Assembly: GCA_013204105.1 (NCBI GenBank)
Contig: JABMOM010000020.1
Location: forward strand, 1-64,000
DNA from: Flavobacteriales bacterium
GTDB taxonomy: Bacteria > Bacteroidota > Bacteroidia > Flavobacteriales_G > Salibacteraceae
Direction of reading: 5' to 3'
DNA: 64,000 nucleotides
Shown: piece after piece, positions 1 to 64,000 of the stretch
Position numbering within the stretch: the first letter of the stretch is position 1
How the letters are laid out: each line of letters opens with the position of its first letter
Program-made: the position numbers and the translations under genes
Notes under the pieces: generated by a model
The model's input: the letters and a program-made list of their open reading frames with translations, nothing else
Database searches by the model: none
Told to the model about the DNA's origin: nothing

Positions 1-33
1 AGGCGTGGATGTATCGAGAACAACCTTGGGGAA

Positions 34-63
34 CTTCAATTTCAACTGCAACTTCAATCTCAA
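34..63. repeat. 6-nt periodic low-complexity tract
   Basis: Five consecutive hexamers of the form NNNCAA (cttcaa, tttcaa, ctgcaa, cttcaa, tctcaa) lie in phase. The same vocabulary (ctcaa/ctgcaa) recurs at 62071-62124. Bases 1-212 contain no gene I can support apart from this tract, the heptamer tract that follows and a candidate promoter. Confidence 0.6.
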
Positions 64-124
64 TGAGCTCATGTGCTAATGAGCCAATGTGCTAATCATC
101 TGACCCTCTAATTCACCAACCCAC

Positions 125-174
125 CTCGGCGAAGCCGAGCTAATCCCTAGTCCCTAATCCCCAGTCCCCAACAA
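125..174. repeat. Small hairpin followed by 7-nt periodic tract
   Basis: A perfect 6-bp hairpin (CTCGGC-gaa-GCCGAG, 125-139) is followed by in-phase heptamers from 140: ctaatcc, ctagtcc, ctaatcc, ccagtcc, ccaacaa. A second 7-nt periodic tract lies just upstream of dinB (57206-57275). Just before it, 71-96 has a repeated atgtgctaat unit. Function is unknown; this looks like degenerate intergenic repeat DNA. Confidence 0.55.
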
Positions 175-199
175 CCTATTCCCTAAACCTCCCCAACGC

Positions 200-207
200 T
201 ACCTTTG
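200..207 (+). promoter_or_regulatory. Candidate Bacteroidota -7 element for nnr
   Basis: TACCTTTG matches the Bacteroidota -7 consensus TAnnTTTG and lies 5 nt before the nnr ATG at 213, so the transcript would be nearly leaderless. No convincing -33 TTTG is seen. Confidence 0.35.
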
Positions 208-212
208 TCGAT

Positions 213-1730
213 ATGTTGAAGATCCTATCCAGAGAACAGATACGTGAGGCCGATCGAGTGACGATCGAACGAGAGCCGATTGAATCCGTTGATCTTATGG
301 AGCGGGCAGCGGAGGCTTGCACCGATTGGTTTGTTCAGCACTATCCATCTACCCGGCCTGTCATTGTACTCGCGGGTGTTGGAAATAATGGGGGAGATGC
401 TCTGGTCATGGCGCGTCGGTTGTTGGAGCAGGGATATCTGGTTTCGACATTTGTGGTGCGTTATTCGGAGAAGTTTTCTCAAGACATGCAGATCAATCTT
501 GATCGGCTCACGGCCGCAGGACATGAGGTTGAATACATTTTGGAGGAACGTCAATTCCCTTCTATTTCCAGCAATACGGTTGTGATCGATGGGCTATTTG
601 GCTCTGGACTGAACCGGAAAATAGATGGCCTAGCTGGCTTGTGCATCGAGCAGATCAACGCCAGCATTGCCGAGGTGGTTTCCATCGATTTACCTTCTGG
701 ATTGTACTCTGACAAGCACACACCGATCAATGGAATCGTGATATCCGCATCGCATACCTTGACTTTTCAGGTGCCGAAGCTGTCCTTCTTTGTGCATGAA
801 AATCAAGAGTGGATCGGTCGGTGGTCCGTGATTGACATTGGCCTGGACCCAGCCTATTTGGCTACCGTTGACTGTCCTGTCTACTATGTAAATTCCATTG
901 ATCAACACGCCTCTTTTTTTCACCGTGACCCCTACGATCACAAAGGCAAGTTCGGACATGGATTGCTCATCGCAGGAAGTCATGGTAAAATGGGAGCGGC
1001 TACCTTGGCTGCACGCGCCGCGTTGAGGGCGGGGATAGGGAAGTTGACTACTCACGTCCCTAATGCGGGATACGAAATCATGCAGATAACGGTTCCAGAG
1101 GCGATGTGCACGGTGGATGATTACGACGAATACGTAGGAGAATTACCCGACATCACACCATATGATGTCATTGGTATAGGTCCGGGCATAGGAAAGAATA
1201 AGAAGACGCGACGCGTATTAAAGACCCTCCTTCAATCAAGTAAGGTTCCCTTGATTTTGGATGCCGACGCCTTGAATCTCCTTGCCGAAAGCAAGGAATA
1301 CTTAAAGCTTCTTCCTAAAAATTCTATCCTCACACCTCATCAAGGTGAGTTTGAGCGCATGTTTGGTCCGGCAAAGAATTCCTTTGAGCGATTAACCATG
1401 CTTCGCGACGCCGCTAAGAAGTACGGAGTAATCATTGCGTTGAAAGGCGCCCATACGGCCATTGCAGCTCCCAATGGATCGGTATATATCAATGCCACAG
1501 GAAACCCCGGTATGGCGACAGCTGGAAGCGGGGATGTACTCGTGGGAGTCATAACAGCATTCGTTGCTCAAGTAAAAGATCCGTTGATCGCAACCATCTG
1601 CGGAGTGTACCTTCACGGAATGTCAGGAGACTTAGCGGCGGTGGAAGTAGGGAGACAAGCCCTCATCGCCTCAGACTTGATTGACCATTTTGGATCAGCT
1701 TTGAAATCAACCTTTGAAACATCAGCATGA
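213..1730 (+). CDS. nnr: Bifunctional NAD(P)H-hydrate epimerase / ADP-dependent NAD(P)H-hydrate dehydratase
   Basis: This protein repairs hydrated NADH/NADPH (NAD(P)HX): the N-terminal YjeF_N domain (about residues 1-215) epimerises the S/R forms and the C-terminal ribokinase-like domain (about 230-500) dehydrates the S form using ADP or ATP. Visible motifs are AGVGNNGGDALVMAR and IDGLFGSGLNR in the epimerase half, and GIGPGIG, LDADALNLL, LTPHQGEFERMFG and TAGSGDVLVG (catalytic Asp) in the dehydratase half. The 505-aa length fits the fused bacterial form. The ATG at 213 is supported by the start of the family alignment. The stop overlaps the next start as ATGA (1727-1730), implying translational coupling to the rhomboid gene. 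Cytoplasmic. Confidence 0.95.
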   Translation: MLKILSREQIREADRVTIEREPIESVDLMERAAEACTDWFVQHYPSTRPVIVLAGVGNNGGDALVMARRLLEQGYLVSTFVVRYSEKFSQDMQINLDRLTAAGHEVEYILEERQFPSISSNTVVIDGLFGSGLNRKIDGLAGLCIEQINASIAEVVSIDLPSGLYSDKHTPINGIVISASHTLTFQVPKLSFFVHENQEWIGRWSVIDIGLDPAYLATVDCPVYYVNSIDQHASFFHRDPYDHKGKFGHGLLIAGSHGKMGAATLAARAALRAGIGKLTTHVPNAGYEIMQITVPEAMCTVDDYDEYVGELPDITPYDVIGIGPGIGKNKKTRRVLKTLLQSSKVPLILDADALNLLAESKEYLKLLPKNSILTPHQGEFERMFGPAKNSFERLTMLRDAAKKYGVIIALKGAHTAIAAPNGSVYINATGNPGMATAGSGDVLVGVITAFVAQVKDPLIATICGVYLHGMSGDLAAVEVGRQALIASDLIDHFGSALKSTFETSA

Positions 1731-2323
1731 GTATTACATTGGTCATATTGGTCGCTTGTGTATTGGCTAGCGTCAGCGCGTTCAACAATCGAGACATCTT
1801 CTTTAAACTCGATTTTCAGCCCTACATGATCGATCAACGAAAGCAGTGGTATCGCTTCATTTCACATGCGTTTATCCACGCAGACTGGGGACACTTGGTG
1901 ATCAACATGTTTGTGCTCTATCAATTCGGCAAATTTGTGGAAGGAGCTTTTGCTGCGCTCTTTCCGGATAAGTGGGTGTTGTATTTCTTGATGTTGTACG
2001 TCGGAGGCATACTGTTCAGCACCATTCCTGGATATGCAAGGAATCGAAAGAATTACGCCTACCATGGAGTAGGCGCTTCGGGTGCCGTGAGCGCTATTGT
2101 TTACGCATTCATCCTGATCGACCCTATGGCACCGCTGGGCATCTTTCTGATCCCGTTTCATATACCCGCTTGGATTTTCGGGTTGCTCTACCTTGCACTT
2201 GAATACTACCTCGACAAGAACAGCAAGAGTCACATTGCACATTCGGCCCATTACTTTGGAGCTGTATTCGGATTGGTCTTCACGTTCATCCTCGAACCAC
2301 AATTGTTGCTGAGATTCTTTTAA
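1727..2323 (+). CDS. Rhomboid-family intramembrane serine protease
   Basis: A 198-aa polytopic membrane protein with about six hydrophobic segments. The rhomboid catalytic serine is visible in HGVGASGAVSA (S118) and the partner histidine in SAHYFGAVFG (H175), the expected Ser-His dyad on two membrane helices. An HADWGHL...N segment near residues 51-60 fits the conserved first-half motif of bacterial rhomboids. It is short, with no cytoplasmic extension. It is translationally coupled to nnr upstream (4-nt overlap), and the aminotransferase gene follows 3 nt after its stop, so the three are probably one transcript. The substrate is unknown. Confidence 0.9.
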   Translation: MSITLVILVACVLASVSAFNNRDIFFKLDFQPYMIDQRKQWYRFISHAFIHADWGHLVINMFVLYQFGKFVEGAFAALFPDKWVLYFLMLYVGGILFSTIPGYARNRKNYAYHGVGASGAVSAIVYAFILIDPMAPLGIFLIPFHIPAWIFGLLYLALEYYLDKNSKSHIAHSAHYFGAVFGLVFTFILEPQLLLRFF

Positions 2324-2326
2324 TCC

Positions 2327-3127
2327 ATGAAGCACTACCTCTTCACCAAGGGTGTTTTCAGCCCCGTAGAAGGACTATTACCTTCCAATAGAGGCTTTGC
2401 CTATGCCGATGGCTTTTTCGAGTCTGTACTCTGTCTAGATGGAAAACCAACGTTTTGGGATTTACGCGTGCATAGAATGCGTCGTGCGTCGGAATTTTTG
2501 AAGCTGGAAGCACTAGCATTTGATGACCTGCATAAGGCAATCGTGGCTGTCTTGACTGAACATCACCATTCTATTACGCGCATTCGATTGACGATTTATC
2601 GCGAAGGGGAGGGGCGCTACCTACCAGAAACGAATGTTCCGGCTGTATTGCTCTCTGTCGAAGACCTGAATGCATCTCCATTCCACAACACGCCGGCCAG
2701 GAGAATAGGGGTCTCGACTGTTCGACTTTTCAACTCACCCGAGGGAAACCATAAATTAATTTCCAAGCATGCTCAAGTGCGCGCGGCCTTGGAAGCCAAA
2801 GAGCGAGGACTTGACGATCTGATCATGTTGAACACAAGCGAAGAAGTATCTGAATTGATCGCTGGCAACCTCTTTGCCGTGATAGGAAGTGAAGTGCTTA
2901 CACCAAGCCTACGCGCAGGATGTCTGGATGGGGTGGCACGTCGAGTATTACTTGAATTGCCCCAGGTAAAGTCAGTGCGCCTCACGATGGAGCAGATCAT
3001 GGGAGCCGACGCCTTGTTCGGTGCGAACAGTGTGACGGGAGTGATGCCATTGGAATACGATAGTATCGCAGCGAATCCGGAGTTGATGATAGGATTCAAG
3101 GACCACCTTGAAAGTAGAATGTACTAG
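2327..3127 (+). CDS. Class IV PLP aminotransferase (PabC / IlvE-like)
   Basis: A 266-aa fold-type IV pyridoxal-phosphate enzyme. Features include the N-terminal GFAYADGFFESVLCLDGKP segment, the PLP lysine in NHKLISKHAQVRAALEA, and the glycine-rich cofactor region around SVTGVMPL near the C terminus. Family members are branched-chain aminotransferases, D-amino-acid aminotransferases or 4-amino-4-deoxychorismate lyases. The length and the short N terminus favour the PabC-like (folate) branch, but sequence alone does not settle the substrate. It is the third gene of the nnr-rhomboid operon and ends 9 nt before the convergent yqgE. Confidence 0.85.
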   Translation: MKHYLFTKGVFSPVEGLLPSNRGFAYADGFFESVLCLDGKPTFWDLRVHRMRRASEFLKLEALAFDDLHKAIVAVLTEHHHSITRIRLTIYREGEGRYLPETNVPAVLLSVEDLNASPFHNTPARRIGVSTVRLFNSPEGNHKLISKHAQVRAALEAKERGLDDLIMLNTSEEVSELIAGNLFAVIGSEVLTPSLRAGCLDGVARRVLLELPQVKSVRLTMEQIMGADALFGANSVTGVMPLEYDSIAANPELMIGFKDHLESRMY

Positions 3128-3136
3128 GAAGTAAGC

Positions 3137-3751
3137 TTAGTTGAGCGCTGGATCTTCTGGAAAGTCCGCCATGATTGAGAATTTTTTCCCCAATGCTCGT
3201 AGGCTTGATCGCCACATTTCTTCTGGACTATTCTCCATGATATCGCTTACCGTCAAATCACAGATGATCCAGCTCCTTTCTTTCAGCTCCTTTTCCAGTT
3301 GCTCAGCTCCCCATCCCGAATAACCGCCAAAGAATTTGGCCTGACCATCGCTCAACGTTCCACCCTTCACCAGTGCACTGATTTGATCAAAATCGCCGCT
3401 CCAGAAGAGGCCAGGAATGACTTCTTGCGCTTCTTGAACCGCATTGCCAAGGGTGTGAATGAAGAATAGATTTTCTGGATTCACAGGACCTCCGTAGTGA
3501 AAGCGGAAGGTGTGGGTGGGAAAACCTTCTATGATGTCGGCCATGTACAGCTCGGTGGGTTTATTGATCACCAAGCCAAAAGCTCCTTCATCCTTTGAAT
3601 ATTCCGTAAGTAGAATCACCGACCGGTTGAAGTTGGGGTCACCCAAGAAAGGCTCCGAGATCAAGACTTTTCCTTTGGCCAATTGATCAGGGGAAAAGCT
3701 GAAGCCCAGCTTGACGAAAAATTCGTTTTCTATGTTGTCCGGTTTAAACAT
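3137..3751 (-). CDS. yqgE: YqgE/AlgH family protein
   Basis: A 204-aa cytoplasmic protein of the YqgE/AlgH family (DUF179). The diagnostic N-terminal half is clear: GKVLISEPFLGDPNFNRSV, then EGAFGLVINKP, FHYGGPV and LFFIHTLG, followed by FFGGYSGWGAEQLEKEL. The family is widespread but its biochemical role is not established; links to alginate regulation in Pseudomonas are indirect. The gene is convergent with the aminotransferase gene and divergent from pdxH, whose start lies 212 nt away, leaving room for both promoters. Confidence 0.93.
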   Translation of the reverse strand: MFKPDNIENEFFVKLGFSFSPDQLAKGKVLISEPFLGDPNFNRSVILLTEYSKDEGAFGLVINKPTELYMADIIEGFPTHTFRFHYGGPVNPENLFFIHTLGNAVQEAQEVIPGLFWSGDFDQISALVKGGTLSDGQAKFFGGYSGWGAEQLEKELKERSWIICDLTVSDIMENSPEEMWRSSLRALGKKFSIMADFPEDPALN

Positions 3752-3963
3752 TCCGTGTGCAAAATAGATTTCCGCCCGCTTTAATGCAAGCGTCTGTTAG
3801 GAATAGACGAAAGTCAACTGCCTTTGGTCATGTTTACCGGCAAACTAAATGCGCAGCCTTAGGAATTGCTAAATTCGTGGAGGCCGCTGAAAGTCTCATT
3901 CCTGGTGATCTCGGAAGTGGAGATATGGCCTTGAGATTGAAAAGAACAAGTCAAAAAATAGAC

Positions 3964-4596
3964 ATGAGTTACGAAGCTGTACGAAAGGATTATGCAAAGC
4001 ACACCTTGGAAGAATCAGATTGTTTGTCCGATCCCATAGACATGCTCGACCATTGGCTGAAAGAGGCATTGATAGAAATGGAGGATGCCAATGCGATGAC
4101 GTTGACGACGGTCAGCCCGGAGGGTTATCCCGAAAGTAGGGTAGTGCTGATTCGTCAGTTGGATCAGGAAGGCCTGGTGTTCTATACCAACTACGAGAGT
4201 GCAAAGGGCAAGGACATAGCGAGCAACCCCAAGGTGGGTGTGAACTTCTTTTGGCCTTGGCTCGAACGGCAAGTTCGGGTTCGAGGTACCGCAGAGCGGA
4301 TATCCGCAGAGGCGAGCGATGCTTACTTCAAGTCAAGACCGCGAGAAAGTCAATTGGGAGCATGGGCCAGCATTCAAAGCGCAAAGATGACTGCGCGTAA
4401 TCAGTTGGACAAGCAATTATTGGAGTGCACAGAGCGATTCAAAGACCAAGATGTTCCGAGGCCTCCTCATTGGGGAGGCTTTCGAATCAAACCGCAATAC
4501 TTTGAATTTTGGCAAGGACGAACCAGTCGTTTACACGACCGGATCAAATATGAGTCCGTTGACGGCGGATGGAAACTGAGCCGATTGTTCCCTTAG
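3964..4596 (+). CDS. pdxH: Pyridoxamine/pyridoxine 5'-phosphate oxidase
   Basis: An FMN-dependent oxidase that makes pyridoxal 5'-phosphate from PNP or PMP, the last step of vitamin B6 synthesis and salvage. Visible family signatures are MTLTTVSPEGYPESRVVLIR, GLVFYTNYESAKGKDI, NFFWPWLERQVRVRGTAER, SRPRESQLGAWAS, and the C-terminal PPHWGGFRI...FWQGRTSRLHDR substrate/FMN-binding stretch. The reading frame is open back to 3757, but the 69 extra codons do not resemble the family. The ATG at 3964 (MSYEAVRKDY) gives 210 aa, close to the usual 215. Its stop lies 7 nt from the end of the convergent THX gene. Confidence 0.95.
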   Translation: MSYEAVRKDYAKHTLEESDCLSDPIDMLDHWLKEALIEMEDANAMTLTTVSPEGYPESRVVLIRQLDQEGLVFYTNYESAKGKDIASNPKVGVNFFWPWLERQVRVRGTAERISAEASDAYFKSRPRESQLGAWASIQSAKMTARNQLDKQLLECTERFKDQDVPRPPHWGGFRIKPQYFEFWQGRTSRLHDRIKYESVDGGWKLSRLFP

Positions 4597-4603
4597 GGAA
4601 AGC

Positions 4604-4867
4604 TTACTTCTTAGCGGCAGCCTTCTTAGCGGCAGCCTTCTTAGCGGGAGCTTTTTTAGCTGCGGGGGCTTTTGCCTTTGTCGCAGCTGTCTTCTTGGCG
4701 GGAGCCTTCTTGGCCGGAGCAGCCTTCTTCTCACTTGCGGCGGCTGCCATAGTTTCTTCATTCATGACCTTAGTAACTGGACGATCACGCTTCTTCTTTT
4801 GACGGGTCTTCCCGTAACTTCCTGCTATTATTTTTCCGCGTGTTGTTTTCTTATCTCCTTTTCCCAT
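4604..4867 (-). CDS. 30S ribosomal protein THX with histone-H1-like Ala/Lys/Pro tail
   Basis: The first ~27 residues (MGKGDKKTTRGKIIAGSYGK followed by TRQKKKR) are the small ribosomal protein THX, known from Thermus and Bacteroidota to sit in the head of the 30S subunit. The start is the ATG at 4867; the frame continues upstream to 4927 but those residues are unrelated and cover the promoter. After a short linker, the last ~40 residues are a tail of PAKK/AAAKK units like histone H1 C termini, encoded by visible direct DNA repeats at 4607-4660. THX is normally about 25-45 aa, so this 87-aa form is an extended version. It could bind rRNA or DNA non-specifically; that is inference. Confidence 0.8.
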   Translation of the reverse strand: MGKGDKKTTRGKIIAGSYGKTRQKKKRDRPVTKVMNEETMAAAASEKKAAPAKKAPAKKTAATKAKAPAAKKAPAKKAAAKKAAAKK

Positions 4868-4890
4868 GGTCAATTTTTTTAGGTGAACGA

Positions 4891-4898
4891 CAAATATA
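4891..4898 (-). promoter_or_regulatory. Candidate -7 element for THX gene
   Basis: On the minus strand this reads TATATTTG, matching TAnnTTTG, 23 nt upstream of the THX ATG. It lies between the HU terminator and the THX start, so THX appears to have its own promoter. No clear -33 motif. Confidence 0.4.
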
Positions 4899-4927
4899 GA
4901 AATCCGAAGGTAGTGGCTTTTACGCAT

Positions 4928-4964
4928 AAAAAAAGGGTCTGAAAACCGAGGTTATCAGACCCTT
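4928..4964 (-). terminator. Rho-independent terminator of the HU gene
   Basis: An 8-bp perfect stem (GGGTCTGA at 4935-4942 with TCAGACCC at 4955-4962) is followed on the minus strand by a run of seven T residues (4928-4934). It lies 20 nt after the HU stop. Confidence 0.85.
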
Positions 4965-4983
4965 CGAAATGCTTTTGCTTTTC

Positions 4984-5256
4984 TTAGTTCACAGATCCAC
5001 TAAGGTCAGCACCTGCTTTGAACTTAACTACGTTCTTAGCAGCGATTTTGATTTCCTTACCAGTTTGTGGGTTACGGCCAGTTCTAGCAGAACGCTTAGA
5101 AACTGAGAAAGAACCGAATCCTACGAGCGCTACACGGTTGCCCTTCTTAAGTGCTCCAGTAGTAGTGTCGATGAATGCATCTAATGCTTTTTTAGCATCA
5201 GCCTTAGAAATTCCGGCTCCATTAGCCATAGCTTCAATCAATTCAGCTTTGTTCAT
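4984..5256 (-). CDS. hup: HU-family DNA-binding protein
   Basis: A 90-aa histone-like protein that bends and compacts DNA as a dimer. The whole HU fold is present: [11 protein letters not shown] helix, then [20 protein letters not shown] and the [22 protein letters not shown] beta-arm with the intercalating proline in RNPQTG. Length is normal. It is a single gene with a strong terminator and its own upstream region (5257-5432). Adjacent THX also encodes a highly basic protein, so two abundant nucleic-acid-binding proteins sit side by side, each with separate transcription signals. Confidence 0.96.
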
Positions 5257-5296
5257 GTTAATTGGTTTTTAGGTTAAACAATTTGTTTCAACGAGA

Positions 5297-5327
5297 CAAA
5301 TATTAGTCGGAACCTTAGAGACTGCAA
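5297..5327 (-). promoter_or_regulatory. Possible HU promoter
   Basis: On the minus strand TTG (5325-5327) is followed after 19 nt by TAATATTTG, a near match to TAnnTTTG with one extra base, 41 nt before the HU start. The rest of 5257-5432 shows no gene. Confidence 0.3.
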
Positions 5328-5432
5328 GCCTTTTGGCGCGTTTTGTTGATAAAAGCGCCCCTTTGTTAATAAGTGAGCCCCATTTTAGGGTGTTTTGCGA
5401 TCATTTGACCCTATAAAATTTGGAAAACCGCG

Positions 5433-5837
5433 TCATTGTTGGTCTACAAAGACCCGATCGCTTCCATCAAATTGTGGCGTTTGAATGCTCAAGACCTTCA
5501 TCGCTTCGTCGCTCAAAACCTGAACGGAGTGACGTGTTCCTTTTGGAATGAATACATAGTCGCCTTTTTGCATTACGCGTTCATCATCATCCAAGGTCAT
5601 CGTACCCTTTCCTTCCAATACATAAACAACCTCTGTATGCGCTGCGTGAAAATGCTCTTTCACAGACTGCTTCACCCAAATGACATAAGTGGTGGTGAGA
5701 GAGTCGTCGTCCAGTTTTTGCACGTGTATGTTGTCATATGCTCCGCTTGGTGCGAGATCTTCTAAAGACCTATACTGCTGCGCTGAACAAAGCGAAGAGA
5801 TGACGATGAACAGAATACTTACATGGATGGTTCTCAT
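5433..5837 (-). CDS. Exported cupin-domain protein
   Basis: A 134-aa protein with an N-terminal signal peptide (MRTIHVSILFIVISSLCSAQ) and a single conserved-barrel cupin domain. Cupin motif 1 is seen in HFHAAHTEVVYVLEGKGTM (metal-binding His/His/Glu pattern), and motif 2 in GDYVFIPKGTRHSVQ. These are the usual metal ligands, but the reaction cannot be named: small cupins include dioxygenases, isomerases and binding proteins. Probably periplasmic. It is divergent from ornithine aminotransferase, with 104 nt between the starts; no obvious terminator is seen downstream. Confidence 0.82.
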   Translation of the reverse strand: MRTIHVSILFIVISSLCSAQQYRSLEDLAPSGAYDNIHVQKLDDDSLTTTYVIWVKQSVKEHFHAAHTEVVYVLEGKGTMTLDDDERVMQKGDYVFIPKGTRHSVQVLSDEAMKVLSIQTPQFDGSDRVFVDQQ

Positions 5838-5888
5838 AGTGGTGTTATAAATAGATGTTCGACCAAGTTAAGGAAAGGGGAAAATTCG

Positions 5889-5916
5889 TTGAGCGGATAT
5901 TCAACTTCTATCTTTG
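5889..5916 (+). promoter_or_regulatory. Candidate promoter for ornithine aminotransferase
   Basis: TTG at 5889-5891 and TATCTTTG at 5909-5916 are spaced by 17 nt, a good match to the Bacteroidota -33/-7 pair. It lies 26 nt before ATG 5942 and would be inside the gene if the longer frame from 5855 were used, so it supports the downstream start. Confidence 0.45.
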
Positions 5917-5941
5917 GGCCCGATTACCAAAACGTAGGCAT

Positions 5942-7225
5942 ATGATTACATCATCACAACTAACCTCCAAGGAGGCGATCGAGCTCGAAGACAAGTATGG
6001 AGCGCATAATTATCACCCGCTGCCCGTAGTGTTGGACAGAGGAGAAGGTGTGTACGTGTGGGATGTTGAAGGCAAGCAGTATTACGATTTTCTTTCGGCG
6101 TACTCGGCCGTGAACCAAGGACATTGCCATCCGCGTATCGTCAGGGCGATGACAGATCAAGCGAGCAAATTGACCTTGACGAGTCGTGCCTTTTATAATT
6201 CTCGCTTGGGTGAATACGAACAATTCATCACTGACTATTTCAAGTTTGATAAAGTTTTGCCCATGAACTCAGGTGCGGAGGCTGTGGAGACTGCCCTGAA
6301 GTTGGCGCGCAAATACGGGTATGAGAAAATGGGCATCGCTGAGAACGAGGCGAAGATCATCGTTGCCAACGGCAATTTTCATGGCCGCACGACGACCATC
6401 ATCTCGTTTTCGAACGACCAAGATGCCAGAAAGAATTTCGGTCCTTACACCGAAGGATTCGTATCCATCCCTTACAATGACCTACAAGCGCTTGAGCAGT
6501 CGGTGAAGCAACCAGGCGTTGTGGCTTTTCTAGTTGAGCCCATTCAGGGTGAGGCAGGGGTCAATACCCCGGCCGACGATTACATCCGAAAGGCAAAGGA
6601 GATCTGCGGACAACATGACGTTTTATTCATCGCGGATGAAATCCAAACCGGTATTGCGCGCACGGGGGCTTTGCTTGCCGTTTGTGGGAAATGTTCCTGC
6701 GAAGGCCATTGCGAACGTCAAGCCGCAACCTATACGCGGCCCGATTTACTTATTCTAGGCAAGGCGTTGAGCGGTGGAGCGTATCCTGTTTCGGCAGTAT
6801 TGGCGGATGATGAGATCATGAACGTGATCAAACCGGGTCAACACGGAAGCACCTTCGGAGGAAATCCAATCGCTGCCGCCGTGGGTATGGCAGCTTTAAA
6901 GGTGGTAAGCGACGAGCACCTAGCCCAGAATGCTAGAAAGCTCGGGGATATCTTCCGCGCTGAAATGCAAGCCTTGGTGGATGAGTTTGACATCTTAAGA
7001 CTTGTCCGAGGCCGTGGGCTGCTGAATGCACTGGTCATCAATGACGATGAGGATAGTTCAACGGCTTGGGACATCTGTGTGCGTTTGAAAGACAATGGAT
7101 TGCTGGCGAAACCCACCCACGGGAACATCATTCGTTTCGCGCCGCCTTTGGTAATGACCGAAGAGCAGTTGATGGACTGCGTGCGCATCATCCGCGAAAC
7201 AATCATCGAACACATCAACGGCTGA
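5942..7225 (+). CDS. rocD: Ornithine--oxo-acid aminotransferase with Cys-rich insertion
   Basis: A PLP enzyme converting ornithine plus 2-oxoglutarate to glutamate semialdehyde and glutamate, linking arginine and proline metabolism. Family signatures are [52 protein letters not shown] and the PLP lysine in [26 protein letters not shown] follows. The ATG at 5942 gives 427 aa with the standard N terminus. Unusual: between ARTGALLAV and [10 protein letters not shown] there is an inserted loop with C248, C251, C253, H256 and C257 (DNA 6683-6712), where the human enzyme has a short Cys-free stretch. It looks like a metal-site candidate. lipA follows 54 nt downstream on the same strand. Confidence 0.93.
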
Positions 7226-7279
7226 TACAATGCAGCATGACCCGTGTGGGTCAGCGCAACTAATAATTGGAAGAACAGC

Positions 7280-8158
7280 ATGGCAAACTTGCTCAAGAAC
7301 AAGGAAGACCAAGAGGTCAAGATCCGCAAGCCTAAATGGTTAAAGGTTAAGATCCCTGGAGGGAAGGATTATTTGAAGGTGAAAGAGGTGGTGGAGGAGC
7401 GAAACCTACACACGATTTGTTCCAGTGGTAAATGTCCCAACCAGAGCGAGTGTTGGAGCGCAGGTACGGCTACGTTCATGATTCTGGGCAACACCTGTAC
7501 GCGGTCTTGCCAGTTTTGCAACGTGGATACGGGAGCAGGTGAGGAGGTCGACATCTTCGAGCCGGCGAAAGTGGCAGAGAGCATTCGAGTGATGGGCCTT
7601 AAGCATGCTGTAATCACATCCGTAGATCGCGACGATCTGGCCGATGGAGGTGCGGGTCACTGGAAGAAAACGGTGGAAATGATCCGTAAAAAGAATCCCG
7701 GCGTGACGATTGAGACCTTGATTCCAGATTTTAAAGGGGAGTGGGAAAACCTCAACCCCATCCTCGAGGTGAAACCAGAGGTGGTGTCACACAACATTGA
7801 GACCGTTGAACGCATCACCAAGAAGGTGCGGATCCAGGCGAAGTATTGGCGAAGTATGGAGGTGCTGAAACGCTTGAAAGAAGGGGGCATCGAACGCACC
7901 AAGAGCGGCATCATGGTAGGACTCGGTGAAACGGAAGAGGAAGTGGTGCAGACGCTACAAGATCTTTATAACCAAGGCGTTTCAGTCGTGACGATCGGTC
8001 AGTACTTGCAACCTTCTAAAAAGCACCTGCCGGTTTCTGAATGGGTTACGCCCGAACAATTCGACCGGTACAAGGAGCTGGGCGAAGGATTGGGCATCGA
8101 GCACGTAGAAAGCGGACCGCTTGTCCGCAGTAGCTACCATGCCGAAAGGCACGTATAA
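7280..8158 (+). CDS. lipA: Lipoyl synthase
   Basis: A radical SAM enzyme inserting two sulfurs into octanoylated lipoyl domains. Both [4Fe-4S] clusters are accounted for: the auxiliary cluster CSSGKCPNQSEC (CX4CX5C) and the radical SAM cluster CTRSCQFC (CX3CX2C). The C-terminal RSSYHAE contains the conserved serine that ligates the auxiliary cluster. The frame extends to 7244, but ATG 7280 (MANLLKNKEDQ) gives 292 aa, the normal size. The fused E1 dehydrogenase at 27156-29132 belongs to a lipoate-dependent complex class and would be served by this enzyme. Confidence 0.96.
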   Translation: MANLLKNKEDQEVKIRKPKWLKVKIPGGKDYLKVKEVVEERNLHTICSSGKCPNQSECWSAGTATFMILGNTCTRSCQFCNVDTGAGEEVDIFEPAKVAESIRVMGLKHAVITSVDRDDLADGGAGHWKKTVEMIRKKNPGVTIETLIPDFKGEWENLNPILEVKPEVVSHNIETVERITKKVRIQAKYWRSMEVLKRLKEGGIERTKSGIMVGLGETEEEVVQTLQDLYNQGVSVVTIGQYLQPSKKHLPVSEWVTPEQFDRYKELGEGLGIEHVESGPLVRSSYHAERHV

Positions 8159-8161
8159 AGA

Positions 8162-8677
8162 TCAGGGCGCCATTTCTAGAGAGCGTGCTAACGCCTTATC
8201 TACATTCGACTGATAGAGGTTGGTCCAATCCCGATAGATGTCTTGCATGATCATGCTGTTCCTGGATCTATCGGTTTTCGCTGGCGGTCCTTGTCCAAGC
8301 ACTTTCTGAGCTGAACCCGCTGGAAAGTCGAATTCATAGGTCGCCCACACTTTGTACAGATGCTCCTCGGTGTATTGAATGCACACGCGGTATTGTGCGT
8401 AATACCACAAGGGAGTGGTGGTGTTTCTTATCTCATACAATTGGCGATCAGGATTGTAGGTTATTCCACCCCCGTGTGCTTCACTGATCTCGTCTAGCAA
8501 GATTTCCGGTATCCCAGTGTATCTAAAATACAGGTATGGGTCGTAATACTCTTGTTCAGGAGTGCCCGTGAAGAAGATGACCTTATTGAAGGGCACCCCC
8601 TCATCTGGAGGGTTGCCCTGGGCGAAAGAAGTGAGGGCTGTGGGAAGCAGCAACAGTATGATGAGCCAGTTTTTCAT
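8162..8677 (-). CDS. Exported protein of unknown function
   Basis: I do not recognise this family. ATG 8677 gives 171 aa beginning MKNWLIILLLLPTALTSFAQ, a clear signal peptide; the longer frame to 8851 runs antiparallel to nothing useful and overlaps the upstream bestrophin gene, so it is rejected. The mature part is rich in aromatic residues (EYYDPYLYFRYTG, TTPLWYYAQYRVCIQY) with a single Cys, consistent with a small soluble periplasmic beta-rich domain. It follows the bestrophin gene by 20 nt and is probably co-transcribed; it converges with lipA with a 3-nt gap. Confidence 0.7.
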   Translation of the reverse strand: MKNWLIILLLLPTALTSFAQGNPPDEGVPFNKVIFFTGTPEQEYYDPYLYFRYTGIPEILLDEISEAHGGGITYNPDRQLYEIRNTTTPLWYYAQYRVCIQYTEEHLYKVWATYEFDFPAGSAQKVLGQGPPAKTDRSRNSMIMQDIYRDWTNLYQSNVDKALARSLEMAP

Positions 8678-8697
8678 GAGCGTGCTGTACACAAATG

Positions 8698-9540
8698 TCA
8701 TACCTCTTTTAAGTTCCTTTCGATGGTCTCCGCCAGCTCGTCGGTTGGGAGGTCGTCCGTATCCGATCCAAAAGGATCCTCGATCGACTCTGCGATTAAC
8801 TCTAGGCTGGCCAAGGTGTAAAAGGTGAATGCTGCCACAAGCGTGGTCCAATAGCCAAAAGAAGCACCCAGTCCAATTGGCATCGTGACGATGTAAACAA
8901 AGATGAATTTCTTGATGAAGATGTTGTAGTTGTAGGGAATGGGCGTTTTCTTGATCCGCTCACAGGCTCCGCAAATGTCTGTGAACCGATTGACGTCCTC
9001 GAGCATCGCAAGTTCCTGAGCCGTATTGATCTCTGTCGCTTTTAACTCCGATTGCATTTGCAAGGCTATGGCGTTTGGTATGTGTTCCATCTTCCCGCTG
9101 ATGCGCTTTATTTCCACTTGAATTTCGCTAGGGAGCAGGGTGTAGTCTGCTTCTCGGAGGTGTTCTTTCAAAGCGTAAGGATAGAGCATGTTGAGCCGAA
9201 TCATTCTGACTTGGGCAGATTCATCGCTCACGTAGGTGCGAATCTTGAACGAGTAATTCCGTGCGACGTTCACCAAGGCACCCCACTGTTTCCTTCCTTC
9301 CCACCAACGCTCATAGGCCGTGTTGGTTCTAAAAACCAACAACAAGGAGATGACGAAGCCAAGTAAGCTATGCATCACAGAACTGGAGAAGGTAGTGAAG
9401 AATACTTCCTGCTCGAGGTAGACGATGATGCCGCTGTAGATGGCCACCGATAGAATCACCCAAAACAACTTGCGGAATGTATCGCTCTTGTGAAAATGAA
9501 AAATGAGGCCAAACCAGTCCTTGGGATTGTAATGAATCAT
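8698..9540 (-). CDS. Bestrophin-like (UPF0187/RFP-TM) anion channel
   Basis: A 280-aa membrane protein of the bacterial bestrophin homologue family, homologous to eukaryotic Ca-activated chloride channels; bacterial members form pentamers whose ion selectivity varies. Signatures include the N-terminal MIHYNPKDWF segment, LLGFVISLLLVFRTNTAYERWWEGRKQWGALV split across the first membrane hairpin, ACERIKKTPIPYNYNIF, and the C-terminal ESIEDPFGSDTDDLP. The start is ATG 9540: the alternative TTG at 9549 overlaps the -7 element. It probably forms a two-gene unit with the exported protein gene downstream. Confidence 0.92.
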   Translation of the reverse strand: MIHYNPKDWFGLIFHFHKSDTFRKLFWVILSVAIYSGIIVYLEQEVFFTTFSSSVMHSLLGFVISLLLVFRTNTAYERWWEGRKQWGALVNVARNYSFKIRTYVSDESAQVRMIRLNMLYPYALKEHLREADYTLLPSEIQVEIKRISGKMEHIPNAIALQMQSELKATEINTAQELAMLEDVNRFTDICGACERIKKTPIPYNYNIFIKKFIFVYIVTMPIGLGASFGYWTTLVAAFTFYTLASLELIAESIEDPFGSDTDDLPTDELAETIERNLKEV

Positions 9541-9546
9541 AAGCGG

Positions 9547-9554
9547 CAAATATA
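9547..9554 (-). promoter_or_regulatory. Candidate -7 element for bestrophin gene
   Basis: Reads TATATTTG on the minus strand, identical to the element before THX, 6 nt before ATG 9540; the leader would be very short. It helps to exclude the upstream TTG start. Confidence 0.4.
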
Positions 9555-9644
9555 AACGAAGCGGCAGCGGAGTGGATGGAAGTCAACGCCTTCATTCGAG
9601 GCAATCCTGCTCGCTTAAACAAGGTGAGTTAAACTTGCCAATAC

Positions 9645-9652
9645 TACCTTTG
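9645..9652 (+). promoter_or_regulatory. Candidate -7 element for pepT
   Basis: TACCTTTG, identical to the element before nnr, 20 nt upstream of the pepT ATG. No clear -33 partner. Confidence 0.35.
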
Positions 9653-9672
9653 ACCGCAAATACGGCAACGCC

Positions 9673-10914
9673 ATGGAATACGATTTTACCGCCCTAGACC
9701 GCTTTTTACGCTACGTTCAGATCGATACCCAATCAGACCCGCATGCTGAGACCACCCCTTCTACTGAAAAGCAGAAAGACCTCAGCCGATTGCTCGTAAA
9801 AGAGTTGTTAGCGATAGGCATCGTGGATGCTGAAATGGATGAACACGGCTACGTATACGCGACCATTCCTGCCAATACTGAAAAGCAAGTGCCGGTGATT
9901 TGTTTCTGCTCCCACGTAGACACTTCTCCAGAGAGCAGCGGGGCAAACGTGAAGCCGATCATTCACAAGAACTATCAAGGGGGTACCATTACGCTTCCTG
10001 CCGATCCTAATATCAAGATCGATCCAGAAGCACATCCAGAATTGAAAAAGAAGATCGGAAACGACATCATCACGGCGGATGGCACAACCTTGTTAGGCGC
10101 GGACAATAAGGCGGGCGTCGCTGCCATCATGGATGTAGCCCACTATTTCTCTAAACACCCTGAGGTCAAGCACGGCGCCATCAGAATTCTGTTCACTCCA
10201 GATGAAGAGATCGGCAGAGGAGCCGATAAGGTAGATGTGAAAAAACTAGGGGCGGAATTCGGTTATACAGTAGATGGTGAGGCATTGGGGTCGTTTGAAG
10301 ACGAAACCTTCAGCGCAGACATGGTCAACATTACCATTGAAGGGGTCAATTTTCATCCAGGATTTGCCAAAGGCAAGTTGGAAAGCGCCCTGAAGGCTGC
10401 TTCGGAGTTAATAGCTGCCCTTCCAAAAGACACATGGTCTCCGGAAACTACGGATGGTCGTGAAGGCTTTGTGCATCCCTATGAAATGAAAGCGGGGATC
10501 GAAAAAGCCGAGCTTACGTTTATCATTCGCTCCTTTGAAGACGCCGTGCTGAGCGAATATGAGCGGCAATTAGAGACTACCTTGATCGATGTAATGCGCC
10601 GCTTTCCGAAGTCGACCTACAGCTTCGAGGTAAAGGAGCAATACCGAAACATGAAGAACGTGGTCAACGCGTGTCCTCAGGTGAGCGAATACGCCATTGC
10701 CGCCATCGAACGATCCGGTCTGGAGCCGATCACCGGTAGCATACGCGGAGGAACAGATGGCTCAAAGCTCTCCTTCATGGGGCTTCCATGTCCTAATATC
10801 TTCGCCGGCGAACATAGCTTTCACAGCAAGATGGAATGGGCTAGCGTGCAAGACATGCAGAAGGCCGTAGAAACGCTTGTCAACTTGGCTTGCATCTGGG
10901 AAGAGCGCAGCTAA
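9673..10914 (+). CDS. pepT: Peptidase T (tripeptide aminopeptidase)
   Basis: A cytoplasmic di-zinc M20 aminopeptidase that removes the N-terminal residue of tripeptides. Metal-site motifs are visible in order: FCSHVDTSPE (His-x-Asp), GADNKAGVAA (bridging Asp), FTPDEEIGRGAD (catalytic and ligand Glu), TVDGEALGS, and the C-terminal FAGEHSFHSKMEW (His ligand). The dimerisation insert typical of M20 lies between. The 413-aa length matches the family. It is single, with a candidate promoter upstream, and converges with the YjdM-like gene 8 nt after its stop. Confidence 0.96.
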   Translation: MEYDFTALDRFLRYVQIDTQSDPHAETTPSTEKQKDLSRLLVKELLAIGIVDAEMDEHGYVYATIPANTEKQVPVICFCSHVDTSPESSGANVKPIIHKNYQGGTITLPADPNIKIDPEAHPELKKKIGNDIITADGTTLLGADNKAGVAAIMDVAHYFSKHPEVKHGAIRILFTPDEEIGRGADKVDVKKLGAEFGYTVDGEALGSFEDETFSADMVNITIEGVNFHPGFAKGKLESALKAASELIAALPKDTWSPETTDGREGFVHPYEMKAGIEKAELTFIIRSFEDAVLSEYERQLETTLIDVMRRFPKSTYSFEVKEQYRNMKNVVNACPQVSEYAIAAIERSGLEPITGSIRGGTDGSKLSFMGLPCPNIFAGEHSFHSKMEWASVQDMQKAVETLVNLACIWEERS

Positions 10915-10922
10915 GACAGGTC

Positions 10923-11258
10923 CTAGGCTTTCTTCACGAATTCTGACTTCAACTCCATGGAGCCAAAGCCGTCTACCTTACAGGATATGTTGTGATCTCC
11001 TTCGGTCAAGCGGATGTTTTTGACTTTGGTGCCAGCTTTGATCGGCTTCGGAGCTCCTTTCACGGGGAGGTTCTTGATTACAATTACGCTGTCTCCATCC
11101 TGCAATGGATTGCCGGAGGCGTCCAAGGCTTCGATGCCTCCGCTTTCAGTCACATTAGTTGGATCCCACTCATGCCCGCACTCCGGACACATCATCAGAG
11201 ATTCCATCGGGTAGCCGTACGGTGAGCTGCACTTAGGGCAGGCTTGAGTATCAGACAT
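10923..11258 (-). CDS. yjdM: YjdM/PhnA-family zinc-ribbon protein
   Basis: A 111-aa protein with an N-terminal zinc ribbon (CPKCSS...[10 protein letters not shown]) and a C-terminal SH3-like PhnA domain ([17 protein letters not shown], then [12 protein letters not shown]). Often annotated as an alkylphosphonate uptake or utilization protein, but no phn genes are present and the family name is historical; the function is not established. The start overlaps the end of the upstream GNAT gene by 8 nt (11251-11258), so the two are probably translationally linked. Confidence 0.88.
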
Positions 11259-11793
11259 TTATATGGGGTGGTTTTGTTTGCCAATCTGCGCGTTGCAGGG
11301 AGTATAGTTGTTGTGGAATTCCATGCATGATCAATTCTTCTTCAAGCGCAAAGCCAAGTTTGGTAAGCACGTTTGCTGAGGCAGCATTCTCGGGTAGGAT
11401 GGTCGCTATTATTTCTTCTAAGTCTAGGTCTTCAAAGCCAAATTGCAATGAAGCCACGCCAGCCTCGGTTGCCAGGCCTTGTCCCCAATGCGCCTTAGTC
11501 AGCCGATAACCCAAGTCTACGCGACCTAAGTCTTGCATATACTTGAGTCCGGTAAATCCAATGAACTTGCCATCACTTTTAAGTTCCATTGCAAACCTGC
11601 CGTACCCATACGTTTCATAGTCCTTCAAGGGACCTTTTGAGATGATTTGCTCTACGTGTTCTCGGGTTTTCACCCCACCGTCATGGGTGTAGCGATTGAC
11701 ATCCGGGTCTTGCTCCATGACATAAGATGCTTCCACATCGTCCATTGTAAAAGGACGGAGGAGTAAGCGCGATGTTTCAATTCGTTTTTTCAT
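11251..11793 (-). CDS. GNAT-family N-acetyltransferase (RimJ-like)
   Basis: A 180-aa acetyl-CoA-dependent acetyltransferase of the RimJ/RimL-like subgroup. Visible features are the opening [14 protein letters not shown], the YLxK-like [11 protein letters not shown] strand equivalent (residues ~75-87), and the acetyl-CoA loop [19 protein letters not shown], followed by the conserved [17 protein letters not shown] (Asn-Ala-S/A-x-x-V-xxKxGF). The substrate is unknown; this subgroup modifies protein N termini, amino acids or antibiotics. It overlaps the YjdM-like gene by 8 nt and is read in the same direction. Confidence 0.88.
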
Positions 11794-11887
11794 CTAATCG
11801 CTTTAGATAAACATTGTTAGTGCGACTCAAAGAAGAGGCTACAGCCACGCTTAGGATGCGGCTATGAAGGGATAGCCGAAAACGAAA

Positions 11888-13036
11888 TTACAATTGTTCC
11901 ACACGTTTTCCAGCAAAAAGACTGTAGCCATTCAAACGGCATTCTATGGAGCCGTTAAAGACTTTGTACTTGTGATCTGGCTTAAGCCCGATTCGCTTAA
12001 GAGCCCTGAGGTTCCCACTGATAATCCAAAGTTGGTTGCCAGGAAAATGGTGTTTCAATCGAAACCCGACATCGTGGTAGAAAGGAGGCATGTCATCTTC
12101 TTCCTCCAAGCGTTCGCCGTAGGGCGGATTCATGAAGATATAGGCGGGTACATCGAGAGGATCGGAGCTTAGAAAATCTTGTTTCTCAAAGGTGATGTGT
12201 TCGATTACGGCAGCACGGCTCGCATTCCGCTTCGCGGTAGCTATATTTTGAGCGTTGATGTCTCGAGCGATGATCTGTGTTTTGGGAGATGTGATCTCCA
12301 TTCTGAGCTGGTGCTTCAGTTGCTTAAAAAGTCCTTCATCGAAATCGCCCCAATGCTCAAATCCAAATTTTCGGAACAGACCAGGTGCGGTGTTAGTGGC
12401 AATCAAGGCTGCTTCAATGGGAATAGTCCCTGAACCAGTCATGGCGTCGAGCAGTGGCATTTCTTGGTTCCAGCCTGAAAGCATTACCGTGGCTGCCGCT
12501 AAACACTCGCTCATCGGAGCGTCATTGCTTTCGGTTCGGTAACCGCGCTTTTCTAAGCTGTCTCCCGAACTGTCAAGGGAAATGGTTACGTCGGTATCAG
12601 AAATGTGCAGGTTGATCCGCACATTCGGGTTGTGCGTATTGACGTTGGGTCGTTCCTGTGTTTCTTCCTTGAATTGATCTACAATGGCGTCCTTCACCTT
12701 GAGTGCGGCGTATTGGGAATGTCGAAAACGCGTGCCATTCACGGTACTATCGATGGCAAAAGACTGATCGAGACGCAGGTACTTCTTCCAACTGATCTTC
12801 TGTGCCATTGTGTAAAGGTGACGATCGTTGTGTGCGGTGAAAGAAGAGATGGGGACAAGGATCCGAAGGATACTTCGACTACAGAGATTGGCCTTGTAGA
12901 GAAGGGTTTGATCGCCCTCGAAGCTTACGATACGATTGCCTTTGACCAGTTTGGTGGCTCCCAGCTGGGTCAATTCTTGTACTGCAAGGTCTTCCAAGCC
13001 GTAGAGCGTCTTTGCGGAAAAAGTTTGCTTTGCCAT
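11888..13036 (-). CDS. THUMP-domain class I SAM-dependent rRNA methyltransferase (RlmL-like)
   Basis: An N-terminal ferredoxin-like/THUMP region (about residues 1-160) is followed by a Rossmann methyltransferase domain. The N-methylation motif is MNPPYGERL (NPPY, about residue 300), and the SAM loop region is LDAMTGSGTIPIEAAL. E. coli RlmL methylates 23S rRNA G2445 (m2G) and is fused to RlmK; this 382-aa protein corresponds to the RlmL half only, as in most Bacteroidota. The target base is inferred from family. The gene is single, divergent from yebC, with 191 nt between the starts. Confidence 0.9.
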   Translation of the reverse strand: MAKQTFSAKTLYGLEDLAVQELTQLGATKLVKGNRIVSFEGDQTLLYKANLCSRSILRILVPISSFTAHNDRHLYTMAQKISWKKYLRLDQSFAIDSTVNGTRFRHSQYAALKVKDAIVDQFKEETQERPNVNTHNPNVRINLHISDTDVTISLDSSGDSLEKRGYRTESNDAPMSECLAAATVMLSGWNQEMPLLDAMTGSGTIPIEAALIATNTAPGLFRKFGFEHWGDFDEGLFKQLKHQLRMEITSPKTQIIARDINAQNIATAKRNASRAAVIEHITFEKQDFLSSDPLDVPAYIFMNPPYGERLEEEDDMPPFYHDVGFRLKHHFPGNQLWIISGNLRALKRIGLKPDHKYKVFNGSIECRLNGYSLFAGKRVEQL

Positions 13037-13227
13037 TAGGGTGCAATGATACCCCCATTATCCGTGATTAACGGTGAATAGGAGTAGAATAAGGTTCCAA
13101 AGGCGTCTCACAAATCGACGATGGGCGAATCCACTTCTACTTGTCTTCCAAGTATTCTCGTCTCAATTTGTAAGCGCATCCTCTGAACGTTGCATTAATT
13201 ATTTTCGCGACAACAATCCGAAACAAG

Positions 13228-13938
13228 ATGGGAAGAGCATTTGAATACCGCAGAGCAGCCAAAGAGAAACGATGGGATAAGATGTCGCGCATCTTTCCGA
13301 AATTGGCAAAGGCGATTACCATGGCTGCAAAGGAAGGAGGAACGGATCCCGACGTGAATGCTTCATTGCGCACCGCCATCCAAAACGCGAAGGCGCAGAA
13401 CATGCCCAAAGACAACATCGAATCGGCAGTCAAGCGCGCTGAGGGTAAGGATGCTGCAGATTTTACAGAAATCAACTACGAGGGGAAAGGCCCCCACGGC
13501 GTACTGGTTTTTGTTGAATGTGCCACAGACAACACCGTGCGTACCGTCGCAAACGTGAAGCACTATTTTACAAAGTCGGGCGGCAGCTTGGTTCCTACAG
13601 GATCGCTCGAATTCATGTTCAATCGCAAAGCGGTATTCCAATTCTTGAAAACCGAGGAAATGGACTTGGAAGAATTGGAGTTTGAACTCATCGATGCCGG
13701 ATTGGAAGAAATCATCGAAAACGAAGGCGTGCTATACGCTTATTCTGACTACACGAACTTTGGTTCCATGGGTGATGCCCTTGAAGCAAAGGGGGTCGAA
13801 GTGGAGAAGGCGAACCTGCAACGCATCCCGAGTTCTCCGGTCGACTTTTCCGAAGAGCAATTGGAAGAAATTGAAAAGATGTTGGACAAGATGGAAGAGG
13901 ATGATGACGTCCAAGCCGTCTATACGAACATCTCTTAA
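13228..13938 (+). CDS. yebC: YebC/PmpR (TACO1) family protein
   Basis: A 236-aa protein starting [20 protein letters not shown], followed by the family signatures ANFGKM-like [31 protein letters not shown], and [19 protein letters not shown]. YebC proteins have been described as transcription regulators and, more recently, as factors relieving ribosome stalling at proline stretches; TACO1 is the mitochondrial relative. The start matches the conserved N terminus. Single gene; the convergent ABM monooxygenase gene ends 63 nt downstream. Confidence 0.95.
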
Positions 13939-14001
13939 TTACAGGAACTCTACAACTGACCTATGAGTTTAGCTGAAGGAGTTTAAATTCTTGATAAAGA
14001 A

Positions 14002-14322
14002 TTACTTAAAACGTTGATCTCTCGTTAAATTTTTAACGCTTTCGATAGCGTGAAGGGTCTTGATTTCCACACAAGCATTGCGCATCTGTTCCCTCCATTT
14101 GTTCGCGGTTTCTGGCATGTTTCCTCCTGAAGTTTCCCATGTCTGTTGGTCCGGCCATTGGGCATAGGCGATAAAGTGAAGCGGATCTTCTGTGGAGCGA
14201 TGCAGGTGGGAACCCAAACTTCCTTCGTATTGGTAAATGAGCTCCGTCAGCTGCTCCCAAGCCTCGATGAATACTTCTACTTGTCCTTCCTTCGCTGTAA
14301 ACTGATAAATGGCTACAAACAT
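14002..14322 (-). CDS. Antibiotic-biosynthesis-monooxygenase (ABM) domain protein
   Basis: A 106-aa single-domain dimeric alpha-beta barrel protein. MFVAIYQFTAKEGQVEVFIEAW at the N terminus and GSLGSHLHRSTEDP followed by FIAYAQWPDQQTWE are typical of ABM-domain proteins. Members include small cofactor-free monooxygenases and heme-degrading enzymes, but the catalytic residues of either cannot be assigned here. The gene starts 6 nt after the stop of the VOC gene on the same strand, so they form a two-gene unit. Confidence 0.8.
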   Translation of the reverse strand: MFVAIYQFTAKEGQVEVFIEAWEQLTELIYQYEGSLGSHLHRSTEDPLHFIAYAQWPDQQTWETSGGNMPETANKWREQMRNACVEIKTLHAIESVKNLTRDQRFK

Positions 14323-14328
14323 GCGTGT

Positions 14329-14748
14329 CTATTTTGCAAACAGTTGATTGTCATCTTGAAAAGCCTTGAATTCTAAGGCATTGCCCGAAGGGTCTAAGAA
14401 GAACATGGTGGCTTGTTCTCCTACTTGTCCTTTGAACCGAACGTAAGGTTCTATTACAAATTCTATCCCAGCCGAGCTCAGTCGCTGGGCGAGCGCCTCC
14501 CAATCTTCCATGCTAAGTACAACGCCGAAGTGCGGAACAGGAACATCGTATCCGTCTACCGGATTAGAGCTGGCTTCGCCTGCTTTTGCAGGGGATACGT
14601 GCAAAACAACCTGATGTCCGTAGAGGTTCATGTCTACCCAATGATCGCTTGCACGCCCTTCTTTGCAACCTAAGATTTCGCGGTAGAAGCTTCGGGTCTC
14701 TGCGATCTCACGTACTGGAATGGCGAGGTGGAAAGGACGGATGTTCAT
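14329..14748 (-). CDS. VOC-family (glyoxalase/bleomycin-resistance fold) protein
   Basis: A 139-aa protein with two beta-alpha-beta-beta-beta modules. It starts [20 protein letters not shown] and ends with [15 protein letters not shown], the usual VOC metal-ligand Glu strand; a His in the first strand (FHLAIPV) and one in [10 protein letters not shown] complete a plausible metal site. ATG 14748 is preferred to the in-frame ATG at 14757 because it places the first strand normally. The reaction is unknown: this fold covers glyoxalases, dioxygenases and resistance proteins. Co-directional and near-overlapping with the ABM gene. Confidence 0.82.
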
Positions 14749-14815
14749 TGCATGCATTTTTTACTCGACGGGTGAGCGTTTTCAAAGCGAAAGATACAAT
14801 GGAACGGACAGATCA

Positions 14816-16219
14816 TCATTCGGTGAAGTAGCACTTGGGTTCCTTGCGTTTCTTCTGCTTCTGTCTGCGCCGAGGGGCTTTGTAGTAACGCGTACAGAAA
14901 CCATATCCCGGCCCCAATCGATTGGCTGGTGTGATCCAGCCGTCGGGGGAAAGCACATAGCGTTCGCCTTGAATGATGAGAGAATCGTTCCCAATCATCG
15001 CGCTCACATCGTACAATTCACCATTCTCCCAATGCAGGCTTCCTCCCGTTTTCCATGCGAGGTTGAGGTATTGGTGATTGATGCCTTTCCGAGTGTCTGT
15101 GAGGATGATGTGGATGGGGCGATCAAGGCACTGCAGCATCAGGAAGTCCCGAATGCAACTTCTGTTGTCTGCTACCAAGATGACCTCGTTCGCGTCAGGA
15201 AAAGCATTGATTCCAGTCACGAGGGCTTCAATATCGTTCTCAGGACTGTCGCCACCGTTGCCTTTGTTCTTTACCTTATTGAAGAGTTTAATGGGTTTGG
15301 TCACAGGAGAGGCGTCTGATGTATAGATACCGCCAGTATATCCGGGTATTTTTTTCTTCGTTTTTTTCTTATCTCCATCGTTGAAGAGCGCAACGTGCTC
15401 GATACCGCTCTCATCTTCGTGCAGCGCGTGCCACAAGATGACTTCTGAACCATGTCCGTACATGCTTCCGGTCCAATCAATGACGACCAGCGCGTTCGAC
15501 CACTCAGGGTGATCTCGGAAGGCATTGAATACAGTAGAGTCCATTACATAACGCTGTTGTACCATAAAGCGCTTGATCTTTTTAACGGCCACTCGATTTT
15601 GCTCGGTTGATGGGGTAGCCGGGAGCTCCTCAATTTCCGAAAATTCCTCTTTTTCTTCTGTGTCAGCTTCATCATCCCTTACCGGTCGATATCCCAATTC
15701 CATTCCATGAAAAAGCTGCATTGCTTCAAATTCATTGTCGCAAGCGGTTTGAAGCGTAATGGAAAATGTGACCGCATCGCTATTGAAGCGTGGGTCAAGT
15801 GAGAAAAGGGCCTCCAGTCGCTTCGCCAAGAGCCAATGGTAGTCGGTAAGCCAGAAAGAACGCTCCTTCGGGTACTTGGTGAAAATGATATTGACCGATG
15901 TAGGCACCACGCTATCGCCCTGTGGGGGCCAATCGTCGTTTTGAAACACGTACGAAGCGTATCCATTCTCCAATACAATCGTTTGTTCTTTTTCCTTTGC
16001 CTTGTAGATTTCAATCTCTTGAATGGGAAAAGTAGATTCAAACAAGGCGCGATATGCAGCAGGGTTCGAAAGCGCTCCTTCCGGAAAGCGCGTTTGCGCG
16101 AGCAGGCTTTCAGCGTAGAGCGCTGAACCAAAGAGGAATATGACGGTTGCAATAATGCGCACGGAAAAGGAAACGTAAAAGTGCTTGTAAATTGTTTCTT
16201 TGATGCGCGAAAATGACAC
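14816..16219 (-). CDS. Exported VWA-like (MIDAS) protein
   Basis: A protein of up to 467 aa. No ATG opens the frame: the start is GTG, either at 16219 or at 16162. The latter puts VRIIATVIFLFGSALYAES right at the N terminus as a clean signal peptide and is probably correct. The second half has a von Willebrand A pattern: ALVVIDWTGSMYGHG (MIDAS, D-x-T-x-S form), a Gly-rich NKGNGGDSPENDIEAL segment, EVILVADN, and IHIILTDTRKG. VWA domains bind metal and mediate protein contacts. The C terminus is Arg/Lys-rich. It is divergent from the PIG-L gene, with 10-67 nt between the starts. Confidence 0.72.
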   Translation of the reverse strand: MSFSRIKETIYKHFYVSFSVRIIATVIFLFGSALYAESLLAQTRFPEGALSNPAAYRALFESTFPIQEIEIYKAKEKEQTIVLENGYASYVFQNDDWPPQGDSVVPTSVNIIFTKYPKERSFWLTDYHWLLAKRLEALFSLDPRFNSDAVTFSITLQTACDNEFEAMQLFHGMELGYRPVRDDEADTEEKEEFSEIEELPATPSTEQNRVAVKKIKRFMVQQRYVMDSTVFNAFRDHPEWSNALVVIDWTGSMYGHGSEVILWHALHEDESGIEHVALFNDGDKKKTKKKIPGYTGGIYTSDASPVTKPIKLFNKVKNKGNGGDSPENDIEALVTGINAFPDANEVILVADNRSCIRDFLMLQCLDRPIHIILTDTRKGINHQYLNLAWKTGGSLHWENGELYDVSAMIGNDSLIIQGERYVLSPDGWITPANRLGPGYGFCTRYYKAPRRRQKQKKRKEPKCYFTE

Positions 16220-16229
16220 TTTAGAAAGA

Positions 16230-18688
16230 ATGAGGAGAGGAATAGCTTGGCTTTTGATCAGCTGCTTGACGTATACCGTTCAAGCACAAGACCATGAATT
16301 GAAGAGTACCGTTGAAGTCTATCAAGACCTCCAGGAGCTTCAGCGAGGATTGCGCGTATTATACCTCGCTGCCCATCCGGACGACGAAAACACTAGGCTC
16401 ATTTCGTGGTTGGAGAACGACCAGCATGTCCGCACGGCATACCTCTCTCTAACACGCGGACAAGGCGGACAAAACCTAATCGGCGACGAGAAGGGAGACG
16501 GACTTGGGGTAATCAGAACCTATGAATTGCTCGAAGCGCGCAAGGTGGATGGGGGCGAGCAGTTCTTTACCCGCGCCATTGACTTTGGCTATTCGAAGAG
16601 TGCCGAAGAGAGCTTTGAATTCTGGGGTAGAGAACAAGTACTGCAAGATGTGGTGCAGGTGATACGAACCTACCGACCCCATGTCATCATCACCCGTTTC
16701 CCCCCAACGCGCAATGCCGGACATGGACACCACGAGGCATCTGCTATCCTTGCGGCGGAGGCGTTTGACCTCGCTGGAGATCCGAAGCTTTTCCTGCGCA
16801 ACTCAAGCAGATGCAACCTTGGACCCCTGAAGTACTGTACCACAACACCTCCTCTTGGTGGGATAAGTCGCTCGACGATAAGTCGGACGAGGCACTGAAA
16901 ACTGATAAGATGCACCGCGTGGATGTGGGTGTTTTCAACGATGTGCTGGGTTTGGGAATGAATGAAATCGCTTCGATGGCCAGGAGTAAGCACAGGTGCC
17001 AGGCCTTTGGTACGCCACGAAGAAGAGGTCAGCAATGGGAGTACCTCCAATTCGTCAAAGGGGAGTGGAAGGATGATTTTCTTGACGGCACGCTAGGGGT
17101 TTGGAAGCAATCACCAGAGCATTCAGAAGGCTTACAGCGCATGGTCGACGCGTTTAACTTTACCGATCGTGCGGCGAACATGGCGGCTTTCCGTCAGCAT
17201 GTTCTTCCGCTACTGTCGCAGCGGAGCATGTGGGCTGAATCGCAAGACATGCAAGAAGTGCTGCAGCAAGTGAACGATTTGAAATTGGCATTGAGCGGTA
17301 TTCGTGTGGAAGTATATGCAGGCGAAGCGCCTGTAGTGGTTGGCTCCGACTATCCCGTGACCATCGAGATCTACAACGCAGGAGGCGAGGAACGAGAGCT
17401 AACCTTCAAGCATGAAAGCATTGATACTGTTTTGACAGTGGTTGCAGGGCAGAATATTTCCTTCGAGGTAAGCATGAAGGCGGAAAAAGAGCCTTCGAAT
17501 CCATTTTGGCTTCGACAACCGCACGATGGTTGGTTGTATGCGATGGACGTGAAACGTGATGTCGGAGTTCCTTTCAAGCCAGATGCACAGGTGGATTATA
17601 TGATCAAAATGGACGGACAATGGGTGCTCGGCAAAACCACCCTCCATCGTCGATGGAATGATCGCAGCGTCGGTCAGATCGAAGCGCCAATGGCATTCGT
17701 GCAGTCGGTGACCTTCACACCGAAGGTGCGCTCCAAAGTAGTGCGCAATGGGGAGGTCGTGTCCATCGATGTTCTCGTCAAAGCATTTGAGGACATCGAA
17801 TCGATGGATATGGTAGTTGGTCATCCAATAGAGGTGCAACTCCTGACAGCTGAATGGCCTCAAAGTTTGGCGGCAGGACAGGAACGAAGTGTCACCCTGA
17901 GCTTTAAGACAGAGGGCTTAATCGATCCAACGGCCATAACATTTGCGGCAGAGGTGAAGGGCGCGCACAGCCACATGATGCAAACGGCGATCGACTATGA
18001 ACACATTCCATATGTCTTAATCCATGAGAACGCCCAAGTCAATATCATCCCGCTTGACATCGACTTTGATCCTACCAAACGCATTCTTTACGTTGAAGGT
18101 TCTGGAGACGAAGTGGACGATGCTTTAGAAGAGCTCGGCTACCAAGTTTTCCGCACTAACCTCAACGACTTGAGTGCGGACCAGTTGCTTTCGTTTGATG
18201 CGATCATCACAGGAATACGGGCCTTTAATCGCAACGATGATTTGGCGGCCAATGCGGGCGCACTCGAAAAATATGTTGATTCCGGCGGCAAACTGATCGT
18301 GCAATACAATACCACGTACGACCTAAAAGTCGAACAGATTGGACCCTATCCATTAACATTGTCCAGAAACCGGGTCACCGATGAGCATTCGGCTGTGGAG
18401 GTACTAGAACCCAAGCACCCAGTATTCAACTCGCCGAACGAGATAAATACAGAAGATTGGGAAGGTTGGGTACAAGAACGCGGACTCTACTTCGCGGGCG
18501 AATGGGACCGCAAGTACACGCCTCTCATCTCATGGCATGACAAAGGGGAAGAACCTGCCTTGGGTGGTTTGATCGTAGCTAAGAAATCGGAAGGGCATGT
18601 TGTGTATACAGGCATATCCTTCTTCCGTCAGCTTCCAGCGGGCGTCACTGGAGCATACAAGTTGATGGTCAACCTTATAGAGTATTAA
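16230..18688 (+). pseudogene. PIG-L/LmbE-family deacetylase, split by a -1 frameshift
   Basis: The first frame (16230 to about 16790) encodes a signal peptide and a zinc-dependent PIG-L deacetylase domain: LAAHPDDENTRLISW, LTRGQGGQNLIG, and NAGHGHHEAS (metal His). Homology continues, without overlap or loss, in the -1 frame from about 16788 (PAQLKQMQPWTPE) to 18688. The break is in the run aagcttttcctgcg, as if one C were missing from ttccct. Together about 835 aa, the normal size of these Bacteroidota proteins, whose C terminus has a ThuA/GATase-like domain (ILYVEGSGDEVD...FDAIITGIRAFN). Either a sequence error or a recent inactivation; the downstream part has no other decay. Co-directional with the 44-aa ORF and the symporter. 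Confidence 0.85.
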
Positions 18689-18689
18689 A

Positions 18690-18824
18690 ATGAGCACGGA
18701 GGAGTCTGATAAGGAACCATCGGTCAAAGAAGGCGATAACTGGACGCGCACGTACATAATCGTGCTGGCATTCCTGGTGATACAGATCATCGTTTACGCA
18801 TTCATAACCGACTCCTTCTCATGA
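18690..18824 (+). CDS. 44-aa single-pass membrane peptide
   Basis: The ORF starts one base after the PIG-L stop codon and its TGA overlaps the symporter ATG (ATGA at 18821-18824). The first ~20 residues are charged (STEESDKEPSVKEGDNWTR), and the rest is one hydrophobic helix (TYIIVLAFLVIQIIVYAFI) with a short polar end. Tight packing on both sides and the textbook membrane topology argue that it is expressed. I do not know a named family; small helices encoded just before sodium symporters occur in other systems and may assist the transporter, which is inference here. Confidence 0.7.
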   Translation: MSTEESDKEPSVKEGDNWTRTYIIVLAFLVIQIIVYAFITDSFS

Positions 18825-20488
18825 ATTTGACGGATTGGATAGTACTGCTTTCTACGCTGGGCCTAATTGTGGGCTATGGAACATGGCGTACGCGAAAGCA
18901 AAACGATCTGAACGCTTACTTGAGGGGTGGTCAAGATTCCAATTGGGCCACGGTCGGACTTTCGGTCATGGCTACCCAGGCCTCGGCGATCACGTTTTTA
19001 TCTACGCCTGGTCTGGCATTTGAAAGTGGAATGGGATTTATTCAATTCTATTTCGGACTACCGCTTGCGCTTGTCATTCTTTCGGTGACCTTCATCCCGA
19101 TCTTTTATAAGCTCAATGTCTACACGGCCTATGAGTACCTCGAGGAGCGCTTCGATCTCAACACCCGTTTGCTGACCGCCTTTTTATTCCTGGTGCAACG
19201 AGGTCTTGCTGCTGGCATCACGATTTACGCACCTGCCATTGTCCTCTCCACCGTCTTAGGGTGGGACCTCAATACCATGAACATCCTGATCGGTTTGCTC
19301 GTGATTGTCTATACCGTGAGCGGCGGCACCAAGGCGGTGAGCATTACCCAAAAGTGGCAGATGGCGGTAATCATGGGGGGGATGTTCTACGCATTCTACA
19401 TGATCGTCGATCAACTCGCTCCCCATGTGTCCTTTCTGGAGGCGATAGAAATAGCGGGCATCCATGGGAAGATGGAGATTGTCAATTTCAATGTGGATGT
19501 CAATGAGCGCTATACCATCTGGAGTGGACTCACAGGAGGCCTCTTTCTTGCGCTGAGCTACTTCGGTACGGATCAAAGCCAGGTTCAGCGCTACATTTCG
19601 GGCAGTAACATTCGACAGAGTCGCATGGGCTTGATGTTCAATGCGGTGTTGAAGATCCCGATGCAGTTCTTTATTCTCCTGACCGGGGTAATGGTATTTG
19701 TGTTCTATCAATACAACGCCCGTCCGATCAGTTTTAATGAACATGTAGTAGAGACCGTCATGTCTTCGGATAGGGCAGATGAAGGCCAGGTAATGTTGGC
19801 ATCTTTCGAGGCCATTCAAGAGGAAAAGGCTGCACTGCTTGGGTCGGGAGTGACGGGCAATGAAGAGGAGCTGCGATCGCTTGAGCAAAAGCAAATAGCC
19901 TTGAATGAATCTTTTGGTGCACTCGCAGTGGAGATCGATCCAGACGTGGAAACGAAGGATTCGGACTATGTCTTCATCCGTTGGATACTTGAAAACCTCC
20001 CCAATGGAGCGATAGGACTGCTGTTGGCGGTCATTCTTAGCGCTGCCATGTCTTCCACGGCGGGGGAATTGAATGCTTTGGGGTCGACAACTATGAACGA
20101 TTTTGTGAAACGCTTGCGAAAAGACCGTACGGAGCAACCAGGGGATGTTTGGCGAAGCAAGCTCTCAACGGTAGCCTGGGGCATCTTAGCCATCTTCTTC
20201 GCGCTGTCGGCGCGATTGGTCGACAACCTTATTGAATTAGTAAACATCTTAGGCTCGCTGTTTTACGGAACCATTCTCGGCATCTTCATTTGTGCATTCT
20301 ATATCAAGCGAATTGGAAGTCGAGCTGTCTTTATTTCGGCATTCATTGCCGAGACGATTGTGCTGACGATGTTCTTTACTACGGACATCGGATTCCTGTG
20401 GTACAACGCCATAGGCTGCGGTGCAGTGGTTATCTTTGCTACGTTACTGAGCACGATGCCCCTAGCGTCCGCTCAGCCCAAAGACTAA
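18821..20488 (+). CDS. Sodium:solute symporter (SSS family)
   Basis: A 555-aa polytopic membrane protein with about 13 hydrophobic segments and the LeuT-like SSS fold. Family marks are WATVGLSVMATQASAITFLSTPG split over TM1, YTAYEYLEERF, GGTKAVSITQKWQMAVI, and SYFGTDQSQVQRYIS (the most diagnostic SSS segment). A ~90-residue hydrophilic insertion (about residues 308-380) precedes LPNGAIGLLLAVILSAAMSS. The solute is unknown; linkage to a PIG-L deacetylase hints at an N-acetylated sugar or similar, but this is weak. Translationally coupled to the 44-aa peptide gene. Confidence 0.92.
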   Translation: MNLTDWIVLLSTLGLIVGYGTWRTRKQNDLNAYLRGGQDSNWATVGLSVMATQASAITFLSTPGLAFESGMGFIQFYFGLPLALVILSVTFIPIFYKLNVYTAYEYLEERFDLNTRLLTAFLFLVQRGLAAGITIYAPAIVLSTVLGWDLNTMNILIGLLVIVYTVSGGTKAVSITQKWQMAVIMGGMFYAFYMIVDQLAPHVSFLEAIEIAGIHGKMEIVNFNVDVNERYTIWSGLTGGLFLALSYFGTDQSQVQRYISGSNIRQSRMGLMFNAVLKIPMQFFILLTGVMVFVFYQYNARPISFNEHVVETVMSSDRADEGQVMLASFEAIQEEKAALLGSGVTGNEEELRSLEQKQIALNESFGALAVEIDPDVETKDSDYVFIRWILENLPNGAIGLLLAVILSAAMSSTAGELNALGSTTMNDFVKRLRKDRTEQPGDVWRSKLSTVAWGILAIFFALSARLVDNLIELVNILGSLFYGTILGIFICAFYIKRIGSRAVFISAFIAETIVLTMFFTTDIGFLWYNAIGCGAVVIFATLLSTMPLASAQPKD

Positions 20489-20498
20489 CGTGCCTAGG

Positions 20499-23246
20499 AT
20501 GATGGTTGACAGATTTATTCCACCCCATTTTTCGCTTTCGACACTACTGAGTCTGCTCATGCTCACTTCCAGTGTTCAGTGTTTGCAAGCGCAAGACGGT
20601 GAACGGGAATTGACGGGTGAAGTATCGACGTCTAACTATCGGGCCCCCTTTGGTGACGACCTGGAGATTTTCAACTTAGGAACCGAAGTAAACTCTGTGT
20701 TCAGCGAGTACAATCCGGTGATCAGTCCCGACGCCGAGCTCATGTTGTTTACCACACGAAATGATTCCGTGACCGGTGAGAAGATATACGACCAGGATCG
20801 GCAACATTTTGAAGACATTCATATCGCTCGTGCTGTCAATGGGAGGTATGTTGCGGATGACAAGGTGGATCACCCTTTGACCACCTTCGTTTCAACCGTG
20901 AATTCCAGAAAGCATGAGGCTCCCGTATACATCCAAGAGGAGGCGGAAACGATCGTCCTTTTTAAGGACAATGATTTGTGGTTCAGTAAATTGGAAGACG
21001 GCGTATATGGTGAGCCCGTGCGCTATTCTAAGAACATCAATTTCAAGTACTACCACCGGCACGCTTCGCTGACGAAGGATGGAAATACCATGGTATTTAC
21101 AGCGGAGGTACTCGACAAGAAGTTAAACCGCTTCCACCTAGATATATTTCGAACGGAAAAGGATGCGGAAGGCATCTGGTCCAAGCCTGTGCGGCTGCCG
21201 ACCTTTATCAACTCACCTTACAACGAAGACAGTCCGGAGATTTCGCCCGATGGCAAACTCCTCTTTTTCAGCAGCGATAGAACCGATGGAGTGGGTGGAT
21301 ACGATGTATACTACGTAGAGCTTTTTCGAAAGGACAGCTTGTTGCATCGACTTGCGGCACCGATCAATAGTCCAGCAGACGACATTTACTTCAAAATGAT
21401 CGAGGATAGCTCCGTGGCATTCTTGTCTTCAAATCGACTTGGTGGCTACGGAAACATGGATATTTATAAGTTGATCTTTCACAAGTTCGACACGGAGTCC
21501 TGTGATCCGAATGAGCTCAAGAATACACAGCTCGTGATGAACGGGCCTGATACCGTCTTGGTTCATTCAAAACTTGTGATGAATGCACGGGGCAGTAAGG
21601 TAGGAGGGATAGATCCACGCACAACGCACTGGTACTTGAATGACAGCTTGGTCGGTATCACAGATCGGCTTGAGATTCCTGCAGATAAGGAAGGTCAATA
21701 CGAACTGCGCTTGTATGCTAGTGTGATCGACGAAAAACGACTCTTGTTTCAATCCTCGTGCGTTTCAAAGACCATCCATGTGCTTGCTCAGGATGCTTAT
21801 GCTAAGCATTCTCCGATAGTGAAGATCTTAGAAGGTATTGCGTCAGATGTAAGCGAACGTCAGTTTTTAGCTGCGCTTCCGCGGCCAAGTGGAGAGCTGG
21901 GTTTGAAGAATGATGTAGTTACCACATACATCAATGCTCCGGTGATCATCCCTGTGATGAAGAACGATGAGAATGAAGACATTGGGGCGTTGAAGTTACA
22001 TGCCGTTGGAAGGCCCTTGCACGGAAGTACTGTAGCGGAAAACCTTGAAAAGGGAGAAATCCGATATCAGCCAGCCAAGGACTATAGCGGGCTCGATGCC
22101 TTCAAATACACCGCTCGAAGTCCTTATGGAAAGACCGGCATTGCTTGGGTAGGCGTGCGGGTGTTGGACAACAGTTTCTTCAGCCTCAATAAAAAGGTGA
22201 AGGATGATGTGGTCAGCACGCCAGCAAATCAATCCGTCAAGATCAATCTTTTTGAGAACGACACGATTCCGGAGGGTATGCACCTCCGTATCTCAGGAAC
22301 CACACTGCCAGTGAACGGTTCCTTGAATGGAATAGACCTGAACAATGGCGTTGTGATCTATTCACCGGCAAAGGATTTCGTCGGATCCGACATGTTTACT
22401 TACGCTGTAAATTATCCTGACGAAGGGGAGCAAAAGGCCTTTGTTAGGGTGCACGTTCTCGGCCCACAGGGCGCCATGCCTTTGCGTACGCAGCCAGACT
22501 TCGCTTCTACGATGGAAGGCGAGCTCGTTTCCCTCAACGTATTCCTGAATGATGGGTTCAACGAAGCAGATGCGCCTATAATCACGGCCATTTCGAAGAC
22601 CAACAATGGTGCATCACAAATCTATGACGCAGAAGAAGGAACCGTCGTGTACGCGCCCTTCAAATCGTTTCATGGATATGAGTACTTCACCTATACGGCT
22701 ACTTTGAAGGACGGCTCTAAACACGTCGAAGCCATCAGCATTCACGTAGAGCCAGAAGAATTGATCTTAGCCTCGGTGGATGAGCCTTTGGAGAAGGCGG
22801 ACGACGGCACACAAAAGGCGCCAACCGAAATGTACAACATCACGGAATTGGATGAGGACAAAGTCAATGTGAAGGACAGACCTGATATAGCCTTCCAGCA
22901 GATCTATTTTGATTTTGACAGGGTGAATGTGCGGGCGGATGCGCGCCAGACCATGGATAACAACATTGCGATGCTAAAGGAATACCCAAAAGCGGTCATC
23001 CAGGTCGTCAGTCATTGCGATTCAAGGGGCCCTAAGGCCTACAACATGATTCTATCGGCCAGAAGGGCCAAGTCTACAGTGGATTATCTCGTACAACAAG
23101 GAATTGCAAAGGATCGCGTCATCGCTTCGGTGGGTGTAGGGGAAGACAATCTTGTAAACGATTGCGGCGATGGCGTACCGTGCTCGAATGCAGATCACCA
23201 AAAGAACCGCAGGTCAGAACTGATCGTCGTAGGTTCTCTGCGCTAG
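20499..23246 (+). CDS. OmpA-family protein with PD40 propeller and cadherin/Ig-like repeats
   Basis: About 915 aa. A signal peptide is followed by WD40-like PD40 blades (about residues 60-340; e.g. NEDSPEISPDGKLLFFSSDR, GGYDVYYVEL, VAFLSSNRLGGYGNMDIY), then three tandem ~95-residue Ig/cadherin-like modules ending in patterns such as RYQPAKDYSGLDAFKYTA and YSPAKDFVGSDMFTYAV, and a C-terminal OmpA peptidoglycan-binding domain (IYFDFDRVNVRADARQ...SHCDSRGPKAYN...SARRAKSTVDYL). GTG at 20490 is also in frame, but ATG 20499 or 20502 suits the signal peptide. Probably outer-membrane/periplasmic and cell-wall anchored. The start is 10 nt after the symporter stop. Confidence 0.88.
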   Translation: MMVDRFIPPHFSLSTLLSLLMLTSSVQCLQAQDGERELTGEVSTSNYRAPFGDDLEIFNLGTEVNSVFSEYNPVISPDAELMLFTTRNDSVTGEKIYDQDRQHFEDIHIARAVNGRYVADDKVDHPLTTFVSTVNSRKHEAPVYIQEEAETIVLFKDNDLWFSKLEDGVYGEPVRYSKNINFKYYHRHASLTKDGNTMVFTAEVLDKKLNRFHLDIFRTEKDAEGIWSKPVRLPTFINSPYNEDSPEISPDGKLLFFSSDRTDGVGGYDVYYVELFRKDSLLHRLAAPINSPADDIYFKMIEDSSVAFLSSNRLGGYGNMDIYKLIFHKFDTESCDPNELKNTQLVMNGPDTVLVHSKLVMNARGSKVGGIDPRTTHWYLNDSLVGITDRLEIPADKEGQYELRLYASVIDEKRLLFQSSCVSKTIHVLAQDAYAKHSPIVKILEGIASDVSERQFLAALPRPSGELGLKNDVVTTYINAPVIIPVMKNDENEDIGALKLHAVGRPLHGSTVAENLEKGEIRYQPAKDYSGLDAFKYTARSPYGKTGIAWVGVRVLDNSFFSLNKKVKDDVVSTPANQSVKINLFENDTIPEGMHLRISGTTLPVNGSLNGIDLNNGVVIYSPAKDFVGSDMFTYAVNYPDEGEQKAFVRVHVLGPQGAMPLRTQPDFASTMEGELVSLNVFLNDGFNEADAPIITAISKTNNGASQIYDAEEGTVVYAPFKSFHGYEYFTYTATLKDGSKHVEAISIHVEPEELILASVDEPLEKADDGTQKAPTEMYNITELDEDKVNVKDRPDIAFQQIYFDFDRVNVRADARQTMDNNIAMLKEYPKAVIQVVSHCDSRGPKAYNMILSARRAKSTVDYLVQQGIAKDRVIASVGVGEDNLVNDCGDGVPCSNADHQKNRRSELIVVGSLR

Positions 23247-23600
23247 TCAGCCGCCCACTCGTTTCGTCTTATAGCCCTTGTCTTTGAGGTAGGCTTCTAC
23301 TTTTTCACGCTGGTCTCCTTGGACGATGATCTCTCCATCTTTGGCCGAACCACCCGTTCCACAATGCGATTTAAGTGCTTTCCCCAGATCTTTCAGGTCA
23401 TCCTCTGGCCCCTCAAAACCGCGAACAATTACGACCGCTTTTCCTCCGCGGCCTTTTGTTTCGCGATGGAGGCTGAGCAGCTGATCTGAAGAAGATAGAC
23501 TCTCTTCCGGTTCTTCGCTGTCGTTCGAGGAGAAGTTCGGATTGGTGCTATAAACGAAATCTCCGAAGGATTGGAAGCTGTTCTTTTTTTGCTTTGCCAT
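23247..23600 (-). CDS. yciH: SUI1/eIF1-like translation factor (YciH)
   Basis: A 117-aa protein with a poorly conserved acidic/serine-rich N-terminal half and a C-terminal SUI1 domain: KGRGGKAVVIVRGFEG, LGKALKSHCGTGGSAKDGEIIVQGDQREKV, YLKDKGYKTKRVGG (given here in separate stretches below 20 residues where contiguous). Bacterial YciH resembles eIF1 and can influence initiation fidelity in vitro; its in vivo role is unclear. ATG 23600 is used; the GTG at 23606 lies inside the upstream gene. It begins 2 nt after the kinase stop, so the pair is co-transcribed. Confidence 0.9.
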   Translation of the reverse strand: MAKQKKNSFQSFGDFVYSTNPNFSSNDSEEPEESLSSSDQLLSLHRETKGRGGKAVVIVRGFEGPEDDLKDLGKALKSHCGTGGSAKDGEIIVQGDQREKVEAYLKDKGYKTKRVGG

Positions 23601-23602
23601 GG

Positions 23603-24508
23603 TCACGGTATCAATACATGCAATGATCTGGGACGAACTTCGAAGGTAAGGTTTGGTGCCGTTTCAACTACTTCACCATCTACCTGCAGCTCCGCCATGT
23701 CAAGATTCTCGAGGGTAAATCGACGGCCGGTCAAGACTTGAACGAACGGACTTTTGTGAAGGGTGCTTAAAAACATGCGCGAAGCCAAGGTCATCATGTT
23801 AACGGTGGGCAACTGCTTTACGAGGATCAGTTCCAGCTGGCCGTCATCGTCCACGCCGGTGGCGTTGACCACGGCGTTGTTGCCCAGTTGAGAAGTGTTC
23901 GCGCAAATCACCGTCATTGCATTTAGATCCAAGGCATCACCCTCCATAGGGTGAACACGGAAGCGGGTAGAGGAATAGGACAGGAATGCATCCAAGCTTA
24001 ATTTGATGTAGTTGCTAAAACCGCGTTCATTCGTCTCATCAAAGAGCCGTGCCACGTAGCCATCAACGCCTACGCCAGCGAATCCTATCCCTGGTTTATC
24101 GTTCACCCTGAAAGTGTCCATAGATCGTCGCTTGCCCGCTAACATTTCCTTAAGCGCGACGGAAGGTTCCATACTTATACCCAAATGCCTGGCGATGCCA
24201 TTCCCTGAGCCGGTGGGTACAATGCCAAGGGCAGTTTGGCTTCCGATCAGCTGCGCCGCAATCTCCTGAACGGTCCCGTCGCCACCGACAGCAATTACCG
24301 CTTCACATCCTTCTTCGCAGGCCCTATTGGTGAGTTCAATAGAGTGAAGGGCGGATTTACTGATCTCGATATCTAAACGCTCGGGGTCACTGTATTGCTC
24401 AATGTTTTGGATAAATGTCCTGCTGGACCCTGTGCCGGAATGTGGATTTACAATGCATAAAAAAGGCCCCTTTCGGAGGCCTTTCGTATGTTCAATCAAG
24501 GAAGACAT
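23603..24508 (-). CDS. Diacylglycerol/lipid kinase family protein
   Basis: A 301-aa protein of the DAGK/YegS-like ATP-dependent lipid kinase family. Motifs: CIVNPHSGTGSSR, AVGGDGTVQEIAAQL (the GGDGT nucleotide signature), LGIVPTGSGNGIARHLG, and DGQLELILV in the C-terminal beta domain, where VDGEVVE is also typical. The lipid substrate is unknown (diacylglycerol, phosphatidylglycerol or sphingoid base). The first ~17 codons contain an intrinsic-terminator-like hairpin (24459-24486), which may attenuate expression or mean that translation starts elsewhere, though no alternative ATG precedes the CIVNP strand in frame. Confidence 0.9.
   Translation of the reverse strand: MSSLIEHTKGLRKGPFLCIVNPHSGTGSSRTFIQNIEQYSDPERLDIEISKSALHSIELTNRACEEGCEAVIAVGGDGTVQEIAAQLIGSQTALGIVPTGSGNGIARHLGISMEPSVALKEMLAGKRRSMDTFRVNDKPGIGFAGVGVDGYVARLFDETNERGFSNYIKLSLDAFLSYSSTRFRVHPMEGDALDLNAMTVICANTSQLGNNAVVNATGVDDDGQLELILVKQLPTVNMMTLASRMFLSTLHKSPFVQVLTGRRFTLENLDMAELQVDGEVVETAPNLTFEVRPRSLHVLIP
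24459..24486 (-). terminator. Terminator-like hairpin inside the start of the lipid kinase gene
   Basis: On the minus strand AAAGGCC-T-CC-gaaa-GG-GGCCTTT forms a strong stem followed by a run of T (plus-strand A run 24459-24464). It sits 26-53 nt after the stop of the EGF lipoprotein gene but within codons ~8-17 of the following kinase ORF. It could terminate the lipoprotein transcript or act as an attenuator. Confidence 0.6.
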
Positions 24509-24511
24509 GGC

Positions 24512-25138
24512 TTATTGTCGCACACCTTGCAGTTGACATGTATATGTCTTGTTTCCATTCGTGATTGTATAGTCGATGGTCATCGTCACGTTGTTGGTGT
24601 CTGATATATCAATGATGCCGCTTCCATTGATCGAGCGTTCGTTATCGTCTGGGTTCTGATTGAAGATCGAAAATTTAAGCGTAGACTTTTGCGCACTGGC
24701 TTCAATTTTAGAGAAGAAACCTACGATAGGGAATTGGTTAGCATTGAAGACATTGGAGAGTTCAATACGCGTCGGATTGAGTAGATTCCGAGTCACTTCC
24801 ATATAATGTCCTTGGAGCGTGTCGACAGGATCACAGAATTCGCTTATCTGATACATCCCGATGAATTTCGCTCGGGTCTCAACTTCGCAGAGCTCACCTT
24901 CGTAGCCTTCTTGGCAAATGCAGTCTCCATTCTCGCAAAGTCCAAAAGCGCACTCAACGTCATTCAATTCGCAAAGGTCGAGACTGTCGCATGTTGGGCC
25001 GGAATATCCTTTCAGACAATCACACTCTCCATCGTTGCAGGTTCCACCATTGCTACAATCATCATCACACTGGCTGCAGGCCACAGAAAAGAGGGTTAGA
25101 AAGGCAACAAGTGTGGGCAGAATGAGCTTCTTCATCAT
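24512..25138 (-). CDS. EGF-like lipoprotein, paralogue 1
   Basis: A 208-aa lipoprotein: the signal peptide ends in the lipobox LFSVAC, so it is likely anchored through the first Cys. Two EGF-like modules follow (CSNGGTCNDGECDCLKGYSG and FGLCENGDCICQEGYEGELC), with Cys spacing like bacterial and animal EGF repeats. The C-terminal ~115 residues (from RAKFIGMYQISEFC) form a beta-rich domain ending TYTCQLQGVRQ that is shared by the two neighbouring paralogues. Two Cys flank that domain and may pair. Function unknown; probably a surface or periplasmic binding protein. Same strand as the lipid kinase, 3 nt away. Confidence 0.8.
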   Translation of the reverse strand: MMKKLILPTLVAFLTLFSVACSQCDDDCSNGGTCNDGECDCLKGYSGPTCDSLDLCELNDVECAFGLCENGDCICQEGYEGELCEVETRAKFIGMYQISEFCDPVDTLQGHYMEVTRNLLNPTRIELSNVFNANQFPIVGFFSKIEASAQKSTLKFSIFNQNPDDNERSINGSGIIDISDTNNVTMTIDYTITNGNKTYTCQLQGVRQ

Positions 25139-25296
25139 GAGCTTAGATTTGAGGCGTAAATATATGAAAATCGCTTGTGCGACTTCGTTCGATGAGAATT
25201 AGACGTGGATGGAATAAAATTAGTTGAATCTACAGCGTGAATTGTTCATGGCTGAAATTTCATTTACTTTGTGAGGAATTTGAAATCCATCTAAAA

Positions 25297-25647
25297 ATGA
25301 AAAGAATCACACGAACTGCAATGTTTTTCTTGTTTACCGCCGCTGTATTGACTGCATGTGGTGGTGGGGGAGAATCTCACGATGAAGGACATGACGACGC
25401 TGCTACGCATGTAGAAGCTACCATGGACGAAGCTGCTGACGAAGCAGAGGAAGCAATGGGCGAAGTCTCTGAAGAGGTTGAAGCCACTGCGGAAGAAGTA
25501 ATGGAAGAAGTTGAAGAGACTGCTTCTGAACTTACACAGCCAATCGGCGATGCTAAGGTTATTAAGCCAGGTGCAAAGGAAGAAGCTGAGCCTAAGAAAG
25601 AACTGACGCAGCCAATCGGCGATGCTAAGGTGATTAAGAAGAAGTAA
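25297..25647 (+). CDS. Acidic lipoprotein with a duplicated 13-residue motif
   Basis: ATG 25297 gives a 116-aa protein: signal peptide with lipobox AVLTAC, a Gly/His-rich stretch, then a very acidic Glu/Ala helix-prone region (about residues 40-85) with almost no aromatic residues. The C terminus carries two exact copies of ELTQPIGDAKVIK separated by a 15-residue linker, one at the very end. The encoding DNA copies (about 25529-25567 and 25601-25639) are also almost identical. I do not recognise the family. It lies alone between the EGF paralogues and is read against them. Confidence 0.72.
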   Translation: MKRITRTAMFFLFTAAVLTACGGGGESHDEGHDDAATHVEATMDEAADEAEEAMGEVSEEVEATAEEVMEEVEETASELTQPIGDAKVIKPGAKEEAEPKKELTQPIGDAKVIKKK

Positions 25648-25666
25648 TTCTCTCTTACTATGAAAT

Positions 25667-25697
25667 AAAAAAGCCCCGAGTGATCGGGGCTTTTTTT
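25667..25697. terminator. Bidirectional rho-independent terminator
   Basis: A 7-bp G+C-rich stem (GCCCCGA 25673-25679 with TCGGGGC 25684-25690) is flanked by A and T runs on either side, so it can end transcription of the acidic lipoprotein gene (+) and of the EGF paralogue gene (-). Confidence 0.9.
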
Positions 25698-25719
25698 ATG
25701 CGGTAAATCAAGGAACGTA

Positions 25720-26295
25720 TCACTGACGGGTAAACGTCGCTGTGCAAGAAACCGTTCCGATGGATGAATCATCCAAGGTATAATCGATCACCAATTCTGA
25801 ACCATCTGCACTCAATGTGCCAGAGCCAGTCATCGTAAAGCCATCCTCAGGCTCCTGAGCTGGAATGGTGATCTTATTTCCATCTACCTCAGCGATCACT
25901 GGATTCTGCCAGTCACCACGATAGAGGTATGAGATTTCGATCTTGTACACGTTGCCAGCAGTGGTCTTGATCGTAGAACCGTAGGTATAGTTCTGATCGC
26001 ATTCTTCGTCGACATCGTATGCGCCGTAAAATTTAACGCGCTCTTCGATCTTACAAGCGTCTCCCTCGTAATAATCATCGCACCCACACGCCCCGTTTCC
26101 GAAGGTGCCATTCACGCATTCTGTTTCGCAAAGGTCTCCAAAGAAGTTTTCAGGACAGTCACACACGCCTTCTTCGTCGCAAACGCCGCCGTTCTCGCAA
26201 ATCACATCCTTACAAGGATCTTTGCACGAATTGATAAAGAGAAGCCCAGCAAAAGCCATCACAAGGCCAAGGAAATTCAGTGTTCGCATGTTCAT
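25720..26295 (-). CDS. EGF-like lipoprotein, paralogue 2
   Basis: A 191-aa lipoprotein with lipobox LFINSC and EGF-like Cys-rich modules (CENGGVCDEEGVCDCPENFFG, described here by its pattern C-x5-C-x5-C-x-C) followed by a second smaller Cys group (FGNGACGCDDYYEGDAC). The C-terminal domain starts RVKFYGAYDVDEEC and ends VSCTATFTRQ, aligning with paralogues 1 and 3 over about 110 residues. Such short secreted proteins are common in marine Bacteroidota, but I know of no assigned function. It starts 20 nt after paralogue 3 and is likely co-transcribed with it; a terminator follows. Confidence 0.8.
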   Translation of the reverse strand: MNMRTLNFLGLVMAFAGLLFINSCKDPCKDVICENGGVCDEEGVCDCPENFFGDLCETECVNGTFGNGACGCDDYYEGDACKIEERVKFYGAYDVDEECDQNYTYGSTIKTTAGNVYKIEISYLYRGDWQNPVIAEVDGNKITIPAQEPEDGFTMTGSGTLSADGSELVIDYTLDDSSIGTVSCTATFTRQ

Positions 26296-26315
26296 TGTAT
26301 AATCGTTTTAGGGGA

Positions 26316-27011
26316 TCAGTTTCGGTTGAAATTCAGTGAGCACAAGATAGCGTTGTTGTCAAACACGCGCTTGATAGTGATGTTGAAATTTCCACCATTG
26401 AGGGTAGCAGGTGCGGTAGACTCCACAGAGAACTTCGTTCCATTGGCATCCTTCACGTTCTGCTTTGGAATTTCGAGTTGATTGTCATCATTGATGATTC
26501 CATAACCCTTCGTATCACCAGCAGTAGTAAGGTTGGTAACGCTCACGTAATTCGCGGCATACGAACTATCTGGATCTGGATGTACCATGGCTGAAATGGT
26601 AGAAGCGACGTCTTGTCCATTGCAATCCGAAGGAACATTGTAGCTGGCAATCCAGTCAAGGCGCAATTCAGTGCCACAACTCTCACCGGTAAAGCCAGGG
26701 TAGCAAACACATTCGCCACTGCTCTTCTTGTAGGTACCTTCTTCACAAAAGGTCTCACAGCTAGGGCCGAAATAATCTTTTTCGCAATCACACTTACCGT
26801 CATCACATACCCCACCGTTGAGGCAGTTCACGTTATCGGTGATGCATTTATCTTCAATCTGACAACTATCACCAGAGAAACCGGCTAGGCAAACGCAGGT
26901 GCCATCTTCACAGGTGCCATCGTTGCTACACTCGACATCCTTACACTTGTTACAACTTGCCAACGCTAGGACGAATGCGAGGGCTGAAAAAAGGAATAGA
27001 AATCTTTTCAT
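26316..27011 (-). CDS. EGF-like lipoprotein, paralogue 3
   Basis: A 231-aa lipoprotein (lipobox ALASC) with three EGF-like modules, the most of the three paralogues: CSNDGTCEDGTCVCLAGFSG, then CLNGGVCDDGKCDCEKDYFG and GECVCYPGFTGESC. The C-terminal domain begins RLDWIASYNVPSDC and ends LCSLNFNRN. It is the promoter-proximal gene of the pair 26316-27011/25720-26295 and is divergent from the E1 dehydrogenase gene, with 144 nt between. Function unknown. Confidence 0.8.
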   Translation of the reverse strand: MKRFLFLFSALAFVLALASCNKCKDVECSNDGTCEDGTCVCLAGFSGDSCQIEDKCITDNVNCLNGGVCDDGKCDCEKDYFGPSCETFCEEGTYKKSSGECVCYPGFTGESCGTELRLDWIASYNVPSDCNGQDVASTISAMVHPDPDSSYAANYVSVTNLTTAGDTKGYGIINDDNQLEIPKQNVKDANGTKFSVESTAPATLNGGNFNITIKRVFDNNAILCSLNFNRN

Positions 27012-27129
27012 TATAGAATATGGTTAGAGGTTTTGAGTACTTGGACGGGAATGTATCCATAAGGCAGCATTATGGTGAAGTCTTTTACGACCAATCATCG
27101 AATTTCTTAGACAAGCGTATGTGGATGGC

Positions 27130-27137
27130 TACATTTG
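27130..27137 (+). promoter_or_regulatory. Candidate -7 element for the E1 dehydrogenase gene
   Basis: TACATTTG (TAnnTTTG) lies 18 nt before ATG 27156; the upstream -33 element is unclear. It overlaps the longer frame that would start at 27135 and so supports ATG 27156. Confidence 0.38.
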
Positions 27138-27155
27138 ACTTCTCATTTTCACTGC

Positions 27156-29132
27156 ATGAAATTCAACCGAGGTTCCCTTTCTGATGAAACCCTCATCACC
27201 ATCTACCGAAAGCTCCTTTTGCCGAGACAAATAGAGGAAAAGATGTTGATCTACCTCCGTCAGGGCAAAATCTCCAAATGGTTCAGTGGTTATGGACAGG
27301 AGGCGATCAGTGTGGGTTGCGCCTACGGTCTCGATCCAGATGCATTCATGTTGACCATGCATCGAAACCTTGGGGTATTTACCACAAGAGATGTACCCTT
27401 GGAAAGACTATTTGCCCAATTTCAAGGAAAAGCCGAAGGGTTTACACAGGGACGTGACAGAAGTTTTCACTTTGGGTCGATCGAGCATCGCATTGTGGGG
27501 ATGATCTCTCATCTTGGCCCTCAGCTGGGCATTGCGGACGGAATAGCATTGGCCCAAAAGATGGATCAAACAGGCAATCCTACCTTGGTTTTTACGGGTG
27601 ACGGAGGTGCCAGCGAAGGCGATTTTCATGAGGCTTTAAACGTCGCCGCTGTGTGGGACCTACCCGTAATCTTTGTCGTAGAGAACAACCAATGGGGCTT
27701 GAGTACGCCGAGCAATGAGCAGTTCAAGTGCAAGCAATTCATCGACAAAGGCATTGGCTACGGCATGGAGGCCCTTCAAGTAGATGGCAACAACGTCCTT
27801 GAAGTCATTGATGCCATTCAAGGTTTAGGGAGTTCGATGAAGGAGAACCCGCGCCCCGTGCTGTTGGAGTGCATCACTTTTCGGATGCGTGGGCACGAAG
27901 AGGCCAGCGGCACCAAATATTATCCTGAAGGATTACAGGCAGAATGGGCGAGCAAGGATCCTTTGGAAACTTACGAGGCTTATTTGATCGCTTCAGGAGT
28001 TTTGAAGGAAGAACAAGCCAAGGCATGGAAGGAGGAGTTGAAAGTGTCGATCGGAAAGGCTTTTGAAACAGCGATGTCCTATCCGATCATTTCGGCGGAT
28101 CTTGAGAAAGAAGTGCAAGATCTATTCGCACCAGGCGACACCGAAGGAGTGGCACCGAATGGAAGCCTAAAGGACATGCGATTTATCGACGCCATTGCGG
28201 ATGGATTGAACGAGGCCATGAAGAAGCATCCTGAACTCGTGCTGATGGGACAGGACATTGCCGACTACGGCGGCGTCTTCAAAGCAACAGAAGGCTTGAT
28301 GGACCGCTATGGAAAAGACCGCGTCAGAAATACTCCCCTGTGTGAATCAGCCATTCTCGGAGCAGGCTTAGGCCTAAGCATTTGCGGGAAAAAGGCGATG
28401 GTAGAAATGCAATTTTCAGATTTTGTCACCAGTGGCTTCAATCAGATCGTGAATAATTTGGCCAAAATCCATTGGCGCTGGGGGCAGCGAGCGGATGTGG
28501 TGGTGCGCATGCCGACAGGGGCAGGTGTGGGAGCGGGCCCATTTCATTCCCAATCTACCGAGGCCTGGTTCTTTCACACGCCTGGATTGAAGATCGTTTA
28601 CCCGTCTACCCCTGAAGATGCCAAAGGCCTCCTGCTTGCGGCCTTCCAGGACCCAAACCCCGTCATGTTCTTCGAGCACAAGTTCTTGTATAGAAGTCTT
28701 ACTGGTGCCGTACCGGAGGGTTATTATACGACCGAGATTGGCAAGGCTAAGCACGTGCAAGATGGCGATGATGCCTCCATCATCACCTACGGTCTAGGAG
28801 TGCAATGGGCCAAGCATATTCAGGAAGAATTTCCGAATCATTCCTTTGACATCATTGACCTGAGAACTTTAGCTCCCCTCGACATGGAGGCTGTTGTTAG
28901 GTCGGTTCAGCGAACCGGAAAGGTGTTGGTGCTACACGAGGACTCCTTGACCGGAGGAATAGGTGCTGAAATAGCTGCTAGAATCAATGAATCATGCTTT
29001 GAGTTTTTAGACGCTCCAGTTGTGCGCTGCGCCAGCCTGGATACCCCGGTGCCTTTTGCGGGTGTTTTGGAAGAACAGTTTCTGGCCATTAATACGCTGG
29101 GAGAGAAGCTCCGTGAGCTGTTGGATTATTAA
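27156..29132 (+). CDS. Fused E1 alpha/beta 2-oxoacid dehydrogenase (branched-chain or pyruvate type)
   Basis: A 658-aa thiamine-diphosphate enzyme in which the alpha subunit (about residues 1-335) is fused to the beta subunit (about 340-658). The ThDP-binding signature is GDGGASEGDFHEALN...VENNQWG (GDG to NN). The beta half opens MRFIDAIADGLNEAMKKHPELVLMGQD and contains the conserved GAGVGAGPFHSQSTEAWF and FFEHKFLYR. It decarboxylates a 2-oxoacid onto a lipoylated E2; which substrate (branched-chain, pyruvate) cannot be told, although similar fused forms are usually called 2-oxoisovalerate dehydrogenase. No E2/E3 genes lie nearby. The DUF4920 gene follows after 19 nt. Confidence 0.92.
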   Translation: MKFNRGSLSDETLITIYRKLLLPRQIEEKMLIYLRQGKISKWFSGYGQEAISVGCAYGLDPDAFMLTMHRNLGVFTTRDVPLERLFAQFQGKAEGFTQGRDRSFHFGSIEHRIVGMISHLGPQLGIADGIALAQKMDQTGNPTLVFTGDGGASEGDFHEALNVAAVWDLPVIFVVENNQWGLSTPSNEQFKCKQFIDKGIGYGMEALQVDGNNVLEVIDAIQGLGSSMKENPRPVLLECITFRMRGHEEASGTKYYPEGLQAEWASKDPLETYEAYLIASGVLKEEQAKAWKEELKVSIGKAFETAMSYPIISADLEKEVQDLFAPGDTEGVAPNGSLKDMRFIDAIADGLNEAMKKHPELVLMGQDIADYGGVFKATEGLMDRYGKDRVRNTPLCESAILGAGLGLSICGKKAMVEMQFSDFVTSGFNQIVNNLAKIHWRWGQRADVVVRMPTGAGVGAGPFHSQSTEAWFFHTPGLKIVYPSTPEDAKGLLLAAFQDPNPVMFFEHKFLYRSLTGAVPEGYYTTEIGKAKHVQDGDDASIITYGLGVQWAKHIQEEFPNHSFDIIDLRTLAPLDMEAVVRSVQRTGKVLVLHEDSLTGGIGAEIAARINESCFEFLDAPVVRCASLDTPVPFAGVLEEQFLAINTLGEKLRELLDY

Positions 29133-29151
29133 CTTCGTCAAACCAAGTAAA

Positions 29152-29757
29152 ATGAAAAAAATGAAGAAATTACTATTCGTACCCGCGCTGATGTTTGCCC
29201 TTGTCGCTTGCCAAAGCGGCGCAGAGAAATCTGGAGCAGAAAGCACTGATACTACAGCTGCAGTGCAAGAAGAAGTGCCGATTTTGGCGCTAGCGTATTT
29301 CGGATCTGAGATCACTGATGAAGGAGCGATCGAAGTGAACGAGGCACCTGTTCAATTGGGAGAAATGGATTCCGTCGATCTCAAAGTAGTCGGTAGAATT
29401 GAAAAAGTTTGCCAAGTAAAAGGATGTTGGATGACCATGGGTTATGGCGAAGGAGAGAGCATGCACGTCTCGTTTCGCGATTATGGATTTTTCGTTCCGA
29501 AAAACATCGACGGCAAAGACGCGGTGATTGATGGGACACTCTACATGGAAACCACTAGTATAGAAGACTTGAAGCACTACGCTGAAGATGAAGGCTTGAC
29601 AGAAGATGAGATCGCGATGATCACCGAGCCGGAAACGCGTTTAACCTTTGTGGCAGATGGCGTAATCGTGAAGGATTACAACGTTGAGGTAGGTTCCGCA
29701 GATGAGGACGAGCAGAACATTGAGGAAGAAGAGCATGATCACTCCGATCACGACTGA
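29152..29757 (+). CDS. DUF4920-containing lipoprotein
   Basis: A 201-aa lipoprotein: MKKMKKLLFVPALMFALVAC gives a lipobox, and a Ser/Thr/Glu-rich linker leads to a DUF4920 domain with KVVGRIEKVCQVKGCWMTMG (two Cys spaced by four), FFVPKNIDGKDAVIDG, and YAEDEGLTEDEIAMI. The C-terminal tail is acidic and ends HDHSDHD, a possible metal-binding tail. DUF4920 proteins are exported in Bacteroidota and of unknown function. ATG 29152 or 29161 would serve as start; upstream residues of the longer frame are antisense to nothing meaningful and overlap the E1 stop. Confidence 0.85.
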   Translation: MKKMKKLLFVPALMFALVACQSGAEKSGAESTDTTAAVQEEVPILALAYFGSEITDEGAIEVNEAPVQLGEMDSVDLKVVGRIEKVCQVKGCWMTMGYGEGESMHVSFRDYGFFVPKNIDGKDAVIDGTLYMETTSIEDLKHYAEDEGLTEDEIAMITEPETRLTFVADGVIVKDYNVEVGSADEDEQNIEEEEHDHSDHD

Positions 29758-29768
29758 AAAACATCAAA

Positions 29769-31064
29769 TCATTTAACAGAAGCCTCGCCATCGCGGGGCT
29801 TTTGTTTTATCACCAATCGCAAGCTTTGATCGTAAGTGAAGTAATTCACCGTCCATTCTAAGAAAATGAAGAACTTGTTCTTCACCCCGAGGATCGACAT
29901 CAAGTGGATGAACAGCCAGAACACCCACGCCACGAATCCTTGAAACTTTATGTAGGGTAAGTCCACGACGGCCTTGTTTCGTCCTATGGTCGCCATTGAT
30001 CCGAGGTCTTTGTAGTGAAAGGGCTTCATCTTCTTCCCCTTTAGCTGGCTCAGCAGATTGACATAGAGTTGGTCAGCTTGTTGAATGGCCACCTGCGCCA
30101 CTTGAGGGTGACCTTTCGTAAAGTTTCCTTCTTCCATGATGGCCACATCGCCGATCACAAAGACATTGTCTGACCCCAGCATCTTATTGGTGCTATCTAC
30201 CTTGACCCTTCCATTGGCGATGATCAGTTCTTCAGGAATGCCTTCCAACACGTTGCCTTTGATGCCCGCCGCCCAAATGAGGCTGTTGGTGATAAATGTT
30301 CTACCGTCCTTTGTAGTGACGGTATGTCCGTCGTACGATTCAACGAGCGTATTCACTTCCACCTTGACGCCCATTGACCTGAGAAAGTCTTCAGATCGCT
30401 TCGAGGCGTCTTTACTCATGGGGCCCAACAGTCGAGGAGACGCTTCGATCAAGTGGATCTCCATGGTATCGAAATCCAATTCAGGATAGTCTTTGGGAAG
30501 GACAAAGGATCGCATTTCTGCTAAAGCACCAGAAACTTCGGTACCAGTGGGTCCGCCGCCAACGACCACAACGTTCATCAATGCGGCCCTTTCCTCGTCT
30601 GAATCCGCCACAAGCGCCGCTTCCATGCACTCGAGGATGCGATTGCGCAGGTAGAGCGACTCTTGCACCGACTTCATTGGTAGCGCGTGGGCTTCAATCT
30701 GCTTGTTGTTGAAATAGTTGGTGTCTGCGCCCGTCGCAATCACCAACTTGTCATAAGAAATAGAGCCGATGCTGGTGTGAATGCTATTTGATAGGGTGTC
30801 AATGCGATCAACTTCCGCCACGCGGAAGTGCACGTTGTGGGCTTTGTGAAAGACCTTCCGTATCGGAAATGCTATAGAGCTGGGTGCCAGTCCCGCGGTT
30901 GCCACCTGATAGAAGAGGGGTTGGAATTGATGAAAGTTGTTCTTGTCGATCAACACCACCTGCACCGGCTTGTTTGCCAACTTACGCGCCAGACGCAGCC
31001 CAGCAAAGCCAGCGCCTAAAATGACGATGCGGGGAGATTGGCTGGAAGGTAAATGACTAGACAT
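29769..31064 (-). CDS. Type II NADH:quinone oxidoreductase (NDH-2-like)
   Basis: A 431-aa FAD-dependent NAD(P)H dehydrogenase of the NDH-2 family. FAD motif RIVILGAGFAGLRLARKL at the N terminus and NADH motif VVVVGGGPTGTEVSGALAEM in the middle; DNVFVIGDVA is the second FAD contact. The C-terminal hydrophobic stretch (VAWVFWLFIHLMSILG and following) is the membrane anchor used to deliver electrons to quinone. ATG 31064 is chosen because the longer frame to 31091 runs through the terminator of the next gene. Single gene; electron entry to the respiratory chain without proton pumping is the family role. Confidence 0.92.
   Translation of the reverse strand: MSSHLPSSQSPRIVILGAGFAGLRLARKLANKPVQVVLIDKNNFHQFQPLFYQVATAGLAPSSIAFPIRKVFHKAHNVHFRVAEVDRIDTLSNSIHTSIGSISYDKLVIATGADTNYFNNKQIEAHALPMKSVQESLYLRNRILECMEAALVADSDEERAALMNVVVVGGGPTGTEVSGALAEMRSFVLPKDYPELDFDTMEIHLIEASPRLLGPMSKDASKRSEDFLRSMGVKVEVNTLVESYDGHTVTTKDGRTFITNSLIWAAGIKGNVLEGIPEELIIANGRVKVDSTNKMLGSDNVFVIGDVAIMEEGNFTKGHPQVAQVAIQQADQLYVNLLSQLKGKKMKPFHYKDLGSMATIGRNKAVVDLPYIKFQGFVAWVFWLFIHLMSILGVKNKFFIFLEWTVNYFTYDQSLRLVIKQKPRDGEASVK
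29780..29809 (+). terminator. Rho-independent terminator after the DUF4920 gene
   Basis: Stem AAGCCTCGC (29780-29788), loop catc, GCGGGGCTT (29793-29801), with one G-T pair, then a T-rich tail. It overlaps the last codons of the convergent NDH-2 gene. Confidence 0.75.
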
Positions 31065-31094
31065 AAAAAATGCTTCCGCAAAGGGAAGCATTTC
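31065..31094 (-). terminator. Rho-independent terminator of the T9SS protein gene
   Basis: On the minus strand AAATGCTTCC-ctttg-CGGAAGCATTT (approximately; 9-bp stem) is followed by TTTTTT. It lies 30 nt after the stop at 31124 and directly abuts ATG 31064. Confidence 0.85.
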
Positions 31095-31123
31095 TTTAGG
31101 TCAATGGCAAGGTTTGGAAGGAT

Positions 31124-33049
31124 TTATCGACTCACCACAATAGGCTTGACGATGAACCCATCATTCGTGCGAATCAAGAGATTATAACGACCTGTTTCAA
31201 TCCCATCCAGTGGAAGAACTGTCTCACCACCTTTCCACGTTCGAATCATACGACCACTCATGTCAAGCATGTCCAGTTGTTCGATGGAGTCAAATTGACC
31301 GTCGATGTAAATTTCACGATTGGCTGGATTCGGGAATACCCTCACCCGAACAGATCCAATCTCCGTTACGCTCGTCACGGTGCCTACATTGTTGGAAATG
31401 ACCTTCTCGCATCCATTGGCATCGGTGATGGTAACGGAATAAGGACCACTGCAAAGGCCGAGTGCTTCATTGCCGTTGAGTCCGCTATCATGCGACCAAG
31501 TGTAGGTGTAGGGTGCTGTTCCACCGGAAACGGTCAGTGTAATCATCCCATCGCAGAATCCTTCGTTTGCTGAGTCGCTGGCGACGTCAACCGAAGTACT
31601 ATCCGGTTCTGTAAGCTCGTACGTCGCAATGTCTGTACAACCTGCACTATCTGTCATGGTAACTGAGTAGCTCCCAGCGGTGAGTCCAGTAATCGTGCCT
31701 CCCGAAAATCCGGTAGACCAATCGAAGACCCATGGAATGGTTCCCTGTCCCGCCGTGACGGTGATCGAACCGTTTGAGTCACCGTAGCAGCTCACATCAG
31801 TGATGATGGTAGCGTTCTCGTTGATCTCGGCAAATGTCTCGCCGATTGTTTCGCTGAACACCTCCGTGCACCCAGAAGAGTCCATTACGGTGACACTGTA
31901 GGTGCCAGCACTTAGGCCAGAGATGATCGCCGACGTACTACCGGTATTCCACGAGAATGAGTAAGGACCATTGCCAGTAAGCATGTTGATTTGCATGAAC
32001 CCATTAGACTGGCCGCAGTTTTCGTCTTGTTGGGTGAAGACACCGACCAAGCCGGACCCCCCTGAAATGACTTCGCCGGAGTCCGTCGCGAGACAGCCAT
32101 TGGCGTCGGTAACGGTAACCGTATAAACCCCGATAAATGCATTGGTGATCACACTATCCGTGCTTCCCGTGTTCCATAGGAAAGAGTAAGGAGCAGTTCC
32201 GCCTGAAGGTTGAACGCTGATTTCTCCGTCTCCAGCTACGCAAGAAGTTCCTGTTATAGTGAAGGCCAAAAGCATAGGATCGGGGGAAAATACGATGGCT
32301 TCTAATTCCTCTTCGTTTCCGCTAACATCTTCAATGGTAACGGTGTAGGTGCCTGCGCATAATCCACTGATGGATGCCGTAGTGTCGCTGTTAGACCATG
32401 TGTAGCTGTAGGGACTGCCTTCTCCTCCCGTAACGTTGGAAAGGCTAATGGCGCCATCGCAATCGCCGTCACAAGAGACAGATGTGGTGTCCACACTTGC
32501 TGTGATGGGTTGAATGGGGTAAATGGTTGTGCTGCCTGTGTAAATATAGTCTCCAGAATTTCCAGAGGCTCCATTCGCCGCATTCCCTGCGTAATAAAAG
32601 GTGAGCGTATCTGCGTAGCTGGGCGCTGTCCATGTGAAGCTCCAAGTTCCAGACGAATTATAGGTTGAATTGTGTCGGATATAAGAACGACTAGAAATGG
32701 TTGTAGCGGAAGAGCCAGTGCTAGCTGAGTAAGTACCTCCGTTCGCGTTGTTGTCACGCAAAACGCCAGCCATGAATCCATAGCGCGCTGGGCTAGGCGA
32801 GGATTGACTAACATTCATTGACACGGAGTAGGTGGCGCCGGGATAGTAGTTGGCTGGGACGGACATGCTCACGGAACCAGACCCTGCATTGAGGGAATAG
32901 GTGTTGTGGCAGCCGTTTTGACAAGTCGCACTGCTTAGTGGGCTTCCTGTTAGGTCTGAAGTGAATCCACCGCCGGAATAGCTATTCAGGGCAACAGCCC
33001 CAATGATTGCGCATGCGGTGAAAGTAAGTCGGAGTAGAATTTTTTCCAT
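31124..33049 (-). CDS. T9SS-exported protein with choice-of-anchor-V and SprB-like repeats
   Basis: A 641-aa protein with a signal peptide and an N-terminal domain (about residues 20-175) of the choice-of-anchor V/Reeler-like type, carrying CQNGCHNTYS. Five or so ~75-residue repeats follow, each like the SprB adhesin repeat: SCDGDCDGAI, YTWSNSDTTA, AGTYTVTIEDV, and equivalents such as WNTGSTDSVITNAFIGVYTV. The C terminus (VRVFPNPANREIYIDGQ to FIVKPIVVSR) is a type A type IX secretion sorting domain. It should be exported through the T9SS and attached to the cell surface or released. Single gene with its own terminator. Confidence 0.85.
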   Translation of the reverse strand: MEKILLRLTFTACAIIGAVALNSYSGGGFTSDLTGSPLSSATCQNGCHNTYSLNAGSGSVSMSVPANYYPGATYSVSMNVSQSSPSPARYGFMAGVLRDNNANGGTYSASTGSSATTISSRSYIRHNSTYNSSGTWSFTWTAPSYADTLTFYYAGNAANGASGNSGDYIYTGSTTIYPIQPITASVDTTSVSCDGDCDGAISLSNVTGGEGSPYSYTWSNSDTTASISGLCAGTYTVTIEDVSGNEEELEAIVFSPDPMLLAFTITGTSCVAGDGEISVQPSGGTAPYSFLWNTGSTDSVITNAFIGVYTVTVTDANGCLATDSGEVISGGSGLVGVFTQQDENCGQSNGFMQINMLTGNGPYSFSWNTGSTSAIISGLSAGTYSVTVMDSSGCTEVFSETIGETFAEINENATIITDVSCYGDSNGSITVTAGQGTIPWVFDWSTGFSGGTITGLTAGSYSVTMTDSAGCTDIATYELTEPDSTSVDVASDSANEGFCDGMITLTVSGGTAPYTYTWSHDSGLNGNEALGLCSGPYSVTITDANGCEKVISNNVGTVTSVTEIGSVRVRVFPNPANREIYIDGQFDSIEQLDMLDMSGRMIRTWKGGETVLPLDGIETGRYNLLIRTNDGFIVKPIVVSR

Positions 33050-33110
33050 AGGTCAGGTTTGGTGATGTAGCGTGTTAATTGTGTGTATGCACATTGAAGA
33101 CGGCCTTCCT

Positions 33111-34547
33111 TTATTCAGGTTGGGTGGGTATGTTTAATTTTTTTACACGGTAGTTCAGTGCTGATACCAGTATGGTCATTGCGGGACTGATCAAACAGAA
33201 GAAGCAGAATGGCCAATACACAGCAGTAGCCACACCCAACACGCCGGCTTGGGCCGCCCCGCAGGTGTTCCAGGGTACGAGCACCGAAGTGACCGTGCCG
33301 GCATCCTCTAAGGTTCTGCTCAAGTTGACGGGATCTAAACCGCGTTCTTCGTAGGCTTTTTGATACATTTTTCCGGGTACGACAATGGCCAGGTATTGAT
33401 CGCTTGCGGTGAGGTTCATAAAGATGGAACTAGCTGCAGTAGTACTTACTAATCCCGTTTGACCATGCGCCATACTCAGGAGTGCCCTAGAGATGGTTTC
33501 CAAACAACCGCTCTTTTCCATGATGCCCCCAAATACCATGGCACACATGATCAACCAGATCGTGCCGAGCATGCCGGACATTCCTCCTGCAGATAGGAGG
33601 TCGTTGAGCAAGGGGTTTGTGCTTGGAATTTGGAAGTCACTACCAAGCGCAGTTACTGCTGCTGCGTAAGTATTGGAAAACGTTCCTTGTGCCACAAGAC
33701 CTTCAATCATATCTCCTTGAAACACAAAGCCTGCAGCGATTCCTAGAACACTGCCGATTGCTAGAGCGGGCACGGCAGGCACTCGCTTTACGATGAGTCC
33801 GATCACCACAAGTGGAACGAGAAACAACAAAGGAGAGAGCGAAAACGTAGCTTCTAGTTGATCATTCACCGCCGCTACGTTCGCTATATCCATTTCCTTG
33901 TCAAAAGACAGGCCGATGATCAGGAAGATCAGCAGCGTCAAGAGAATGCTCGGAATGGTGGTAATGGTCATGTAGCGAATGTGCGAGAAGAGGTCGGTAC
34001 CCGCTACTGCTGGAGCCAAGTTGGTGGTATCGCTCAACGGAGACATCTTATCACCGAAGTAGGCCCCCGAAATAATCGCTCCAGCGGAGAGACCAACGTG
34101 GATGTCCATTGTTTTTCCTATGCCCAATAGCGCAATCCCAACGGTTGCGATGGTGCCCCAAGAGCTTCCAGTGGCCAAAGAGACTACTGCGCTGATGATG
34201 CATGCGGTGAAAAGGAAGTAATCAGGGTGGAGGATCTTGAGGCCGTAGATCATAACGGGCACAACGCCTCCGAACAACCAACTTCCTGCAAGGGCTCCGA
34301 TCATGAGCAACACGAGCAGGGCAGGGGTGGCCTGTTGAAGGTTTTCTATCACCCCATCCATCATCATCTTGAACGGTGTTTTAAGGATCAATCCAACGAT
34401 GCCTGCCACTCCACCCGCCGCGAGCAACGCGAGTTGGTTAGGGTAGGATAGTGCGTCGTCTCCAAATACTTGAACGTTGAGTGCCAATAGACCGATCAGG
34501 AAGAGCAGGGGCAAGAAAGCAAGAAGAAAGTTGGGCCGCGTTTGCAT
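33111..34547 (-). CDS. nhaC: NhaC-family sodium/proton antiporter
   Basis: A 478-aa integral membrane protein with about 12 hydrophobic segments. Family signatures of NhaC-type antiporters are SLATGSSWGTIATVGIALLG, GAIISGAYFGDKMSPLSDTTNLAPAVAGTDLFSHI (stretches of the sodium-binding region), and VPWNTCGAAQAGVLG near the C terminus. It exchanges Na+ (or K+) for H+ in the cytoplasmic membrane, which fits a marine or saline habitat; the exact ion is not decided by sequence. Single gene on the minus strand between the T9SS gene and the OmpA-TSP3 gene. Confidence 0.92.
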   Translation of the reverse strand: MQTRPNFLLAFLPLLFLIGLLALNVQVFGDDALSYPNQLALLAAGGVAGIVGLILKTPFKMMMDGVIENLQQATPALLVLLMIGALAGSWLFGGVVPVMIYGLKILHPDYFLFTACIISAVVSLATGSSWGTIATVGIALLGIGKTMDIHVGLSAGAIISGAYFGDKMSPLSDTTNLAPAVAGTDLFSHIRYMTITTIPSILLTLLIFLIIGLSFDKEMDIANVAAVNDQLEATFSLSPLLFLVPLVVIGLIVKRVPAVPALAIGSVLGIAAGFVFQGDMIEGLVAQGTFSNTYAAAVTALGSDFQIPSTNPLLNDLLSAGGMSGMLGTIWLIMCAMVFGGIMEKSGCLETISRALLSMAHGQTGLVSTTAASSIFMNLTASDQYLAIVVPGKMYQKAYEERGLDPVNLSRTLEDAGTVTSVLVPWNTCGAAQAGVLGVATAVYWPFCFFCLISPAMTILVSALNYRVKKLNIPTQPE

Positions 34548-34575
34548 CGAACGAATATGCGATTTTCAAGTAAGC

Positions 34576-34610
34576 AAAAAAAAAGCCCCTGTCAATGTTG
34601 ACAAGGGCTC
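34576..34610 (-). terminator. Rho-independent terminator of the OmpA-TSP3 gene
   Basis: On the minus strand AGCCCTTGTCAA-ca-TTGACAGGGGCT forms an 11-12-bp stem with one mismatch, followed by a run of nine T. It lies 22 nt after the OmpA gene stop. Confidence 0.85.
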
Positions 34611-34632
34611 ATTCGGATTCAAGTCTTTACTG

Positions 34633-37131
34633 TTATTCGAAGACTACCTGCATTTCAACCCTTCGGTTCTTTGCACGTCCTTCGGGAGTATCGTTGTCTG
34701 CGATCGGTTGACCTTCACCAAACCATTTTACAACGAGCCGGTCATTAGCAACCCCTTTAGAATTGAGGTAAGACCCAACCGCTTTCGCACGCTTCTCAGA
34801 CATGGTCATGTTGGATGCATCACTACCCACATTATCGGTGTGTCCTGCAATCTCCAGTTTCCAATCGGTCTTCGTTACGAGCAGTTCGGCTAGTTTGTCG
34901 AGTGATTCGAAGGAACTACCCGCAATGACCGCCTTGCCTGTTTCAAATTCAAGGTTGGCAAAGGCAGTGTTCAGCACTTCTTGCTCTTCCTGCTTGATCT
35001 CTGGGCAACCCTGGTTTTCAACAACACCAGGCGTCTGAGGACATCGATCGTCCTTGTCATACACGCCATCGCCATCGATGTCGCTGTAAGGGCAACCTGC
35101 GTTCTCGGCAGGGCCGGGAGTGTCTGGACAGCTGTCTTCATTGTCGATTACACCGTCGCCATCACGGTCTCCAAATGGACAACCTTGATTATCAACGGGA
35201 CCTGCAACCTCCGGACAGTTGTCCTTGTTGTCGGTCAATCCATCGTTGTCCGTATCAGGACATCCGAGCTTTTCTTTGGGACCTGGCTTCTCAGGACACT
35301 CATCCTCGCTGTCTTTGACTCCGTCACCGTCCGTATCAGGACAGCCGTTGAAAGCAAGGATGCCTGGCTTCTCAGGACATTCGTCTTCACTGTCTTGAAT
35401 TCCGTCACCATCGGTGTCGGGGCATCCAGAGAATTCTACGATTCCAGCCGTGGTAGGACACAAATCCTCTGCATCTGCGATGCCATCACCGTCGGTATCT
35501 GGACAGCCTTTGAAGGCTTCTATTCCAGGGGCATCTGGACAATCATCGTCAACATCCACAATGCCGTCGCCATCGCGGTCTGGACAACCTTTGAATTCTA
35601 TTGGGCCTGGCGTCTCAGGGCATCGGTCTTCTTTGTCCATTACACCGTCCTTGTCCGTATCAGGACAACCTTTGAACTTAAGTTCTCCCGGAATCTCTGG
35701 ACAATCGTCGTCTTTGTTCTTGATGCCGTCCTTGTCCTTGTCTTCTTTGCAACCAAATTTCCAGTTCATTCCTCCGGTTAGGTGGCGGTTCTTAGTTGCC
35801 CAAGGAAGGAAAGGAAACATAAAGTTCGCCGTGCCGAGGATGTTGTCGGTCATCGCGTAGAATTGGAAAGGACCCAATCGTGCGGATGCACCTAAACCAA
35901 GGTTCACGAAGCTGCGGTTGTAAATGCTGTAATTGGCGTGCAGGCTGTATTTCTTGTTGATTTCATAGCCATAGGAAAGGGTGAAAGCAGCTTTTAGCTG
36001 ATCTTTTGGTTTCCTCAAATTGATCAAGGCGCCGACATTGTGCTTCTCTCCGAAGTGAAAGTTACCTGCGAGGTTAAAATTGGTCGGGAGACTTGTCTTA
36101 TAGGAAAGATCGGTAGTGTCAGCCCCAAATTGATTGTTCAAACTGTCCAACATTTTTTCGACAAAGCCATCCAGGATGGTATCGGTAGAGTTACCGGCGT
36201 CGAGGATGGAACCGTCCAACTCAAAACCATTGAATTCCCAGCTTCCATTCGTAGCGAAGAAATTGCGGGGTTGATTGTTCCAGGTTATGGAACCTATGTC
36301 GATCACGGAAGCGCTGACCTGAATGTTGTCTGTAATGTTGAAGCTGGCTCCGAGGTCCAATCCGAATCCGCGGTTTGTGGTTCCTGGAAACACAAAGTCG
36401 CTGCTGTCATCCAGAGGAATGGAAGTGTTGATCTCGTAGCTTCCGTCTAGCGTTAAGCCAAATGTTTCTTCATCCGTCGTCAATCCAAGGTTGGAAACCG
36501 CCGTATTCACATTTGCGAATCCAAATACGATCTTGGGGCGCACTCCGATTTGTAAGCGATCCTCCTCCAAGAGTTTGACCGAGTATTGAAGACCAATTTC
36601 AGCAAAGGTGCTGTGGTCGACCCCGGTGCCTTCAAATGAGGCTCTTTTTCCGAGAAGTTGATAATCGGTTGGAACGGCTGATGCGCCAGGGTCTGTAGGG
36701 GAGACGCCGTTTCCTACGAAGACCATGGTGAAAATATCCCGAGGATAGTAAATATTGGTATTTGACCTCAGGCTGGCATTCAGTCCTATGTAGTGCTTCT
36801 CTTTGAGGTAGAAACCAAAGTGAACGAGGTCTCTTCTGAAGTCAAAGCTCAGGGTGTTTGTTTCCTGCATTGCATCCAGGGCTTCCACGGTTTTGGCCAT
36901 GCCTTTTCCAAACTTGCCGATGGTGGCTTTCGAAAAACCGGAATTGCCATAATTGAGGGTGGTGGAACCAAAGAGAATTCCTCCAACCGTCACCTTACAA
37001 GAAGGGGTGAAGGAAGGATTGTTAAAGCTCGATTGCTGCAGCAGGCGCATGTTGTACTGCGTCAAACCCAATTGAGCTTGTGCTACTTGGATCGACATCG
37101 CTAATGCGAGGAGTGTGATGATCTTCTTCAT
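34633..37131 (-). CDS. DUF5723-type outer-membrane protein with nine TSP3 repeats and OmpA domain
   Basis: An 832-aa protein. The N-terminal signal peptide is followed by a ~400-residue beta-barrel-like region with the DUF5723 pattern (NNPSFTPSC near the start; RGFGLDLGASFNITDNIQ; SVIDIGSITWNNQPRNF). Nine thrombospondin type-3 calcium-binding repeats follow (about 440-680), each of the form DxDGDGIxDxEDxCPxxPG. The C-terminal OmpA domain (FETGKAVIAGSSFESLDKL; EIAGHTDNVGSDASNMTMS; SEKRAKAVGSYL; KNRRVEMQVVF) binds peptidoglycan. The barrel should sit in the outer membrane. The lipoprotein gene 23 nt upstream is likely in the same operon. Confidence 0.87.
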   Translation of the reverse strand: MKKIITLLALAMSIQVAQAQLGLTQYNMRLLQQSSFNNPSFTPSCKVTVGGILFGSTTLNYGNSGFSKATIGKFGKGMAKTVEALDAMQETNTLSFDFRRDLVHFGFYLKEKHYIGLNASLRSNTNIYYPRDIFTMVFVGNGVSPTDPGASAVPTDYQLLGKRASFEGTGVDHSTFAEIGLQYSVKLLEEDRLQIGVRPKIVFGFANVNTAVSNLGLTTDEETFGLTLDGSYEINTSIPLDDSSDFVFPGTTNRGFGLDLGASFNITDNIQVSASVIDIGSITWNNQPRNFFATNGSWEFNGFELDGSILDAGNSTDTILDGFVEKMLDSLNNQFGADTTDLSYKTSLPTNFNLAGNFHFGEKHNVGALINLRKPKDQLKAAFTLSYGYEINKKYSLHANYSIYNRSFVNLGLGASARLGPFQFYAMTDNILGTANFMFPFLPWATKNRHLTGGMNWKFGCKEDKDKDGIKNKDDDCPEIPGELKFKGCPDTDKDGVMDKEDRCPETPGPIEFKGCPDRDGDGIVDVDDDCPDAPGIEAFKGCPDTDGDGIADAEDLCPTTAGIVEFSGCPDTDGDGIQDSEDECPEKPGILAFNGCPDTDGDGVKDSEDECPEKPGPKEKLGCPDTDNDGLTDNKDNCPEVAGPVDNQGCPFGDRDGDGVIDNEDSCPDTPGPAENAGCPYSDIDGDGVYDKDDRCPQTPGVVENQGCPEIKQEEQEVLNTAFANLEFETGKAVIAGSSFESLDKLAELLVTKTDWKLEIAGHTDNVGSDASNMTMSEKRAKAVGSYLNSKGVANDRLVVKWFGEGQPIADNDTPEGRAKNRRVEMQVVFE

Positions 37132-37154
37132 AGGTAATGCTTAGTGGGTAAGGA

Positions 37155-38411
37155 TTAAGGGAAAGAAGGAAGGCCAAGTGAATCTCGCACTGCCTCATTC
37201 AATGAATCTAGGTTGATCTCTCCGCCAATCCTCGTTTTGATGCCGAGATTCAATTTCATATACTGGCTGCTGAAAATCCGGACGAACTCGTCGTCGTCAT
37301 AACCGGAAGTGTTGAATTCTAGTTCAATTACAACCGCATTTCCCTTCGCAAACATGTCGATGTCGTCATCACCTGTAATCGGGTTCTCTTTGTAGATGCG
37401 CACATCCGTAATCAATTGAGCCGATTCGGTCGTTGGGTTGGTAGTCGGGTTTAGGTCCTTTTGAATGGCTCCTGGGATCAACACATTGTTGTCTCTAAAA
37501 TCGCCCGTGGTAGCTTCATAGAGTGGGAGAGGACCGATGGTGTCAAAGGTGGTAGTGTCTACGATGTATCCTTTCATACTCGCCTGCAGGGGTATCCCGT
37601 TCTCAAAGTTCAATCGTAGGAAGGCGAAGTCAATCACCTCTGTGAGTAGGTCTTGTTCGAAACCGTAAGCAATGGTGTCACGGTAGGTGACCTTTCCTTT
37701 TCCTTCAAATGGCAAGACGACCTTGGCGAAGATGTCCACACGGTCTCCCGTGATGCCCGTGCCTCCTTTAGAAGTAAGGATTGGTTGATAGTACAGGTAT
37801 TTCGGAGTTGGTTCAAACACAACTGTAAGCGCTCCTGTCGGATTGGTGTTTTCGTTGGTGATGACGTAATCGGTGGTTCCACCAGCAGTAATGTCGCCAG
37901 CTGCCACCGGAATGAATCCATCTTGTAGGTTGAAGTAGTACTTGTTCTGGTTTTGAACGTTCAAGGTGTAAATCGTATCAAATGACAATTCGTACTCCAT
38001 GTTGGTATAGTTGTCAAAGACAAACTCCACTTCTGGGTTCGAAAATTGGAAGGATCCATCCTTTGATTTGCCCAACATTCTCAAGTACATATTGCGCTCA
38101 GGGAGCTCGATGGTAACGGGGAAGTCAAAAGAGCCAAGCGAATCTTGAAACTGAAGCAGCGTCAGAGGCTCCAATGTGTCGGTATACACCAACTTGAAGA
38201 AGTAGGTGCTGTCACTGCCAGAGCCGAATTCGTATTCGCTGAGAACTTCATTGGGTCTAGCTCCGATGACGTCGCCGATGGATAAACGGGCGTCAAGCAA
38301 AGGAAACGCATAGGTCGGACTAAAGCCGACGATATTCGGTTCCTTCTTGCAATCCACCATGGTGACCGCCAATGCGAATCCCACAAGGATCAAGGACAGT
38401 GCTTTTTTCAT
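37155..38411 (-). CDS. Large exported lipoprotein of unknown function
   Basis: A 418-aa protein with a lipoprotein signal (MKKALSLILVGFALAVTMVDC; lipobox MVDC). The mature part starts KKEPNIVGFSPTYAFPLLDARL and is beta-rich with many Thr/Asp residues and no transmembrane helix. It resembles predicted exported beta-sandwich lipoproteins of Bacteroidota, but I cannot place it in a named family. It sits 23 nt upstream of the DUF5723-OmpA gene, suggesting that it assists or associates with that outer-membrane protein; this is inference from order alone. Confidence 0.75.
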   Translation of the reverse strand: MKKALSLILVGFALAVTMVDCKKEPNIVGFSPTYAFPLLDARLSIGDVIGARPNEVLSEYEFGSGSDSTYFFKLVYTDTLEPLTLLQFQDSLGSFDFPVTIELPERNMYLRMLGKSKDGSFQFSNPEVEFVFDNYTNMEYELSFDTIYTLNVQNQNKYYFNLQDGFIPVAAGDITAGGTTDYVITNENTNPTGALTVVFEPTPKYLYYQPILTSKGGTGITGDRVDIFAKVVLPFEGKGKVTYRDTIAYGFEQDLLTEVIDFAFLRLNFENGIPLQASMKGYIVDTTTFDTIGPLPLYEATTGDFRDNNVLIPGAIQKDLNPTTNPTTESAQLITDVRIYKENPITGDDDIDMFAKGNAVVIELEFNTSGYDDDEFVRIFSSQYMKLNLGIKTRIGGEINLDSLNEAVRDSLGLPSFP

Positions 38412-38493
38412 AAGGCTGTGGTTAGATAGTTAGCTCTCATACAATGTTAGCTAAAATAGCTGCTTAGCTTACGAAAGAAGAAGGAAAAGGGTT

Positions 38494-39033
38494 TTAATCC
38501 TTGGTGGGATGCCAAAGCGTATCGAGCCGCATAGCATCGTCAATATCCTCATCTTCAAAGGCGTTCACCCAAGATACATTGGTGAGGAACCAACGATCAT
38601 TTTCAAAGACCATGGTAAAGGAGAACCACAGCATTTGCTCATAAGCAACGCTCGTGTTTCCTCGTTCTACGATCGTTTGAAACACCAAGCTGTGCACCGT
38701 TGCTATGTCCACATAGTAGTCGATGCTGCGCTCGATTTCGTCATAGGACATGGTATTGGCGCGGTAGAAACTACCGCTCCCCTGAAGGAAGTCGGTCACG
38801 CTTCCACCCTTTGGAGAAGATGTTAAGCTGCTTTTTTGCACGATGGAATGAATCGTTCCATCCTCCAGAAATAAGGCTTTCAATTCGGTGGAACGTGTTG
38901 CTAGATCGTCTTGCTCCATGGCACGATAGAAGGAGGTGATGACCTCGCTTGGGTTGTCAAAACTGGATTGACCAAAGCTGACTGAAGCAAGGAGTCCAAA
39001 GAACAGCAAGGCTATGAATGGCCGCAGTTTCAT
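38494..39033 (-). CDS. Exported NTF2-like protein
   Basis: A 179-aa protein with signal peptide MKLRPFIALLFFGLLASVSFGQ. The mature part looks like an NTF2/SnoaL-like cone domain: PSEVITSFYRAMEQDD, then a long helix/beta section ending ENDRWFLTNVSWVNAFE, typical of exported NTF2-like proteins in this phylum. No catalytic residues can be named. Its start overlaps the stop of the 295-aa gene upstream by 4 nt (39030-39033), so the two are translationally coupled. Confidence 0.72.
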   Translation of the reverse strand: MKLRPFIALLFFGLLASVSFGQSSFDNPSEVITSFYRAMEQDDLATRSTELKALFLEDGTIHSIVQKSSLTSSPKGGSVTDFLQGSGSFYRANTMSYDEIERSIDYYVDIATVHSLVFQTIVERGNTSVAYEQMLWFSFTMVFENDRWFLTNVSWVNAFEDEDIDDAMRLDTLWHPTKD

Positions 39034-39917
39034 AGTAGGTAGAAGATCAATTTTGTTTTCACACTTGCGTCATCGTGCACCCCTGGATACCAGATGAGCA
39101 TGCTTTGGACAAAGGACTCGGCCCGTTCGATCTCTGCGCCGCTCAAGTCGCCGACGTAGCCGATGCGCGCAAATCCATCCTCTTCAATGACAACGGTGAA
39201 GGGTGAACCCTCAAGGGAATCGTCCATGGTTACCTCAAACGAAGAGAGCAGGGAAGTGAACAGCGCCGGATCTCCGGGATATTCGGGAGCCACCTGGAGT
39301 TGGTCGACATTGTAAACCTTATTGGGGTCGTAGTCTTCATCTGTGGTAGGAGCAGGAGCTGCATCAATCTGGGGGCTAGATCCTACGCCGAGTGTCAAGT
39401 CTGCCGAAAGTTCTCTGGGCCAGAGCTCTTCACTGAAGGGATAGGCGTCGACTTCGTTTTGAATGACCAGGCTCGCGATCTTCCAACCGTTTTGCTCGAT
39501 CATTTGAACGCTTTGAATGCTCCGAAGGCGCAGCGTATCACCATTCTGTCTGTCGACCAGCCGAGTGTACAAGCTGAGGTATGCGGTAGCGAGGTGTCCG
39601 TAATATCTTGAGAGGATGACTACAGGCTGCTGGTCTACTTCAAAGAGCTTGGTCAGCGTATCGATCTGGACGGCGTAGGCTTGCGGTGTAAATGAAATGG
39701 CCTTGGTGCTTCCGTCTTCGGTATAGGTAACCACTTGACAGCGTGCCGTAGATAGAAGGTGGTCGTTAGGGTTAAATCCTGCTTTGGAAGATGCGTGGTA
39801 AAAGGCATCCAAGGCGTCCACAGACGTGCTGGGTACTTGGGCGAACATTGAGGTTGCCAAGCATAAAAGGACGAACGTCAGTGCTGTGTGCATGCTATGT
39901 CTTCCGTTTACTTTCAT
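39030..39917 (-). CDS. Exported NTF2-like protein with TonB-C-like tail
   Basis: A 295-aa exported protein (signal near MHTALTFVLLCLATSMFAQ; ATG 39917 is favoured because it overlaps the ybaB stop as ATGA). The N-terminal ~170 residues resemble the NTF2-like protein encoded just downstream. After a Pro/Asp-rich linker the last ~85 residues (VAPEYPGDPALFTSLL, FTVVIEEDGFARIGYVG, MLIWYPGVHDDASVKTKLIFYL) follow the pattern of a TonB C-terminal domain, but there is no membrane helix, so it is not a typical energy transducer. Both overlaps point to one operon ybaB-this gene-NTF2-like gene. Confidence 0.72.
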   Translation of the reverse strand: MKVNGRHSMHTALTFVLLCLATSMFAQVPSTSVDALDAFYHASSKAGFNPNDHLLSTARCQVVTYTEDGSTKAISFTPQAYAVQIDTLTKLFEVDQQPVVILSRYYGHLATAYLSLYTRLVDRQNGDTLRLRSIQSVQMIEQNGWKIASLVIQNEVDAYPFSEELWPRELSADLTLGVGSSPQIDAAPAPTTDEDYDPNKVYNVDQLQVAPEYPGDPALFTSLLSSFEVTMDDSLEGSPFTVVIEEDGFARIGYVGDLSGAEIERAESFVQSMLIWYPGVHDDASVKTKLIFYLL

Positions 39918-40222
39918 CCGAACATATTGCCCATCCCGGGCATCATACTGCTTGCCGCAGATTTCATTTCCGTCTCGTTGACCTTCTCCGCTTTGTTGAG
40001 GGCGTCGTTGGTTGCCATTAAGGTGCAGTCTTCCAGCATTTTCTTGTCAGTAAGGATGGTGGTATCAACAACTTCTATGCCTTTAATGACGCGGTTCCCG
40101 TTGCAGGTAACTTTTACTTTTCCTTCCGGTGAAACGCCTTCTACTGCAATGGTCTCAAGCCTTGCTTTGATCTTATCCATCTCAGCCTTCGCGGCCTGCA
40201 ACTTTTTCATCATGTCAAACAT
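39914..40222 (-). CDS. ybaB: YbaB/EbfC-family nucleoid-associated protein
   Basis: A 102-aa small DNA-binding protein: MFDMMKKLQAAKAEMDKIKARLETIAVEG, then KVKVTCNGNRVIKGIEV and LEDCTLMATNDALNKAEKV, the complete YbaB tweezer-like fold (stretches given separately). These proteins bind DNA as dimers; in many bacteria they are encoded next to recR or dnaX, which is not the case here. It heads an unusual three-gene unit with two exported proteins, joined by 4-nt overlaps. Confidence 0.93.
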   Translation of the reverse strand: MFDMMKKLQAAKAEMDKIKARLETIAVEGVSPEGKVKVTCNGNRVIKGIEVVDTTILTDKKMLEDCTLMATNDALNKAEKVNETEMKSAASSMMPGMGNMFG

Positions 40223-40303
40223 CCCACCTGGTTTTTCGCAAAGGAAAGCAATGCTTATTAATTGAAAATAATTTCTTTTGCGCCCAGTCTAACCTAATCA
40301 CCT

Positions 40304-41542
40304 GTGATGTATCGAACACTTGCCACGAGCTTACTGCTTTCTGTTTCCATTTTTTGTCAAGCTCAGCCTGGAATGGAGTGGGGCATTCCTATGTCTTACC
40401 ATCACTTACTGCTTGAGTCACCCGCTTATGAAAATTTAGGTTACGAATACACTCCAGGCGGCAGCAATTCGCCCACTCGATTGTACCCACCAGAACTGAA
40501 TAAGATCAGCGAGGCATTTCTTGCTCACATTGACCGTCAACGCACCGTCGAAAGTCACAACGGTCCGTTGGGACCAACATACCCTTCTTCTCTTGGGGAT
40601 TGGCCCATGGGCAAAATATTGAGCAAGCGCGCATCGGGATCTCTCGAACCTTTCGGTAGGTATTTCATGGATGTTTCAAAAACGGAGAAGATAACCCAGA
40701 GGGAAGAGGGAGTATACCGTGACGACGAGGCTTTTATCGTGGAGGGGAGAATTGTTCGGGGATTTGACACGGTCTACACACAAGACCTCGCTACGGGAGA
40801 GCTGGTCGAAAAAGTGATTGAATTGAACACGGGGTTTCGCGAGAATGTAGCGGGACTTGGCTTTACGGAATTGTGGTCCTACGACAAGAAGAAGGCTTCT
40901 TTCCATAAAGAGATCAAGTACTTGTCTTTGGATGAAGGCGTTTTTTATGATGAATCCTACCGAGGACTTCGTTCCTTGCTCAATTTCAAGACGGCGAAGT
41001 TCAATAAGAAATACTTGGGCAGCGAAGGCTTGATTCGCAAAGGCATGCAGTCTGCGGAGTTCTTTGACCGCGATTTTAGGATTGAGGGTGAATGCTTCAC
41101 GGAAGGAATGGCAAAGTCTCCCCATGCCATCGGATACATCGAGCCCAGTGATCGGATAACGATGATCATGAACATTGTTGAAGGTGTGAAATCAGGCCAA
41201 GTCTCGATTTATCACTACAGCTTCATCGATTTTGACCCGGCTACAGCGAAAAAGGCAAGTGTTGAAGAATTTTTCAATGCACAAAGTATATCAGATACGG
41301 TCTTCTCAGAGGATCTTGTTACAGGTGAGTTTATGCAAAGTGTTGTTTCACATGACCTCGCGTTGGAGAAGGTAATCGGGTTTCAATTTCATGAAGACTG
41401 GTTCATCGATGTAGATAATTTCTCGATGTACAAGCGTGTCAACGGAATGGTCATGCTTTCGCTTGCCAAAGGGGACACCGGAGAGGTGAAGGGAGTGAAG
41501 CCCTTTGTCCCCTTTTACATCAAGTTCAATCCTCGAATGTAG
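40304..41542 (+). CDS. Exported protein, possibly GldN-like, with internal duplication
   Basis: A 412-aa protein with signal peptide MYRTLATSLLLSVSIFCQAQ. Two similar halves can be seen: DTVYTQDLATGELVEKVIE at about residue 155 and DTVFSEDLVTGEFMQSVV at about residue 335, each followed by a strand and an F/W-x-E-x-W-x-(Y/I)-D element. The end, GFQFHEDWFIDVDNFSMYKR then PFYIKFNP, resembles the closing part of gliding/T9SS protein GldN, in which an EDW-FD element precedes a membrane-facing end. This link is weak and I leave the symbol empty. Divergent from ybaB (81 nt). Confidence 0.65.
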   Translation: MMYRTLATSLLLSVSIFCQAQPGMEWGIPMSYHHLLLESPAYENLGYEYTPGGSNSPTRLYPPELNKISEAFLAHIDRQRTVESHNGPLGPTYPSSLGDWPMGKILSKRASGSLEPFGRYFMDVSKTEKITQREEGVYRDDEAFIVEGRIVRGFDTVYTQDLATGELVEKVIELNTGFRENVAGLGFTELWSYDKKKASFHKEIKYLSLDEGVFYDESYRGLRSLLNFKTAKFNKKYLGSEGLIRKGMQSAEFFDRDFRIEGECFTEGMAKSPHAIGYIEPSDRITMIMNIVEGVKSGQVSIYHYSFIDFDPATAKKASVEEFFNAQSISDTVFSEDLVTGEFMQSVVSHDLALEKVIGFQFHEDWFIDVDNFSMYKRVNGMVMLSLAKGDTGEVKGVKPFVPFYIKFNPRM

Positions 41543-41624
41543 GTTTGGTTGTGGCTTCTAGCTAATGAATCAGATTTTATGTGTGATTATTAGTCAGTTA
41601 AGCTGAATACGTATAAAACACTAC

Positions 41625-41660
41625 ATATGTGTGTATATACATATATTGTTAATACATTTG
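41625..41660 (+). promoter_or_regulatory. Inverted repeat and candidate promoter upstream of yceI
   Basis: ATATGT (41625-41630) and ACATAT (41639-41644) are perfect inverted repeats separated by 8 nt. TACATTTG (41653-41660), a TAnnTTTG -7 match, follows, ending 28 nt before ATG 41689. The repeat occupies the -33 region and could be an operator, but no regulator is known. Confidence 0.4.
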
Positions 41661-41688
41661 CTTTGTGAAACCAGAAAAATAAAACACA

Positions 41689-42231
41689 ATGGAAACAGCA
41701 ACAGCAGTAAAGACAACATGGGCCATTGACCCCACGCACAGTGAAGTTCAATTCAAGGTGAAGCACTTGGTCATTTCAACCGTGACCGGTTTCTTCCGTT
41801 CCTTCGAAGGCAGCGTTCGATCAGAGAGCGAGGATTTCGACGGAGCTGAGGTAAGCTTCAAATTAGACGTGGATAGCATTGACACCAATCAAAGCGACCG
41901 AGATGGTCACTTGAAGTCAGACGACTTCTTCGCGGCAGAAAAGTATCCTCAGATTACGTTCGATAATGGAATCTTGTCCAAAGACGGAGACAAGTACGTG
42001 CTCAAGGGTGACCTAACCATTCGCGACATCACCAAGCCGGTGAGCATGACTGCCGAGTTGGGCGGAATCATGGAAGATCCTTACGGCAATACCAAAGCAG
42101 GCTTTGAGGTAAACGGAAAGGTTAACCGCAAGGAGTTTGGATTGATGTGGGATACCATCACAGAGGCCGGTGGAGTAGTAGTAGGCGACGACGTCAGGCT
42201 GCACTTCAACATCCAGGTTGCCCGAGGCTAA
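41689..42231 (+). CDS. yceI: YceI-family protein
   Basis: A 180-aa beta-barrel protein of the YceI family, lipocalin-like, known to bind polyisoprenoid or other amphiphiles. Visible: WAIDPTHSEVQFKVKHLVIS, then TGFFRSFEGSV, DRDGHLKSDDFFAAEKYPQI, GDLTIRDITKPV and GKVNRKEFGLMWD (each a family-conserved strand). It has no signal peptide, so it is cytoplasmic in this reading. Single gene with an inverted repeat at the promoter and a terminator following. Confidence 0.92.
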   Translation: METATAVKTTWAIDPTHSEVQFKVKHLVISTVTGFFRSFEGSVRSESEDFDGAEVSFKLDVDSIDTNQSDRDGHLKSDDFFAAEKYPQITFDNGILSKDGDKYVLKGDLTIRDITKPVSMTAELGGIMEDPYGNTKAGFEVNGKVNRKEFGLMWDTITEAGGVVVGDDVRLHFNIQVARG

Positions 42232-42249
42232 GCCTTGCATGACAAAAAG

Positions 42250-42279
42250 AAAAGCCCTGCGGAAGCGGGGCTTTTTTGT
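42250..42279. terminator. Bidirectional rho-independent terminator after yceI
   Basis: AAAGCCCTGC (42251-42260), loop ggaa, GCGGGGCTTT (42265-42274) form a 9-10-bp stem with one G-T pair, flanked by A and T runs. It serves yceI (+) and the convergent exported-protein gene (-), whose stop is at 42281. Confidence 0.85.
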
Positions 42280-42280
42280 T

Positions 42281-42706
42281 TCATTTCTCGGTGATGTCGA
42301 GTTTGATGTTTGGCGCCGAGTGCACGGTACCGTCTTTGCCGCTGACCTTCACGTCGAAGACTTCTACGCTGTTGCCGATCTGCAGCGCACCGACGTACGC
42401 CTTGCAGTTGTTGCTGTAGTTCGCGCCCTTGTTCGTGCATTCGCTGATGCGTTCGCCGCGGTCTAAGCGCAGTTTGTAGGTGATGACCTGCCATCGTTCG
42501 TCGTCATCGTATTCGGTGACGAAGATGCCACGGGTGCGGAGGATGTCGCTGAGTTTCACTTCAGCATTGTCTTTTTGGCCGGCAAGGTGGGTGATGAGGA
42601 TGACTTCTTCCTCGGTGGTGGTCTCTTGACCATAGCTCGTCATGGTGAGGATGCATACTGTTGAGAGGAGTAGGGCCAGCCGTGAGAAACCTAATATATT
42701 CTTCAT
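42281..42706 (-). CDS. Exported protein of unknown function
   Basis: A 141-aa protein with a signal peptide (ending TMTSYGQ). The mature part is a small beta-rich domain with a repeated pattern of short strands: EEVILITHLAGQKDNAEVKL, DDDERWQVITYKLRLDRG, ECTNKGANYSNNC with two Cys that may pair, and NSVEVFDVKVSGKDG. I do not recognise the family. It is isolated between the yceI terminator and the end of the phosphatase array, read in the direction of the array, with 148 nt to the last phosphatase gene stop. Confidence 0.68.
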   Translation of the reverse strand: MKNILGFSRLALLLSTVCILTMTSYGQETTTEEEVILITHLAGQKDNAEVKLSDILRTRGIFVTEYDDDERWQVITYKLRLDRGERISECTNKGANYSNNCKAYVGALQIGNSVEVFDVKVSGKDGTVHSAPNIKLDITEK

Positions 42707-42799
42707 TTCGTTAGGGTTTGTGTCAAAATTAGGACAGCCTAAGCAAAAGTGATGCCTAGTTCTACGCCAAAGATTTCCTGCTACCTTAAATGGACAGAT

Positions 42800-42855
42800 G
42801 TCATCGACACACTCCTTTGGCGTGGTCGTGACTTTCTAGTGTCCTTGAAGCACGC
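42800..42855 (-). repeat. 3'-flank repeat, copy A (after the last TPR-SpoIIE gene)
   Basis: These 56 bases, counted to the first base of the stop of the 42855-45020 gene, are nearly identical to 51676-51731 after the stop of the 51731-53962 gene: the first ~42 bases differ at one position and no gaps are needed. It contains the plus-strand string gtcatcgac, also part of the coding end (VDD codons) of these genes. Confidence 0.7.
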
Positions 42856-45020
42856 TAGATGCGCACTCCAATGACGCAAACGTCATCGACTTGTTCATTG
42901 TCTGCTTTCCAGGCTTCGAAGTCTCGTTCTAGCAATTGTTTTTGATCGCTGATGGGTTCTAGGGCCAGGCGTTTGAGGGTTTCCTTGAATTTTACAGACT
43001 TGTACTTCTTGCCGCGTTCGCCTCCGAACTGATCGGGGTAGCCGTCGGAGAAGATGTAGATCGAATCTCCCGTTTCTAGTGCTACGGTATGGGTGGTATA
43101 GGGCAGGGGATCGTCTTGTTTTCCGATCGGTTGCTTGTTGGCCTTGTACTCGATGAGCTCACCATTTCGGATCAGCCACAGCGGATTGTTGGCTCCCGCG
43201 TATTTCAGCGTCTTTCCTTTCAAAGAGCACAGCGCGATGTCCATTCCATCTTTCACATCGTCTTCCGACTTTTCAAATTCTTGTATCACGATATCTCGCG
43301 CGTTGTCGAGGATTTTGCCCGGGTCGGTGAGCCCCATTTCACGTACCGAGCGATTGAGGCCGTTATTGCAGACTACAGATACCATTGCTCCTGGCACACC
43401 ATGTCCCGTGCAGTCGGCCGCCGCGAAGAGTACCTCACCGTCCTTTTCCTCCATCCAATAGAAGTCGCCTGCAACGATGTCTTTTGGTTTGTAGAGCACA
43501 AAAGCGTTGGGGAGCAGGGCTTTGAATACACTATCCGGCGGCAGCACCGCGGCCTGAATGCGCTTGGCGTAGTGGATGGAGTCGGTAATCTCTTTATGCG
43601 CATGCTCGATCTCTGCTTTTTGTTGAGCAAGTAATTTATTCTGTTCGCGGGATTTCCGCAGTCGACTGATAACGAAGAGCAGAAAGAGGGCAGAAAGGCC
43701 TAAGCCACCCGCAATGGAGTAGCTGATGACTGCTTGTTTTTGCTCACGTTCTTTGGCGACTTCAACTTTCTTTTGAGCAATGGCATCGTCCAATATTTTT
43801 TGACTCTCATACTCTAACCGCGCTTTGTCATAAACGATCATTTCTTGGATTTCATCGCTGTGCAAGCTGTCTTTTGTAGTTGTATAAAGCTTGAAATACT
43901 TCAGGCTCTCCTCCATGTTTCCGAGTTTCTCGTGAACGACAGCTAAATATTCTGCGGCGTTCATTCTTCGGTATGGATTATTCGCATCATTGGCAAGGGC
44001 AATTGCTGTATCGAGATGGGCTTTGGCTTTATACAATTCTTGGGTTCTTGCACTACCGATTAGTTCTAAACTATCAATTCGCATTAAGAATAATCTCCCT
44101 AGATGGGTATGAACATGCGTTTGCCCATCATGGTCACCAACTGATTTGCGATAGACAAGACTCATAGAGTAAGCTTCAAATGACTTATCCAAATTTCCAA
44201 GCTGTCGATTCGCTGTACCTAAAAAAGAGTAAACCCAGCCAAGGTGAGAATCGTAGCCGCGGTTTTTGGCGATATCATGCGCCTCATTTAGAAAGGGAAT
44301 TGCTTCCTGATTCTGCTCGGCAGTCAAGTAAGAAGCGGCTATGTTGAGGAGTGCCTGTACCTCTCCATGAGCAAAATTCACCTCAGGACTTCTGTATAAA
44401 GCCAGGGCACGCTGAGCTTGTTCTAATGCCTTTGGTGCTTCATGATTTTTTTGATAGAAGACACTCAGGTTGTTAGAAACCAGCGCAACTTGTTTCATGT
44501 CACCGATACTCTCACTGATTTCCATGCTTTTTTCCAAGTACTCAAATGATTTCATAACGTCACCTAAGTACTCGTAGGCTTGCGCGACATTGTTCATTCC
44601 TTCTGCCATTCCAGAAGAATCCCCAATTTGCTTTCGCAAAATGAGTGATTGCTCATAGTATTCCAATGCTTGCTCAACGTCGCCGTGCATTTGTGTGACA
44701 TACCCAATATTGTTTATTGCGAGTGCTTTGGCCTTAGATAACGTATAAATCTCTTCTTCCGTCGGATTGGCTGACAAGCCTTTATCCGCCATCTCGATTG
44801 CCTTCTTGCACAAAGGAGTCACAGATTCTAGGTCATATTCAGCCAGAATTTCGCTCATTCCAACGTAAGCCGCGGTCTTAGCCGCCATTGAACTGTTAGG
44901 GTCTTCGAGCGTAGCATTATAGTCTTCCATTAAATCATTCTGATCATCAGTTAGGTTTTGCGTAAAACCAGTCAGATTACATAGAAGAATTGACAATATA
45001 ACAAGGCTAAGTTTTTTCAT
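42855..45020 (-). CDS. TPR-SpoIIE/PP2C phosphatase 1 of the array (promoter-distal)
   Basis: A 721-aa transmembrane serine/threonine phosphatase. A signal peptide (MKKLSLVILSILLCNLTGF) precedes ~9 TPR repeats (about residues 40-385), a coiled segment, a membrane helix (IAGGLGLSALFLLFVISRL), a signalling helix with DSIHYAKRIQAAVLPPDS, and a cytoplasmic SpoIIE domain: VAGDFYWMEE, AADCTGHGVPGAMVS, VKDGMDIALCS, YIFSDGYPDQFGGERG, EQVDDVCVIGV. The catalytic Asp residues are all present. Topology is inferred. The ATG overlaps the stop of phosphatase 2 (ATGA). Targets unknown; SpoIIE enzymes usually act on STAS proteins. Confidence 0.9.
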   Translation of the reverse strand: MKKLSLVILSILLCNLTGFTQNLTDDQNDLMEDYNATLEDPNSSMAAKTAAYVGMSEILAEYDLESVTPLCKKAIEMADKGLSANPTEEEIYTLSKAKALAINNIGYVTQMHGDVEQALEYYEQSLILRKQIGDSSGMAEGMNNVAQAYEYLGDVMKSFEYLEKSMEISESIGDMKQVALVSNNLSVFYQKNHEAPKALEQAQRALALYRSPEVNFAHGEVQALLNIAASYLTAEQNQEAIPFLNEAHDIAKNRGYDSHLGWVYSFLGTANRQLGNLDKSFEAYSMSLVYRKSVGDHDGQTHVHTHLGRLFLMRIDSLELIGSARTQELYKAKAHLDTAIALANDANNPYRRMNAAEYLAVVHEKLGNMEESLKYFKLYTTTKDSLHSDEIQEMIVYDKARLEYESQKILDDAIAQKKVEVAKEREQKQAVISYSIAGGLGLSALFLLFVISRLRKSREQNKLLAQQKAEIEHAHKEITDSIHYAKRIQAAVLPPDSVFKALLPNAFVLYKPKDIVAGDFYWMEEKDGEVLFAAADCTGHGVPGAMVSVVCNNGLNRSVREMGLTDPGKILDNARDIVIQEFEKSEDDVKDGMDIALCSLKGKTLKYAGANNPLWLIRNGELIEYKANKQPIGKQDDPLPYTTHTVALETGDSIYIFSDGYPDQFGGERGKKYKSVKFKETLKRLALEPISDQKQLLERDFEAWKADNEQVDDVCVIGVRI

Positions 45021-47188
45021 ATTTTAAGACCAATTACACAAACATCATCGATCTGTTCTTGATCTGATTTCCAGGTTTCAAACTCGCGGTCTAGAAGCGT
45101 CTTCTGATCTACAAGTGGACTATTACTCAATTCTTTAAGAAAGGCTTTAAACTTGACCGACTTGTATTTCTTTCCATTTTCGCCTCCGAATTGATCTACG
45201 AAACCATCGGAGAAGATGTACACACTGTCACCGCTTTGAACCTCAATTGAATGCGTAGTGTAGGGCAGAGGTTCATCAAACTTGCCGATGGGTTGTTTAT
45301 TGGCCTTGTACTCGTGGAGCTCACCATTTCTGTATAGCCACAGTGGGTTGTTGGCACCGGCATACTTTAGCGTATTTCCATCAAGCGAGCAAAGTGCGAT
45401 GTCCATTCCGTCTTTTACTTCTTCTTCAGACTTTTCAAATTCGGAAACGACAATGTTTCGAGTGTTGTCTAGGATCTTGCCTGGGTCTGTTAAGCCCATT
45501 TCTCTAACCGATCTGTTGAGTCCATTGTTGCAAATGACCGACACCATAGCACCGGGCACTCCGTGACCAGTGCAGTCAGCTGCGGCGAACAGTACTGTTC
45601 CGTTTTTCTCTTCTAACCAATAAAAGTCACCTGCTACAATGTCCTTTGGTTTGTAGAGCACAAATGCATTCGGGAGCAAGGCCTTAAAAACGCTATTAGG
45701 TGGAAGCACAGCAGCTTGAATGCGCTTTGCATAGTGAATGGAGTCGGTGATTTCCTTATGCGACTGCTCAATAATTTCATTCTGTTGGGCCAAAAGCAAA
45801 TTCTGTTTTCGAGTAATACGAAGTCGGTTAAATACGAAAAAGAGGAAGACAGCTGAAAGTCCCAATCCTCCTGCAACTGAATAGGTAAGTATCCGCTGCT
45901 TTTCTTCTTGTTCAGCTGCAATTGCCAGCTCTTTTTCATGATTGGCTTCGTCGATTGCTTTTTGTTTTTCGTATTCGAATTTGAACTGCTCTTGAGCGAA
46001 GGCTGTTTGTTTTTCGTCGTTATCCAAACTGTCCTTTATCTGGATAAACTTTTGGTACATCTCGAAAGCATCGACTGTTCGTCCTTGTGCTTTGTAAACT
46101 TCAGTCAAGTCCTGAGCTGCTAGTTTCATTCGGTTCAAGTGCCCTATTTCATCAGCAATTTCCAGACTGCTTTCAAGGTTTTCTTCTGCCAACGTCAAAT
46201 ACTTAGAACGGTCGCCACTTGAAGTGCCTTTGCTCCGTGCCATAGCAGTGAATACTTCTCCCAAGTTCCTTTTAGCTTGCGAGATACCGACTTGGTTACT
46301 TATTCCCTCAGCTATATTCAAATTGTACGTGTAGTTTTCGATGGCAGTTTCATATTCGCCTAGTTTGAAATGAACTCTTCCGATTGCATATACGGCCATT
46401 CCTAAACCCATTTCATTTTCAAATTTTTTGAAGATTCCTTTCTGTTTGTTCAAGTAGAACAGAGCACTGTCCAATTGCCCCTCATCCTCATGCAACGAAC
46501 CAATGGTGCCATAATTAATTCCCACGCCAAATTCAAAGCCTGCTTTAGTGTTCGATACTACTCCACGTCTGGCCATCTCAAAAGCTTGTTGGTTCTCCCC
46601 CGCCATTTGATACATCATCGCTATATTTCCTTCAGCATTGCCCATCGATTTGGCGCGCCTGGTATCGACCGTGACAGTTTTAGCTAGTTCATATGATTCA
46701 TTGAAGTATTCGAGCGCTTTTGAATAGTCGCCTCTACTGCTCCACACGCTACCAATATTGCCTAGGCACTCCGCTATTCCATATGCGTCACCAATGGTTC
46801 TTCTCATTCGAAGTGACTGTTCCAAATACTCTAGAGCCGGTTCAATTTGCCCTTCTGTATTTAAGAGGAACCCCATATTATTTGTAGCGAGTCCCAAGGA
46901 TTGGGTTAAGCTCTTCACTACTTCTTCTGGTTGATCCTTTAATAAGGCTGCTTCAGCTACTTCTATGGCTTTTTCAGTCAAAGGACGTATGGAAGCATAA
47001 TCAGCTTGAGCCATGATTTCGCCCAAATTCACATAGGCCCTAGCCAGTGCAGTATCATGACTGTTCGGGTCTGCGATAATTTCGTTGTATCGTTCTAGCT
47101 TCGCTTGATCCCTCTCGCTGAATTCCTGGCCAACCGCACTTACTCCAAGGAAGGCCAAGATCATGATCAGTATTCTTTGTTTCATCAT
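45017..47188 (-). CDS. TPR-SpoIIE/PP2C phosphatase 2 of the array
   Basis: ATG 47188 gives 723 aa with a signal peptide (MMKQRILIMILAFLGVSAVG), TPR repeats to about residue 395, a membrane helix (VAGGLGLSAVFLFFVFNRL), the KEITDSIHYAKRIQAAVLPP signalling helix and a complete SpoIIE catalytic domain (VAGDFYWLEEKN, ADCTGHGVPGAMVS, DGMDIALCSLDG, IFSDGFVDQFGGENG, QIDDVCVIGLKI). The start overlaps the stop of phosphatase 3 by ATGA and its stop overlaps phosphatase 1. The catalytic part is nearly the same as in phosphatase 1 and 3-4, while the TPR part differs more. Confidence 0.9.
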   Translation of the reverse strand: MMKQRILIMILAFLGVSAVGQEFSERDQAKLERYNEIIADPNSHDTALARAYVNLGEIMAQADYASIRPLTEKAIEVAEAALLKDQPEEVVKSLTQSLGLATNNMGFLLNTEGQIEPALEYLEQSLRMRRTIGDAYGIAECLGNIGSVWSSRGDYSKALEYFNESYELAKTVTVDTRRAKSMGNAEGNIAMMYQMAGENQQAFEMARRGVVSNTKAGFEFGVGINYGTIGSLHEDEGQLDSALFYLNKQKGIFKKFENEMGLGMAVYAIGRVHFKLGEYETAIENYTYNLNIAEGISNQVGISQAKRNLGEVFTAMARSKGTSSGDRSKYLTLAEENLESSLEIADEIGHLNRMKLAAQDLTEVYKAQGRTVDAFEMYQKFIQIKDSLDNDEKQTAFAQEQFKFEYEKQKAIDEANHEKELAIAAEQEEKQRILTYSVAGGLGLSAVFLFFVFNRLRITRKQNLLLAQQNEIIEQSHKEITDSIHYAKRIQAAVLPPNSVFKALLPNAFVLYKPKDIVAGDFYWLEEKNGTVLFAAADCTGHGVPGAMVSVICNNGLNRSVREMGLTDPGKILDNTRNIVVSEFEKSEEEVKDGMDIALCSLDGNTLKYAGANNPLWLYRNGELHEYKANKQPIGKFDEPLPYTTHSIEVQSGDSVYIFSDGFVDQFGGENGKKYKSVKFKAFLKELSNSPLVDQKTLLDREFETWKSDQEQIDDVCVIGLKI

Positions 47189-49344
47189 ACCTTCATCCCA
47201 ATTACGCATACATCATCGATCTGTTCCAAGTCACCACGCCATTGTTCAAACTCTCGGTTGAGCAGTTCTTTTTGATCGCTGATCGGGTGTTTTGCCATTC
47301 GGATCAGCGTTTCCTTCAGTTGGATGCTCTTGTATTTCTTTCCTTTCTCTCCGCCAAATTGGTCTACGTACCCATCCGAGAACAAGTAAATGGAGTCTCC
47401 GTCTTGAAGTTCGATGGTGTGACTGGTGAATGGGGTAGGGTTGTCCTGCTTTCCGATGGCTTGCTTGTCTGCCTTGAATTCCAGCAATTCTCCTTTGCGT
47501 ATGAGCCATAGTGGGTTATGCGCACCAGCGTAGTGGAGCGTTTTCCCTTCCAACACGCACAAGGCGATATCCATTCCATCTTTGACATCATCCGCAGATT
47601 TATCAAATTCCTTGATGACGATGTCGCGCGTGTTGTCCAAGATTTGGCCAGGGTCGGTCAAGCCAAGTTCCCGCACGGAGCGATTGAGTCCATTGTTGCA
47701 CACAACCGATACCATGGCGCCAGGTACTCCATGACCTGTACAATCTGCCGCGGCGAAATAAATCTTCCCTGCCTTCTCTTCCAACCAATAGAAGTCTCCG
47801 GCCACGATGTCTTTGGGCTTGTACAGAACGAAAGCCGTGGGAAGCAGGGATTCAAACAATGCATCCGATGGCAAGACCGCCGCTTGGATCCGCTTGGCGT
47901 ATTTGATGGAATCTGTGATCTCCTTGTGGGCTGCTTCAATGACTTCCTTTTGTTGATGTAAGGCGACTTTTTGACGCTTCGTAACTTGAAGTCGGTTGAA
48001 GATCAATCCTAAGAAAATGGCTGTCATTCCCAGTCCACCGGCAATTCCATAAGTATAGAGCTTCTGCCGTTCCTCCTTCGCTTCTAAGAGTGCCACTTCT
48101 TCTAAATGCCGGATATCTTCTTGTATTTTTTGCCGCTCAAATTCTGCTTCGATTTTAGCGTTGGCAAAGCGTTCTTGGTTTTCTTTTGACTTCAATTTAT
48201 CCCTAGCTACAATAAATGCTTGGTGCGCTTCAAAGGCTTTTTCAAAATCCCCCTTTTCGCTGTAAATCAAGTAGAGAATCTCGTAGGCTTTAAACTGGCG
48301 AGTTATATCCCCAAGCTCCTTTGAGCGAAGGGTTGCTTCAGAAGCGATGTTTTCGGCTGATTGGAGTGATTGTAATCGTTCCTGAGGGCTGGATGCTGCA
48401 GATTGAGCTAAGTGAAGCAAAGCTGTGCTTCTAAGGATCATACCCTGAATAATGAATCCTGGGTGCTCATGTTCGTTCGCTGCTTCTTGATACTTTGTAA
48501 AATACTCCAATTCTTTTTTGTGATCACCCAGTTGACCATGCACCTTTCCTAAGCCATTGTATGAAGCGTAAGTCCCGTATGCAAGTCCATATTTTAAGGA
48601 AATGTCGAGGGCCTTTTCCAAGTATTCTTTGGCTTCTTTGAGTTCGCCTCTTTTCTCGTGAATTGCACCAACCCCTGCATAGGCTTTGACAAGGCCAGGG
48701 TTGAACTGAATGGGTTCCAATTGGTCCATGGCACGCTGGTAATAGTCTAATGCCGCTGCGGTATCCTGAATCCACGTATTGAGGTCTGCTAGGTTTACTA
48801 AAACCATACCTATTCCAACCTCATCGTTGATTTCTTCTACTATTGCTAAGCTCTCCTTCAGCATGTCATGGGCCTTGGCGAGATTGCCTTGGCGGGTATA
48901 CATCACAGACATGTTGGTCATCGTTTCTGCGATGCCTCTTTTATCTCCGATTTGCCTGCGTAAGATCAAGGCTCGTTGAAATAATTCGATCGATTTTGCA
49001 GCTTGATGCTGGCCAGAATATAAAGATCCTTTGTCGCTGATGGCTTGGATCATGGACTTATTAAAACTTTGAGAAACAGCGTCTGGTTGCTCGCTCATCA
49101 ATCCTTTCTCTGCAATGGAAATCGCCTTATCTGCAAAAGACATGGCAACCTCTTCGTCAGAGTAAAAGTAGATCTGCAACAAGCCCGAGTAGGCGGCTGC
49201 TAGCGCTGTGTCATGGCTGTTTGGGTCTTCAAGAATATCGTTATAATGGGCGATTTTGACGTGCTGTTCTTCAGTAAACTCTTGCGTTAAGCCAATAACC
49301 GAACATAAGACCAAGAGAAGCGATATGAGAAAACGTCGCATCAT
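47185..49344 (-). CDS. TPR-SpoIIE/PP2C phosphatase 3 of the array
   Basis: ATG 49344 gives 719 aa; the signal peptide (MMRRFLISLLLVLCSVIGLT), TPR region (about residues 30-390), membrane helix (IAGGLGMTAIFLGLIFNRL), signalling helix (KEITDSIKYAKRIQAAVLPSD) and SpoIIE domain (VAGDFYWLEEKAG, ADCTGHGVPGAMVS, DDVKDGMDIALC, IYLFSDGYVDQFGGEKG, QIDDVCVIGMKV) are in the same order as in phosphatases 1, 2 and 4. The frame is open further upstream but this lies within the next gene. ATGA overlap with phosphatase 4, so four genes are tied together. Its TPR part has more basic and Gln-rich linkers. Confidence 0.9.
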   Translation of the reverse strand: MMRRFLISLLLVLCSVIGLTQEFTEEQHVKIAHYNDILEDPNSHDTALAAAYSGLLQIYFYSDEEVAMSFADKAISIAEKGLMSEQPDAVSQSFNKSMIQAISDKGSLYSGQHQAAKSIELFQRALILRRQIGDKRGIAETMTNMSVMYTRQGNLAKAHDMLKESLAIVEEINDEVGIGMVLVNLADLNTWIQDTAAALDYYQRAMDQLEPIQFNPGLVKAYAGVGAIHEKRGELKEAKEYLEKALDISLKYGLAYGTYASYNGLGKVHGQLGDHKKELEYFTKYQEAANEHEHPGFIIQGMILRSTALLHLAQSAASSPQERLQSLQSAENIASEATLRSKELGDITRQFKAYEILYLIYSEKGDFEKAFEAHQAFIVARDKLKSKENQERFANAKIEAEFERQKIQEDIRHLEEVALLEAKEERQKLYTYGIAGGLGMTAIFLGLIFNRLQVTKRQKVALHQQKEVIEAAHKEITDSIKYAKRIQAAVLPSDALFESLLPTAFVLYKPKDIVAGDFYWLEEKAGKIYFAAADCTGHGVPGAMVSVVCNNGLNRSVRELGLTDPGQILDNTRDIVIKEFDKSADDVKDGMDIALCVLEGKTLHYAGAHNPLWLIRKGELLEFKADKQAIGKQDNPTPFTSHTIELQDGDSIYLFSDGYVDQFGGEKGKKYKSIQLKETLIRMAKHPISDQKELLNREFEQWRGDLEQIDDVCVIGMKV

Positions 49345-51521
49345 ACCTTCATTCCAATTACGCATACATCGTCGATCTGCTCTAAGTCGCCCTTCCATGA
49401 CTCAAACTCTCGATCGAGCAAGGTCGACTGATCCATGATGGGCTGCTGGCAGATCTCTGTCAGCTTCGCCTTGAATTTCAGCGACTTGTATTTCTTACCT
49501 CGCTCACCGCCGAACTGATCTACGTAGCCATCTGAAAATAGGTAGATGGAGTCTCCGGTTTGTAATTCAATGGTGTGTGTGGTGTAGGGGAGTGGGTTGT
49601 CGTGTTTGCCGATGGGTTGTTTGTCGGCTTTGTATTCGATCAATTCTCCGTTGCGGATCAACCACAGTGGGTTGTTGGCCCCGGCATACTTCAAAGTTTT
49701 TCCTTTTAAGGAGCAAAGGGCGATGTCCATTCCGTCCTTTACCTCATCCTCTGATTTCTCAAATTCTCGCACCACGATGTCGCGTGTGTTGTCAAGAATC
49801 TTTCCGGGCTCGGTCAATCCCATTTCGCGTACCGATCGGTTGAGGCCGTTATTGCAAATGACCGACACCATCGCGCCAGGAACGCCATGCCCTGTGCAAT
49901 CCGCAGCAGCGAACAGGATGAGATCATCTTTTTGTTCCAGCCAATAGAAGTCGCCAGCTACGATGTCTTTTGGTTTGTAGAGAACAAAGGCGTTAGGTAG
50001 AAGAGTTCTAAAAACACTATCTGGTGGAAGCACCGCCGCTTGGATCCGCTTGGCATAGTGGATGGAGTCGGTGATTTCTCGGTGGGATTCTTCGATGATG
50101 GCTTTTTGCTGCGTGATTGCTTTTTTCTGTCGATTGGTGACTCGAATTCTATTCACGGCAAAGAGTAAGAACAAGGCAGATAGTCCTAAGCCTCCTGCGA
50201 TGGAGTAAGTGTAGACTTTTTGTTTGGCCTCTCGCTCAGCGGCAACTGCAAGTTCTTTCTCGTGTTCAGCATCGATTTGACTTTTTTCTAACTGAAATTC
50301 TGCGAGGATTGTGGCCTTGGTATATGATTCCTGAGATTCACTATTACTAATACTATCTCGTATTTGTGTGAAAAGCGACTGCAGCTCATATGCCTTCTTG
50401 AAATCACCTGACTCTGCATATATTTCATGGATGATCTCTGTCCCAAATTTGATTCTAGCTGCGTGACCGATTTCTAATGCCATGTCCAGACTTTTTTGAG
50501 ATGCTTCTAAAGCCTTGGTCAATAAAATCTTCTTTTCAGCAGAGCTAATCCCAGCCACTTTCGCTTGCCTGAAGTAGACTTCACCGAGGTATCGTAGCGT
50601 CTGTGAGATCATTACGGGGTTTTTGAGTTGGTTGCGTATCTCTAAGCTTCGATTTAGGTCTTCCAACGCCAGGTCAAAATTTCCTTGTTTCGTGTATCCA
50701 ATCCCTCGAGATATCAGAGCTAATCCAATGCCTTCCTTGTAATCAATTTCTTCAGCTAAATGGAGAGATTTTTCAGCATATTCGATTGACTTCTCGTAAT
50801 CCCCCAAATTTTTATAATTATAAGAAACAGAATTTAAGGCGTGAGTATGAGCTGTTTTCCATGTGCCACGACTCAAATAATCAGACCCTTCTAAGGCATA
50901 TTTTAATGCATCCTGGTAATTTTCTTGTGCGCTATATGCATCGGCAATATTGGACTTGATAATGCCAATGTGGTCGGGGTTTTTTCCTATCTCCATGAGA
51001 ATATTCAAGCTTTCCATAAAGAATTGCAGTGTTTTCTCAGAATCACCGAGGCTTTGATGCGTTACCGCCAAGTTGTTCAGGGATTCAGCAATCTTTGATT
51101 TATCGCCGACTTGTTTTCTGAGTAAAAAGGCTTTTTGTTGATAGTCCAACGCTTTGCGTAGGTCTCCTTCTCCCTGATATTTGGCTCCAATATTATTAAG
51201 GGCTGTAGCTCTGTATCCACTGAGCACGTTTAAGATGTCCTCGTCATCATATTTTGGAATAGCCTTTTCGGCTGCCTTAAGAGCCTTTTCTCCCAGATTT
51301 CCCGATGATTGTACATCGCCTTTGTATGCGAACAATTCAGAGAGGCCGATATATGCTCCGGCAATGGCAGTGTCATGCGCTGTAGGGTCTTCCAACGTTT
51401 TATTGAAAGCTGCGATTTTCTCTAGCTGAGATTGATTAAACTGCTGGGCAAAAGACAGCGTAGGTAATATAAAGGCCAATGGAATGACGCACAGGCGAAA
51501 AAGAAGAACGTGTCGGAACAT
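49341..51521 (-). CDS. TPR-SpoIIE/PP2C phosphatase 4 of the array
   Basis: ATG 51521 gives 726 aa. Signal peptide (ending PTLSFAQ), TPR repeats (about residues 45-395), membrane helix (IAGGLGLSALFLLFAVNRI), signalling helix with DSIHYAKRIQAAVLPPDS, SpoIIE domain (VAGDFYWLEQKD, ADCTGHGVPGAMVS, KDGMDIALCSLKG, YLFSDGYVDQFGGERG, QIDDVCVIGMKV). It is the first of the four ATGA-linked genes; the 209-nt gap upstream of its start (51522-51730) should hold the promoter of this sub-operon, and no other gene is seen there. The TPR part by eye is clearly richer in A+T than the catalytic part. Confidence 0.9.
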   Translation of the reverse strand: MFRHVLLFRLCVIPLAFILPTLSFAQQFNQSQLEKIAAFNKTLEDPTAHDTAIAGAYIGLSELFAYKGDVQSSGNLGEKALKAAEKAIPKYDDEDILNVLSGYRATALNNIGAKYQGEGDLRKALDYQQKAFLLRKQVGDKSKIAESLNNLAVTHQSLGDSEKTLQFFMESLNILMEIGKNPDHIGIIKSNIADAYSAQENYQDALKYALEGSDYLSRGTWKTAHTHALNSVSYNYKNLGDYEKSIEYAEKSLHLAEEIDYKEGIGLALISRGIGYTKQGNFDLALEDLNRSLEIRNQLKNPVMISQTLRYLGEVYFRQAKVAGISSAEKKILLTKALEASQKSLDMALEIGHAARIKFGTEIIHEIYAESGDFKKAYELQSLFTQIRDSISNSESQESYTKATILAEFQLEKSQIDAEHEKELAVAAEREAKQKVYTYSIAGGLGLSALFLLFAVNRIRVTNRQKKAITQQKAIIEESHREITDSIHYAKRIQAAVLPPDSVFRTLLPNAFVLYKPKDIVAGDFYWLEQKDDLILFAAADCTGHGVPGAMVSVICNNGLNRSVREMGLTEPGKILDNTRDIVVREFEKSEDEVKDGMDIALCSLKGKTLKYAGANNPLWLIRNGELIEYKADKQPIGKHDNPLPYTTHTIELQTGDSIYLFSDGYVDQFGGERGKKYKSLKFKAKLTEICQQPIMDQSTLLDREFESWKGDLEQIDDVCVIGMKV

Positions 51522-51675
51522 GAACGGGTTCGAGTAGGTTAGGTTTGGCACAAGATAGAAATAGTCTAAATAACATCAGACATCATTAGAATAGTGCCGA
51601 ATCCTACCCTGGGATGCAGTTGTGGTTTTCTAGCACATCTTTAGTAAGTTAGACGCCTACGCAGATTACGCAGAC

Positions 51676-51731
51676 GTCATCGACACACTCCTTCGGCGTG
51701 GTCGTGACTTTCTAGTGCCTTCGGCGCACGC
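51676..51731 (-). repeat. 3'-flank repeat, copy B (after TPR-SpoIIE gene 5)
   Basis: Nearly identical to 42800-42855 and at the same distance from its gene's stop codon. Just beyond, on the minus strand, a gtcgatgacgtctgcgtaat string copies the VDDVCV-encoding end of the phosphatase genes out of frame, so the flank looks like a displaced piece of a phosphatase 3' end. Confidence 0.7.
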
Positions 51732-53962
51732 TATACGCGCACTCCAATGACACAGACGTCATCGACTTGCTCGTTGTCTCCTCTCCATTTTTCGAACTCA
51801 TTTGCTAGGATGGGTTTTTGTTCGGCGATGGGTTCAGGACAGATCCTTAAAAGGGTCTTTTTGAAATTTCCGCTTTTGTATTTCTTGCCATTGGTTCCGC
51901 CGAATTGATCAGGGTAGCCGTCGCTGAAAACGTAGATGGTATCGTTTTCGTTGAGCTTGACTCGGTGGGTGGTGAACGGCTTGGCCATTTCAAATTTACC
52001 GATGGGTTGTTTGTCGGCTTTGATCTCTTCTATTTCTTCAGACCCAGCTCGGATGATCCATAAGGGATTGTGTGCCCCGGCCCATTCCAGTGCCTTGGTT
52101 TTTGTGTTCAAGGCACATAACGATATGTCCATGCCGTCTTTCACGTCCTCTTCGCTTTTTTCAAATTCTTTGATGACCAATTCTCTGGTTTGATCAAGGA
52201 TCTGGCCTGGATCGCGCAGTCCAAACTCTCGAACGGATCGATTCAGTCCGTTGACACAGATCACCGATACCATGGCGCCCGGCACCCCGTGTCCCGTGCA
52301 ATCAGCCGCGGCAAAGTATACCACATCATCTATGGCTTCCATCCAGTAGAAATCGCCGGCTACTACATCCTTAGGTTGATAAAACACAAAGCTTTCAGGA
52401 AGGTGCTCCTCTATTATGCGATCGGGAGGGAGGATGGCGGTCTGAATTCTCTTGGCATAGATGATTGAATCCATTACCTCCCGGTTTTTCTCTTCTACCA
52501 ACATGCGTTGAAGGTCGATTTGGTCACGCTGGCTTTCTACCTGCTCTTTCTGTGCTTGAATGACCCTATTGTCTCTTCGCTTCAGGGCGAACCCGTAGCC
52601 CATCAGGACCAAAAGGATCATGGCAGCTACTAAACCTCCGATCAGTAGGAGTCGTCGGCTTCTTTCTTCGCCGAGCTTTGCCTGAGACAATAGTTGCTCC
52701 TGCTCCAGGTTTTCGATCTCCAATTGCTTTTGTTCATTTTGAAAGCGTGCTTCCATTTCCTGGATCGCATCCTGACGACTTCGGGAGTACAGAGAATCCT
52801 TTTCGTCACTGTGCTGTTGTAAGGATAGGTATGCCTCTTTTGATTTGCCCACATGAAAGAACAACTCGGCTAAGTCACGATGCCAGTGGGTGTAGTCTTC
52901 AATGGTTCCAATCTCTTTGGATAGATGAATGGCCTCTTGCATGAAGGACTCGGCCCTGTCGGAATTGCCTAATTCGAATTCCACTTGACCAAGCGTGTGT
53001 AGCGTGATCGATAAGAATCGCTTTTCACCGATTTCTCGAAAAACGTCCAATGCGCTGTTGAGTTTTGCCTTGGCCTCATTCCAGCGTTCAGCTTTGGCCA
53101 AGGTTTCTCCTTCGTTCATGCGCATTGACGCCGCGCGCGATCGCTCTCCTAAAAGTTCGTAGTTCTGAGCTGCAAGATCCAAGAAGTAAAGCGCAGAGTC
53201 AATTTCATCTTCGTAGAATGCAAATTGCGCCTGCAATGAAAACACCGATGCCAGTCCGTAGAGGTCATCGCGCAATAGATAGATCTCCCGGGCTTCTCTT
53301 AAATTTTGCTTCGATTTCGTATCCTCCTCTTGCTCGGCATAAAAAACCGCAAGGTTAAAGGTCATGACCCCCAATTGACTGCTGTCTTTTCTGGACTTCG
53401 CTAAATCGATGGATTTGAGTAAGAATTCGAGTTCCTTTACTTTTTCGCCTCGTTCGTGGTAGATGGTGCTGATGTTCAGGAAGGCTCCTGTGAGCGCTAC
53501 ACTGTCCTTAGAAGCAATGGCAAATTTCTTCGTGAGCTCAAAGTAATGGAAGGCACTGTCATAATTCCCGAGATCCGTGTGAGCATTTCCCATGCTCAGG
53601 TATTGCCTCGCCATCTTGTCTTGGCGGTCAACAGACTTGTATAAGGCAACGGCTTTCCGTCTAAATTTCAGAGAACCAAGGATATCGCCTTTCAAGTAAA
53701 CCGAACGAGCCAGGTAATGTGTTCCACCGGCCTGCCAGTACGAGTTGTCCTGTGTTTTCGCCTCGTCTACTAGGCGTTGTCCCCAGTATTCCAAATCTTC
53801 AGGGAGCGTTACGCTTGAAGCTTGATCTCCAATAGCGGTCAGCCTTTCTTCACCGGCCTTTGTCATGATGAGTGCCTCCAAGCTATCTGAGGTTGACTGC
53901 CCTTGAGCAAGGCCTATCGTAAGCAGATAGATCGGAAGAAGGAGGAAACGAAGTGCTGACAT
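51731..53962 (-). CDS. TPR-SpoIIE/PP2C phosphatase 5 of the array
   Basis: ATG 53962 gives 743 aa; the extra N-terminal residues of the longer frame are ignored because MSALRFLLLPIYLLTIGLAQ is a clean signal peptide. TPR-like repeats (about 45-400) are more degenerate than in genes 1-4. The membrane helix is LLLIGGLVAAMILLVLMGYG, the linker is REVMDSIIYAKRIQTAILPP, and the SpoIIE domain is complete (VAGDFYWMEAIDD, ADCTGHGVPGAMVS, DGMDISLCALN, YVFSDGYPDQFGGTNG, EQVDDVCVIGV). It is separated from gene 4 by 209 nt and from gene 6 by 76 nt. Its linkers are more diverged than those of the ATGA-linked four. Confidence 0.9.
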   Translation of the reverse strand: MSALRFLLLPIYLLTIGLAQGQSTSDSLEALIMTKAGEERLTAIGDQASSVTLPEDLEYWGQRLVDEAKTQDNSYWQAGGTHYLARSVYLKGDILGSLKFRRKAVALYKSVDRQDKMARQYLSMGNAHTDLGNYDSAFHYFELTKKFAIASKDSVALTGAFLNISTIYHERGEKVKELEFLLKSIDLAKSRKDSSQLGVMTFNLAVFYAEQEEDTKSKQNLREAREIYLLRDDLYGLASVFSLQAQFAFYEDEIDSALYFLDLAAQNYELLGERSRAASMRMNEGETLAKAERWNEAKAKLNSALDVFREIGEKRFLSITLHTLGQVEFELGNSDRAESFMQEAIHLSKEIGTIEDYTHWHRDLAELFFHVGKSKEAYLSLQQHSDEKDSLYSRSRQDAIQEMEARFQNEQKQLEIENLEQEQLLSQAKLGEERSRRLLLIGGLVAAMILLVLMGYGFALKRRDNRVIQAQKEQVESQRDQIDLQRMLVEEKNREVMDSIIYAKRIQTAILPPDRIIEEHLPESFVFYQPKDVVAGDFYWMEAIDDVVYFAAADCTGHGVPGAMVSVICVNGLNRSVREFGLRDPGQILDQTRELVIKEFEKSEEDVKDGMDISLCALNTKTKALEWAGAHNPLWIIRAGSEEIEEIKADKQPIGKFEMAKPFTTHRVKLNENDTIYVFSDGYPDQFGGTNGKKYKSGNFKKTLLRICPEPIAEQKPILANEFEKWRGDNEQVDDVCVIGVRV

Positions 53963-54038
53963 GGGCGGTAAAAATAGCCAATGGTCCGAATTGACCGCCA
54001 TGCCCGAATTCACAAAACAGGGACTTCAACAGAACGCG

Positions 54039-56177
54039 CTATACGCGCACTCCGATTACGCAGACGTCATCGACTTGTTCGTTTTTTCCTCTCCAGCTGT
54101 GGAACTCATTATGAAGAAGGTCGTGTTGCTCGGGAGTGGGGTGGGTTTGAATGCTGAGAAGGAATCGCTTTAAGTTCTTGCTCTTGTACTTCTTATTCTT
54201 CGGTCCTCCAAACTGATCGGGATAGCCGTCGCTGAACACATAAAACGCGTCTCCTTCGTTGAGCTGGATTTTATGCGTTGTATACAGAGAGCGATTTGGG
54301 TAGCGTCCAATGGGTTGCTTGTCTGCTTTGACCTCGTACAATTGTGGGCCTGCTTCAGACAGAGATGGGTCGCTAGTGAGCTCACCTCCACTCAGCATTT
54401 CGGGTAGGTCGTTTGAAATAATCCAAAGTGGATTGTTAGCTCCAGCCCAATGCAACTCCTTTGTCTTCGTGTTGTAAGCGCAAAGCGCGATGTCCATACC
54501 ATCCTTGACTTCTTGCTCACTTTTTTCAAAAGTTTCGTCGACGATCAGCGCCGTACGATCGAGGATTTCGCCGGGATCTCTGAGTTGGAATTCGCGTACG
54601 GATCGATTCAAAGCGCCATGACATACCACGCTAACCATGGCTCCTGGAACGCCGTGCCCCGTGCAATCGGCAGCGGCGAAGAGTACAAGGTCGTCTACTT
54701 GCTCTAGCCAATAAAAGTCACCAGCAACGATGTCTTTCGGTAAGAAAAGGACAAACGAATTAGGCACTTGCTCAGCAAAGAGAAGGTCAGGAGGGAGGAT
54801 GGCTTCCTGGATGCGTTTGGCATAGGTGATCGAATCAATGATTTCTTTGTTTTTTTCTTCGAGTTCATCGCTCTTCTCCTTTAGATCAGTGGTACGTTCT
54901 GCCACTTGTTGTTCTAGCATGATGTTTTGATCTCGCGTTATCCTATTTAGCTCCTCCAAGCTGTCAAATGATTCCTTTTGCGCCACTTCTTTCTCCTTTT
55001 GGATGTCGCGGTAGCGACTGACCATGGCCAAAGAGAGGAAGGTTACCTCCGCAGCAGATCCCAATTTGATCGCATTCTGGCTGAGGAAATCGCTGTAGAT
55101 CAAGTTAAAGTTGGTTAGGATAAATACGATCCCTCCGGCGAGCACAGAAAGGAAACCGAGCGCGAAGAACACATTGACATCTCCCTTCACACGTTGGTTC
55201 CAGCCGATTCCCAAGATGATGACTAAGAGGGAGATAAGAGACATCCCATTGACAACGGGATAGGTGAGCTCGTATATTGTGCCCGATGTCAACCCAGTGA
55301 TGACGCAGAGTCCTACGACGATCAGCAGGGTTCGGTAGATGGATCGGTACCATTTTGGCATCCCATGAATATCTAGGAAATCTGCTGCGTAGAGCATGAG
55401 CATAAAGACGGAAGCTCCAGAGAAGAACAGGATGGAATGATTTGCAATCCACGGGAATGAGGGCCAGATATACTCAAATGCCAGTCCATCTATAGAGGCC
55501 TGCATGAAGAAAAGGAAAACCACGAAGCTCACATAGTAAGAGTAGATCCGTTCTTTCACAACGATGGCGAAAAAGAGGAAGAGTCCAGCCACGAAAATCA
55601 GTAATCCGTAATAGATGCCGAGCGTTAGGTTCTCACGTTGAATGAATCCGTTGAAGTTGTCTTTTTCCCATAATTTGATCGGCAGGGTGATCACCTCACC
55701 GTCACTGCGCAGTTGCAGGACTAGCTTTGCATCTTCATCCGATCTAAGGGTGAGGGGGAAGACGAATTTCCGATAGATCACCGGACGGTCGTCAAAAGGG
55801 ACTTCGTCTCCAGCGGCGTAGAGCAATTCAGACATGCCGCGGGTTACCCGGTATAAGTTTACAACGTTGGTCAATGGTCGCGCGGTCTCGATGTAGTATT
55901 CGTGACTGATGTCTGTACCGTTGGATAAGGCAAATTTTACCCACCAGGTTGAGGTAGTGAAGTTGAGGTTGGCAACGTTTTCCGTTATGGGATTGAAGAG
56001 CGAGTCGTATTTCCCAACAGCGACTTCCGCAACAGTCCATTCATGCCCGGGATCCTCCGCGATGTAAGCCGTGGTTGCAATGTGCGTATACTTTGGTCCA
56101 TGCGCCAACAGGGTGATGGAGCTGAAGAGCAAGAGCATGCTAAGGGCTGCTGTGATGAGATGATTGGTTTGGCGCAT
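54039..56177 (-). CDS. 7TM-DISM receptor fused to SpoIIE/PP2C phosphatase
   Basis: A 712-aa protein; signal peptide, then a periplasmic 7TMR-DISM extracellular domain (about residues 30-165; WWVKFALSN and YYIETARPL-like strands), seven hydrophobic helices (about 180-395), a coiled coil rich in Glu/Lys, the linker KEIIDSITYAKRIQEAILPP, and a SpoIIE domain with VAGDFYWLEQVDD, ADCTGHGVPGAMVS, VKDGMDIALC, YVFSDGYPDQFGGPKN and QVDDVCVIGVRV. A ~25-residue Ser/Gly-rich insertion splits NPLWII from KADKQPIG. 7TM-DISM modules bind ligands such as carbohydrates and here replace the TPR sensor. It follows the thioredoxin-like gene by 22 nt. Confidence 0.92.
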   Translation of the reverse strand: MRQTNHLITAALSMLLLFSSITLLAHGPKYTHIATTAYIAEDPGHEWTVAEVAVGKYDSLFNPITENVANLNFTTSTWWVKFALSNGTDISHEYYIETARPLTNVVNLYRVTRGMSELLYAAGDEVPFDDRPVIYRKFVFPLTLRSDEDAKLVLQLRSDGEVITLPIKLWEKDNFNGFIQRENLTLGIYYGLLIFVAGLFLFFAIVVKERIYSYYVSFVVFLFFMQASIDGLAFEYIWPSFPWIANHSILFFSGASVFMLMLYAADFLDIHGMPKWYRSIYRTLLIVVGLCVITGLTSGTIYELTYPVVNGMSLISLLVIILGIGWNQRVKGDVNVFFALGFLSVLAGGIVFILTNFNLIYSDFLSQNAIKLGSAAEVTFLSLAMVSRYRDIQKEKEVAQKESFDSLEELNRITRDQNIMLEQQVAERTTDLKEKSDELEEKNKEIIDSITYAKRIQEAILPPDLLFAEQVPNSFVLFLPKDIVAGDFYWLEQVDDLVLFAAADCTGHGVPGAMVSVVCHGALNRSVREFQLRDPGEILDRTALIVDETFEKSEQEVKDGMDIALCAYNTKTKELHWAGANNPLWIISNDLPEMLSGGELTSDPSLSEAGPQLYEVKADKQPIGRYPNRSLYTTHKIQLNEGDAFYVFSDGYPDQFGGPKNKKYKSKNLKRFLLSIQTHPTPEQHDLLHNEFHSWRGKNEQVDDVCVIGVRV

Positions 56178-56199
56178 CGAGGACGTCTAAGATAGGGGT

Positions 56200-57093
56200 T
56201 CAACGTTGGAAGGCACATTTTGCCAATTCGATTTGCCTGCCCAACTGTTCAGCGTGCGAAGTGTTGTCCGTTCCCGAAGCGCCGATAATGTGAAAGCGAA
56301 TGATACCCTTTGCGTCAACGATGAAATGCTGAGGGGCAGAACGGATGTCAGCGGAGTCAAGGAAGGCCTTCGCTAGTGGAATTTGACGATAGGTAAAGTC
56401 GATGTCCAGATCCATCCATTGTGATGCATGTCTATCAGACTGGAAGAATCCCGGAGCGTAATAGGTGATCAGTTCGCCGTCGTTGATCACTGAGTCTCGG
56501 TAAAAGGCGAGGAACTGCACGTCTGGGTCATCGGCGTAAGATGCCTTCAGGGTGTTGAGGTTAGGGATCTCTTCCATGCAAGGCATGCATCCGTATTGCC
56601 AGGTATTGATGTGTGTAATCTTCCCCTCCAATACCGTGTTGTCTAAAACGATTCCGTCAGCATCCTTGATCTTAAAGGATGGGAAGGCTCGGCCGTTGCG
56701 CGGATGCCTTCTCGTGCGCCAGTTATTGTGTACACGCGCTTGCTCTTCGAGCATTGCCGCTCTGGGCGCTTCGGGATCCTCCCATGCTGGATCGTAGAGC
56801 GGATGTGGGGTGGCGGATAAGCGATACACCTTCGATAGCGTACACTGCTCGATGTCCACCACCTCAATACGGTGCATTCCCGTATCGACGGGCATGATTC
56901 GGATGTCGTCCCCTAGATGACTGATGATGATCTGTGACGCTGCGTTTAGCACTTCGTTTGGCTTCATTTCAATCTCCAGCGGATAAGCCTTGAAAGTATA
57001 GGCGTTTCCGAGGTCGATCTCTTCTGGTTGAGGCGTGCACCTGAACACCACAAGGGAGGTAAAGATGAGGGCGGCGATGTTCCATAAACGCAT
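56200..57093 (-). CDS. Thioredoxin/TlpA-like lipoprotein
   Basis: ATG 57093 gives 297 aa with signal peptide and lipobox (ending LVVFRC). The mature protein has an N-terminal ~130-residue region of unknown fold, then a redoxin domain with FPSFKIKDADG, NTWQYGCMPCMEEIPNLN (the CxxC active site, C-M-P-C, equivalent to thioredoxin WCGPC), and the C-terminal cis-Pro region APQHFIVDAKGIIRFH. It is probably a periplasmic thiol-disulfide exchange protein. It lies 22 nt upstream of the 7TM-SpoIIE gene in the same direction and probably shares its transcript. The partner of its N-terminal part is unknown. Confidence 0.82.
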   Translation of the reverse strand: MRLWNIAALIFTSLVVFRCTPQPEEIDLGNAYTFKAYPLEIEMKPNEVLNAASQIIISHLGDDIRIMPVDTGMHRIEVVDIEQCTLSKVYRLSATPHPLYDPAWEDPEAPRAAMLEEQARVHNNWRTRRHPRNGRAFPSFKIKDADGIVLDNTVLEGKITHINTWQYGCMPCMEEIPNLNTLKASYADDPDVQFLAFYRDSVINDGELITYYAPGFFQSDRHASQWMDLDIDFTYRQIPLAKAFLDSADIRSAPQHFIVDAKGIIRFHIIGASGTDNTSHAEQLGRQIELAKCAFQR

Positions 57094-57167
57094 GAAACGA
57101 ATGTAATTTTTTTTCAAGCCCAGCAAGGCCTCCCATCCATGGTTGATAAAATCTATAGAAAACGATT

Positions 57168-57196
57168 GCTAAAAATATTAGTAAACCATAATATTG
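57168..57196 (+). promoter_or_regulatory. Possible dinB promoter with inverted repeat
   Basis: TTG near 57166-57168 is followed by TAATATTG at 57189-57196 after 20 nt, a near match to the -33/-7 pair. AATATT (57174-57179 and 57190-57195), self-complementary, is repeated 16 nt apart, which could be an operator. No known LexA site is recognisable. Confidence 0.3.
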
Positions 57197-57205
57197 TGAT
57201 AAGTG

Positions 57206-57275
57206 AAAAACTAAAAGCTAAAAGCTAAAAGTGAAAAGTGAAAAGCCAGAAGCCAGAAGCTTGCAACCAACAGCC
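57206..57275. repeat. 7-nt periodic tract upstream of dinB
   Basis: Ten in-phase heptamers: aaaaact, aaaagct, aaaagct, aaaagtg, aaaagtg, aaaagcc, agaagcc, agaagct, tgcaacc, aacagcc. Neighbouring units differ by one or two bases in a ladder-like way. The tract ends 4 nt before ATG 57280 and would lie in the dinB leader. Confidence 0.7.
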
Positions 57276-57279
57276 AACA

Positions 57280-58503
57280 ATGTCATCGCCTACGAACAAA
57301 CAGATCCTTCACCTCGACCTCGACTCGTTTTTTGTGTCGGTAGAGCGGCTGCTTGACAGTCGGCTCAACGGTCGGCCGGTGCTTATTGGGGGTACTACAG
57401 ACCGCGGGGTTGTGGCGGCTTGCAGTTATGAGGCGCGGGCGTTTGGCATCCATTCGGCCATGCCGATGCGGATGGCGCGTGAGCTTTGTCCGGAGGCCAT
57501 CGTGATCAAGGGCAACAGTGGAACTTATTCCAAGTACAGCGACATGGTTACCGAGATCATGCAGGAGGAAGTGCCCGTGCTCGAGAAGACCTCGATCGAT
57601 GAGTTTTATGCAGACCTCACGGGCATGGACCGCTTTTTTGGCTGTGCGAAGATGGCCGATGAGTTGCGCTACAAGATCATCAAGGAGACGGGCTTGCCCA
57701 ATTCCTTTGGCTTGTCGATCAATAAAACGGTGTCTAAGGTCGCTACGGGGGAAGCCAAGCCCAACAACCGGCTGGAGATTGCGAAAGGAGAGGAGAAGCA
57801 CTTTCTCGCGCCGCTGTCGGTGCGCAAGATCCCGATGGTGGGAGAGAAGACCTACCAAACCTTGCGCAACTTGGGTGTTCAGCGCATCAAGACGGTGCAG
57901 GAGATGCCGCAAGACATGATGGAGCGCGTGTTGGGACAAAATGGAAGCATGATCTGGAAGAAGGCGAATGGTGTCGACAACAGCCCGGTCATTCCCCACA
58001 GCGACCGCAAGAGCATCAGCACCGAACGCACGTTTGACCGAGACACCACCGATGTGGTCAAGCTCAAGGGCATCATGCTGGCCATGGGTGAGAACCTCGC
58101 CTTTCAGTTGCGCCGCGGCAAGCGGCTCACGGGCTGCGTGACCGTAAAGGTGCGCTACTCTGACTTTCAGACACAGACCCTGCAGGCACGCATTCCCTAC
58201 ACGTCGGCAGATCATATCCTCATCGAAAAGGTCCTGGAGCTGTTCAACAAGGCTTACAACCGCCGCCTATTGGTGCGACTGATCGGCGTGCGCTTCAGTC
58301 ACCTCGTCGGCGGGGGCTACCAGATCAACCTGTTCGAAGACTCAGAAGAATACATCAACCTCTACCAAGCCATGGACCGCATCCGTGAACGCTTCGGCGA
58401 TCGCGCCGTCCTCAGGGCCTCCGGCATCCACGCCCGCACCATCGGCCGAAGCAATCCCTTCGACGGCAAGGCGCCGATGTTGTTAGCTAATCGGAGAGCG
58501 TGA
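57280..58503 (+). CDS. dinB: DNA polymerase IV (Y-family)
   Basis: ATG 57280 gives 407 aa. Y-family signatures: ILHLDLDSFFVSVE (first metal Asp), VVAACSYEARAFGIHSAM, SIDEFYADLTG (second metal Asp/Glu pair), and the little-finger domain SIGTFD-like SISTERTFDRDT. It can extend past DNA lesions with low fidelity. Near the C terminus is QINLF (about residues 348-352), a good match to the beta-clamp binding pentapeptide. The reading frame extends to 57238 through the heptamer tract, which I reject. It is followed by the structured element and the dnaE-like gene on the same strand. Confidence 0.94.
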   Translation: MSSPTNKQILHLDLDSFFVSVERLLDSRLNGRPVLIGGTTDRGVVAACSYEARAFGIHSAMPMRMARELCPEAIVIKGNSGTYSKYSDMVTEIMQEEVPVLEKTSIDEFYADLTGMDRFFGCAKMADELRYKIIKETGLPNSFGLSINKTVSKVATGEAKPNNRLEIAKGEEKHFLAPLSVRKIPMVGEKTYQTLRNLGVQRIKTVQEMPQDMMERVLGQNGSMIWKKANGVDNSPVIPHSDRKSISTERTFDRDTTDVVKLKGIMLAMGENLAFQLRRGKRLTGCVTVKVRYSDFQTQTLQARIPYTSADHILIEKVLELFNKAYNRRLLVRLIGVRFSHLVGGGYQINLFEDSEEYINLYQAMDRIRERFGDRAVLRASGIHARTIGRSNPFDGKAPMLLANRRA

Positions 58504-58589
58504 TGCGTGCTATAGAGATCATACCCTACACACCTGAGTATCGCTCGCTTGAAAAGGACCGTGGTAGACGTCGCCTATTCGGTATTCTG

Positions 58590-58786
58590 TTCTTTTGGCT
58601 TGACCCAAAAGAACCAAAAGGTCAAGGCTGTGGAGAGCAATTCACTGCGCTTCCTTGCCTGACCCAACCTCGGCCGAGTGATCTTCGCCCATGGCGAAGC
58701 TTCTCGGTCTCGCTAGGGCCAGTCGGCGGTTCTCACCAATTCCACAGCCTTGACTTTTACTCCACTTTGTGTCAAGACAAAGTGGA
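58590..58786. repeat. Multi-hairpin intergenic element between dinB and dnaE
   Basis: The ~370-nt gap holds five inverted repeats: TTCTTTTGG/CCAAAAGAA (58590-58598/58605-58613), GTCAAGGCTGTGGA/TCCACAGCCTTGAC (58621-58634/58741-58754), palindrome CTCGGCCGAG (58669-58678), CTTCGCC/GGCGAAG (58683-58689/58693-58699), and TCCACTTTGT/ACAAAGTGGA (58761-58770/58777-58786). Together they suggest a folded RNA or a dispersed, non-coding element. An ORF (58500-58865) runs through it but has no coding signs. Confidence 0.6.
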
Positions 58787-58874
58787 AGGAACGAAGAGAA
58801 AAACGAATCCTTCCTTCTTAGGGGAAAGGGAGGGTATGCTTTCAAGCGTCAAAAGAATAACGTGAGTTGATAGC

Positions 58875-61800
58875 ATGCTAACCAACACCCATACCTACTT
58901 CAGCCTAAAATACGGCACCTGGAAGCCCGACGACCTCCTGCGTCAAGCTTTGGAGTGGGGGTATGACAGCGTGTGCGTTACCGACATCAACAACACCTCC
59001 GCTTGTTTGGATTGCATACGCATTGGGCAAAAGCTCGGTGTCAAGGTCATTCCAGGAGTGGATTTCCGGAATGGGGTGGACCAGCAGTTTGTGGCCATCG
59101 CTAAGAGCAATCACGGCTTTGAGCAGATCAATCGGCTGCTGTCTAAGCACCTGCATACCGGCGTTTCCATCCCCGACGTAGCGCCTGAACTCGAGGATGT
59201 ATTTGTCATCTATCCCTTTCATAAGCGGTCTGTACTTGGGTTGCTAGACGGTCCGGGTGCAGCCACCGGCTACATTGGGGTTTCGCCCCTTGAGCTTACG
59301 CGTTTGCGCTTCTCTCCGCTGCGGAAGCACTTGGATCGCCTGGTGGCACAGCCCACCGTTTCTTTCCGCGAGCAGCGCGACTTCAACGCCCATCGCTTGC
59401 TGCGTGCCATTGACAACAACACCCTCCTCAGTAAGCTTCCTAAAAGCGAGGAGGGGGACCCACGTCATGTGCTCATTCCTAAAGATGAGTTGCTGGAGCA
59501 GTACCAGTAGTTTCCTGAGGTTGTGCGCAATGCAGAGCAATTGATGGAGCAGTGTTCGGTCTCCTTTGCGTTTGGCGATAGCGTGCCACCCCGAAACAAG
59601 ACCAGCTATACCGGCAGCGTGCAGGGCGACTATGACCTCATCCAGAAGATCTGCAGTGAGAACATCACATACCGATACCCCGAACTCGACGATAACATTA
59701 CCTCCCGCATCGAGAAGGAATTGGAGATCATCCGCGAGAAGGGATTCCTCTCGTACTTCCTCATCAATTGGGACATTGTGTCCTACGCTCGGAGCAAGGG
59801 ATACTTCTACGTTGGACGCGGAAGTGGCGCGAATAGTGTAATCGCTTACATATTGAGAATCACAGATGTAGACCCCATTGACCTCGACTTATACTTTGAG
59901 CGTTTCATCAACCTGTACCGACGCAATCCGCCGGACTTCGACATCGATTTTTCTTGGACCGATCGGGACGATGTTACGCGGTACATTTTCGACAAATTCA
60001 AGAACGTGGCCTTGCTGGCTACCTACAGTACCTTCCAGTATCGGGCGGTGGTGCGCGAACTCGGTAAGGTCTTTGGTTTGCCCAAGCTGGAGATCGACAA
60101 GCTGTCTAAGGGAAACTTTGACATGCGCAAGCTGGACAAGCTCTCTCAGCTCGTGCTCAAGTACGGCACGCTCATTCAGAACTTCCCGAGCCACTTGAGC
60201 ATCCACGCCGGGGGCATCCTGATTTCTGAGTTGCCGATCGAGTACTACACGGCCACCAACATGCCGCCCAAGGGGTTTCCCACTACCCAGTTTGATATGG
60301 TGGTGGCCGAAGACGTGGGCTTGTACAAGTTCGACATCCTCAGTCAGCGCGGGCTGGGCAAGATCAAGGACGCGGTGGTGAACGTGAATCGAAATCATCC
60401 CGAAGCGCCGATTGACATCCACGACCTGGCGCGATTCAAGCAAGACGAACAGGTCAAAGACATGCTGCGCAATGGAAAGGCCATCGGCTGTTTTTATGTG
60501 GAGTCGCCCGCCATGCGCATGCTGCTGCAAAAATTGAGGGTGGATGACTACCTCGGCTTGGTGGCGGCGAGTTCGATTATTCGTCCGGGAGTGGCCAAGT
60601 CGGGGATGATGCGGGAGTACATCAAACGCTTCCGCGATCCTGAAGAGCGGAAAAAGGCCCATCCGGTGATGATGGACATCATGCCGGATACGTTTGGGGT
60701 GATGGTGTACCAAGAAGACGTGATCAAGGTGGCGCACTACTTCGCTGGACTCACCTTAGGGGAAGCGGATGTGCTGCGGCGCGGAATGAGCGGAAAGTAT
60801 CGCTCTCGGTCGGAGTTTGAGCAGGCGAAGGAAGCCTTCTTCACCAAGGCCGTGGCCAAAGGGCACCCAAAGGAGATGGTGGAGGAGGTGTGGCGGCAGA
60901 CCGAGAGCTTTGCCGGCTACGCTTTTGCAAAGGGACATTCGGCTTCGTATGCCGTGGAGAGCTACCAAAGCCTTTTCCTGAAGGCGCATTATCCGCTGGA
61001 GTACCTCGTGGCTACGCTCAACAATTCGGGCGGATTCTACCGTCCTGAGTTTTATGTGCACGAGGCCCGCATGCAGGGTGGACGCATCGAAGCGCCGTGC
61101 GTGAACCACAGTGAGTCTGGTGCAACGGTCCTTGAAAAGACGATCCACCTCGGATTGGTCTTCGTGAAGGACCTGGACTACAAGACCGTAGAATGGATAT
61201 GCCAGGCGAGGGCAGAAGGAGGACTGTTCGAGTCGCTGATCGACTTCACCGAGCGCGTGCCTGCGGGCATTGAGCAGGTAAGTACCTTGGTCAAGGTAGG
61301 CGCCTTCCGCTTTACCGGGAAGAGCAAGAAGGAGCTCATGTGGGAAGCCCACCTCACCATGGCCAAGACCAAGAAGCGATCGGTGGAGCCCAAGCTTTTC
61401 CGCGAGCAATCCAAGCCCTTCCGTTTTCCGGACTTCTACACGGCCCCACTAGAGGAGGCCTACGATCAGATCGAATTGTTGGGGTACCCGCTCTGTGATC
61501 CCTTTCTGTTGCTCCGGCGCTCACCCAAAGGAGGAATTCTCTCTGCTGACCTCGGTGATTTTATCCACCAAACTGTGGTTTCTTATGGCTATTTGGTCAC
61601 GGCTAAGAATACTTCTACCAACGGGGGTGATCAGATGCACTTCGGCACCTTCATCGACCGTAAGGGCTTCTTTTTGGATACGGTGCATTTCCCGAATGTG
61701 GCGAAGAAGTATCCCTTCCGCGGCCGTGGGGTGTACCGCATCATTGGCAAGGTGGCCGAGGAGTTTGGCTTTCACAGCATTGAGGTGAGTGAAATGTACA

Positions 61801-61976
61801 AGGAGGCCATGATCGAAGACCCGCGCTACAGTGAAGAAAAAAACATCAAGAAGCCGGAACGCAAGAACTACAGGGACGCGGATAAACTGGCCATATCTAC
61901 CGAAAACAACAACCAAAACGCACGGTATTTTGACAAAGGGACCAAGCGGCGAACCAATGCGCCGCGTGAGGGATAG
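58875..61976 (+). pseudogene. dnaE: DNA polymerase III alpha subunit-like (second DnaE), interrupted by in-frame TAG
   Basis: The frame 58875-61976 (1033 codons) is open except for one TAG at 59508-59510, in ...LEQYQ(stop)FPEVVRN...; CAG to TAG, one transition. N-terminal PHP domain (MLTNTHTYFSLKYGTW; VCVTDINNT), then the polymerase with FYVGRGSGANSVIAYI, catalytic PDFDIDF (residues 354-358), KGNFDMRKL, AGGILISELPI, MVYQEDVIKVAHY and AKGHSASYAVESYQ, ending with a ~270-residue OB/tau-binding-like region. Too short for a replicative DnaE1 with added domains, it is probably the repair-type DnaE found with dinB. Alternatives to a pseudogene are a sequence error or amber readthrough. Confidence 0.87.
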
Positions 61977-62070
61977 CAGCGGCACCCCACAGGAGCGGTC
62001 AGCGACGAGGAGTAGAGCGGATAGCCCGACCAAGCCGCCCTTGGGCGGCGCAGGGCGCGCCCTTGTTTAA

Positions 62071-62124
62071 CCTCAATATCAACTGCAACCTCAACCTCAA
62101 CCTCAACTGCAACTGCAACCTCAA
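62071..62124. repeat. 6-nt periodic tract before the radical SAM gene
   Basis: Nine in-phase hexamers: cctcaa, tatcaa, ctgcaa, cctcaa three times, ctgcaa twice, cctcaa. They lie 33 nt before ATG 62157 and match the 34-63 tract in composition and phase. The rest of 61977-62156 shows no other feature. Confidence 0.7.
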
Positions 62125-62156
62125 TTCAATCTCAACGACACACTAAGCCACAAATC

Positions 62157-63254
62157 ATGCGTCAAAGTCCTCCAGCCAAGCACCCCAAGCTCATGCCCTT
62201 TCAGTCGGGCCAAGGTGCCCAGACAAATCCCCACAACCGATTTCACCGGCAAACGAATGAGGTGAGCGAGGCCTTCCTCGACTACCTCGTTGCCGAAGGG
62301 GAGGATCAAAAGAGAAAGACCAAGGTCATTGAAGTGCATCCGAAGACCATCGTGAATGAGGTGAAAAGTCCAGACGTGCCCATGCCGTGGTCATTGAACC
62401 CCTACCAAGGCTGCGAGCATGGATGTACGTACTGCTATGCCCGCAACAGTCATGAGTATTGGGGCTATAGCGCAGGGCTCGACTTTGAGCGCGTCATCAT
62501 GGTCAAGCGCAATGCTCCGGCGCTCTTGGAGGCCACGTTGAAACAAAAGTCTTGGAAGGGAGAGGTGGTGGTGCTTTCTGGCAATACCGATTGCTATCAA
62601 CCCATCGAAAGGAAGTTCGGGATTACGCGTCAGCTGCTGGAGGTGTTTTGGAAGCATAAGCATCCGGTAGGCATCATCACCAAAAACGCCTTGGTGCAGC
62701 GAGACATCGATATTCTAGCAGACATGGCTAAGAAGAACCTGACGCAGGTGATCCTATCCGTGACCACGCTTGATGACGATTTGCGTAAGAAAATGGAGCC
62801 TCGTACGGCATCGGTTCAAAAGCGCTTGGAAACGATCGAGGCCTTGAGCTCGGCGGGTATTCCGGTCTCTGTGATGATGGCGCCGATCATTCCGGGACTC
62901 AATGGACACGAGATCTTCAACGTGTTGAAGGCAGTAAAAAAGGCCGGTGCTCGAGATGCACACTATACCATGGTGCGACTGAATGGGCAGATCGCAGACA
63001 TATTCACGGCCTGGGTGCGGCAGACCTACCCCGATCGAGCGGATCGAATTTTGAATCAAATACGGTCGGTGCACGAAGGTTCATTGCAAGACAATGCATT
63101 TGGGCGGCGTATGCGAGGAAGTGGGCAGGTGGCTCAGCACATCAAGGACACCTTTGGCTTGGCGCGGCAGAAGGTATTTGGAATGCCGGACCGACTCGTG
63201 CTGAACCAAGAGCTTTTCAGGCAGTACCGAGAACCACAGCTACGTCTCTTTTGA
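62157..63254 (+). CDS. PA0069/SPL-like radical SAM protein
   Basis: A 365-aa radical SAM protein of the spore-photoproduct-lyase-like branch (PA0069 group). The cluster motif is CEHGCTYCYARN (CX3CX2C), followed by SGNTDCYQPIERKFGITRQLLE and ILSVTTLDDDLRKKMEPRTASV (family stretches read in parts). SPL repairs UV-damaged DNA, but the function of this group is not established. The C terminus is QLRLF, a near match to the clamp-binding pentapeptide and at the very end of the chain. It lies after dinB and the dnaE-like gene, so a role in DNA damage tolerance is plausible. The ATG is at 62157. Confidence 0.88.
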   Translation: MRQSPPAKHPKLMPFQSGQGAQTNPHNRFHRQTNEVSEAFLDYLVAEGEDQKRKTKVIEVHPKTIVNEVKSPDVPMPWSLNPYQGCEHGCTYCYARNSHEYWGYSAGLDFERVIMVKRNAPALLEATLKQKSWKGEVVVLSGNTDCYQPIERKFGITRQLLEVFWKHKHPVGIITKNALVQRDIDILADMAKKNLTQVILSVTTLDDDLRKKMEPRTASVQKRLETIEALSSAGIPVSVMMAPIIPGLNGHEIFNVLKAVKKAGARDAHYTMVRLNGQIADIFTAWVRQTYPDRADRILNQIRSVHEGSLQDNAFGRRMRGSGQVAQHIKDTFGLARQKVFGMPDRLVLNQELFRQYREPQLRLF

Positions 63255-63300
63255 TGAAACCAATTTTCAGCTATTTTCACGGGAGCTTTAGCCGCACATT

Positions 63301-63927
63301 ATGAAATCAATTATTCAAAGCGTTCTCTCGCTGTCTGCTGTTGTCACCTTATTGGCATGTATTTCTTCTTGTGGAAAACCTTCGTCTACTGCTTCTGGGG
63401 ACGGCCTGCACCGCTATCAGGCGGAGGAGTATATTGATTTGACAGAAGATGCAGTCTTTGGAATGGGTAGGATTTACGTGGACAACGCGCGGCCGTATGA
63501 AGACATCATGGGAGCCATCATGGCCGATGCATGGAGTGCAGAAATCAATGGAAATGGAGTGGAAATGCGCGGGCTTGAAATCACGGATCTCAAGGTCAGT
63601 GAAATTCGCATGGATATAAGTGGTGGGACCGCGGCCGATAGCATGATTCTGTACCTTCAGAAAGCAGGTTTGGTTTTGGAATACTTCGATGGGCAGGAAG
63701 TGTCCATCTCATTGGGCGACATGCTCATGGTAGACCGACCAAATCAAATGGTTCGTTTCCTTCCGAATGAGGACGACCTGACCAGTTGGATGAAGGAAAA
63801 TCGTCCTGACAGAATGTATTTCGAATACGAATTGCGGGATATCTTTACGCCAAAGGGGCCATTGCCGGTGAGGTACGAGATCCTGTTTAGTTATGAATAT
63901 ACCTACGAAGAGAGCGAGGCCAAATAG
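63301..63927 (+). CDS. Lipoprotein of unknown function
   Basis: A 208-aa protein with an N-terminal signal peptide ending in a double-Cys lipobox region (LLACISSC). The mature part (from about residue 30) is a mixed alpha/beta domain with many Asp/Glu/Gly residues, e.g. EMRGLEITDLKVSEIRMDI, then GDMLMVDRPNQMVRFLP and a C-terminal FEYELRDIFTP. I recognise no family. It is 46 nt after the radical SAM stop and followed within 12 nt by another exported-protein ORF, so it may be the first of a new operon. Confidence 0.7.
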   Translation: MKSIIQSVLSLSAVVTLLACISSCGKPSSTASGDGLHRYQAEEYIDLTEDAVFGMGRIYVDNARPYEDIMGAIMADAWSAEINGNGVEMRGLEITDLKVSEIRMDISGGTAADSMILYLQKAGLVLEYFDGQEVSISLGDMLMVDRPNQMVRFLPNEDDLTSWMKENRPDRMYFEYELRDIFTPKGPLPVRYEILFSYEYTYEESEAK

Positions 63928-63938
63928 AAATGCATCTT

Positions 63939-64000
63939 ATGAAAAACATAGCACTATCATTGATGGTTATCGCGCCGATATTCGCGACAGCGCAGAAAGC
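63939..64000 (+). CDS. Exported protein, 5' part only (cut by the window end)
   Basis: The frame from ATG 63939 (an in-frame ATG lies also at 63930) runs open to the end of the window and encodes MKNIALSLMVIAPIFATAQK, a signal peptide with a cleavage site after TAQ. Only 20 residues are seen, so no function can be given. It starts 11 nt after the upstream stop and is likely co-transcribed. Confidence 0.55.
   Translation, partial: MKNIALSLMVIAPIFATAQK

What the first reader, a model, noticed from the sequence alone, without database searches (positions are those of the whole stretch)
42855..56177. Six consecutive envelope-sensor SpoIIE/PP2C phosphatase genes
Six same-strand genes encode proteins with the same order: signal peptide, sensor part, membrane helix or helices, YAKRIQ linker, SpoIIE domain with all catalytic Asp residues. 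Five have TPR sensors, one a 7TM-DISM sensor; four are tied by ATGA overlaps. Single TPR-SpoIIE genes are known in Bacteroidota, but six side by side with near-identical outputs and diverged inputs suggest a many-sensors-to-one-response device. The window has no STAS protein, HPK-type anti-sigma kinase or sigma factor, so the target must be elsewhere.
Basis: partly seen in the sequence, partly recalled or inferred. Interest (0 to 1): 0.78.

Follow-up and report, generated by a model that had tools for sequence, protein, structure and literature searches.

The report
Receptor-phosphatase array of Sia-type switch
Six neighbouring genes in a Bacteroidota genome encode membrane sensors with a shared protein-phosphatase output that most likely all reset a small switch protein (SiaC), not the sigma-factor switch first proposed, and what that switch controls here is unknown because its usual target is missing.

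Summary
The six genes are real, intact and same-strand, with catalytic residues kept. Genes 4-1 are joined by ATGA overlaps and are lineage-specific tandem duplicates. Their sensors share 25-31% identity, their outputs 73-83%, with synonymous sites near saturation in both parts: purifying selection on the output, not recent gene conversion.

The proposed STAS/RsbW/sigma target is not supported. The outputs belong to the SiaA class of the Pseudomonas SiaABC switch: 6K4E at 1e-56, next SpoIIE at 2.5e-6. The genome has a SiaB-SiaC gene pair on another contig. SiaA-class and SiaB presence agrees in 59 of 60 relatives and, at the curated SiaB cut-off, in 148 of 148 phylum genomes. SiaA-class genes lie within three genes of 22 of 67 SiaC genes but 0 of 39 STAS genes.

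The usual effector, a diguanylate cyclase, is absent. In four relatives an ABC-2 exporter gene follows siaC, where siaD sits in Pseudomonas: a candidate effector. Similar arrays recur elsewhere. Nothing was tested biochemically.

The parts
54039..56177 (-). Gene 6 (first in transcription order): N-terminal hydrophobic segment, 7TMR-DISMED2 + 7TMR-DISM, SiaA-class PP2C, 712 aa
   Evidence: Pfam; PDB 6k4e at 4.2e-33; relative (65%) near the same polymerase genes in same-genus G003
51731..54013 (-). Gene 5: TPR sensor, membrane helix, SiaA-class PP2C, 760 aa in the longest reading
   Evidence: Pfam; NCBIfam SiaA C-terminal match 170 bits; output clusters with own C7 and a G001 gene
49341..51551 (-). 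Gene 4: TPR sensor, membrane helix, SiaA-class PP2C, 736 aa in the longest reading
   Evidence: Pfam; clade of genes 1-4 (100/96)
47185..49344 (-). Gene 3: TPR sensor, membrane helix, SiaA-class PP2C, 719 aa from the ATGA start
   Evidence: Pfam; ATGA overlap with gene 4
45017..47188 (-). Gene 2: TPR sensor, membrane helix, SiaA-class PP2C, about 723 aa from the ATGA start
   Evidence: Pfam; PDB 6k4e at 3.7e-35; models; fold match
42855..45020 (-). Gene 1 (last): TPR sensor, membrane helix, SiaA-class PP2C, 721 aa
   Evidence: Pfam; ATGA overlap with gene 2
56200..57126 (-). Redoxin/AhpC-TSA domain protein, same strand, ends 22 bp before gene 6; possibly the head of the same transcript
   Evidence: Pfam; coordinates; co-transcription not tested

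Best explanation
The array encodes six envelope receptors whose shared cytoplasmic output is a SiaA-class PP2C phosphatase. Each sensor (TPR superhelix or 7TM-DISM receptor) signals through its membrane helix or helices and a linker helix to align the phosphatase dimer and switch it on (inferred from SiaA, RsbU and SpoIIE). The active phosphatases remove phosphate from Thr of SiaC, opposing the kinase SiaB; both are encoded as a pair on another contig. Unphosphorylated SiaC then binds an effector. Thus several envelope inputs converge on one or two phospho-switch proteins. In P. aeruginosa the effector is the diguanylate cyclase SiaD; no GGDEF protein was found in this genome, so the effector differs. 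An ABC-2 exporter, found downstream of siaC in four relatives, is the leading candidate. Shown by sequence: class, intact residues, gene sets, co-occurrence, linkage in relatives, selection pattern. Inferred: activity, topology, activation mechanism, SiaC as substrate of these six, convergence, effector.
For: Profile of the output domain hits SiaA 6K4E at 1.2e-56 (195 bits) over 262 positions including the linker helix; next is SpoIIE at 2.5e-6. Foldseek 1.3e-21 and VIA Z 29.4 for SiaA against Z 21.3 for the next row. NCBIfam SiaA matches genes 2, 5 and 6 in their C-terminal part. Own genome: siaB (NF038262, 126 bits, cut-off 85) and siaC (PF09345, 150 bits, cut-off 24.5) adjacent on C25; own SiaC keeps NTSS around the phosphorylated Thr. 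SiaA-class (E <= 1e-30, my threshold) with SiaB: 44 both, 0 and 1 alone, 15 neither (p=3e-13); with SiaC 42, 2, 2, 14 (p=8e-10); with single-domain STAS 40, 4, 4, 12 (p=2e-6); Spearman of counts 0.90, 0.91, 0.58. Phylum sample: the 8 of 148 genomes with SiaA-class are the same 8 with SiaB over the curated cut-off; at least 3 of the 148, own included, were also in the first sample. Linkage: SiaA-class within three genes of 22 of 67 SiaC genes (14 in same-strand runs) against 0 of 39 STAS genes (p=1e-5), with about 1.6 expected by chance. TPR-type phosphatase in one run with siaC and siaB in L090.
Against: The array is not linked to siaB-siaC in its own genome. Two SiaA residues modelled in P. 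aeruginosa as SiaC contacts (F612, R652; PMC7647112) are K and V/I in the array. Among the siaC-near Bacteroidota phosphatases printed none has F612 either, and most carry GKK, NKK or NRK there as the array does; L135 was misread by the pattern and several later-found ones were not printed. Own SiaB and SiaC fall below the cut-offs of the narrow P. aeruginosa-type equivalog models (66 of 225 and 94 of 150 bits). STAS also co-occurs with SiaA-class genomes, though less tightly. Only two siaC-adjacent phosphatases were confirmed by Pfam as TPR type (L089, L090); the other three scanned carry Reg_prop (L091) or PAS/GAF (L118, L133). A second, diverged SiaC and a double SiaB mean that two outputs are possible. 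Genomes are related, so p-values overstate independence.
Confidence: 0.72

Rival explanations
1. One reading: the array dephosphorylates a STAS anti-anti-sigma factor, releasing a sigma factor from an RsbW-type kinase (RsbU/SpoIIE-type general stress response).
For: The genome has a single-domain STAS protein, an RsbW-like kinase and an RsbU-like phosphatase. STAS co-occurs with SiaA-class genes in 40 of 44 genomes.
Against: Output class is SiaA, not RsbU/SpoIIE. The genome's own RsbU-like protein does not match 6K4E at E 0.01 and could serve the STAS protein. 0 of 39 STAS genes in relatives have a SiaA-class phosphatase within three genes. 4 of 44 SiaA-class genomes lack a detected single-domain STAS (some are incomplete), against 0 of 44 lacking SiaB.
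Confidence: 0.1
2. Insulated parallel pathways: the paralogues split between the two SiaC/SiaB sets or have private substrates, so the array is several lines and not one converging device.
For: Two SiaC genes and two SiaB genes exist. Genes 5 and 6 belong to other output clades than genes 1-4.
Against: Outputs of genes 1-4 are 73-83% identical at near-saturated synonymous divergence, and the linker and catalytic core are invariant in all six. There are far fewer SiaC genes than SiaA-class genes (2 to 12 here; 152 to 341 in 60 genomes).
Confidence: 0.2
3. Neutral tandem duplication: redundant receptors kept by chance with no integrating role.
For: The array is lineage-specific: the same-genus loci fetched have single copies.
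Against: Synonymous sites are near saturation yet all six frames and all catalytic residues are intact. Tandem arrangements recur in 16 of 79 named loci.
Confidence: 0.12

Closest known systems
SiaABCD partner switch of Pseudomonas aeruginosa (SiaA PP2C phosphatase, SiaB kinase, SiaC phosphoprotein, SiaD diguanylate cyclase; PMC7647112 and PMC8457831, abstract and/or passages seen)
   Same: Output phosphatase class, membrane receptor with helical linker, presence of SiaB and SiaC homologues with the phosphorylated Thr context kept.
   Different: 12 SiaA-class receptors in the genome; TPR and 7TM-DISM sensors in the array in place of the HAMP receptor (a HAMP-type one exists on C8); array unlinked to siaBC; no GGDEF protein; full-length SiaA model not met.
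RsbU/SpoIIE-type phosphatases acting on STAS proteins (B. subtilis general stress response and sporulation)
   Same: PPM/PP2C fold; activation through a linker-driven dimer is plausible (PMC12143880, abstract and outline seen).
   Different: Sequence class, gene linkage and best structural match all point to SiaA.
7TMR-DISM and S-helix receptors with PP2C output (PMC1592074, passages seen)
   Same: Helical linker between sensor and PP2C; gene 6 has the 7TMR-DISM type of sensor.
   Different: The passages seen name no SiaB/SiaC partner.
Tandem SiaA-class arrays in other Bacteroidota MAGs (L205, L218, L262, L278)
   Same: Four or five consecutive or near-consecutive same-strand SiaA-class genes.
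   Different: These four were not put in the tree. Arrays that were (G058 C40; two genes of G046 C60) fall apart from own genes 1-4, as separate expansions.

Membership tests
SiaA-class PP2C phosphatase (output domain) | Output domain closer to SiaA than to RsbU, SpoIIE or RsbX | tested here: met
   6K4E 1.2e-56 against SpoIIE 2.5e-6, RssB 8e-5, RsbX 0.008; Foldseek and VIA rank 1
SiaA-class PP2C phosphatase (output domain) | Catalytic acidic residues intact | tested here: met
   Invariant in six of six; which residues bind metal is recalled, not from a call
SiaA-class PP2C phosphatase (output domain) | SiaB and SiaC homologues in the same genome | tested here: met
SiaA-class PP2C phosphatase (output domain) | Dephosphorylates SiaC | not testable with these tools
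   Needs biochemistry
SiaA proper (NF038263 equivalog) | Full-length match over the 700-bit cut-off | tested here: not met
   170-185 bits, C-terminal part only, for genes 2, 5 and 6; genes 1, 3 and 4 not scanned
SiaABCD pathway | SiaD-type diguanylate cyclase (GGDEF) as effector | tested here: not met
   0 GGDEF in own genome (96% complete); 2 of 60 relatives have any
SiaABCD pathway | siaA linked to siaBC | tested here: not met
   Array on C17, siaBC on C25; linkage seen in relatives
SiaABCD pathway | SiaC-contact residues F612 and R652 | tested here: not met
   K and V/I in the array; contact role is a docking model in PMC7647112
RsbU/SpoIIE STAS-targeting phosphatase | Output closest to RsbU/SpoIIE | tested here: not met
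RsbU/SpoIIE STAS-targeting phosphatase | Gene linkage of this class to STAS genes | tested here: not met
   0 of 39 STAS genes in relatives
RsbU/SpoIIE STAS-targeting phosphatase | Cognate alternative sigma factor in the genome | not tested
   No sigma-factor search was run

The most novel reading that the evidence does not exclude
In this branch of Bacteroidota the Sia phospho-switch has been rewired: large, repeatedly expanded sets of envelope receptor phosphatases (12 here, up to 41 in the relatives searched) converge on few SiaC/SiaB pairs, and SiaC's effector is not a diguanylate cyclase but an ABC-2 exporter that took siaD's place after siaC, making a second-messenger-free relay from envelope sensing to export.
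Probability: 0.25. Interest if true: 0.75.

Novelty: new variant of a known kind. Interest (0 to 1): 0.56.

Why it matters
Some Bacteroidota carry dozens of 'SpoIIE' receptors of unknown target (up to 41 of this class in one relative). The data tie this class to SiaB/SiaC in place of the default STAS and sigma-factor guess, and make the target directly testable. They also pose a clear open question: what SiaC controls where no GGDEF protein exists, with one concrete candidate.

Tried and rejected
Recent gene conversion as the cause of alike outputs: rejected, since synonymous differences are near saturation (pS 0.72-0.85 in outputs of genes 1-4) and the longest identical run among genes 1-4 is 23 nt. 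c-di-GMP output by a GGDEF protein: rejected for this genome.

The EPS sugar-transferase gene beside siaC was considered as an effector. It is convergent with siaC and was found in 7 of the 70 siaC loci compared (own, five genus members, G015), so it is treated as synteny. The exporter as a Sia-only protein: rejected, it is in 53 of 60 genomes including ten without a SiaC hit.

A regular expression used undercounted SiaA-class genes; a profile with a 100-bit floor replaced it (own RsbU-like protein scores 53). The SiaC sample is the non-genus sites in listing order down to G038:C190: 64 loci, 67 SiaC genes by my profile. Five of these loci (L089-L092, L100) were first fetched because a nearby phosphatase was visible, but they belong to that listing; without them the count is 17 of 62. 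In L115, L132 and L139 no SiaC gene was called. The STAS sample is 40 loci; one (L186) gave no STAS call, so n is 39. The chance figure assumes 0.9 genes per kb. One search took the best 79 loci of 305 matches, and its tandem counts include partial or apparently broken ORFs (for example the first of the five in L205) and allow one ORF between members. Promoter, terminator, Rfam and sigma-factor searches were not run. The full-length model of gene 2 is weak in its C-terminal half, so the domain model was used for the fold search.

Literature: searches gave no paper on TPR-SpoIIE arrays or on SiaC of this kind in Bacteroidota as far as listings show; of the hits of those on Bacteroidota I looked at passages in PMC12088040 and PMC9239204 only. 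The library lacks most subscription papers.

Full report
OBSERVATION. Six minus-strand ORFs at 42855-56177 each end in a SpoIIE/PP2C domain; five carry TPR repeats and one a 7TMR-DISM receptor. All catalytic-type acidic residues and the YAKRIQ linker are invariant. Genes 4, 3, 2 and 1 are joined by ATGA overlaps. A model of gene 2 shows a TPR superhelix to about residue 387, long helices across the membrane segment, then PP2C; its C-terminal half is of low confidence.

ORIGIN. In a tree of output domains genes 1-4 form one clade (100/96) whose sister is a single gene of same-genus G001 (100/98); gene 5 groups with own C7 and a G001 gene, gene 6 with G005 and G010 genes (bootstrap not fully settled). 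In same-genus G003 a single gene-6 relative (65% over 701 residues) lies one ORF away from the polymerase gene that also lies beyond the redoxin gene in the window. The array is therefore a local expansion. Synonymous sites are near saturation in sensors and outputs alike (one of six gene 1-4 output pairs still gives a finite dS, 2.4), so it is old, and the likeness of outputs reflects purifying selection. Genes 1-4 show 25-31% identity in sensors and 73-83% in outputs.

CONTROLS FOR SENSOR DIVERGENCE (N-terminal part / output). Likely orthologues C7 and G001: 61 / 83%. Gene 6 and G005: 70 / 71%. Gene 6 and G010: 59 / 66%. Gene 6 and G003: 67 / 64%. But the only TPR pair of likely orthologues, gene 5 and L060, gives 36 / 60%, so TPR sensors may change fast even between orthologues. 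Extra divergence of the array sensors through duplication is therefore suggested, not shown.

RECURRENCE. Of 79 named genome loci fetched with this family, 16 hold two or more SiaA-class genes in tandem, 7 hold three or more, and the largest have five (L205, L218), partial ORFs included. All record titles name Bacteroidota groups, mostly Flavobacteriales and Bacteroidia MAGs. The array is a striking case of a recurrent arrangement, not a unique one. G001's contig length (393,380) equals that of Flavobacteriales MAG SI074_bin77, which suggests that the genus lies in that order (inference).

CLASS OF THE OUTPUT. Sequence profile, Foldseek and VIA all rank the SiaA PP2C domain (6K4E) first by a wide margin. 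PMC7647112 (abstract and passages seen) states that 6K4E is SiaA, that SiaA and SiaB balance phosphorylation of SiaC at T68, and that SiaC resembles anti-sigma factor antagonists in fold. The RsbU-like protein of this genome does not hit 6K4E at E 0.01.

PARTNERS IN THE GENOME. SpoIIE-family genes: 14, of which 12 are SiaA-class. siaB and siaC are adjacent on C25. A double-domain siaB lies on C33 and a diverged siaC on C17 at 216705 with NTAS in place of NTSS. The putative phosphorylated position is T or S in 76 of 77 SiaC homologues aligned, the P. aeruginosa row excluded. Other SiaA-class proteins of the genome carry TPR (two), HAMP, YfiR-like and GldM-like domains, and one has no further domain.

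CO-OCCURRENCE AND LINKAGE. In 60 relatives (own included) SiaA-class and SiaB agree in 59, SiaA-class and SiaC in 56, SiaA-class and single-domain STAS in 52. In an evenly drawn phylum sample of 148 genomes the 8 with SiaA-class genes are exactly the 8 with SiaB above the curated cut-off; three further genomes have weak SiaB hits below it. The two samples share at least G000, G054 and G059. Of 67 SiaC genes outside the genus, 47 have SiaB and 22 a SiaA-class gene within three genes; of 39 STAS genes none has a SiaA-class gene, and two have an RsbU-class one. About 1.6 of 67 would be expected by chance. Relatedness among genomes inflates these p-values; the linkage hits come from 12 genomes.

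MECHANISM. Most likely each receptor uses its membrane and linker helices to set the phosphatase dimer, as reported for RsbU and proposed more widely in PMC12143880 (abstract and outline seen); SiaA crystallised as a dimer (PMC7647112). Active receptors would dephosphorylate SiaC against SiaB. PMC8457831 (passages seen) reports that phosphorylation of SiaC precludes its binding to SiaD and suggests that DUF1987 (SiaC) proteins modulate adjacent proteins. With no GGDEF protein in this genome another effector is needed. In L118, L125, L133 and L136 the same-strand order is SiaA-class, SiaB, SiaC, ABC-2 exporter (the exporter of L125 is cut by the contig end). The domain naming rests on a homologue in L093: ABC_tran and ABC2_membrane pass their cut-offs, an N-terminal TerB match (21.6 bits) stays below its cut-off of 24.4; the four linked copies, 43-49% identical to it, were not scanned. 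In seven other loci the exporter lies next to SiaC but on the opposite strand (L093, L109, L112, L114, L121, L124, L129). Own genome has two exporter copies, unlinked to siaC, and the exporter also occurs in genomes without SiaC. This is a lead, not a result.

LIMITS. Nothing here shows phosphatase activity, SiaC as substrate, or convergence. Two P. aeruginosa SiaC-contact residues are not kept. The TPR type is directly tied to siaC in only two scanned loci.

Noticed in passing
58875-61976: A gene that I read as DNA polymerase III alpha-like (no family search run) is split by one in-frame stop; same-genus G003 has it as one 1028-aa ORF near the same upstream polymerase gene. Sequencing error, decay or true split not resolved.
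   Followed up: partly
L050:8388-10457: Own genome gene on C7 fuses a GldM N-terminal-like domain to a SiaA-class phosphatase, a possible tie between gliding/type IX secretion parts and this switch.
   Followed up: no
L061:9790-11997: The G003 relative of gene 6 keeps the 7TM-DISM sensor (67%) but its output groups with the gene-5 clade (92/84, not starred) and is nearer gene 5 (71%) than gene 6 (64%): a possible output-domain swap.
   Followed up: partly
L160:6266-7363: A protein with two SiaB-type (DUF6272) domains; paired SiaB matches of the same kind appear in 11 of the 12 other same-genus genomes searched, one with a stop inside.
   Followed up: partly
L056:7454-10558: A Reg_prop SpoIIE protein of the own genome lacks the usual GDFYW and DCTGHG motifs in its printed C-terminal part; perhaps an inactive phosphatase.
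   Followed up: no
L261:2826-10882: A run of proteins of about 450-590 aa with weak (34-40 bit) matches to the SiaA-class profile; the first, the only one scanned, has TPR but no recognised output domain.
   Followed up: no
40304-41542: A 412-aa protein with a GldN-like C-terminal match (6.8e-7) lies about 1.3 kb beyond the array.
   Followed up: no
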